The position numbers and the translations under genes are program-made. From Betaproteobacteria bacterium HGW-Betaproteobacteria-12 (lineage in GTDB: Bacteria; Pseudomonadota; Gammaproteobacteria; Burkholderiales; Rhodocyclaceae), in the NCBI GenBank assembly GCA_002842345.1, contig PHCU01000030.1, positions 1 to 32,961 of the forward strand: DNA of 32,961 nt. The letters are read 5' to 3'. The notes under the pieces are model-generated. The model made no database searches. It had not been told where the DNA came from and was given only the letters and a program-made list of their open reading frames with translations. Shown piece after piece: positions 1 to 32,961 of this stretch. Every line of letters begins with the position of its first letter. Position 1 is the stretch's first letter.

Positions 1-1
1 C

Positions 2-94
2 TGGGCCGTCACCCTGCTGCTCGCCCCCGAGGCCGACGCGATGACCGGTTCCAGCCTGATGCTCGACGCCGGCCGCCGGCGCGGCCTGCCCTGA
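2..94 (+). CDS. Short-chain dehydrogenase/reductase, C-terminal end (partial)
   Basis: Only the last 30 codons are inside the window, in frame 2, ending at a TGA. The peptide reads LLLAPEADAMTGSSLMLDAG near its end. This matches the usual C-terminus of classical SDR enzymes, where a Leu-rich helix is followed by a T-G-x-x-L/I-x-x-D-G-G strand that closes the Rossmann fold. The substrate cannot be judged because the cofactor site and the Tyr-x-x-x-Lys motif lie outside. A tautomerase gene follows after 16 bases and is probably co-transcribed. Confidence 0.7.
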   Translation, partial: WAVTLLLAPEADAMTGSSLMLDAGRRRGLP

Positions 95-110
95 CCCCAC
101 GGAGAAAAAC

Positions 111-545
111 ATGCCCGTCGCCAACCTGCACGTCCTCGCCGGCCACCCGCGCGAAAGCCTGAAGAACTGGGTGCGCGAAAGCTCGCGCGCCCTCTCCGAG
201 ATCCTCGCCGCGCCGGCGGACCGGCTGGAAGTCTGGGTCACCGAGATCGACCCGGAACTGTGGGGCATCGGCGGCGACCCGGCCAGCGAGGTGCTGGCGC
301 ACACGCCCCGGCGCGACGCGGAAATGCCGCTGATCCAGATGGTGCTGATGGAAGGCCGGACGGTCGAGCAACTGCAACGGGTGATCGCCGAACTGAGCGC
401 CATCACCGCCCGCCTGCTGGATGTGGACCAGGAGCGCATCCGCGTCCATATCGCCCATGCCCACCCCGACCGCTGGGGCATCGGCGGCGTCCCGGCCAGC
501 ATCCGCCGTGCCGCCGAATTGGCGGCGCGGCAGGCGGCGGGCTAA
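111..545 (+). CDS. Fused two-domain 4-oxalocrotonate tautomerase family protein
   Basis: The protein has 144 residues, about twice the length of a 4-OT monomer, and contains two copies of the fold. The first copy starts MPVANLHVLAG, so processing would expose the catalytic N-terminal proline. The second starts inside the chain at MPLIQMVLMEGRT (Pro73), which is very close to a free-standing 4-OT start. Each copy ends with the same motif, W-G-I-G-G-x-P-A-S (residues 51-59 and again near the C-terminus). Only the first proline can have a free amino group, so one active site per chain is expected. Members isomerise or dehalogenate small unsaturated keto acids; the substrate here is unknown. A GGAG-like site (cggagaaaaac) precedes the ATG. 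The upstream SDR gene is 16 bases away and the two probably form a catabolic unit. Confidence 0.82.
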   Translation: MPVANLHVLAGHPRESLKNWVRESSRALSEILAAPADRLEVWVTEIDPELWGIGGDPASEVLAHTPRRDAEMPLIQMVLMEGRTVEQLQRVIAELSAITARLLDVDQERIRVHIAHAHPDRWGIGGVPASIRRAAELAARQAAG

Positions 546-546
546 C

Positions 547-2706
547 TCACCACTTGGCTTCCAGCGTCAGCATGTAGCTCGCCACGCCCGGCGCGAAATC
601 GTTCTCGGTGCGTTGCCGCAGACCGTTGGCATCGACTTCTTCGAGCTCGTTGCGGCGCTCCTCGCGGGTCACGTTCTGCGCCGAGACGCGCAGCGCCACC
701 TGGCGGTCGAGCTTGACCAGCGCGTAGAGATCGAGCTGGCGGCGGGCGCCCTGCTCCTGGCGGACGCTGGCGCTGCTTTCGCGGTCGATGGCCGAGACGT
801 AGTTGAAGTTGCCGCCGGTGGTCAGGCGATACGCCGGCAGTTCGTAATCGAGCCCGAGATTGAGGCTCTTGCGCGGCCCTTCGCCGGCACCCAGGCCGGC
901 GACACGTTCCAGCATGCGGGTGTGGGTGTAACCGGCGTTGCCGCGCACGGTGAGTTGCGGCAGCTGCCAGGCAATCAGCTTGCTCTTGAAATCGAACAGG
1001 AAGCCGCGCAGTTCGGCCTCGCCGACATTGAACGGGCGTTCGACCCAGCGCCCGCCCTCCAGTTGCGTCAGGCGCTGCGTGTGATCCTTGATCTGCCGGT
1101 GGAAGCTGGAGAAGCCGATGGTCCCCGCCCGCTGGTCGAGGAAGTACTCGACGCCGAGCTCGATGCTGCGCAGGCGTTCCGGCTCCAGTTGCGGATTGCC
1201 GCCGCGGTCCGGATTGCTCGACGAATTGACGCCGCTGGCCAGCCGGGTGACCGGCAGCAGTTCGCGCGAGAACGGCACGCGACTGTTGCGGGCGATGCTC
1301 GAACGCAGGTTCCACTGGTCGGTCAGCTGCCACAGGTAGTGCAACGACGGATCGAGCGCCCGGAAGGTCCGGTCGATCCGGCCGGACTGGCTGTCGTCGA
1401 TCTGCGTTTCGAGCAGGGTCCAGCGCAGGCCCGGGGTCAGCACGTGCCGGTCGGAGAGTTGCCATTCGTCCTGCGCCCAGACGACCCGGCGGAATTCGTC
1501 GAGTTCGGCGACGGTACGCGAAGTCTGGCTGCCGGAACGCGTCTGGGTGTCCTCGCTGGCCTTGCCGCGCAGCTCGCCGGCCACCGTGACGACATGGCTG
1601 TCGCCAAGCAGGCGCTTGCTGCGCAGGTCGCCGACCCATTCGTTCTCCCGGCGTTCGCTGCGGTCGGTGATCGCCGAAGCCAGCGCGCCGGCGGCATAGT
1701 ACTTGCGGGAAAACTTGTCGGCCGACTCACGCTCGCCCTGGACGATCAACTTGGCCGTCGTCTCGGCACCCTGGGCACCGCTCAGGCGCCATTCGGTCAA
1801 CAGCCGGCCCATGCTCCGGGTGCTGTCGTCGCGCTCGCGGTCGCTGCCGGCGACGCCGTTGCTCCGCCGCTCGACGGTGGTATCGCGGTCGTTCTCGGTA
1901 TGGGCGAAAAAGGGGCTGACGGTCAGGCGCTGGTTGTCCGGCAGCTTCCAGGTGAAGCGCGGCGACAGGGTCAGGTTGGTATCGCGGCCGGTGAAGCGCG
2001 AGACTTCGTTTTCCTGGCCGGTCGGCACGCCGGCCGTATAGGTGGTGGCCCGCTTGTCGCGCTCGCCGGCATCGGCGCGGCTGGTCAGCGAGCCGGCCAG
2101 CAGGTAGCCGAAATCGCCGTCCGGCTCGCCGTACTGGCCTTCGAGGCGCAGCGAGGGGCGGCCGTCCGTGCTGCCGAGACCGAGCTTGACACCGCGCGTC
2201 GCCGTCGGCGGCACGTCGCGCAGCACCAGGTTGATGACGCCGGCCGGATTGAGCACGGGAAACTCGGCAGTGCTGTTGCGGATGATCTCGACCCGTTCGA
2301 TCAGTTCGACCGGCAGGCGCAGCGCGCTCGCCGGGTTGCGGTCGCCGCCTGGCAGCGGCTGGCCGTCGACGAGGATCTGCGGCATGTTGCGATCCGGCCC
2401 ACGGCCGCGCCCACGCGGCCCGCCGCCGCTGTCGGGATCGGCGAACATGCCGGTGCCCGGCAGCTTGCGCAGCAGTTCGGCGATGCTGGCGGCGTCGAGG
2501 GTGTCGAGCTCCTGGCGATCGAAGACCAGCTTGCCGGCCGAGGCGTTGCGGCGGATTTCCTGGGCCTCGGCCTTGGCCGAGACGCTGACTGCGGAGAGCA
2601 CGGTTTCCTCGACCGCCAGCGCCATGACGGGGCTAGCGACGAGCCCCGCCTGCAGCAGGCGGATAAAGCATGTTTTGTACGTTGGGGGCACGTTGGATTT
2701 ATTCAT
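547..2706 (-). CDS. TonB-dependent outer-membrane receptor
   Basis: This 719-residue protein starts with a signal peptide (positively charged N-terminus, hydrophobic stretch, probable cleavage after A-L-A near residue 31). A plug domain follows, with a pattern typical of TonB receptors (ILVDGQPL, then LIERVEIIRNSTAEF and GVINLVLRD). The rest is a long beta-barrel of alternating polar and aromatic strands ending in a C-terminal aromatic residue (LEAKW), as required for barrel insertion. The plug carries a Gly/Arg/Pro-rich insertion (residues about 93-107). It is the last gene of the minus-strand iron block, 40 bases behind the hydroxyacid oxidase gene, so a ferric-siderophore substrate is likely but not proven. 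No clear Shine-Dalgarno sequence precedes the ATG. The stop lies 1 base beyond the convergent tautomerase stop. Confidence 0.88.
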   Translation of the reverse strand: MNKSNVPPTYKTCFIRLLQAGLVASPVMALAVEETVLSAVSVSAKAEAQEIRRNASAGKLVFDRQELDTLDAASIAELLRKLPGTGMFADPDSGGGPRGRGRGPDRNMPQILVDGQPLPGGDRNPASALRLPVELIERVEIIRNSTAEFPVLNPAGVINLVLRDVPPTATRGVKLGLGSTDGRPSLRLEGQYGEPDGDFGYLLAGSLTSRADAGERDKRATTYTAGVPTGQENEVSRFTGRDTNLTLSPRFTWKLPDNQRLTVSPFFAHTENDRDTTVERRSNGVAGSDRERDDSTRSMGRLLTEWRLSGAQGAETTAKLIVQGERESADKFSRKYYAAGALASAITDRSERRENEWVGDLRSKRLLGDSHVVTVAGELRGKASEDTQTRSGSQTSRTVAELDEFRRVVWAQDEWQLSDRHVLTPGLRWTLLETQIDDSQSGRIDRTFRALDPSLHYLWQLTDQWNLRSSIARNSRVPFSRELLPVTRLASGVNSSSNPDRGGNPQLEPERLRSIELGVEYFLDQRAGTIGFSSFHRQIKDHTQRLTQLEGGRWVERPFNVGEAELRGFLFDFKSKLIAWQLPQLTVRGNAGYTHTRMLERVAGLGAGEGPRKSLNLGLDYELPAYRLTTGGNFNYVSAIDRESSASVRQEQGARRQLDLYALVKLDRQVALRVSAQNVTREERRNELEEVDANGLRQRTENDFAPGVASYMLTLEAKW

Positions 2707-2746
2707 TTTTTATTGATTAAGGAAGGAAAGATGCTGTGCAGGCGCG

Positions 2747-3856
2747 TCATTCCGGCGGATTCAGCAGGTAGGCATCGCTGATTTCGGCCAGGCTGGGGCA
2801 GCCGCACAGGGCCATGGTGATTTCCAGTTCCTCGCGCAGCAGACGCAGCAGATGCGCCACGCCGAGGGCGCCGGCGGTGGCCAGGGCATGGATGTAGGGA
2901 CGACCGATCATGACTGCCGTGGCCCCGAGGGCGATGGCCTTGAAGACGTCGGAACCGCGCCGGATGCCGCCGTCGAGCAGCAGCGGGTAGCCGGCGCCGA
3001 CCACGGTCCGGATGGCGGCGATCACCTCGAGCGGCGCCGCCGCCGTATCCAGCGTCCGCCCGCCATGGTTGGAGACGACGATGCCGTGCACGCCGGCATC
3101 CATCGCCCGCCGGGCATCGAGCGGATGCAGCAGGCCTTTGAGCACCACCGGCAGCCGGCTTTCCCGGACCAGCCAGGCGACGTCATCCCAGCCCGGCGCC
3201 TGCGCCATCGGGCCGGCGAAGACGTCCCGCCCCGGTGGCAGCAAGGCCGCCGCCGGATCGACGTTGACCGGCACGATGCCGGCCGGCAGCTGGAAATCGG
3301 CCCGCTGTTCGCGATTGCGCACGCCGGCCACTGCCGCGTCGACGGTCAGCACCAGCACCTTGTAGCCGGCCGCCTCGGCCCGTCGGAGCAGCGCCAGCGA
3401 GGCTTCCCGGCTGCCCTGCCAGTACAGCTGGAACCACAGCGGGGCGCGCGCCTGGGCGGCGATGGCTTCGAGCGTGGTCGTCGCCAGCGTGCTGACGGTC
3501 ATCGCCGCATCGAGGGCACCGGCGCCCTGGACGGTGGCCAGTTCGCCTTCGGCATGAAACAGGCGCTGATAGGCGACTGGCGCCAGCACCAGCGGATGGG
3601 CGTAGGTCTCGCCGAACAGTTCGACCTGCGTCTGCCCGTGGCCAACAGCGTTCAGCGGTTGCGGCAGCAGGCGCAGGCGGCGAAAGGCGGCGGCGTTGTC
3701 GTGTACGCTCAGTTCGTCGGCCGCCCCGCCCTGCAGATAGGCCCAGGCGTTGTCGTCGACATGGGCGCGCGCCGCCCGCTCGTAGTCGGCCGCCGCGACC
3801 AGATCCCGGGGAATCCGTTCGAGCGGCTGCAGCGGCCCGGCGCTCACTCCGCCCAT
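2747..3856 (-). CDS. FMN-dependent alpha-hydroxy acid oxidase/dehydrogenase (lactate oxidase-like)
   Basis: This is a TIM-barrel flavoprotein of the LldD/glycolate oxidase family. Visible signatures are the N-terminal AWAYLQGGAADELS, the FMN-contacting PLWFQLYWQ, the active-site lysine in PVVLKG, the catalytic histidine in SNHGGR, and the phosphate-binding DGGIRRGSDVFKA followed by GATAVMIGRPY. The family oxidises 2-hydroxyacids such as L-lactate to 2-oxoacids, passing electrons to oxygen or to the quinone pool. Length is 369 residues from the ATG at 3856, which overlaps the end of piuC by 13 bases. A GTG at 3847 that overlaps the piuC stop is an alternative start. The overlap implies translational coupling with piuC. 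Its place inside an iron-uptake unit is the odd point; the substrate is not predictable from sequence alone. Confidence 0.88.
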   Translation of the reverse strand: MGGVSAGPLQPLERIPRDLVAAADYERAARAHVDDNAWAYLQGGAADELSVHDNAAAFRRLRLLPQPLNAVGHGQTQVELFGETYAHPLVLAPVAYQRLFHAEGELATVQGAGALDAAMTVSTLATTTLEAIAAQARAPLWFQLYWQGSREASLALLRRAEAAGYKVLVLTVDAAVAGVRNREQRADFQLPAGIVPVNVDPAAALLPPGRDVFAGPMAQAPGWDDVAWLVRESRLPVVLKGLLHPLDARRAMDAGVHGIVVSNHGGRTLDTAAAPLEVIAAIRTVVGAGYPLLLDGGIRRGSDVFKAIALGATAVMIGRPYIHALATAGALGVAHLLRLLREELEITMALCGCPSLAEISDAYLLNPPE

Positions 3857-4521
3857 TGCTGCAGCAGCTTGTGGTAATGCCCGGTCAGGGCGACCACTTC
3901 GGCACTTTCGCCGACCTGGCCGCGCAGCTTGAGTATGGTCATGTCGAGATCGAACAGCATCGCCCGCTGCCAGGCGTCGCGCACCAGGCTCTGCGTCCAC
4001 AGGAAGGAAGCGACGCGCACGCCCCGGGTCACCGGTTCGACCCGGTGCAGGCTGGTCGATGGATAGACGATGGCGTCGCCGGCGGCCAGCTTGACTTCGT
4101 GGGCGCCGTAACTGTCCTCGGCGATCAGGATGCCGCCTTCGTACTCCTCCGGCTCGGACAGGAAGACTGTGGTCGACACGTCGGTGCGGATCTTCTGGCC
4201 GGTGAAGCGGTCGGTCAGGATGGCGTTGTCGATATGGTTGCCGTACTCGCCGCCGTCCTCGTAGCGATTGAACATCGGCGGCAGGATGTGCTTGGGCAGC
4301 GCCGCCGCGACGAACAGCGGATGGCGGTTGAGGGCGGCGGCGATACGTTGCGACAACGGCCCGAATGCCGGCGATTCGACCGACAGCTGGCGGTTGCGCT
4401 TGATTTCGGCAGCCTGCACCCCGGCCGTCTGCAGGCCGTCTACCCAGCCTTCGGCATCGAGGATCTGGCGGATTTCGGCGACCTCCGCCTTGGACAGGAC
4501 TTCCGGAATGTGCAGCAACAT
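3844..4521 (-). CDS. piuC: Fe(II)/2-oxoglutarate-dependent PKHD-type hydroxylase PiuC/YbiX
   Basis: The 225-residue protein has the family's standard length. It shows the iron ligands H96 and D98 (EYGNHIDNAIL) and H159 (PSTSLHRVEPVTRGVR), with R169 as the probable 2-oxoglutarate-binding arginine. PiuC/YbiX genes sit beside TonB siderophore receptors and are iron-regulated in many proteobacteria; the substrate is not established. The ATG at 4521 was chosen because it is preceded by AAGGAG at good spacing and starts the conserved MLLHIPEVLS motif. A longer in-frame reading would run into the terminator and the end of fiu. It lies 70 bases behind fiu and overlaps the hydroxyacid oxidase gene downstream. 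Confidence 0.93.
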   Translation of the reverse strand: MLLHIPEVLSKAEVAEIRQILDAEGWVDGLQTAGVQAAEIKRNRQLSVESPAFGPLSQRIAAALNRHPLFVAAALPKHILPPMFNRYEDGGEYGNHIDNAILTDRFTGQKIRTDVSTTVFLSEPEEYEGGILIAEDSYGAHEVKLAAGDAIVYPSTSLHRVEPVTRGVRVASFLWTQSLVRDAWQRAMLFDLDMTILKLRGQVGESAEVVALTGHYHKLLQQWAE

Positions 4522-4535
4522 GGTCAGGCTCCTTG

Positions 4536-4568
4536 ATAAAGAAGAAGCCCGTCGGGCGGACGGGCTTC
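4536..4568 (-). terminator. Rho-independent terminator between fiu and piuC
   Basis: A perfect 10-base inverted repeat (GAAGCCCGTC at 4544-4553, GACGGGCTTC at 4559-4568) encloses a 5-base loop. On the minus strand it is followed by TTCTTTAT. It should stop or attenuate transcription leaving fiu and so lower piuC expression relative to the receptor. The piuC ribosome binding site begins just after it. Confidence 0.7.
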
Positions 4569-4591
4569 GGAATAGCCGGCGAACGGCCGGA

Positions 4592-6817
4592 TCAGAACTG
4601 GAAGTTGGCGGACAGCACGGCGGTCCGCGGCGCACCCAGGGTCATGCGCGCGCCGCTGTTGTTCAAGGTGCTGATGTACTCCTCGTCGAACAGGTTGTAG
4701 ACGTTCAGGCGCAGATTGACGTTCTTGTCGACCCGGTAAGCGGCCATCAGGTCGGCCACCCAGGAGGACGGGATCTTCGGCATGTTCGGCACGGTCGCCG
4801 CGCTGACGGCAATATCCCGTTTCTGCTCGGAGGTATAGCGGGCGCCGCCGCCGAGCGTAAAGTCGCAGAGCGTGTAGGAAGTCCACAGCGTCGCCGTCAG
4901 GTCCGGCGACCAGCGCACGCCATCGCTGACGGTGCCATTGGTGGCGACCTGGTCGATCTGCTTGGTGCGCATCTTGGCGATGCCGGCGGTGATCTGCCAG
5001 AAGTTGGTGATCTGGCCGACGAGGCCCAGCTCGACGCCTTCGACGCGCGTCTTGCCGAACTGGGACGTGGTGTTGGTCACCGCGTCGAAGCTGGTCTGTT
5101 TGTCGTTCTCCGTCCGGTACACCGCGGCGCTGACGTTCAGGCGCTTGTCGAGCAGTTCCCACTTGGTGCCGAGTTCGACGTTGATCGTCTCCTGCGGGTC
5201 CATCGCCGAATTCTGCTGATTGGTCAGCGTGCCACTCAGCGCGAAGTTGGCGCTGCCCGGCGGCGTCAGCGATCGGGCGTAGGCGGCGTAGACACTGCCG
5301 TTGGCGGCCGGCTTGTACAGGGCGCCGACCTTCCAGCTCAACAGGTTGTCGCTGACGTCATCGGCGAACGGCGTCACCGCCGTAACGGCGCCGGTGACGG
5401 CGTTCTGCGTCACGCTGACGGCATCGGTTTCGGTCTTGTAGTGTTCGTAACGCAGGCCGCCGCTGAGATGGAAGCTGTCGGTAAATTTCAGCGTGTCGAA
5501 CACATAGGCTGCCGCCGTCTTGGTCTCGCCGCTGGTGTAACCGCCGGCGTGATAAGGCATGGGCAGTAGGTCGCTGGCATTCGGGTTGTACAGGTTGGCC
5601 GGCGTGATGGCGCCGAGGCCGGCGACGCTGAAATTCTTCGTCTCCTGCTTTTCGCTCATCAGCTCGATACCGGTGACCAGTTCGTGGCGGAAGGCGCCGG
5701 TCGCGAATTCGGTGTTCAGCGTCGTCTGGTTGGCGACGATTTCGTTGACCTGATCGACCCGCTGGCGGGAACGGGCCACCGTCCAGCGCGCCGGGTTGGC
5801 GGGATCGGCTGCGGTGATCGCATTGATGCCGGTCAGCACGCGGTCCATTTCGGTACGGCCGTAGCGGGTGAGGTTGCGCAGCACCGTGCCGCCGCCGAAA
5901 TCGTGCTCGAGCTTGGCCGTCACCATATCGGCATCGACCTTTTCGTAGTCCTTCTTGCTGCCGTAGAAGTTGTCGCGATCCACCTTGGCACCGGCGCGGA
6001 TGGCGGCATTGGCATTGAAGAAGCCGGACATGCCGATGCTCGGCAGGCCGCCGTCCGGCACGTTGTCCTGGCGGACATGCTGCGAGTACAGGTAGAAGCG
6101 CGTCGGCGAGTTGAGGCCGAAGGCGATCGCCGGCGCGACGGCATAGCTCTGGTTCTTGACGTAATCGCGGCCGGCAACGTCGGCATCCTGCGCCATGACG
6201 TTGACCCGGACGGCGACGCCGTCGCCGACCTGCTGGTTGACGTCGGCGGTCAGGCGCTTGTAGTCCTCGCTACCCAGGGCGACCGAGGCGGAATTGATAT
6301 CGGCGGCCGCCGGCAGCTTGGAAATCAGGTTGATGTAGCCGGACTGCGAGCCGCGGCCGATATCGGCACCGGCCGGCCCCTTGACGATTTCGATCTGTTC
6401 CAGGTTGAACACGTCGCGGGTCACCGCACCCAGGTCGCGGATGCCGTCGACGAAGGTGGCCGTCTGTGTCGCGAAGCCGCGCATCATGAAGCTGTCGCCG
6501 GCGGAGGTGTTGCCGTTCTCGCCCAGTTGCATGGTGATGCCCGGGGTATTGCGCAGGGCTTCCATCAGCGAGGCCGCCCCCTGCTCCTGCAGGACTTCCT
6601 TCTTGATGACCTGCACCGTCTGCGGCGTATCGAGAAGCGGCTGGGTGAATTTCGGATTGGCCGCACTATCGGCCTTGTACGGAACTTCCGCGCTGGCCTT
6701 GACGGTCATTGGCGGCAACGAGGTTTCCTGCGCCGTGGCAGCGGCCGGCAGCGCGGCGGCGACCAGGGCCAGGAGATGGGACGTGTTGGGGTGCTTGCGA
6801 CTACGGATGTGCGCCAT
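4592..6817 (-). CDS. fiu: Catecholate siderophore receptor Fiu-type (TonB-dependent)
   Basis: The 741-residue protein has a signal peptide ending near ATAQ. A TonB-box/plug region with DTPQTVQVIKKEVLQEQGA and FMMRGF follows, then VFNLEQIEIVKGPAG and a 22-strand-type barrel ending in NFQF. Several stretches resemble E. coli Fiu closely by memory, including VRLNVMAQDADVAGRD, YAVAPAIAFGLNSPTR and VPDGGLPSIG. Fiu imports ferric complexes of monomeric catechols such as dihydroxybenzoylserine with TonB energy. A strong Fur-box-like site lies 94 bases upstream. piuC follows, the arrangement seen in many genomes (fiu-ybiX in E. coli). Ligand range cannot be read from sequence. Confidence 0.92.
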   Translation of the reverse strand: MAHIRSRKHPNTSHLLALVAAALPAAATAQETSLPPMTVKASAEVPYKADSAANPKFTQPLLDTPQTVQVIKKEVLQEQGAASLMEALRNTPGITMQLGENGNTSAGDSFMMRGFATQTATFVDGIRDLGAVTRDVFNLEQIEIVKGPAGADIGRGSQSGYINLISKLPAAADINSASVALGSEDYKRLTADVNQQVGDGVAVRVNVMAQDADVAGRDYVKNQSYAVAPAIAFGLNSPTRFYLYSQHVRQDNVPDGGLPSIGMSGFFNANAAIRAGAKVDRDNFYGSKKDYEKVDADMVTAKLEHDFGGGTVLRNLTRYGRTEMDRVLTGINAITAADPANPARWTVARSRQRVDQVNEIVANQTTLNTEFATGAFRHELVTGIELMSEKQETKNFSVAGLGAITPANLYNPNASDLLPMPYHAGGYTSGETKTAAAYVFDTLKFTDSFHLSGGLRYEHYKTETDAVSVTQNAVTGAVTAVTPFADDVSDNLLSWKVGALYKPAANGSVYAAYARSLTPPGSANFALSGTLTNQQNSAMDPQETINVELGTKWELLDKRLNVSAAVYRTENDKQTSFDAVTNTTSQFGKTRVEGVELGLVGQITNFWQITAGIAKMRTKQIDQVATNGTVSDGVRWSPDLTATLWTSYTLCDFTLGGGARYTSEQKRDIAVSAATVPNMPKIPSSWVADLMAAYRVDKNVNLRLNVYNLFDEEYISTLNNSGARMTLGAPRTAVLSANFQF

Positions 6818-6910
6818 GAGCCTTCCTTTTTATGTTGATCGAGGTTGGCTGGCTTCCACCGGCGCTCGCGGGGAGCGCCTTCGCAGATGGCTGGCTGGTT
6901 CAGTTGCGCA

Positions 6911-6925
6911 TGATAATGGTTCTCA
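6911..6925 (-). promoter_or_regulatory. Fur box upstream of fiu
   Basis: TGATAATGGTTCTCA matches the 7-1-7 Fur consensus TGATAATGATTATCA at 13 of 15 positions. It lies 94 bases upstream of the fiu ATG, in the gap between fiu and the reductase gene. The surrounding DNA is AT-richer than the genes. Fur with Fe(II) would repress fiu here. Confidence 0.8.
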
Positions 6926-6979
6926 TCTGCACGTGCAACAATTTGTAAGTATTTTGTTAAATGTTGAAAACCTGAACCG

Positions 6980-8326
6980 TCAGAACACGTCGCGGCAGTA
7001 GCGGCCGTCGCTGAGCAGGCGGCGGTAGTCATCGCCGCCGAGCAGTTCGCGGATGGCCTGGTCCACACCCTCGCCCATGCCGCTGCGGCTGCCGCAGACA
7101 TAGACGGCGGCACCGCCGGCGACCCAGGCGCGGAACAGCGCGCCGTTGGCCGCCAGCGCCTCCTGGACGTAGCGCAGGGTGCCGCCCTCGCGGGAAAACA
7201 CGGTATCCAGACGTTGCAGGCAGCCATTCGCGGCCCAGCGCTGCAATTCCTCGCCGTAGTGGAAGTCGCTGCCCCGGTTGCGTTCGCCGAAAATCAGCCA
7301 GTTCTCGTGCACCCCGGCCTCGATGCGCGCCGCCAGATGGCCGCGCAACCCGGCCAGGCCGACGCCGTTGCCGATGCAGATCAGCGGCCGCCGGCGGTTT
7401 TCCGCCAGCTGGAACGGCCGGTGCGGACGGATGCGCAAGGGCAGCGCGTCGCCCGGCGCCAGTTGCTGCGTCAGCCAGCCGGAAACCGCACCGGGTTCGC
7501 CGCCGGGCCGCCGGTGCACACGCACCAGGAGGCGCAGCAAACCGTCCGTCGGCAGCGAGGCGATCGAATAGTCGCGCGGCCGTCCGGTCGCGGTCGGCGC
7601 CAGCACCTGTGCCAGGTCGCCGGAGTCCCAGGTCGGCGCCATGCCCGGCGGCGGCGCCAGCAGCAGTTCGAAAACCGGATTGCCGGCGCTACCGGGATTG
7701 AGATGCCGGCGCTCGAGCAGTTGCCAGGGCCGGTAGTCGCCCGGCGCGCCAGCGGCGAACTCGAGCGCCCCGGCCAATTGGCCCAGATGCGCCTGCCAGC
7801 GCGCGATGGCCTCGGGATCGCCGCGGTCGACATCGATCCGGTCGAAACAGCGGCGGGCGCCCTGGGCCACCAGCCAGGCGTCGAGACGGCGGCCGAAAGC
7901 GCAGAAATCGGGATACTCGCGGTCGCCCAGCGCCAGCACGGCGAAATCCACGGCGCTGAAATCGGCCGCGGCGGCCATCACGCTTTCACTGAACAGCGCA
8001 CCATTGTCCGGCGCTTCGCCTCGGCCGGCGGTGCTGGCGATAAACAGGAAGCGCCCGCCACGCTCGAGATCGGCGGCGGACAACTGGTTCAGCGGACAAC
8101 AGCGGACCGCGCCGCCGTCCCCGACCAGCGCCGCGGCCGTCTGCCGGGCCAGCGCCTCGGCGCTGCCGGTCTGGCTGGCGTAGGCCACCGTCCACGCCGG
8201 CTGGTCCACTGCCGGCGCCCGGCTGCGCCGCCGCGCCTGCCGCCAGCAGTGCAAGCACAGGCCGGCATAGGCCAGGCTGCCGGCGAGTGCGCCGAGCCCG
8301 CGCAGCGGCTCCAGCATTGCGATCAT
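6980..8326 (-). CDS. Membrane-anchored flavodoxin/FAD/NAD(P)H reductase (CysJ-like)
   Basis: The 448-residue protein has one N-terminal hydrophobic segment (residues about 8-27). A flavodoxin domain begins at AYASQTGSAEALA (residue 49). An FAD domain with RDYSIASLP (the R-x-Y-S flavin motif) and an NAD(P)H domain with CIGNGVGLAGLRGHL and VYVCGSRSGMGEGV follow. It ends in GRYCRDVF, as in sulfite reductase flavoprotein. Without a sulfite reductase subunit nearby, and as the last gene of a PepSY-DUF2271-DUF4198 operon next to fiu, it probably supplies electrons through the inner membrane for reduction of ferric siderophores. The ATG at 8326 was preferred to longer in-frame readings because these would overlap the DUF4198 gene and have no conserved sequence; TGAGG precedes it. 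Confidence 0.87.
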   Translation of the reverse strand: MIAMLEPLRGLGALAGSLAYAGLCLHCWRQARRRSRAPAVDQPAWTVAYASQTGSAEALARQTAAALVGDGGAVRCCPLNQLSAADLERGGRFLFIASTAGRGEAPDNGALFSESVMAAAADFSAVDFAVLALGDREYPDFCAFGRRLDAWLVAQGARRCFDRIDVDRGDPEAIARWQAHLGQLAGALEFAAGAPGDYRPWQLLERRHLNPGSAGNPVFELLLAPPPGMAPTWDSGDLAQVLAPTATGRPRDYSIASLPTDGLLRLLVRVHRRPGGEPGAVSGWLTQQLAPGDALPLRIRPHRPFQLAENRRRPLICIGNGVGLAGLRGHLAARIEAGVHENWLIFGERNRGSDFHYGEELQRWAANGCLQRLDTVFSREGGTLRYVQEALAANGALFRAWVAGGAAVYVCGSRSGMGEGVDQAIRELLGGDDYRRLLSDGRYCRDVF

Positions 8327-8339
8327 GCCCGGCGCGGCC

Positions 8340-9164
8340 TCACTGCGCCTGGACTTCGAAGGTGCCGCCGTAGTTGTAGCGTAGCGCCGGCATCGGCGGC
8401 CGCGGCTGACCTTCCGGCACCTGGACGCGCGGCGGGTAGCTGGCGTTAATCCAGTACATCTGCGGCAGCGGCCAGGTGACGGTGAATTCACCGTTGCTAT
8501 CGGTGGTCGCCATGACTTCCTTGAGCACGCCGCGATAGCGCACGCCGCCCGGCACGATGGCCACCTTCAGGTCGGCCACCGGCTGGCCATCGAGCAGGAA
8601 GCGGAAGCGCGCCGGCTCGCCGGCCAGGTACTCGTTCGGATGGCTGAGCGGCAGCAGTTCGAGGCCGCTGCCGATCGGCTGAACCACGGCCATGTTGGCC
8701 TTGCCGGCGGTGACGTAGGTTTCCAGCCGGCTGCGCGTCGTCGACACGCTCAAGTCCGTCACCCCGTCCGGCACCTCCTTCTTCAGGTCGGCCGGATGGC
8801 CGCGCCAGCGCTTGGTCTCGCCGTTCAGCTTGTAGCTGGCCATGACATTCTCGGAAACCAGCGCGATGCGGTAGGTACCGGGCTTGCTCAGCTTGATGTC
8901 GGCGCTGCTGCGCTGCTTGCTGCTGACCACCTGCTCGGCGGCCTGCTGGCTGCCGTCCGGCGCGGTGATGCGCAGGCCGTCGAGCTTGATGGCCGTGGCG
9001 CCGATGTCGAACAGATCCTCAGAGACGGCGCCGTCGATGGTCACCCACGGCTCCTTGCCTTCGGCCTGGGTGGTCGACGGCAGCAGCCACTGGCGGTGGG
9101 CGTGGGCGCTGGAAAAAGCCGCCAGCAGCAGGGCGGCGACGGCAACTAGTTTGATGGATGGCAT
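8340..9164 (-). CDS. DUF4198 periplasmic protein
   Basis: The 274-residue protein has a clear signal peptide ending SSAHA, so the mature form begins with HRQWLLPST. That is the typical start of DUF4198 proteins, where a histidine lies at or near the new N-terminus and may bind metal. The rest is rich in beta strands, with a C-terminal immunoglobulin-like part (GEFTVTWPLPQMYWINASYPPR). Members are found with nickel, cobalt and iron transport genes. GGAG lies 8 bases before the ATG. It sits 16 bases behind the DUF2271 gene and 13 bases before the reductase gene, so it is in the same operon. A role as a periplasmic metal or siderophore-handling protein is inference. Confidence 0.85.
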   Translation of the reverse strand: MPSIKLVAVAALLLAAFSSAHAHRQWLLPSTTQAEGKEPWVTIDGAVSEDLFDIGATAIKLDGLRITAPDGSQQAAEQVVSSKQRSSADIKLSKPGTYRIALVSENVMASYKLNGETKRWRGHPADLKKEVPDGVTDLSVSTTRSRLETYVTAGKANMAVVQPIGSGLELLPLSHPNEYLAGEPARFRFLLDGQPVADLKVAIVPGGVRYRGVLKEVMATTDSNGEFTVTWPLPQMYWINASYPPRVQVPEGQPRPPMPALRYNYGGTFEVQAQ

Positions 9165-9180
9165 GGCGGCTACTCCGGGA

Positions 9181-9696
9181 TCAGGGTTTCAGTTGAAGGG
9201 TGACGTTGCCCAGTTCTTCCAGGCCCTTGCCGCTGGCGCTGCGGGCTTCCTTGGGCGGCCAGGCGAGCGGCAGGCGGACCACTTCGCGGCCGCCGGCTTC
9301 GCGCGAAGCCTCGACGAACAGCGTGTAGTCGCCGGCCGCCAGTTTGTCGATCGGCGCCTTGCCGCCGACGTAGGTCAGGGTATGCAGGCCGGGTGCCCGC
9401 GTCGCGCTGGTCACCGCGTCGAGCGGCACGGCCAGGTCGCGGCCGCCCTTGCGCCACCACTGGCGCAGGTCCTTCAGCCATTTGCTGCCGCCGTTGTCCT
9501 TCTTCTTCTGGTCGTACCACACGGCGAGCTGGGTGACCTGGCCGCCGTCGGCCTTTTCCAGCCACAACGCGATGTAGGGCCGGTGATATTCGGCCACCGG
9601 CAGTTGCGGAATCTCGATCTTGACCGCCAGTTCGGCGGCCAGTGCCGGCCAGGCGGCGACGGCGACAAGGAGAGGGAGAAAGCGACGATGTTTCAT
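9181..9696 (-). CDS. DUF2271 periplasmic protein
   Basis: The 171-residue protein has a signal peptide (MKHRRFLPLL, cleavage near PALAAE). The mature part contains YHRPYIALWLEKADG and a Trp/Lys-rich centre (SKWLKDLRQWWRKGGRDL), followed by GDYTLFVEASREAGGREVVRLPL. This is the DUF2271 pattern, a small beta-sandwich protein of unknown biochemistry that accompanies PepSY and DUF4198 genes in iron-uptake clusters. AGGAAA precedes the ATG. The gene follows the PepSY gene after 35 bases. Confidence 0.85.
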   Translation of the reverse strand: MKHRRFLPLLVAVAAWPALAAELAVKIEIPQLPVAEYHRPYIALWLEKADGGQVTQLAVWYDQKKKDNGGSKWLKDLRQWWRKGGRDLAVPLDAVTSATRAPGLHTLTYVGGKAPIDKLAAGDYTLFVEASREAGGREVVRLPLAWPPKEARSASGKGLEELGNVTLQLKP

Positions 9697-9731
9697 GGGC
9701 GATTTCCTGAGGGGGAGGATTGATTGAGTAA

Positions 9732-10436
9732 TTAGTGGATAAACAACAAGGCAATCAGCACCGGCACGATCACGCCGAGCCCGACCAGCGGCCAGGTGGA
9801 CAGACGCTGGGCGGCATGCGCCTGGAGAATGAGCAGGCCGGTCAGCGAGAACAGCAGGCAGCCGAAGGCGAACAGATCGATGAACAGGCTCCAGACGGCA
9901 CCGGTGTGGCGCCCCTTGTGCAGGTCGTTGAGCCAGGAAATCCAGCCGCGGTCGGTGACTTCGTACTCGACCTCGCCGTCGGCCAGGCCGATGCGCAGCC
10001 AGGCGTCGCCGCCGGGGCGGGCGAGCGGAATGTAGAGCTCATCGTCCGACCACTCGGCTGCGCCTTCGCCAAGATCGGCCCGCAGGGTTGCCGCCGACCA
10101 AGCCACCAGCTCCGGCGGCACGGCGGTCGAGCCTTGCTCGGCGGCCTGCCCGGCCAGCTGCAATGGCGCCAGCAAAGCGGCCGGCAGCACCGCTTTCTGC
10201 TGCCGCGTCACCGGCCGCGCCTCGATCTGCGCCGCATGGTTCAGCGTGAAGCCGGTGACGCTGAACAGCAGGATGCCGAGCAGGCAGACGGCCGAACTGA
10301 TCCAGTGCAGCTTGAGCAGAAACTTCAGGCGGCGCGCACGGCGCACGCCGTCGGCGAGCGCCGGCGACGCGGCTTCGGCCGCGTCAGGCGCGGCGGATGA
10401 TGGACAAAGCGAACGCAGGGAGAATTTGGGGGCCAT
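9732..10436 (-). CDS. PepSY-associated transmembrane protein
   Basis: The 234-residue protein (from ATG 10436) has an N-terminal cytoplasmic part and a first membrane helix (LHWISSAVCLLGILLFSVTGFTLNH). A periplasmic PepSY-like domain ending in the family motif GWISWLNDLHKGRHTG follows, then two more helices (LFIDLFAFGCLLFSLTGLLIL and LVGLGVIVPVLIALLFIH). Histidines at the ends of the helices could carry haem, as proposed for PepSY-TM ferric reductases. It is the first gene of a four-gene operon that ends with the flavin reductase, so the two may form an electron path to periplasmic ferric siderophore. A TTG at 10472 is an in-frame alternative start with no better ribosome site. Confidence 0.84.
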   Translation of the reverse strand: MAPKFSLRSLCPSSAAPDAAEAASPALADGVRRARRLKFLLKLHWISSAVCLLGILLFSVTGFTLNHAAQIEARPVTRQQKAVLPAALLAPLQLAGQAAEQGSTAVPPELVAWSAATLRADLGEGAAEWSDDELYIPLARPGGDAWLRIGLADGEVEYEVTDRGWISWLNDLHKGRHTGAVWSLFIDLFAFGCLLFSLTGLLILQAHAAQRLSTWPLVGLGVIVPVLIALLFIH

Positions 10437-10539
10437 GGCAACTTGTTCCGGGAAAGTTGGCTGGCGCCCCAAGAGGGCTCGGAATCGCGATGGCGACCGG
10501 GTACCCAGGGGAAATCTGGCTGGCTGAACGGATTATAAC

Positions 10540-10554
10540 TGATAACCGTTCTCA
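10540..10554 (-). promoter_or_regulatory. Fur-box-like site upstream of the PepSY operon
   Basis: TGATAACCGTTCTCA matches the 15-base Fur consensus at 11 of 15 positions and resembles the fiu site. It lies about 104 bases upstream of the PepSY gene start, in a 187-base non-coding gap that also holds a hairpin (10597-10602 with 10608-10613) just beyond the toxin gene. Iron repression of the operon is the likely meaning. Confidence 0.6.
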
Positions 10555-10623
10555 ATACGCAGGCCTCTTTGTTGTTTGACTTCAAAGGCGGGCATGCCGG
10601 CATTCGCTGCCGGAGGCTTTGGA

Positions 10624-10965
10624 CTATGCGCCCAGCAACCTTCTCGCCAGCACCGACTGCATATCGCGACGCCCATCGGCAATCAGATAGATGACGACCT
10701 GGCGGCCAGTAACCCGGTAGATCAGCCTGTACGGTTTGAAGAAGCTCTGGCGGTATTCCTTGATGCCGAGCCCAAGCAGTTCCTTCGGATAGCTGCCACG
10801 CTCCGGAAATTTCGCCAGGCTCGCCACAACCGCCATCAACTCATCCAATACGTGGTCGGCGTTGGTGACACAATCGAATTCAGAGATGTAGTCGTATATG
10901 GACTCCAGGTCCTGCTCCGCCCCCTCGGTCAGCAGGACTTCATACTTGGTCGACGTGCCTGCCAT
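10624..10965 (-). CDS. RelE/ParE family toxin
   Basis: The 113-residue protein has the family outline: an early beta strand (YEVLLTEGAEQDLESIYDYI), a helical hairpin, then KEYRQSFFKPYRLIYRVTGRQVVIYLIADGRRD with the strand-Arg-strand core and ending in a short helix. ParE-type members poison DNA gyrase and RelE-type members cut mRNA at the ribosome; the family branch cannot be settled by eye. The start codon overlaps the antitoxin stop by one base (TGATG), so translation is coupled. Confidence 0.85.
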   Translation of the reverse strand: MAGTSTKYEVLLTEGAEQDLESIYDYISEFDCVTNADHVLDELMAVVASLAKFPERGSYPKELLGLGIKEYRQSFFKPYRLIYRVTGRQVVIYLIADGRRDMQSVLARRLLGA

Positions 10966-11240
10966 CAGACACTGGCGCGCTTGGCGCGCAGACGGGCAAC
11001 GACATCGCCTGCGGGTTTGAGCTTGCCGGCTTCTACGTCCTGGTTGCCCAGGGCCAGGATTTTCAGCAAGGCCAGCGTTTCCTGAGTCTCTTCGAACGAC
11101 GCCACATCCTGCAGGACCGCCTTGGCCTCACCATTCTGGGTAATGACCAGCGGCTCGCGCCGCTCGGCGAGGTTGCTCAGAACCTCGGCCGCATTGGCCT
11201 TGAGGTAGCTGATCGGTTTGACTTGCGACGAGTAGCGCAT
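10965..11240 (-). CDS. Phd/YefM family antitoxin
   Basis: The 91-residue protein shows the Phd/YefM DNA-binding fold: VKPISYLKANAAEVLSNL followed by EPLVITQNGEAKAVLQDVASFEETQETL. The C-terminal tail (LKPAGDVVARLRAKRASV) would wrap the toxin. The ATG at 11240 is preceded by a very good AGGAGG at 8-base spacing, so longer in-frame readings are rejected. It is the first gene of the pair and would autorepress the promoter in the AT-richer stretch just upstream (about 11255-11290). Confidence 0.87.
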   Translation of the reverse strand: MRYSSQVKPISYLKANAAEVLSNLAERREPLVITQNGEAKAVLQDVASFEETQETLALLKILALGNQDVEAGKLKPAGDVVARLRAKRASV

Positions 11241-11292
11241 GGCCGTCCTCCTGATTTCGACAAAGACCGAATATAGTCCTTTAACAGTCTCA

Positions 11293-11449
11293 TCACAAGG
11301 ACACCGAGTGGCAGCCGGCACCAGCCTCAAGGAACTGTTGCAGGTGCTGCGCCAGCCAGTGAAAGCCAATATGCTCCTGCTCCAGGCTCAGTTCCGCGCC
11401 AATGTGATTGTGCCGCTGACCGCTATTCCATTGGCATTCAGCATCAGCT
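11293..11449 (-). other. Unassigned stretch with a protein-like reading, possible gene remnant
   Basis: About 150 bases between selD and the antitoxin hold no complete gene. One minus-strand frame, starting inside the selD end without a start codon and stopping at 11293-11295, reads ELSLEQEHIGFHWLAQHLQQ and on to a TGA. The L-S-x-E-x-E-H-x-x-F-x-W-L pattern recalls the C-terminal part of Nudix hydrolases, so this could be a decayed Nudix gene. It is short, and the likeness is by eye only. Confidence 0.2.
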
Positions 11450-12508
11450 GACGTCGATGCCCGGCGCCCCCTCGACGATCTCGCCGATCACCGAAACATG
11501 CGTAAAGCCCTGCTGCAGGAAGATCGACAGCACATCGGTCACCGACTCGGCGGCGCAGGAGACGAGCAGGCCGCCGGAGGTCTGCGGATCGGTGAGCAGC
11601 GTTTGCGCCGCCTCGCCAAGGCCGGGATCGAGGCGGACCAGATGGCCGTAGCTGGCCCAGTTGCGGCTCGAGGCGCCGGTCATGAAGCCCTCGCCGACCA
11701 GTTCGGCGGCACGGGTGAGCAGCGGCACGTCGGCAAAGCGCAGCTGGGCGGCGACGCCGCTGCCTTTGCAGATTTCCGCCAGATGGCCGAGCACGCCGAA
11801 GCCGGTAACGTCGGTGATGGCGTGCACGCCATCGAGACAGGCGAGCACCGGGCCCGGCGTATTGAGTTGGGTAGTGGTGGCGATCATCGCCTCGTAGTCG
11901 CTGTCGTGCAGCTTGTCCTTCTTCAGCGCGGCACTGTAGATGCCAACCCCGACCTGCTTGCCGAGAATCAGCTTGTCGCCCGGCCGGGCGGCGGAATTGC
12001 GCTTGAGATGGGCCGGATTGACGATGCCGATGACAACCAGGCCGTAGATCGGTTCGACCGAATCGATGGTGTGGCCACCGGCGATCGGAATGCCGGCCTG
12101 GCGACAAACCGCGGCGCCGCCTTCGAGGATGCCGCCGATGGTTGTCAGCGGCAGCACGTTGACCGGCATGCCGACCAGGGCCAGCGCGAACAGCGGTGTG
12201 CCGCCCATGGCGTAGATGTCGGAAATGGCGTTGGTGGCGGCAATGCGGCCGAAATCCTGCGGATCGTCGACGATCGGCATGAAAAAGTCGGTGGTGGCGA
12301 CGATCGCCTGTTGCGGGTTGATCTGGTAGACCGCCGCATCGTCGCTGGTTTCGGTGCCGACCAGCAGTTGCGGCGGGATGATGCCGGGGGCCACGCCGGC
12401 GAGAATTTTCTCGAGGACGGCCGGGGCGATCTTGCAGCCGCAGCCACCGCCGTGTGAGAGCTCGGTCAGCCGCGGGACGGCCTTGGGCTCGGCATGCTGT
12501 TCACTCAT
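11444..12508 (-). CDS. selD: Selenide, water dikinase (selenophosphate synthetase)
   Basis: SelD makes selenophosphate from selenide and ATP, the selenium donor for selenocysteine and for 2-selenouridine in tRNA. The 354-residue protein has the glycine-rich N-terminus with LSHGGGCGCKIAP, where C23 and K26 match the catalytic Cys17 and Lys20 of E. coli SelD. Further conserved blocks are the metal-binding TSDDAAVY, TTDFFMPIVDDP, NAISDIYAMGG, GGHTID, DVTGFGVLGHL and LLTDPQTSGGLLV. The key residue is cysteine, so this is not a selenoprotein form of SelD. It is the last gene of the copper operon, 12 bases behind the metallochaperone gene. No selA, selB or mnmH is in view. Confidence 0.97.
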   Translation of the reverse strand: MSEQHAEPKAVPRLTELSHGGGCGCKIAPAVLEKILAGVAPGIIPPQLLVGTETSDDAAVYQINPQQAIVATTDFFMPIVDDPQDFGRIAATNAISDIYAMGGTPLFALALVGMPVNVLPLTTIGGILEGGAAVCRQAGIPIAGGHTIDSVEPIYGLVVIGIVNPAHLKRNSAARPGDKLILGKQVGVGIYSAALKKDKLHDSDYEAMIATTTQLNTPGPVLACLDGVHAITDVTGFGVLGHLAEICKGSGVAAQLRFADVPLLTRAAELVGEGFMTGASSRNWASYGHLVRLDPGLGEAAQTLLTDPQTSGGLLVSCAAESVTDVLSIFLQQGFTHVSVIGEIVEGAPGIDVS

Positions 12509-12520
12509 CGTCGGCTGTCT

Positions 12521-12727
12521 CTAGGCAGCGTCAAAGCCGGCGTCCTCGATCGCCGCGAGCAGCGCCGCCCGACCGACCACCGACGGCTCGAAGCGGACCC
12601 GCGCCTCGCCCTGCTCCAGCGAGACTTCGGCCGAGGCAACGCCGGGCAGGCCGGCGAGAACGCCCGTAATGTTGCCGACACACCCCTGGCAGCTCATGCC
12701 GCCGACCTTGATGACTGTTTCTTCCAT
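12521..12727 (-). CDS. Heavy-metal-associated domain protein (CopZ-like copper chaperone)
   Basis: The 68-residue protein is a single HMA domain with the metal site GGMSCQGC (C13 and C16) and the usual beta-alpha-beta-beta-alpha-beta pattern ending in AIEDAGFDAA. Such proteins carry Cu(I) to CopA-type ATPases in the cytoplasm. AAGGAG lies 6 bases before the ATG, overlapping the stop of the PAS-GGDEF-EAL gene, which is only 3 bases away. The context with copA supports copper rather than mercury. Confidence 0.9.
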   Translation of the reverse strand: MEETVIKVGGMSCQGCVGNITGVLAGLPGVASAEVSLEQGEARVRFEPSVVGRAALLAAIEDAGFDAA

Positions 12728-12730
12728 GTC

Positions 12731-14443
12731 CTACTCCTTGTGCAAAAAGGGCTGCCGACGCAGCAGCTCGGTAATTTCATCGCCGGGCAAAGCCCGGCTG
12801 AACAGATAGCCTTGCGCCATGTCGCAGTCCATGGCGCGCAGCAGGGCCAGTTGTTCGCGACTCTCGACGCCTTCGGCGAGCACCGTCAGGCGCAGATTGC
12901 GGCCCATGCTGACGATGGTCGAGGCAATCGCCTGATCGTCCGCGTCGGTTTCCAGATCGCGGATGAAGGAGCGGTCGATCTTCAGCTTGCCGACCGGAAA
13001 ACGCTTCAGGTAGGCGAGCGACGAGTAGCCGGTGCCGAAGTCGTCGAGCGACAGTTCGACGCCCATCCGGTGCAGTGCGGTCAGCGTGCCGATACTGCTG
13101 TCGGCATCGTGCATCACCGTGCGCTCGGTCACTTCCAGCTCGAGCAGGGCCGGATCGAGACCGGACGCCGCCAGCGCCCCGGCCACCGCCTCGACGAAGC
13201 CGCCCTGACGGAACTGTTCCGGCGCCACATTGACCGCCATGACCAGAGGCGGCAGGCCGGCCTCGATCCAGGACTGGGCCTGCCGGCAGGCTTCGCACAG
13301 CACCCAGTCGCCGATGGCGTTGATCAGCCCGGCCTCCTCGGCGACGTGGATGAAGCGGTCCGGCATGATCAGCCCGAGTTCCGGGTGCTGCCAGCGAATC
13401 AGCGCCTCGACACCGATGATCAGGCCGTTCTGCAGACTGACCAGCGGCTGGTAGTGCAAGACGAATTCCTGCTGCTTGACGGCCCGGCGCAGGCCGCTTT
13501 CCATCATCAGGCGCTCGAGGGTCGCCGTATTCATCTCGGCGGCGTAGAACTGGAAGGTGTTGCGCCCCAGTTCCTTGGCCTTGTACATCGCCGCATCGGC
13601 GTTGCGCAGCAAGGTCTCGATGTCCTTGCCGTCCTGCGGACAGATGGCGACGCCAACCGAGGGCGTCACCGTCAGGTCGTGCCCGGCGACGAGGAAGGGC
13701 GCATTGCACTCTTCAAGCAGGCGGCGGGCGACATCGATGGCCGCCGCCGCGTGCGTCCCGGGCATGGCCAGGATGAACTCGTCGCCGCCCAGGCGCGCCA
13801 GCGTATCGACCCGGCGCACGGCCCCGGCAAGGCGTCGGGCCACGGCGCAGAGCAGTTCGTCGCCGACGCTGTGGCCGAGCGAATCGTTGATGCGCTTAAA
13901 ATGATCGAGGTCGAGGAAGAGCAGGGCAAAAGGTGAGTCGTCGCGCTCGGCGGCGGCCAGCATTTGTCGCACCCGGTCATGCAGCAGGCGGCGATTGGGC
14001 AAGCCGGTCAGGGCATCGAAATCGGCCAGTTCGCGAATCCGCGCTTCGGCCGCCTTCTGCGCACTCAGGTCGAGAACGGTGCCAACAGTTGCCGTGCCGC
14101 CGGCGAATGTCGACGGCGCGGTGCAGATGCTGACCGGAAACAGGGAACCGTCCTTGCGTCTGGCGAAAAATTCGCAAGCCGCCACATGCTCGCCGGTCCC
14201 GCCGATCGCCCGCTCCTGTACGAGGAAAAACTGCGACTCGGCAAGCAGCAGGTCGAGCGTGCCACGCCGTCCGACCAGTTCGTCGGCGGCATAGCCGAAC
14301 ATGCGGGCGAGAAAGGGATTGACGTAGCGGAAGAGGCCATCCTGCAGCAAGTAGATGCCGACCTGCGCCGCATCCATCGCCGCGGCGAATCCCGCCTCCA
14401 GGCAACTGCCTGTCTCAGGACCTTCTGCGAGCCCCCCGGCCAT
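12731..14443 (-). CDS. PAS-GGDEF-EAL cyclic-di-GMP turnover protein
   Basis: The 570-residue protein has no membrane segment. It has a PAS domain (residues about 20-130, with a Cys in AACEFFARRKDGS), a GGDEF domain (DALTGLPNRRLL, then GGDEF at 219-223) and an EAL domain (GVEALIRW with EAL at 346-348, VTERTVM, LDDFGTGYSS, KIDRSFI, AEGVES). Both catalytic signatures are intact, and the inhibitory RxxD site lies five residues before GGDEF (RRVDTLARLGGDEF). It could therefore both make and degrade c-di-GMP. The ATG at 14443 has AGGGAG at ideal spacing and is preferred to the ATG at 14464. It lies between copA and the copper chaperone gene, an unusual place that suggests a link between copper status and c-di-GMP. 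Confidence 0.95.
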   Translation of the reverse strand: MAGGLAEGPETGSCLEAGFAAAMDAAQVGIYLLQDGLFRYVNPFLARMFGYAADELVGRRGTLDLLLAESQFFLVQERAIGGTGEHVAACEFFARRKDGSLFPVSICTAPSTFAGGTATVGTVLDLSAQKAAEARIRELADFDALTGLPNRRLLHDRVRQMLAAAERDDSPFALLFLDLDHFKRINDSLGHSVGDELLCAVARRLAGAVRRVDTLARLGGDEFILAMPGTHAAAAIDVARRLLEECNAPFLVAGHDLTVTPSVGVAICPQDGKDIETLLRNADAAMYKAKELGRNTFQFYAAEMNTATLERLMMESGLRRAVKQQEFVLHYQPLVSLQNGLIIGVEALIRWQHPELGLIMPDRFIHVAEEAGLINAIGDWVLCEACRQAQSWIEAGLPPLVMAVNVAPEQFRQGGFVEAVAGALAASGLDPALLELEVTERTVMHDADSSIGTLTALHRMGVELSLDDFGTGYSSLAYLKRFPVGKLKIDRSFIRDLETDADDQAIASTIVSMGRNLRLTVLAEGVESREQLALLRAMDCDMAQGYLFSRALPGDEITELLRRQPFLHKE

Positions 14444-14468
14444 TGTTCTCCCTTTTGACTGCATGCGT

Positions 14469-16676
14469 TCAGTGCGGCTTGCCGGCCGGACGCCAGCGCT
14501 TCAGCAGCAGCGAATTGGACACCACCGAAACCGAGCTCAGGGCCATCGCCGCGCCGGCCACGACCGGATTGAGAAACCCCAGGGCGGCAAGCGGAATGCC
14601 GAGAACATTGTAGATGAAGGCAAAGAACAGGTTCTGTCGAATCTTGCCGAGCGTTGCCGCGGAAAGATCGATGGCGTCGGCCACGGCCAGCAGGTCGTTG
14701 CGGATCAGCGTCAGGTCGGCCGCCTCGATCGCCGCGTCGGAACCGGCACCGATGGCGAAGCCGACATCGGCCGCCGCCAGCGCCGGCGCATCGTTGATGC
14801 CGTCACCGACCATGCCGACCACCGCCCCGCCCTGCTTCAATTCGGCCACCGCAGCGGCCTTGTCGCCGGGCAGGATGCCGGCGCGAAATTCGTCGACACC
14901 CGCTTCGGCGGCGATCGCCGCGGCGGTTGCGGCGTTGTCGCCGGTCAGCATGACGACACGCACGCCGCGCCGGCGCAGGCGCTCGACCGCCAGCCGCGAA
15001 GTCGGCCGCAGGGCATCGGCAATGGCAAACAGTGCCAGGATCGCCGTCCCTTCGGCGAGGCCGATAACGGTCTTGCCGGCCCGCTGCAGTGCCGTCACCG
15101 CCGGATCGTCGCCGACACCGAGCCAGTCCGGCGAACCCAGGCGCAGGGCGCGACCATCGACCGTGCCTTCGACGCCATGCCCCGGCTGCGCCCGAAATCC
15201 GGCTACCGCCGCCAAGGCCGTATCGCCGGCGGCGGCAACGAGGGCGCGCGCCAGCGGGTGTTCGGAATGGTGCTCCAGTGCCGCCGCCAGACGTAGCGCT
15301 TCATCGCGCCCCGCGGCCCGGCTGACGATGTCGGTCACCACCGGCGCCCCCAGCGTCAGCGTGCCGGTCTTGTCGAGGGCCAGCACGGAAATCTTCTCGG
15401 CCCGTTCCAGCGCCTCGGCATTGCGCACCAGGATGCCGGCCCGCGCCCCCTGGCCGGTGCCGACCATGATCGCCGTCGGCGTCGCCAGGCCGAGCGCGCA
15501 CGGACAGGCGATGACCAGCACGGCGACGGCATTGACCAGGGCCTCGGCAAAGGCCCCGCTCTGCCACCACCAGCCGAGCAAGGTGACCAGGGCGATGGCG
15601 CAGACCACCGGCACGAAGATGCCGGAGATGCGGTCGGCCAGCCGCTGCACCGGCGCCTTCGAACCCTGCGCCTCGCCGACCAGGCGGATGATGCCGGCCA
15701 GCAGCGTCTGCTCGCCGACGCCAGTGGCCTTGCAGCGCAGCGCCCCCTGGGCATTGACCGTCGCCGCGAAGACGCGGTCGCCCGGCGCCTTGCCGACCGG
15801 CATGCTCTCGCCGGTGAGCATCGCCTCGTCGATACTCGAGGCGCCGTCGACCACCTCGCCGTCGACCGGCACGCTCTCGCCCGGACGGACCAGGAAGACG
15901 TCGCCCGGCATCAGGCTGTCGACCGCCATCTCGATCCACTGGCCGTCGCGCTCGACGCGCGCCGTCTTCGGCTGCAGGCGGATCAGCGCCTCGATCGCCT
16001 CCGAGGTCCGGGCCTTGGCCCGCGCTTCGAGCAACTTGCCGAGCAGGACCAGGGTGATCACCGCCGCACCGCCCTCGAAATAGACGTGCTGATCGAGTCC
16101 GAACAGCGTGACGACAGTCGAGAAACCCCAGGCCATGCTGGTACCGAGGACGACTAGGACGTCCATGTTGGCGCCGCCGGCACGCAGCGTCTTCCAGGCA
16201 CCATCGTAGAAACGCCAGCCGATCCAGAATTGCACCGGCGTCGCCAGCAGCAGTTGCAGCCAGCGCGACAGTTCGTTCTGATGGCCGTGCTCGCCGAACA
16301 TGAACAGCATCTGGCCGACCAGCGGCAAGGTCAGCGCCACCGAAATCCAGAAGCGCCGGCTTTCGCGCTGATAGGCCAGCAATTTCGCCCGCTTCTCCCG
16401 CTCGCGCGTCCCGGCATCGACCAGGCTGGCGGAAAAGCCCGCCTTGGCCACGGCGGCGATCACTGCCGCCGGCTCGACCACGCCCTCCAGCCGGACGCGG
16501 GCGCGCTCGGCCGCCAGATTGACATTGGCGCGCATCCCCGGCTGACGGTTGAGCACCTTCTCCAGGCGCGTCGAACAGGCGGCGCAGGTCATGCCGCCGA
16601 TGGCAAATTCGACGACCCGGGCGCTCACCGGATCGTCGGCCGGCGCCGGCTGGCTGACAGGAAGAACGGTGTTCAT
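14469..16676 (-). CDS. copA: Copper-exporting P1B-type ATPase CopA
   Basis: The 735-residue protein has one N-terminal HMA domain ([10 protein letters not shown]31 and C34), then membrane helices. It has the actuator motif TGES (288-291), the ion-path CPC motif (391-393, [14 protein letters not shown]), the phosphorylation motif DKTGT (435-439), the nucleotide-domain SEHP histidine and the hinge [13 protein letters not shown] final helix pair carries [12 protein letters not shown] and [15 protein letters not shown], typical of Cu(I) pumps. It exports Cu(I) from the cytoplasm or loads cuproproteins such as cbb3 oxidase. The second ATG (16676) has AGGAG at about 10 bases; the first (16685) lies too close to it. 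A TauE-like membrane protein precedes it by 13 bases and hemN lies further upstream, which fits a cbb3-type maturation role. Confidence 0.94.
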
Positions 16677-16689
16677 GGTCGTCATGCTC

Positions 16690-17349
16690 CTAGTAGCGGA
16701 TCAGCGCCAACAGTCCGTACAGGCCGAAACCGAGGACCAGCAAGCCGGACATGGTCCTGACCACAGGCCGGCGGACAAATTCATTCAAGCGCGAAAAAAG
16801 GATGCCGGCGAGCAACAGATTGGGTAGCGTCCCCAGACCGAAGAGCAGCATCAGCAAGGCACCGCGCCCGGCCGAGCCGGCCGTCAGCGCACTGGCCAGC
16901 GCGCTATAGACCAGGCCGCAGGGCAGCCAGCCCCACAACAGGCCGAGCGGCAGCGCCTGGGCCGGCGTGCGCGCCGGCAGGAAGCGCCGGGTCAGCGGCT
17001 GCAAGCGGCGCCACAAGTGTTGTCCGGCCCGTTCGGTAAAGGCCAGCGCCCGCGTCACGCCAACCAGATAGAGGCCAAGCGCCACCAGCATCAGGTTGGC
17101 CAATAGATAGAGCACCAGGCGAACCGGCATCTGCCCCTCCAGGCTCAGGCTAGCCGCCCCCAGCATTCCGGCCGCCGCACCGGCGGCGGCATAGGAGGCG
17201 ACGCGCCCGGCGTTGTAGGCCAGGTGCATGCTCCAGCGTCCCGGTGCGCCCATCGACAAGGCGCCGACGATACCCCCGCACATGCCGACGCAATGGGTGC
17301 CACCGAGCAGACCGACCAGAAACAGGGCAAGGTAGCCGGAATCAGGCAT
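16690..17349 (-). CDS. TauE/SafE (DsbD-like) membrane protein next to copA
   Basis: The 219-residue protein has about six membrane helices. The first carries [19 protein letters not shown] (H19, C20, C24), the signature of the UreH/DsbD_2-type family. A second conserved motif is [17 protein letters not shown]. These proteins accompany CopA/CcoI ATPases in cbb3 cytochrome oxidase maturation clusters and are believed to handle copper or thiols in the inner membrane. The His/Cys cluster would suit Cu(I) binding. The gene follows hemN after 62 bases containing a hairpin and is 13 bases before copA. Confidence 0.85.
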
Positions 17350-17360
17350 GGCAAGACTTC

Positions 17361-17392
17361 ATGAAAGCAAAGCGCGGAGTTTAACCCGCGCT
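17361..17392 (-). terminator. Probable terminator after hemN
   Basis: A 7-base inverted repeat (AGCGCGG at 17371-17377, CCGCGCT at 17386-17392) with an 8-base loop is followed on the minus strand by TTGCTTTC. It lies in the 62-base gap between hemN and the TauE-like gene. The T-run is imperfect, so read-through into the copper genes is possible. Confidence 0.45.
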
Positions 17393-17411
17393 CCCCTGCC
17401 CTGCACGGCCT

Positions 17412-18815
17412 TCAGATCACCTTGGAGTAGCGCGTGCGCTGACGGTCGGCGCGCAGATAGCGGTCGAAGACCATCGAGATGACGCGGACCAGCATGCGCC
17501 CCGGCGGCAACACGGTGATCCATTCGCGCTCGATCTTGAGCAGGCCGGCCCGTTCCATCTCCTTCATGTCCTCGAGTTCGGCCGCGAAATACTGGTGGAA
17601 ATCGATCAGGTGCGAACTCTCGATGCTCTCGATGGACAGTTCGAAGTGGCACATCAGGGCCTGGATGATCGAACGCCGCAGAATGTCGTCGGCAGTCAGC
17701 TCGATACCGCGGAACACCGGCAGCATCTGGGCATCCAGCCGATCGTAGTATTCGTCCAGGGTCTTGACGTTCTGGCTGTAGGTCGGCCCGACCTTGCTGA
17801 TCGACGAGATGCCGAAGGACAGCATGTCGCAGTCGGCGTAGGTCGAATAGCCCTGGAAATTGCGGTGCAGGCGTCCCTGACGCTGGGCCACGGCCAGTTC
17901 GTCGTCGGGCTTGGCGAAATGGTCCATACCGATGAAGACATAGCCCGCCTCGGTCAGCTTCTTGATCGCCAGCGCCAGGATCTGCAGCTTGGTATCGGCC
18001 GACGGCAGGTCTGGCTCGGCAATGCGGCGCTGCGGCTTGAACAGGCTGGGCATGTGCGCATAGTTATAGATCGACAGGCGCTCGGGATCCATCGCCAGCA
18101 CGCGTTCCAGCGTCCGGTTGAAGCCCATCACCGACTGGTGCGGCAGGCCATAGATCAGGTCGACCGAAATCGACTTGAAGCCATTGGCGCGCGCCGCCTT
18201 GATCACGTCGAAGGTTTCTTCTTCGGTCTGGATGCGGTTGACCGCGACCTGGACCTTCTCGTCGAAATCCTGCACGCCGATGCTCATGCGGTTGAAGCCG
18301 AGCTCGCCGAGCAGGGCCACGGTCGCGTAATCGACCTTGCGCGGATCGACTTCGATCGAATACTCGCCACCGTCGAGCAGCTTGAAATGCTTGCGCGTTT
18401 CGGCCATCAACTGGCGCATCTCGTCGTGCGACAGGAAGGTCGGCGTACCGCCGCCCCAGTGCAGCTGGATCACCTCGTGCTCGCCGTCGCGGCCCTCGAG
18501 GGAAGCGCTCTGCAGGGCCAGCTCCTTGCCCAGGTACTTGAGGTACTTGGCGCTGCGTCCGTGATCCTTGGTGATGATCTTGTTACAGGCGCAGTAATAG
18601 CAGATGGTGTTACAGAAAGGGATGTGGAAGTATAATGAGAGCGGTCGACTGATACCGCCAATGTTGCGCTTGCCCAGCCAGAGCTTGGCGGCCTCCGAGT
18701 CGAAAGCCTCGACGAAGCGATCTGCTGTCGGGTACGAAGTGTAGCGCGGGCCGTTTACATCAAAACGGCGAATGATCTGAGGATCGAAGACGAGGTTTTC
18801 GGTTGAAAAATTCAT
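17412..18815 (-). CDS. hemN: Oxygen-independent coproporphyrinogen III dehydrogenase
   Basis: HemN is a radical SAM enzyme that decarboxylates coproporphyrinogen III to protoporphyrinogen IX without oxygen in haem synthesis. The protein has 467 residues. It carries the iron-sulfur motif HIPFCNTICYYCACNK (C68, C72, C75, with C77 also conserved) and the N-terminal NGPRYTSYPTADRF. The SAM-binding GGGTPTFL and the C-terminal HemN part (CHFELSIESI) are also present. The ATG at 18815 has AGGTG at 9 bases; a GTG at 18827 is possible but overlaps that site. It is divergent from the fnr-type gene, and the FNR box between them is well placed to activate it when oxygen is low. Confidence 0.96.
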   Translation of the reverse strand: MNFSTENLVFDPQIIRRFDVNGPRYTSYPTADRFVEAFDSEAAKLWLGKRNIGGISRPLSLYFHIPFCNTICYYCACNKIITKDHGRSAKYLKYLGKELALQSASLEGRDGEHEVIQLHWGGGTPTFLSHDEMRQLMAETRKHFKLLDGGEYSIEVDPRKVDYATVALLGELGFNRMSIGVQDFDEKVQVAVNRIQTEEETFDVIKAARANGFKSISVDLIYGLPHQSVMGFNRTLERVLAMDPERLSIYNYAHMPSLFKPQRRIAEPDLPSADTKLQILALAIKKLTEAGYVFIGMDHFAKPDDELAVAQRQGRLHRNFQGYSTYADCDMLSFGISSISKVGPTYSQNVKTLDEYYDRLDAQMLPVFRGIELTADDILRRSIIQALMCHFELSIESIESSHLIDFHQYFAAELEDMKEMERAGLLKIEREWITVLPPGRMLVRVISMVFDRYLRADRQRTRYSKVI

Positions 18816-18834
18816 TGGGCATATCACCTGAAGG

Positions 18835-18883
18835 TGTAAAGATTATGTTCGGACGGCGCCGTTTTTCGGTTGACATGGATCAA
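18835..18883 (-). promoter_or_regulatory. Class II FNR-dependent promoter of hemN
   Basis: Reading toward hemN, the FNR box (centre 18876.5) is followed by CATAAT on the minus strand at 18847-18842. That gives a start near 18835, so the box centre lies at about -41.5, the classical class II position. No good -35 hexamer is needed in such promoters. The transcript would have a leader of about 20 bases. Confidence 0.65.
18870..18883. promoter_or_regulatory. FNR/ANR box between hemN and fnr
   Basis: TTGACATGGATCAA has both half sites of the TTGAT-N4-ATCAA consensus with one mismatch. It lies 55 bases before the hemN ATG and 17 bases before the ATG of the regulator gene. So close to the regulator's own start, it would be expected to repress rather than activate that gene. 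Confidence 0.85.
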
Positions 18884-18900
18884 GCCAACGCAGGTTGCCA

Positions 18901-19644
18901 ATGCCCCAGACACAGCCGTTGAATCAGGACATCACGCTGTCTTTGATCAAGACAGCGTGCTCTAGTTGCAATCTGCGCGAATTGTGCCTTCCCTTCGGTC
19001 TGAATCTCGAAGAACTTGAGCGTCTCGACGATCTGGTTTCGACCCGGCGCCGGATCAAGCGCGGCGACCACCTGTACCGTGCCGGCGAGGTCTTCGACTC
19101 AATCTACGCGATTCGCAGCGGCTTTTTCAAGACCGACGTGCTGCTCGAAGATGGCCGCGACCAGGTGACCGGCTTCCAGATGGCCGGCGAACTGCTCGGC
19201 CTCGATGGTATCAGCACCGAGCACCATACCTGCAACGCCATCGCCCTGGAAGACAGCGAAATCTGCTCGATCCCCTTCTCGCGCCTGGAAAGCCTGTCGC
19301 GCGAGATCCACACGCTGCAGCATCATTTCCACAAGGTGATGAGCCGGGAAATCGTCCGCGACCATGGCGTCATGATGCTGCTCGGCACGATGCGCGCCGA
19401 GGAGCGACTGGCGGCATTCCTGCTCAACTTGTCGCAACGGTTTACGGCGCGCGGCTTCTCGCATGCCGAGTTCTACCTGCGCATGACGCGCGAGGAAATC
19501 GGCTCCTATCTTGGCCTCAAGCTAGAAACCGTGTCGCGCGCCTTCTCGCGCTTCCAGGAGGAAGGCTACATTGCCGTCCAGCAGAAGCACATCCGTATCC
19601 TCGATGTGAATGGGCTGAAGGCCCTGATGACCCACCGCAACTGA
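18901..19644 (+). CDS. fnr: FNR/ANR-type oxygen-responsive transcription regulator
   Basis: The 247-residue protein has the iron-sulfur ligands of FNR: an N-terminal cluster C20, C23, C29 (ACSSCNLRELC) and a central cysteine C111 (HTCNAIALEDSE). It has a cyclic-nucleotide-type beta roll and a helix-turn-helix with MTREEIGSYLGLKLETVSRAFSRF. The E-x-x-S-R recognition residues match FNR, which reads TTGAT half sites. With oxygen absent the 4Fe-4S dimer binds DNA and activates anaerobic genes. ATG 18901 was preferred to the TTG at 18895. Its own promoter region holds an FNR box shared with hemN, so autoregulation is likely. Confidence 0.95.
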   Translation: MPQTQPLNQDITLSLIKTACSSCNLRELCLPFGLNLEELERLDDLVSTRRRIKRGDHLYRAGEVFDSIYAIRSGFFKTDVLLEDGRDQVTGFQMAGELLGLDGISTEHHTCNAIALEDSEICSIPFSRLESLSREIHTLQHHFHKVMSREIVRDHGVMMLLGTMRAEERLAAFLLNLSQRFTARGFSHAEFYLRMTREEIGSYLGLKLETVSRAFSRFQEEGYIAVQQKHIRILDVNGLKALMTHRN

Positions 19645-19743
19645 GACGCCGGTCGTTCGGCGCCATCAGGGCGATTGGCCAGGCGATGGCAAAAATGCCG
19701 GCGCGGCATCCTGGCTTCCGCCCGCTACCCGATAAAGCGCGCT
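19645..19743. other. Non-coding gap after fnr
   Basis: This stretch lies between the convergent fnr and pqqU ends. It contains short GC-rich inverted bits (for instance around gccggcgcggc) but no clear T-run for a plus-strand terminator. No gene is seen. Confidence 0.5.
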
Positions 19744-19789
19744 AAAACAAAAATTAAAAATCCCCACTCAGCTTGCCGCTGGCGGGGAT
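19744..19789 (-). terminator. Rho-independent terminator of the pqq run
   Basis: On the minus strand, ATCCCC and GGGGAT (plus-strand 19784-19789 and 19760-19765) close a stem-loop. It is followed by a long T-rich run (TTTTTAATTTTTGTTTT, plus-strand A-run 19744-19760). It lies about 60 bases after the pqqU stop and would end the pqqBCADU transcript. Confidence 0.72.
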
Positions 19790-19807
19790 CTGGCTGACCA
19801 TTTCGTG

Positions 19808-19828
19808 CAGCCCGGCAAGGCCGGGCTG
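19808..19828 (-). repeat. Strong hairpin just after pqqU
   Basis: A perfect 9-base inverted repeat (CAGCCCGGC, loop AAG, GCCGGGCTG) lies 17 bases past the pqqU stop and before the T-rich terminator. It lacks a T-run, so it may protect the 3-prime end of the mRNA or assist termination. Confidence 0.5.
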
Positions 19829-19845
19829 GCGGCCTGGCGAACGGA

Positions 19846-21993
19846 TCAGAAGGCGTAACGGGCGCTGACCCCGGCCAGCCAGTTGCGATCCGGTGCCGAC
19901 TCGTAATAGCGGCCACTGCCCTCGCCGACGATGACCGAGCCGACATACTGTTTGTCGAAGATATTGTTCAGGCGGACGAAGCCACCCAGATTCACATCGC
20001 CGACTTTGCGATCGATGCCGACGCGCAGATTGGCGATGGCGTAGCCCGGTGCGGCTTTCGCAGTATTCGTATCCTCGACCTCAACCTTGCTGCGGGCCAC
20101 CCCTTCGACCGCCGCATGGAAGCCGCTGGCCGGATGTTTCCAGGCCAGTTCGCCGTACAGGGTTTGCCGGGAAATACCGGGCAGGCGGTTACCCGCATTG
20201 ACCGTCTTGGTGGTTACCGGGAAAGGGGTCGTGAAGGTAAAGGATTCGTCGTACTTGGCATCGAGCAGGGTGTAGGCAATACGGCTGGTCAGGCTGTTAG
20301 CCCAACGGCTGTCGAGGGCCAATTCCAAGCCGCGACGCGTTGTCGGACCAGCATTCTGAAATGCGGCCCGGCCGCCGGTGCTGGAAAGCACGACAATTTC
20401 GTTGTCGGTCTTGACCTGGAACAGGGCCACATCAAGGCGGCTGTTGGCCCCGAGCATGGCCTTCACCCCGATTTCGAAATGCTTGCTGATCGACGGATCA
20501 AGAGAGAAGTTGAAGGAGCCACCGGCGCTCGAATAGAACATCTCGTTGAAGGTCGGCGTCTCGAAGCCGCGCGCCGCACTGGCATACACATTGACCGTGT
20601 CGGTCAGTCGATACAGCGCGGCCAGCGTCGGCGTCGTCTTTTCGTAGGTAACGTGGCCGCTGTCGTCGCCATTGGCCAGATATTCGTCATCGACCTTGAA
20701 CGAAACACGGCTGTGACGCAGGCCGCCGCTGAAAGTCCACTGTTCGCCCTGCCACTCGGCCTGGGCGTACTGATCGAAGCTGCTCACCCGATCTTCTTCC
20801 AGGCGGCGCAGCCGGCCCTTGACGCCGCAGACATTGGCGATGCAGTTGGGCGGCACGCCGGTACCAATGAAATTCTCGAAGCCGCGCCGATCATCGACCG
20901 ATTGTTCGTAATCGACGCCGACCGTCGTTGTCAGCTTGCCGCCAGCCAGCTGATAGCGACCGATCCAGCGTCCCGCCAGCCCGCCGAAATCGCGGTCGAA
21001 ATCGATAACGCCGCCGGATTGGCGCGCATTGGCCTGGGTGGCGACAGGAATCGACTGATACTGGATGGTCGAACGCTGTCCGGCATAAGCAGAAAGCTGC
21101 ACGGCGTGGTCGCCAATGCGGTGCTCGTATGTAGCGCCACCCTGCGTATGCTCGATGGTTTTCCGGGTATTGAAGGCCAAGGCCGGGAAATACCCCCTCG
21201 CCGCATCGAAGGCAACGCCCTTGGGGTCGGCCTTGAATTCATTCCAGCTCAGGCCCTGCGGATCGTCGGCCTTCTGCTTGAAGGTATTGGCCAGCAGCGT
21301 CAGCTTGCCGTCCTGGCTCGGGCGGAAGGTCAGCTTGGCCATGGTCTGGTCGCGCTCGGACTTGCTGTGATCGCGATAGCCATCGGTCGAAAAACGCGAA
21401 GCGTCGATCAGGTAACCGATGCCTCCGACCTCGCCCTGGGCGCTGACATCGGCCTTCCAGCTGTCGTAGCTGCCAGCGGCGAAACGACCTTCGACGCTCG
21501 GCCGGCCCTGGCCATCCGGCGTAAACATCTGGATGACGCCGCCGGCATGGTTGCCGTAAATCGAGGACAAGGGGCCGCGCATCACTTCGATGCGCTCGGC
21601 GCGATCGAGGTTGAAGGTCGCCGCCTGCCCCTGGCCGTCCGGCATCGAGGCCGGAATGCCGTCGGCGATCAGGCGGATGCCGCGCACGCCGAAGGCCGAG
21701 CGGGCGCCGAAGCCGCGTGAGGAAATCTGCAGATCCTGCGCATAGTTCTGGCGATTCTGCACATTGATCCCGGGCACGCCGGCCAAGGCCTCCGAAACAT
21801 TGACCCGCGCCTGACCAGCGCCGATGCGCGCCGCATCGACGACATCGACCGCCGCCGGCAGGTCGAAGCTGCTGTGTTCGACCCGGCTGCCGCTAACGAC
21901 CACCGAATCGAGGGTCAGGGCACCCTCGGCGATGGCGAGACAGGGAAAAGCAGCAGCGAGCAGGACAACGAGGCGTTTTGGGGCGTGTTTCAT
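19846..21993 (-). CDS. pqqU: TonB-dependent PQQ receptor PqqU (YncD-like)
   Basis: The 715-residue protein has a signal peptide ending CLAIAEG, a plug domain and a barrel ending in SARYAF. Long stretches closely match E. coli YncD by memory: VPGINVQNRQNYAQDLQIS, RGIRLIADGIPASMPDGQGQ, IEVMRGPLSSIYGNHAGGV, GYRDHSKS, NNIFDKQYVGSVIV and GRYYESAPDRN. YncD was shown to import the redox cofactor pyrroloquinoline quinone through the outer membrane and renamed PqqU. Here the gene is the last of the pqq run, 25 bases behind pqqD, which independently supports the call. A cell that makes PQQ and also has the importer may recapture cofactor lost to the medium. The ATG at 21993 starts the signal peptide; longer in-frame readings run into pqqD. 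Confidence 0.9.
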   Translation of the reverse strand: MKHAPKRLVVLLAAAFPCLAIAEGALTLDSVVVSGSRVEHSSFDLPAAVDVVDAARIGAGQARVNVSEALAGVPGINVQNRQNYAQDLQISSRGFGARSAFGVRGIRLIADGIPASMPDGQGQAATFNLDRAERIEVMRGPLSSIYGNHAGGVIQMFTPDGQGRPSVEGRFAAGSYDSWKADVSAQGEVGGIGYLIDASRFSTDGYRDHSKSERDQTMAKLTFRPSQDGKLTLLANTFKQKADDPQGLSWNEFKADPKGVAFDAARGYFPALAFNTRKTIEHTQGGATYEHRIGDHAVQLSAYAGQRSTIQYQSIPVATQANARQSGGVIDFDRDFGGLAGRWIGRYQLAGGKLTTTVGVDYEQSVDDRRGFENFIGTGVPPNCIANVCGVKGRLRRLEEDRVSSFDQYAQAEWQGEQWTFSGGLRHSRVSFKVDDEYLANGDDSGHVTYEKTTPTLAALYRLTDTVNVYASAARGFETPTFNEMFYSSAGGSFNFSLDPSISKHFEIGVKAMLGANSRLDVALFQVKTDNEIVVLSSTGGRAAFQNAGPTTRRGLELALDSRWANSLTSRIAYTLLDAKYDESFTFTTPFPVTTKTVNAGNRLPGISRQTLYGELAWKHPASGFHAAVEGVARSKVEVEDTNTAKAAPGYAIANLRVGIDRKVGDVNLGGFVRLNNIFDKQYVGSVIVGEGSGRYYESAPDRNWLAGVSARYAF

Positions 21994-22018
21994 GATGTTC
22001 CAGAGATTAAATGCGGGA

Positions 22019-22282
22019 TCAGGCGGGCAGCAGCCAGCCCTTATCGTAAGCCATGGCCAGGAAGGCATCGGCATCGCGGGCGATGGCCTCGGGCTGACCC
22101 GGAAAGGTCAGATCGAGATCGGCGACGATGTCGTCGGCGGTGCGCTGGCCGTCACAGCGCTTGAGGATTTCAGCGGCGGCCGGGTTGAGTTTGATCAGGC
22201 CTTCCGGGTAGAGCAGGATGTGCGCATCCTGGCTGGCTTCCCAGCGGAAGACGTAGTGCGGATTGAGCTGCGGGCGGTTCAT
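22019..22282 (-). CDS. pqqD: PQQ peptide chaperone PqqD
   Basis: PqqD binds the PqqA peptide and presents it to the radical SAM enzyme PqqE. The 87-residue protein has normal length, with PHYVFRWEASQDAHILLYPEG, then LIKLNPAAAEILKRCDG and TADDIVADL, the winged-helix pattern of the RRE-type peptide-binding domain. GGAG lies 6 bases before the ATG. It follows pqqA after 48 bases that contain a strong hairpin. PqqE, its partner, is encoded 6 kb away in a separate run. Confidence 0.95.
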   Translation of the reverse strand: MNRPQLNPHYVFRWEASQDAHILLYPEGLIKLNPAAAEILKRCDGQRTADDIVADLDLTFPGQPEAIARDADAFLAMAYDKGWLLPA

Positions 22283-22297
22283 GGCGTTCTCCGAGTA

Positions 22298-22321
22298 GGG
22301 CGGCAGCCAGGGCCGCCGCCC
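22298..22321 (-). repeat. Hairpin between pqqA and pqqD
   Basis: GGGCGGC (22298-22304) and GCCGCCC (22315-22321) form a perfect 7-base GC-only stem with a 10-base loop. It starts 10 bases after the pqqA stop and ends just before the pqqD ribosome site. With no T-run it is more likely a partial terminator or mRNA-stabilising element that raises pqqA relative to pqqD. Confidence 0.55.
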
Positions 22322-22330
22322 GCTGGCCGC

Positions 22331-22405
22331 TTAACGCACGTAGACGTAGGCGGTGACTTCGAAGCCGAGGCGGATTTCGCAGTAAGCCGGGGTTTGCCAG
22401 TTCAT
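22331..22405 (-). CDS. pqqA: PQQ precursor peptide PqqA (24 residues)
   Basis: This very short gene encodes the ribosomal peptide from which PQQ is made. The peptide starts MNWQTPAY and has the conserved core RLGFEVTAYVYVR. E16 and Y20 stand in the E-x-x-x-Y spacing whose side chains PqqE joins to form the PQQ skeleton. The length (24) and position of the pair match known PqqA peptides such as the Klebsiella one (R-L-G-L-E-V-T-L-Y). AGGAG precedes the ATG at 7 bases. It is the third gene of the run rather than the first, and hairpins lie on both sides. Confidence 0.95.
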   Translation of the reverse strand: MNWQTPAYCEIRLGFEVTAYVYVR

Positions 22406-22426
22406 GTTGTGTCTCCTGAAGGTTGC

Positions 22427-22446
22427 GGAGCGACACTCGCCGCTCC
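22427..22446 (-). repeat. Hairpin upstream of pqqA
   Basis: GGAGCG (22427-22432) and CGCTCC (22441-22446) form a perfect stem with an 8-base loop about 10 bases upstream of the pqqA ribosome site. It is in the 108-base gap between pqqC and pqqA, the largest gap inside the run, so a local promoter or RNA-processing signal may also be here. Confidence 0.45.
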
Positions 22447-22503
22447 TGTTTCGATTATTCGCAAGTGGCGTGCCAGGCGCACCCGGCCTTTCGCCAAATA
22501 GGC

Positions 22504-22520
22504 CTCATGAAAATCATGAG
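22504..22520 (-). repeat. Palindromic hairpin over the pqqC stop codon
   Basis: CTCATGA and TCATGAG are exact inverted arms around a 3-base loop. One arm contains the pqqC TGA. A second inverted repeat, GGCCT/AGGCC (22485-22489 and 22500-22504), follows directly. Together they could mark a processing or attenuation point before pqqA. Confidence 0.45.
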
Positions 22521-23263
22521 ACCTTGGCCATCGGCGTATAGGCACCCCAGCCTTCGATGTGCACCGGGCAGTAGGCGAGCAGCATCGAATCGAGCATCGA
22601 CCAGAGCAGATCGAGCTTGAACTGCAGGATCTCCAGCACCCGCTCCTGCTGCTCGCGGGTGGTGAAGTGGCCGAGCGTGACGCGCAGGCCGTTGATCACG
22701 TCGCGCGGCGCCTCGGTCAGGCGGCGCTGGAAATAGTCGTAGCCCTCCGGCTCGATCCACGGGTAATGGGTCGGCCAGTGGTCGAGGCGCGACTTGTGGA
22801 TGGTCGGCGCGAACAACTCGGTCAGCGACGAGGCGGCAGCTTCCTGCCACGGGCTGTGGCGGGCGAAATTGATGTAGGCGTCGACGGCGAAACGGACACC
22901 GGGCAACACCAGTTCCTGCGAGACGATCTGCTCGCGGGTCAGGCCGACCGCCTCGCCGAGGCGAATCCAGGCCTCGATGCCGCCAGCCTCGCCGCCGTAG
23001 CCGTCGTGGTCGAGAATGCGCTGCACCCAGTGCCGGCGGACTTCGCGCTCCGGGCAGTTGGCCATGATCGCCGCGTCCTTGATCGGAATGCTGATCTGGT
23101 AGTAGTAGCGGTTGGCCACCCAGGCCTGCAACTGCTCGCGGCTGCATTTGCCCTCGTGCATCATCATCTGGAAGGGGTGGTAGATGTGGTAGCTGACGCT
23201 CTTGGCGCGCAGCTTGGCTTCGAATTCCTCGGGCGTCCATGCCTGAAGTTCGTTCATTTTCAT
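22514..23263 (-). CDS. pqqC: Pyrroloquinoline-quinone synthase PqqC
   Basis: PqqC is the cofactor-free oxidase that carries out the last ring closure and eight-electron oxidation giving PQQ. The 249-residue protein has normal length with the all-helical haem-oxygenase-like pattern: [32 protein letters not shown], which the family conserves in two adjoining blocks, then [37 protein letters not shown] and MLDSMLLAY. Conserved His, Tyr and Arg residues of the active site are present in these blocks. The start overlaps the pqqB stop by 4 bases (ATGA), so the two are translationally coupled. Confidence 0.97.
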
Positions 23264-24186
23264 TGTTTGTCTCCGGTGTCGATCAGCATCCCGTCGTAGG
23301 CCAGTTCAATGCCGGCGCGCGTCAGTTCGGCGCGCTCCGGCGAGTCCTCGTCAAGAATGGGGTTGGTGTTGTTGATGTGGATCAGCACCTTGCGCGGCTT
23401 CTGGTAGCGGCCGAGCAAGGTGATCATGCCGTCCGCCCCGGACTGCGGCAGATGGCCGATGTCGCGGGCGGTCTTGGTGGACAGGCCGAGGCGGATCATC
23501 TCGTCGTCGGTCCAGAAGGTACCGTCGAGCAGCAGGCAGTCGGCGTCGGCCAGATATTCGTCGAGGTGCGGCTCCATGGCGCCGAAGCCGGGGGCATAGA
23601 AGACCTTGCGGCCGGTCGCCGTGTCTTCGATCAACACACCGATGTTGTCGCCGGGATGCGGGTCGTGGCGGTGCGGCGAATACGGCGGTGCCTTGCTGGT
23701 CAGCGGCACCGGCGTGAAGGTAAGGCCCGCCGCCCCGGGAATGTGGAAGGGCGACGGGGGCAAAGCCTGCACCGGCTGCCAGCGCACGGTGCAGAAGTGA
23801 GACAAGACGTTGAAAATCGGATTGCCGGTGCTCAGGTCTTCCTGCACCTGCGGCGTGCACCAGACGTCGAGCGGCTTGCCCTCGCGCAGCATGAACAGGC
23901 CGGTGGTGTGGTCTATCTGGGCATCGATCAGCACCACGCCGACGATGCCCGTATCGCGCAGGCCGCGCCCCGGCTGCAAGGCCGGGTTGGCGCGGATCTG
24001 GCTCAGGATGTCGGGCGAAGCATTGAACAGCACCCAGTCGACGCCGTTGGCGCTGACGGCGATCGACGATTGGGTACGCGGCAGGGCCCGCACACTGCCG
24101 TCGCGCTGACCGGCGCAGTTGCGGCAGTTGCAGTTCCACTGCGGGAATCCGCCGCCGGCGGCGGCACCAAGGACAAGTATTTTCAT
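23260..24186 (-). CDS. pqqB: PQQ biosynthesis protein PqqB
   Basis: PqqB is a metallo-hydrolase-fold protein that acts as a hydroxylase on the Tyr-derived part of the precursor before PqqC. The 308-residue protein begins [19 protein letters not shown], with a structural zinc site C19, C21, C24 (CNCRNC). Other family marks are [67 protein letters not shown] and [11 protein letters not shown]. It is the first gene of the run pqqB-C-A-D-U and faces an unknown gene across a 351-base gap that should hold both promoters. Confidence 0.97.
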
Positions 24187-24537
24187 GACCCCAGTGTGCC
24201 GCGCCAGCCCTCCCCCGCCATCGGGATATTGCTGAAATGCGCCTCATGGTTTTCTGGAGGCGATCAGCGCGGCGGAGCGCACCGTAATTGAACAATGCTG
24301 CAAAGCGCAGCAGGCAGCGGCTGGGCATCGCGGGCCGCCGGCTTTGCCAGCGCCGGCCAAAAAACTCCGCCGACCGCCGTCAGCGGCGCTGATTCGCCGG
24401 ACGCGAAAAATGGAGCGGCCGGTCGCCGACGGCTGGCCGCCGGGCTGGTGCGATTATTGCCAACGTAATAGCGGGTGCCAGTGCGCATCGGCGACGGCAC
24501 ACCCCTACAACAACCTGAACGGGAGACAAACAGCACT
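24187..24537. other. Divergent intergenic region before pqqB and the plus-strand pair
   Basis: This 351-base region between divergent genes has no convincing coding content. It should contain the promoters for pqqBCADU (minus) and for the two unknown plus-strand genes. It has several imperfect GC-rich inverted repeats (for example around 24419-24442). An AT-richer spot lies at 24450-24471 (cgattattgccaacgtaatagcg). No clear sigma-70, sigma-54 or known regulator site could be fixed by eye. Confidence 0.5.
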
Positions 24538-25230
24538 ATGAAAGCAGAGGACTTGCTGCACAAAATGCTTGAAATTCAATCCCCCTGGCAAATCGTCCGC
24601 ATCCGCGAAGACCTGGGGAAGCACCAGATCGACGTCTGGATCGGCCGCCAGACCGGCAAGAGCAGCTGGTTCTTCGGCCACCGGGCAGCCGCCGCCCCCG
24701 AGGACCGCGAGCACGTGTGGCGGCACGTCAATCTCGGCGATCAACGCTGCCTGATCCACGCCGCGCTGGTCGACGACCCGGCGCCGCCGGGCTGGAGCGG
24801 CGAATTGGGAATGCCCTTCAGCCGCGCCCTGGCCCGCCTGATCGCGGCGATGATGCGCGAAGGCATCAAGCTGCAAAGTATCTGCGGCCTGCTCGACCTG
24901 ACCGTCAGCGACCTGTGGAAATTCAAGCACACCCTGGACAACGGCAAGGCCGGCCTGTCCGGCGCGCCGCTGCTGGCGACGGATGAGGCGGGCGGCCCGT
25001 CGGCGGTGCCCGAACCGGATCACCCGGTCTGGGAGCGCCTGCTCGACGGTTCGCTGAATATCGACATCCGCCTGCTCAGCCTGAAGTTCCTGCTCTCCAA
25101 GCTGCGCGAACAGATGCGCCTGATCAGCGATAGCGAAGTCCGCGTCCTCAAGGCCTACGAACTGCAGCGCTACTTTGTCCGTTACGAACGGGCGCTCGGC
25201 CACGAACTCGCCCAACTCGCCGACGCCTGA
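24538..25230 (+). CDS. Unknown protein resembling the N-terminal part of ISL3-family transposases
   Basis: The 230-residue protein is not one I can name. Its first 140 residues follow the layout of the ISL3 transposase N-terminus: SPWQIVRIREDLGKHQIDVW, a turn where transposases have a CPxCG zinc knuckle (here WFFGHR), then REHVWRHVNLGDQRCLIHA. A helix-turn-helix-like part (SICGLLDLTVSDLWKFKHTL) follows. The zinc cysteines are lost and no DDE catalytic domain follows; instead there is a Leu-rich C-terminus (IDIRLLSLKFLLSKLREQMRLI, split by a turn) that could form coiled helices. A domesticated DNA-binding or scaffold protein is possible. ATG 24538 was chosen after GGGAGACAAAC. It is 22 bases before the next gene. 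Confidence 0.7.
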   Translation: MKAEDLLHKMLEIQSPWQIVRIREDLGKHQIDVWIGRQTGKSSWFFGHRAAAAPEDREHVWRHVNLGDQRCLIHAALVDDPAPPGWSGELGMPFSRALARLIAAMMREGIKLQSICGLLDLTVSDLWKFKHTLDNGKAGLSGAPLLATDEAGGPSAVPEPDHPVWERLLDGSLNIDIRLLSLKFLLSKLREQMRLISDSEVRVLKAYELQRYFVRYERALGHELAQLADA

Positions 25231-25252
25231 AGCGCCCATCAAGGAAACAACA

Positions 25253-26242
25253 ATGACAGCCAACACAGGCCTGATGTCCATCGGGCGCGCCGCCGAACTG
25301 ATCGGCCAGGGCAAGTATCTGAATATCGCCGGCGACGAGGATGCGTTGCGCCAGTTGCCCAAGGGCGACTGGATCGGCGGCACCATCCCCTACTTCATGG
25401 CCGACGACGGCGGCACCATCGCCCGCGACCGGGTGTTCGTCCATGAAATCGAAGTCTTCGAGGAGCTGCCCAGCATCCGCCTGCACGACGTCGATTCGCT
25501 GCCGCAGCTCTGTCGCACCGCCCCGGAAAACGGCTACACGATACTGATCGTGCCGGCTTTCGGCCCCTGCCATGGCAGCTTTGCCGAAAATGCGCCGAAC
25601 TACGAAGAGATGTACATGAAGCCGCTGGTCGGCTGGGTCGCCGGCGTCCATCTCGACGATCTCGGCCAGCGCACACCGAAAGTCGTGCTCGGCACCACCG
25701 GCGAATTCTCCGACCAGCACGCGGTGGCCATCGACGTACCGCTGCCGGCCGACAAGTTCGCCCGCATCGACATCATCAATCTGTTTCAGCCCGGCGCTGG
25801 CGCGGCCATTACCTTCGACGCCACCGGCTTTGCCGCCGGCGACTGCCGGATCGGCGGCCAGCCGGCCAATCTGGCCGAGCATCTGCTGGCAGGCGGCATC
25901 GACAGCCGCCTGCCGCTGGTCGCCGACTATTGCGGCGCGGCGATCAATGTCAGCATCAAGGCGATCGACGCCAACGCCCGGCGGGTCGACTTCTACGCCC
26001 CCGTCTTCCCCGGCGTCGAATACCGCATCGCCGCCCCGCTCGGCGATTACGTCAATGCCTTCCAGGCGGCGCTGCCGCGGATCGACGGCGGCCTCACCTT
26101 CTCCTGCAACTGCATCCTCAACTTCCTCTACTCCGGACTGGAAGGCCAGCGCACCGGGCCGATCACCGGGCCGATGACCTTCGGCGAGATCGGCTACCAG
26201 CTGCTCAACCAGACCCTGGTTTATCTGACCGTAGACGGCTGA
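25253..26242 (+). CDS. Conserved-looking protein of unknown function with C-terminal SCNC motif
   Basis: The 329-residue soluble protein starts at an ATG with AAGGAA at 6 bases. It has no signal peptide or membrane helix. It opens with MSIGRAAELIGQGKYLNIAG and GGTIPYFMADDGG. Its last 50 residues carry LTFSCNCILNFLYSGLEG (C285, C287) and then TGPITGPMTFGEIGYQLLNQ. The F-S-C-N followed by a Gly-rich loop and a GEI segment recall the C-terminal part of FIST sensory domains, but the N-terminal half does not obviously fit. It follows the transposase-like gene after 22 bases, so they are likely one unit. Its stop overlaps the convergent PyrD-like gene by 22 bases. Confidence 0.75.
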   Translation: MTANTGLMSIGRAAELIGQGKYLNIAGDEDALRQLPKGDWIGGTIPYFMADDGGTIARDRVFVHEIEVFEELPSIRLHDVDSLPQLCRTAPENGYTILIVPAFGPCHGSFAENAPNYEEMYMKPLVGWVAGVHLDDLGQRTPKVVLGTTGEFSDQHAVAIDVPLPADKFARIDIINLFQPGAGAAITFDATGFAAGDCRIGGQPANLAEHLLAGGIDSRLPLVADYCGAAINVSIKAIDANARRVDFYAPVFPGVEYRIAAPLGDYVNAFQAALPRIDGGLTFSCNCILNFLYSGLEGQRTGPITGPMTFGEIGYQLLNQTLVYLTVDG

Positions 26243-26991
26243 CACGGCGCCTTGCTGCGCTCGCCCCCCGGCGAGCACAGCAGGCTGTCCAGGCAGGCCG
26301 CCCCCTGCTCGACGAACAGCCGATGCACCTGCACGCCGGCGGCGCCGGCCGCCCGTGCCGCGGCGACATCGGCGGCGCTGCGGATGCCGCCGACGGCGAC
26401 CAGTGCCGGGCCGCCGGCCAGTTGCCCGGCCAGTTCGGCCAAGCGCGCGAAGCGCCCGGCCGCCTCGGGCAGAACGACGGTCAGCAGATCGAACCCGGCC
26501 GCGGCGGCGATCTCGGCGGCCGCCGGCAAGGGGTCGCCGACGCCGCCCAGCGGCAGTTTCAACGCCAGCGGCAGATAACGGCCGCTGGCTGCGGCCCGCC
26601 CATCGCGCTGCCCAACCGCCGCCCGGCAGGCCCGTGCCAGCCGGCAGCGGTGTTCCGGCAGCAGAAAACGGCGGTTGGCGGCGGCGCTCAGGTTGAAGCT
26701 CAGGTAATCGGCCACCGGCCACAGCGCCGCCAGGCCGGCCAGCCAGGCGACCGTCAGGCTGTCTTCCGGCAAATCGGCGGGCAGCCCCAAACCGAGGCCG
26801 ACCGCGCCGCCGCGCGATGCCATGCCGCCGGCCAGCGTCGCCGCGACGCTCGCCGCGTGCTCCGGCCACACCGAACCGACCTCGACGCTGCCGAAGCCGT
26901 GCGCCAGCAATTCCGCCGCCCGGCTGCCGTCCTTGTCGATACCGCCGGCTAGGCCGGGCCGGGCGTGCCAGGGAAAAATCCGGCGGCTCAT
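26221..26991 (-). CDS. PyrD-like FMN protein with altered active site
   Basis: The 256-residue protein resembles dihydroorotate dehydrogenase but is about 80 residues shorter than class 2 PyrD. It keeps FMN-type motifs: GLAGGIDKDGSRA, HGFGSVEVGSVWP, LPLALKLPLG and VAVGGIRSAADVAAA followed by GAAGVQVHRLF. Two substrate motifs are changed. The N-R-x-G-F-N-N block is replaced by a Gly-rich ASRGGAVGLGLG, and the N-x-S-S-P-N-T loop reads NLSAAAN, so the class 2 catalytic serine is apparently alanine. It is therefore unlikely to make orotate. It overlaps the upstream SerC-like gene by 4 bases and is the last gene of the pqqE run. Confidence 0.78.
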   Translation of the reverse strand: MSRRIFPWHARPGLAGGIDKDGSRAAELLAHGFGSVEVGSVWPEHAASVAATLAGGMASRGGAVGLGLGLPADLPEDSLTVAWLAGLAALWPVADYLSFNLSAAANRRFLLPEHRCRLARACRAAVGQRDGRAAASGRYLPLALKLPLGGVGDPLPAAAEIAAAAGFDLLTVVLPEAAGRFARLAELAGQLAGGPALVAVGGIRSAADVAAARAAGAAGVQVHRLFVEQGAACLDSLLCSPGGERSKAPCQPSTVR

Positions 26992-28067
26992 CCGTATAAC
27001 CGGGCGAACTCGGCCATGAAGCCGGCCAGCGCCAACGCCCCGGCTTCCGGCATGGCGTTGTAGAGACTGGCGCGCAGCCCGCCGAGCTGGCGGTGGCCGC
27101 GCAGATGGTGCAGGCCGGCGGCCTCGGCCTGACACAGGAAGACCTCGGTCAGCGCCGGGTTGGCCAGATGGAAGCGGATATTGACCGGCGAGCGGTGGCC
27201 GGCCAGCACCGGCGCCACATAGAAGCCGCCACTGGCCTCGATCGCACCATAGACGCGCTCTGCCTTGCGCCGGCTGGCGACAGCCATCGCCGCCAGGCCG
27301 CCGTGTTCGGCGAGCCAGTCGAAAACCAGGGCGGCGACGTGGATGGCCTGCATCGGCGGGGTGTTGACGCAACTGCCCTCGGCCGCCTGGTGGCGATAAG
27401 AAAACGGCGCCGGCAGTTCCGCCGGCGAGCGCTCCAGCAGATCTTCGCGAACGATGACGACAGTCAGGCCGGCCGGCCCGATGTTTTTCTGGGCGCTGGC
27501 ATAGACGACGCCGAATTTCGCCACGTCCAGCGGCGCCATCAGCAAGGACGAGGTGCAATCGGCCACCAGCGGCACCTCACCGCAGTCGGGCAGCGCGGGA
27601 TAGGCGATGCCATCGACCGTCTCGTTGGGCGTGATGTGGCAGTAGGCGCAGTCGGCGGGAAAAGCCCAGCGGCCGGTCGGCGGCGCGGCCAGTGGCTGCT
27701 CGCCGGGGTGGCGGGCGACCACCGTCACCTCGGCCAGCTTGCCGGCCTCGGCCATCGCCCGCCGCGACCAGTAGCCGGAATCGGCATAAGCCGCCCGCCG
27801 GGAAGCGCCGAGCAGGTTCATCGGCAGCAGCGAAAACTGCTGCATGGCGCCGCCGGCCAGGAACAGGATGCGGTAGTCGGCCGGCACGGCCAGCAGTTCG
27901 GCCAGCCGGCAGCGCGCCCGCTCGAGCAGGCTGCGGAAGGCCGGGCCGGTAAACGGCCGCTCGCTGGCGCTGGCGCCGTCGGCACCGCGGCGGAACAGTT
28001 CGTCGGCGGCGCGGGCCAGCACCGCGTCCGGCAGGCGGGCCGGGCCGGCGGCGAAGTTCCAGGCCAT
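26988..28067 (-). CDS. SerC-like PLP aminotransferase with altered substrate site
   Basis: The 359-residue protein aligns along its whole length with phosphoserine aminotransferase. It has NFAAGPARLP, W100 (SGYW) that stacks on PLP, D170 (VADCTSS), the Schiff-base lysine K194 in SAQKNIGPAGLTVVIVRED, and the C-terminal GHRQLGGLRASLYNAMP. The N-terminal substrate motif S-H-R-G of SerC, whose His and Arg bind the phosphate group, is replaced by SERPFTGPAF with a short insertion. A housekeeping SerC would keep it, so a different amino acceptor or donor is likely, perhaps lacking phosphate. The ATG overlaps the stop of the upstream membrane gene by one base, and the stop overlaps the PyrD-like start by 4 bases. 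Confidence 0.82.
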   Translation of the reverse strand: MAWNFAAGPARLPDAVLARAADELFRRGADGASASERPFTGPAFRSLLERARCRLAELLAVPADYRILFLAGGAMQQFSLLPMNLLGASRRAAYADSGYWSRRAMAEAGKLAEVTVVARHPGEQPLAAPPTGRWAFPADCAYCHITPNETVDGIAYPALPDCGEVPLVADCTSSLLMAPLDVAKFGVVYASAQKNIGPAGLTVVIVREDLLERSPAELPAPFSYRHQAAEGSCVNTPPMQAIHVAALVFDWLAEHGGLAAMAVASRRKAERVYGAIEASGGFYVAPVLAGHRSPVNIRFHLANPALTEVFLCQAEAAGLHHLRGHRQLGGLRASLYNAMPEAGALALAGFMAEFARLYG

Positions 28068-28567
28068 CAGCCGAAGAGGAAGCCGCCGTGGCTGCCGGCC
28101 GCCATGAAGAACAGCAGCGGGATCGACAGCATGGTGTTGGTCCGCGACGACAGGTGGGTGATGCGCGAACAACGCAGGCGTTCCGCGACCGGCGCCGGGA
28201 CCAGGCCAAGTACCTTCTTCTGGTGCGGCCAGAGGACGAACCATAGATTGAGCAGCATCAGCGTGCCGATATAGACGCCGACGCCGAGCGGCGCCAGGCT
28301 GCCTTCCAGGCTCAGCGCCCCGGGCAGCCAGCCGCGCTGCCAGAGCATGAAGCAGCCGGCCACCCAGGTGACCACCGCCGCCCAGCGAAAAGTGCCGTGC
28401 TCGCGGTGGATCACCGCCTGCAGCCGCGGGCTGTCGGCCTCGGCCAGATCGCTCGCCGCCAGCGGCTGCCAGCGCGGCCGCTGGACGACGCTGGCGTAGT
28501 TGTGGCCGACCCAGATGATGCCGGCGAGGAAATGCAGCCAGCGGGCCAGCAGTTCGAGGATCTCCAT
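28067..28567 (-). CDS. Urate-oxidase-N-like (PuuD-type) integral membrane protein
   Basis: The 166-residue protein has about four membrane helices: LLARWLHFLAGIIWVGH, WAAVVTWVAGCFMLW, LGVGVYIGTLMLLNLWFVLW and TMLSIPLLFFMAAGSHGGF. This matches the N-terminal membrane domain of urate hydroxylase PuuD, without the cytochrome c domain that PuuD has. Seven histidines (12, 22, 54, 57, 115, 138, 160) lie at or near helix ends and several could hold haem or metal. No purine genes are near, so urate is not an obvious substrate. A membrane redox partner for the pqqE run is a possibility. It starts 4 bases after the small upstream ORF. Confidence 0.75.
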   Translation of the reverse strand: MEILELLARWLHFLAGIIWVGHNYASVVQRPRWQPLAASDLAEADSPRLQAVIHREHGTFRWAAVVTWVAGCFMLWQRGWLPGALSLEGSLAPLGVGVYIGTLMLLNLWFVLWPHQKKVLGLVPAPVAERLRCSRITHLSSRTNTMLSIPLLFFMAAGSHGGFLFG

Positions 28568-28571
28568 CGCC

Positions 28572-28667
28572 TCAGCCGGCCAGCAGGCGCAACAGGCCGA
28601 CCAGCACAGCGGTCAGCAGGATGCCGAGGCCGATGGTGGCGAGCGCGCTATCGAAGGGGTGGCCCAC
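28572..28667 (-). CDS. Small single-helix membrane protein (31 residues)
   Basis: A GTG at 28667, directly after the pqqE TGA, opens a 31-codon frame in phase with pqqE and ending 4 bases before the next gene. GGAG inside the end of pqqE stands 6 bases before this GTG, which is ideal spacing. After VGHPFDSALA comes a hydrophobic helix (TIGLGILLTAVLVGLLRLLAG) with one Arg near the cytoplasmic end. Without it the run would have an unexplained 100-base gap between otherwise touching genes. Function is unknown; a subunit of the neighbouring membrane protein is the simplest guess. Confidence 0.6.
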   Translation of the reverse strand: MGHPFDSALATIGLGILLTAVLVGLLRLLAG

Positions 28668-29813
28668 TCAATACTCCATGAAATCGGTGGACACAGCGTT
28701 GGCCGAGCGCTTGACCAGCGGCTTGTGGAAACGCAGGGACTTGGTCGTCACCGCCACCGCATCCTCGATCACATGGTGGTGCGGCGAGCGGCTGCAGGCC
28801 GGATCGGTGTTGTTGGCGTCGCCGGTCAGCAGCAGGGCCTGGCAGCGGCAGCCGCCGAAATCCTTTTCCTTTTCGTCGCAGGAACTGCACGGCTCGGGCA
28901 GCCAGTCGAGGCCGCGGTACTTGCGGAACAGCGGCGACTCGTGCCACAGCCAGGTCAGCGGCTTTTCCCGCACGGAGATGAACTCCAGGCCGGGAATCAC
29001 CCGCGCCTCCTGGCAGGGCATGGCCACGCCGTCCGGCGCCAGGGTCAGGTGGATGGCGCCCCAGCCGTTCATGCAGGCCTTCGGCCGGCCTTCGTAGTAG
29101 TCGGGGATGACGAAATAGATGGTCATCGTCTTGCCCAGCTTGCCCCGCCATTCATTGACCACGCGTTCGGCCTCGCGCACCTGTTCGAGCGTCGGCATCA
29201 ATTCGTCGCGGTTCATCAGCGCCCAGTTGTAGTACTGGATATTGGCGAACTCGATGTACTCGATGCCCAGGTCGGCGGCCCATTCGATCATCTCGGGAAT
29301 CATCGCGATGTTCTGCTTGAACACCGGCATGTTGAGCACCATCGGGAAACCGTGCTTCTTGATCAGCCGCGCCGCTTCCATCTTCAGCGCATGGGCGCGG
29401 GCGCCGACCAGGGCGTCGGTGATTTCCGCCTTGATCGCCTGCACCGACAGCTGGACATGCTTCAGGCCGGCTGCCTTGAGTGCGATCAGCCGCTCCTCGG
29501 TCAGGCCGATGCCGGAGGTGATCAGGTTGGTGTAGAAGCCGATGCTGTCGGCGTACTCGACCAGTTCCTCGAGATCGTCACGGAGCAGCGGCTCGCCGCC
29601 GGTGAAGCCAAGTTGCAGCGCGCCCAGCTCGCGGGCTTCGCGCAATACCTGTTTCCATTCTTCGGTGCTCAGCTCGCGCGAACCGTAATCGTCGAAATCG
29701 AGCGGGTTGTTGCACCAGGAGCATTTCAGCGGGCAGCGGTAAGTCAGTTCGAGCGACAGCCAGAGCGGCTTGCCCTGACCATCCAGACTGACACCACGTT
29801 GTTCTTGCGGCAT
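28668..29813 (-). CDS. pqqE: PqqA peptide cyclase PqqE (radical SAM/SPASM)
   Basis: PqqE joins the Glu and Tyr side chains of PqqA with a carbon-carbon bond, using PqqD as peptide chaperone. The 381-residue protein has the SAM cluster motif YRCPLKCSWCNNP (C27, C31, C34), the GFTGGEPLLRDD loop, and YYNWALMNRDELMPT. A C-terminal SPASM part has C-x-x-C-rich EPCSSCDEKEKDFGGCRCQA and LTGDANNTDPACSRSPHHH for auxiliary clusters. It is the first gene of the second minus-strand run. An AAAGG lies 7 bases before the ATG. It lies 4.5 kb upstream of pqqB, with other genes between; in most genomes pqqE follows pqqD. Confidence 0.97.
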   Translation of the reverse strand: MPQEQRGVSLDGQGKPLWLSLELTYRCPLKCSWCNNPLDFDDYGSRELSTEEWKQVLREARELGALQLGFTGGEPLLRDDLEELVEYADSIGFYTNLITSGIGLTEERLIALKAAGLKHVQLSVQAIKAEITDALVGARAHALKMEAARLIKKHGFPMVLNMPVFKQNIAMIPEMIEWAADLGIEYIEFANIQYYNWALMNRDELMPTLEQVREAERVVNEWRGKLGKTMTIYFVIPDYYEGRPKACMNGWGAIHLTLAPDGVAMPCQEARVIPGLEFISVREKPLTWLWHESPLFRKYRGLDWLPEPCSSCDEKEKDFGGCRCQALLLTGDANNTDPACSRSPHHHVIEDAVAVTTKSLRFHKPLVKRSANAVSTDFMEY

Positions 29814-29872
29814 GGGAACCCTTTCGACAGCGAAGAAGCCCCATTGTCAAGCGCGGCCGGCCCGGACGCGCC

Positions 29873-29907
29873 CCTGAAATCCGGACAACGGCCTAGCGAT
29901 TTTCAGG
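29873..29907. promoter_or_regulatory. Spaced inverted repeat in the pqqE / Sel1 divergent region
   Basis: CCTGAAAT (29873-29880) and ATTTTCAGG (29899-29907) are inverted copies, differing by one inserted base, in the 194-base gap between pqqE and the divergent Sel1-repeat gene. The position suits an operator for pqqE or for both genes. No known regulator could be matched. Confidence 0.35.
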
Positions 29908-30007
29908 AGAATCGGCGAACGGGTGGCGAACGCCGCAAAAAGGCCGGCGGCGGAACCTTGCCCCGACGATACTGTCTTGGTTACCGTCATCCATCCCCCT
30001 GCCGACC

Positions 30008-30814
30008 ATGAAATTGCCCTGGCTCTCACTCTTGCCGTTCGCCGCCGTTACCGCCCTCGCCGCCGCCCAGGACAGCAACAGCAGCGACTGGATCAAGAAT
30101 CCGGCGATGGGCAATTACAAGGCCTACGCGGAATTCAAGATGGCCAATTACCCGGCGGCCCGGCACATCTGGCAAGTCTTGGCTGGGCTGGGCAACCCGG
30201 ATGCCTTGTTCAATCTCGGCATCCTGGCCGAAGACGGCCTCGGCGAAGCGGCGGACATCGGCAAGGCCGAGGCCTTGTACATCGCCTCGGCCGACGCCGG
30301 CGGCTTCAAGGCCCAGTACCGCCTGGGCATGCTGTACAGCAGCCCCGGCGCGCTGCCGCAAAATCTCGACAAGGCCCGGCACTACCTGACGCTGGCCAGC
30401 CAGGCCGGCGATCGCGAGGCGGCGGCCCGCCTGCAGTCGCTGGCCAATCCCGAACGACCGGCCAGCCCGTTCGAACAGGCGGAACTGCTCGCCAGCGCCG
30501 GCCGGCACGCCGAAGCGGCGATCATTTACCAGCGCCTGGCCGACCAGGGCGATAACGTCGCCCAGACCCGTCTGGCCTGGATGTACGAAGCCGGCCGCGG
30601 CGTCGACCGCAACCTGGACGAAGCAGCCCGGCGCTTTGCCGTGGCCGGCGAGGCCGGCAACCGTGAAGCGCAATACGCCCTGGCGGTGATGTTCAAGACC
30701 GGCCGCGGGCAGCCGGTCGATCCGCAACGCAGCAGCGAGTGGTTGAAACGCTCGGCCGCCCAGGGCTATCCCCCAGCACAGGCGGCCCTGGCGGCGCAGG
30801 AGAACGCCGAGTGA
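30008..30814 (+). CDS. Secreted Sel1-repeat protein
   Basis: The 268-residue protein has a signal peptide ending LAAAQD. Four Sel1-like helical repeats follow (about residues 62-98, 99-135, 181-216 and 217-252), each with an A-x-x-x-L-G/A-x-x-Y/F pattern and a G-x-G turn, such as AQTRLAWMYEAGRGVDRNLDEA in shorter form. The region 140-180 is a degenerate repeat. Such proteins are periplasmic scaffolds for protein contacts; no enzyme site is seen. No Shine-Dalgarno sequence precedes the ATG, yet the signal peptide supports this start. It is divergent from pqqE, so a role around a periplasmic PQQ enzyme is possible but unproven. Confidence 0.82.
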   Translation: MKLPWLSLLPFAAVTALAAAQDSNSSDWIKNPAMGNYKAYAEFKMANYPAARHIWQVLAGLGNPDALFNLGILAEDGLGEAADIGKAEALYIASADAGGFKAQYRLGMLYSSPGALPQNLDKARHYLTLASQAGDREAAARLQSLANPERPASPFEQAELLASAGRHAEAAIIYQRLADQGDNVAQTRLAWMYEAGRGVDRNLDEAARRFAVAGEAGNREAQYALAVMFKTGRGQPVDPQRSSEWLKRSAAQGYPPAQAALAAQENAE

Positions 30815-31065
30815 TACCGGCGCGCCAGGTAGACCCGGTCGCCAGCCCGTGGGCGAAGCGGAGGCGAACGGCCAGCCGCTGAAGTCTTGCCGGCCGCTTG
30901 CCTTTCAGCCTTGTGCAAACAGCCGCCACAGGCATCACTTAAGTAATATACTGGCTCGGCAATACTTGGTAATCGGGAGGTGGCGCATTTTGAAAAGAGC
31001 GCGACCGACCCTTGAATGACCCAAGAAAAACAGCAAGAACAAAGGCAGGGAGTATGGAGACCCAA
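30815..31065. promoter_or_regulatory. Non-coding region before the AcoR-like gene, with near-palindrome and -10 candidate
   Basis: A 14-base near-palindrome ATCACTTAAGTAAT lies at 30934-30947 and overlaps a -10-like TATACT (30947-30952). A good -35 element is not seen at the normal distance, so an activator could be needed. The region is clearly less GC-rich than the genes. No terminator with a T-run was seen for the Sel1 gene. Confidence 0.4.

Positions 31066-32961
<1,896 letters not shown>

Follow-up and report, generated by a model that had tools for sequence, protein, structure and literature searches.

In the 32,961-nucleotide stretch of DNA analysed here (the window), five genes on the minus strand (29813 to 26221) form a unit that keeps its order across relatives and is retained in two lineages that have no pqqB and pqqC. 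We consider, with a probability of about 60%, that the unit is a module that completes PQQ, or a near relative of PQQ, by an alternative, O2-independent route in facultative anaerobes and denitrifiers. In the passages of PMC11102522 considered here, PQQ synthesis is held to require O2, and the use of PQQ enzymes under anoxic conditions is ascribed to carry-over or to outside supply. If our reading is true, the retention of the unit by denitrifiers even without pqqB and pqqC would overturn the O2 requirement of PQQ synthesis; PQQ would then have a second chemistry, or a new cofactor would exist, and three recruited proteins that descend from PuuD-N, SerC and PyrD would have new jobs.

Organization and conservation of the unit

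The unit is headed by pqqE2 (28668..29813; this and all genes given below are on the minus strand), which codes for a radical SAM/SPASM PqqA cyclase of 381 aa. It is followed by ORF31 (28572..28667), a 31-codon membrane ORF with a single helix, by UoxN (28067..28567), a PuuD-N-like membrane protein of 166 aa, by serC2 (26988..28067), coding for a SerC-fold PLP protein with a changed substrate site, and by pyrDl (26221..26991), coding for a short DHODH-fold protein (256 aa) without the dihydroorotate site. ORF31 starts with GTG immediately past the pqqE stop codon and is separated by 4 bases from UoxN; UoxN and serC2 overlap by 1 base, and serC2 and pyrDl by 4 bases. All five ORFs were found where an earlier note on this DNA had placed them, as tightly packed as it had claimed. 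Gaps did not exceed 5 bases in the four relatives measured. Looser spacing was observed in locus L037, with up to ~300 bases between serC2 and pyrDl, and in L046, with two joints of ~190-200 bases.

Among the GTDB genomes encoding PyrDl at >=45% identity, the same five genes, ORF31 included, were present in the same order and on one strand in 31 out of 31 loci; since the order is identical in all of them, the linkage is beyond chance. Moreover, all 17 strong UoxN matches in the 150 family genomes searched adjoined pqqE. The order is therefore not a one-genome case, and no strong UoxN match in these genomes stood apart from pqqE. The earlier note had argued from the packing for a joint task and had suggested a PQQ-linked or PQQ-derived pathway beyond the textbook pqqABCDE; the joint task and the link to PQQ agree with these counts.

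The same note spoke of a pqqE-headed unit; this holds, with the correction that pqqB, pqqC, pqqA and pqqD are also within the window, 2.0-4.2 kb past the unit end (24186-22019). They are pqqB (23260..24186; TIGR02108, 430 bits), pqqC for the O2-dependent last step (22514..23263; TIGR02111, 364 bits), pqqA2 (22331..22405) for the 24-aa precursor peptide MNWQTPAYCEIRLGFEVTAYVYVR (PF08042, 40.9 bits with the cut-off of 21.1), and pqqD2 for the peptide chaperone (22019..22282; PF05402, 61.4 bits). Next comes a gene for a PqqU-like TonB receptor (19846..22074; NF041535, 666 bits, under the cut-off of 1200); its listed ORF start overlaps pqqD, and the real start is probably further in. Like the textbook pqqABCDE system, the window thus has PqqA, PqqD and PqqE over the cut-offs, but the unit adds four proteins to them and in two lineages stands without PqqB and PqqC.

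The set of unit hosts had 46 entries, or 43 after removal of three duplicates. By raw counts, uncorrected for relatedness, both pqqB and pqqC were kept in 41 of the 46 (39 of the 43 deduplicated); since most hosts keep them, the unit is usually not the sole route. An ordinary pqqE was additionally present in 16 of the 43. The combination of pqqA and pqqD in the unit cluster with an ordinary pqqABCDE was found, for example, in G202, G087, G169 and G204, and was not found in the window, where pqqB and pqqC come first and pqqA and pqqD follow at a distance of at least 3.8 kb from the unit.

The description of the unit as new did not stand. Clusters of this type, under the name 'pqqAED-puuD-serC-pyrD', were given for Hyphomicrobium, Halomonas, Stutzerimonas, Methylophaga and Azoarcus by Li et al. 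2025 (PMC12423496); the relevant part of that article speculates, from other evidence, on O2-free PQQ synthesis by the cluster. The window, like 31/31 relatives, fits the cluster definition, with pqqE followed by PuuD-N-like, SerC-like and PyrD-like genes. Compared by description rather than by sequence, the Hyphomicrobium denitrificans cluster Hden_0548-0553 (PMC12423496) has the same gene content and denitrifying hosts; the window differs in that pqqA and pqqD lie apart from the unit and in that the genome has no second ordinary cluster. Section 2.9 of that article is silent on the 31-codon ORF and on the separate peptide and PqqE clade, and it covers neither hosts without pqqB and pqqC nor the changed active sites described below.

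A separate peptide type and PqqE clade

With 492.2 bits against TIGR02109 (curated cut-off 381.35), PqqE2 belongs to the PqqE family. In the tree, 41 rows from unit loci and one unit-less row made a group of their own with support of 98/96. PqqA2 of the window scored as a PqqA, carries the E-xxx-Y motif and ends in ...GFEVTAYVYVR. Among the 55 PqqA sequences collected, FEVTAYVYVR was present in 30 and FEIT[ML]Y in the other 25. The PqqA2-type tail was carried by 29 of the 30 PqqA from unit loci; the lone exception was a second copy located beside a second pqqB/pqqC in L045. The PqqA2/PqqE2 type also occurs without the unit in G108, which counts against the O2-independent module. Judging by family membership, PqqE2 together with PqqD2 would cross-link Glu and Tyr of PqqA2, and a peptidase would then release the cross-linked product.

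The peptide tail, the separate PqqE clade, the extra ordinary PqqE in some unit genomes and SerC2, whose PLP lysine is intact while its substrate pocket is new, all speak for a different outcome, in which the unit makes another PQQ-like cofactor from PqqA2, the PLP enzyme alters its nitrogen pattern, and dedicated quinoproteins use the product. Still, the E-xxx-Y cross-link motif is unaltered in PqqA2. Furthermore, the genome of the window (G000) has a single PqqE, which is PqqE2, along with one PqqB, one PqqC and a quinoprotein, and this suggests that PqqA2 and PqqE2 feed ordinary PQQ there. We regard production of another cofactor as unlikely. Equally doubtful is a wider proposal of a second, O2-free branch that begins with PqqA2 and a radical SAM enzyme dedicated to it; the membrane oxidase, PLP enzyme and flavoprotein of the unit would fully replace PqqB and PqqC there, yielding a PQQ-like cofactor other than PQQ for quinoprotein dehydrogenases during denitrification.

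Of the 17 unit rows scanned 5' of pqqA2, 3 have a perfect FNR-type box, compared with none of the 25 unit-less rows, among which were the ordinary clusters from those three genomes. The boxes support the O2-independent module, but they were confined to one related group, a point against it, and scanning before the pqqA2 of the window revealed no perfect box.

Hosts without pqqB and pqqC

Two lineages without pqqB and pqqC still hold the unit, pqqA2 and pqqD2. Repeated searches for PqqB and PqqC at E<=1 in G180, G165, G162 and G136 gave nothing near the cut-offs; the best E values were 0.003 for PqqB and 0.09 for PqqC, and weak PqqB matches were also present in 10 of 14 control genomes. The G180 assembly is 99% complete in 10 contigs and that of G165 is 100% complete in 30 contigs. 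In G165, pqqB and pqqC are missing between intact flanks ~170 bases apart on a single contig, and the gap is adjoined by pqqA2, pqqD2 and pqqU. Comparison of G165 with its sister G201 produced dN/dS values of 0.12-0.50 for pqqE2, UoxN, serC2, pyrDl, pqqA2 and pqqD2 (ORF31 left out). Pairwise values of this kind give no date for the loss of pqqB and pqqC, which may be recent, with decay pending. Species of this sort, absent from section 2.9 of PMC12423496, offer a natural test of the O2-independent module.

Many of the unit hosts are bacteria with nitrite-respiration genes. By raw counts, again uncorrected for relatedness, the heme-d1 family PF02239 was present in 17/17 unit genomes, compared to 16/22 genomes with ordinary pqqE only and 62/111 others (Fisher test, 0.027 for the unit against pqqE-only genomes and 0.0003 against all others). 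A quinoprotein alcohol dehydrogenase was likewise found in 17/17 unit genomes, G180, G165, G162 and G136 among them. Quinoproteins also occurred in 25 of the 111 genomes without a PqqE over the cut-off, so import of PQQ by hosts without pqqB and pqqC is conceivable; G180 and G165 both have a PqqU-like receptor.

It could be argued that the unit is an accessory, helping with redox balance or with the supply of electrons to PqqE, or acting in export or regulation, that PqqB and PqqC are still needed, and that hosts without them are PqqU importers. The PqqU-like receptor beside pqqA2 and pqqD2 in the window and in G165 fits this idea, as do the quinoproteins in genomes without PqqE and the existence of G108, which lives without the unit. 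However, a scavenger needs no purifying selection on pqqA2, pqqD2, pqqE2 and the unit after the loss of pqqB and pqqC, and we find the accessory role improbable.

Changed active sites of the recruited proteins

SerC2 is homologous to phosphoserine aminotransferase SerC over its full length, with 396 bits against NF003764 (cut-off 253) and 363.9 bits against TIGR01364 (below 443.6). The PLP Lys and the Arg of GG(M/L)R were kept in 44 out of 44 rows (42 distinct), and SerC2 retains the Trp and Asp of SerC as well. In contrast, the His and Arg of the SHR motif, which hold the phosphate or side-chain carboxylate in SerC, were replaced by F and T/S/A/D, respectively, in all 44. A canonical serC, 45% identical to SerC2, is located elsewhere in the genome of the window.

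PyrDl has the class 2 dihydroorotate dehydrogenase fold; it reached 29.1 bits against PF01180 (gathering threshold 27), with no single stretch significant alone, and stayed under the curated cut-offs of all nine NCBIfam models listed (at best, 54.5 vs 457 bits). Unlike class 2 PyrD, which has 336 aa in E. coli, it lacks the NPKPR, INRxGFNN and GGLSG segments. INRxGFNN was seen in 0 of the 43 PyrDl rows, and the catalytic-Ser pattern [VI]N[IL]S[SA]P in one of them, other than that of the window; both are presumably active-site segments of DHODH. A DHODH-like mode of working is ruled out for PyrDl because the catalytic Ser and the orotate contacts are absent. The PyrDl match in G119 has a frame change close to its end, a point against the O2-independent module.

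That spare ordinary copies of serC and pyrD stand beside pqqE by chance, serving serine and pyrimidine synthesis, is very improbable: both clearly descend from the SerC and PyrD families, yet the linkage holds in every locus, the substrate pair and the orotate-site motifs are lost throughout, and the genome has its canonical SerC elsewhere.

For the O2-independent module, we suggest that PyrDl, as a presumed flavoprotein of dihydroorotate-dehydrogenase descent, and SerC2, as a presumed PLP enzyme, would perform the ring dehydrogenations for which PqqC uses O2. PQQ retains both nitrogens of its precursor, which makes the exact step of SerC2 the weakest part of the proposal; we know of no PQQ step that clearly requires an aminotransferase, and we count this against the module.

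At the membrane, UoxN and ORF31 may stand in for the hydroxylation or oxidation by PqqB, in a PuuD-like reaction that would take oxygen from water and pass electrons to the respiratory chain. UoxN matched the membrane domain of the PuuD cytochrome c urate oxidase (PF06181; 46 bits, cut-off 26.9) and differs from PuuD in its length of 166 aa with a single Pfam match, no C-terminal cytochrome c domain being found in it. Its helix model had pLDDT of 82, and H12, H22, H57, H138 and H160 were invariant in 29 rows. ORF31, located between pqqE and UoxN in all 31 loci at 53-73% identity, is only weakly constrained (dN 0.256 and dS 0.352 against L035), a point against the module; H3, P4, D6, S7, A8, T11 and other residues were invariant in the five sequences aligned.

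The five-gene unit and its conservation

The five packed open reading frames on the minus strand (window 29813-26221) were found to be real and arranged as the earlier note had described: pqqE2, coding for the unit-type radical SAM cyclase (492 bits against a curated PqqE cut-off of 381), a 31-codon membrane ORF (ORF31), the membrane protein UoxN (166 aa; PF06181, 46 bits), the SerC-like protein SerC2 (NF003764, 396 bits) and the short PyrD-like protein PyrDl (256 aa). PyrDl was barely over the threshold of Pfam PF01180 (29.1 vs 27 bits), and each of the nine NCBIfam DHODH models listed has a cut-off far above its score. The note had recognized the pqqE unit and overlooked pqqB, pqqC, pqqA (24 aa) and pqqD, which lie on the same strand 2.0-4.2 kb past the unit end; a pqqU-like receptor gene comes next and extends to 6.4 kb past the same point.

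The conserved gene order with pqqE, proposed there as a check, was observed in two samples. A scan of a PyrDl alignment against the GTDB species genomes produced 45 loci. All 31 loci with a real PyrDl (at least 45% identity; in two of them a contig end cuts within PyrDl) carried the five genes, ORF31 included, on one strand and in identical order. The other 14 loci had no pqqE match in the fetched stretch, and their likeness to PyrDl was at most 31% over long stretches, or short. The unit occurs in Dechloromonas, Azonexus, Denitromonas, Aromatoleum, Thauera, Herbaspirillum, Noviherbaspirillum, Trinickia, Paraburkholderia, Alicycliphilus and Pseudogulbenkiania, and in one record labelled Acidovorax.

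Choosing loci by PyrDl is biased towards complete units; a draw of 150 genomes of the family was a less biased check. PqqE was over the cut-off in 39 of the 150 genomes and strong UoxN (E<1e-70) was present in 17, with PqqE adjoining in 17/17. All five genes were seen in the 16 of these 17 genomes that were inspected (in G119, ORF31 and PyrDl were detected solely with nearer queries), while in G112 just pqqE and UoxN were viewed. The PyrDl match of G119 (L079:11851-12506) has a frame change near the C-terminal end, from either a sequencing error or decay of the copy. Eight family genomes (L097-L104) also encode short membrane proteins of the PF06181 type whose identity to UoxN is 34-56%, with no pqqE in the fetched stretch.

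A separate precursor peptide and PqqE clade

A second or further PqqE was encoded in 16 of the 43 distinct genomes that carry the unit; in the family draw the proportion was 6 of 17. Among the 16, pqqB and pqqC stood beside the ordinary pqqE and away from the unit in 13; in G104, G228 and G220 the pair was near the unit, and the ordinary cluster of G104 showed just pqqA, pqqD and pqqE on its contig. In the six multi-PqqE family genomes the unit had its own pqqA and pqqD.

Among 55 collected PqqA peptides, a count that includes near-copies and to which many unit loci contributed no visible pqqA in the fetched stretch, 30 had the tail FEVTAYVYVR (29 of these from unit loci, the other from G108) and 25 had FEIT[ML]Y, one of these being a second copy in unit locus L045. 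In a PqqE tree of 67 rows, one group (support 98/96) was made up of 41 unit rows plus that of G108, and another (96/84) of 24 ordinary rows; the divergent ordinary row L124 stood alone on a very long branch. The cluster of G108 (L095) is of the PqqA2/PqqE2 type and includes pqqB and pqqC but lacks the four extra unit genes; the unit was apparently lost there.

Unit hosts without pqqB and pqqC

The 46 unit handles represent 43 distinct genomes (G217=G075, G221=G201 and G233=G136 have identical coordinates). PqqB and PqqC were each found in 41 of 46 handles, or 39 of 43 distinct genomes, at E<=1e-30; the PqqC of G224 is fragmentary and lies at the edge of a contig. In G180, G165, G162 and G136 a search relaxed to E<=1 gave no match that approached the cut-off (best PqqC 0.09, best PqqB 0.003).

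The gap in G165 was located with the region L129:3600-17000 of its sister G112 as the query. Positions 71736-74511 and 74681-76394 of G165:C15 corresponded to query 2856-5648 and 7529-9239, respectively, and query 5649-7528 was absent. The absent part starts at the last codons of pqqC, extends through pqqB (pqqC-pqqB in G112, 3131291-3132921) and stops just before the gene of a 251-aa protein (hyp251). G165 retains pqqA2, pqqD2 and pqqU on one side of the gap, and hyp251 and DUF6976 on the other. Since the sisters G112 and G201 hold both genes at the corresponding place, and the window has them there in the same gene order, we infer that G165 lost pqqB and pqqC. Between G165 and G201, dN/dS was 0.12-0.50 for pqqE2, UoxN, serC2, pyrDl, pqqA2 and pqqD2 (pairwise values, in which both branches count). 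The G180 locus reads pqqU, NosR-like, pqqA, pqqD, pqqE2, ORF31, UoxN, serC2, pyrDl.

The unit was called undescribed in the earlier note. In a search of open-access papers, one was found to treat pqqE, serC and pyrD together (Li et al. 2025, PMC12423496). Its authors describe this cluster type from six denitrifiers, H. denitrificans among them, and find it 'tempting to speculate' on PQQ synthesis without O2, given the likeness to PuuD and PyrD; therefore neither the cluster nor the O2-free idea is new. The paper also states that Klebsiella and P. aeruginosa, which have the ordinary genes only, produce no PQQ anaerobically. O2 is required for PQQ synthesis according to PMC11102522. Most likely, the task of the unit is to complete PQQ, or a close relative, without O2. 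The strongest new support for such completion comes from G165, from which pqqB and pqqC are cleanly absent, and G180 adds a second lineage. Individual roles of the four extra proteins we infer, that of SerC2 being the least clear.

PF02239 (the heme-d1 nitrite reductase family and its kin) was present in 17/17 unit genomes, in 16/22 genomes whose only pqqE is outside a unit (G108 among these) and in 62/111 others. Fisher tests, which ignore kinship, gave 0.027 for unit genomes vs pqqE-only genomes and 0.0003 vs all others. Quinoprotein dehydrogenases (TIGR03075) were found in 17/17 unit, 22/22 pqqE-only and 25/111 other genomes. A scan for a perfect FNR-type box gave 3 hits among 17 pqqA2 rows and none among 25 rows that lack the unit. 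The three hits are in related genomes (L037, L085 and L087), where the box stands before pqqA2 and is missing before the ordinary pqqA.

Neighbours of pqq clusters and other window genes

Two plus-strand window genes code for the 251-aa protein, which has no Pfam match (24475-25230), and for DUF6976 (25175-26242; PF22396, 459 bits). Ten of 31 unit loci contain DUF6976, and eight of these have the 251-aa protein as well. In G112, G201 and G165 the two genes adjoin pqqB or pqqA; they may form an uncharacterised pair related to PQQ.

Many pqq clusters (25/44 unit loci and 16/26 other pqq loci) have a prolyl-aminopeptidase-like gene nearby (for example, L034:5226-6131), with none in the window at E<=1e-8; its product could be the PqqF-type peptidase that is missing. 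A NarL/UvrY-type response regulator and a histidine kinase are encoded in the vicinity of the unit, in most cases upstream of it, in 22 and 19 of 44 unit loci, respectively (L034:3223-5219, L053 and L092, among others). In G180 the gene directly before pqqA2 (L092:11769-13985) codes for a NosR-like membrane flavo/iron-sulfur protein; G149 has such a gene (L091:16808-18919) some 5 kb upstream of the unit.

Elsewhere in the window, an iron-uptake-like cluster (4592-10472, minus strand) includes a Fiu-type TonB receptor (794 bits), a CysJ-like flavodoxin reductase, DUF2271 and PepSY proteins. A copper-type P-ATPase (738 aa) is encoded close to the oxygen-independent coproporphyrinogen oxidase HemN (14469-18827, minus strand), and a Crp/FNR-type regulator gene is located near these two (18895-19644, plus strand).
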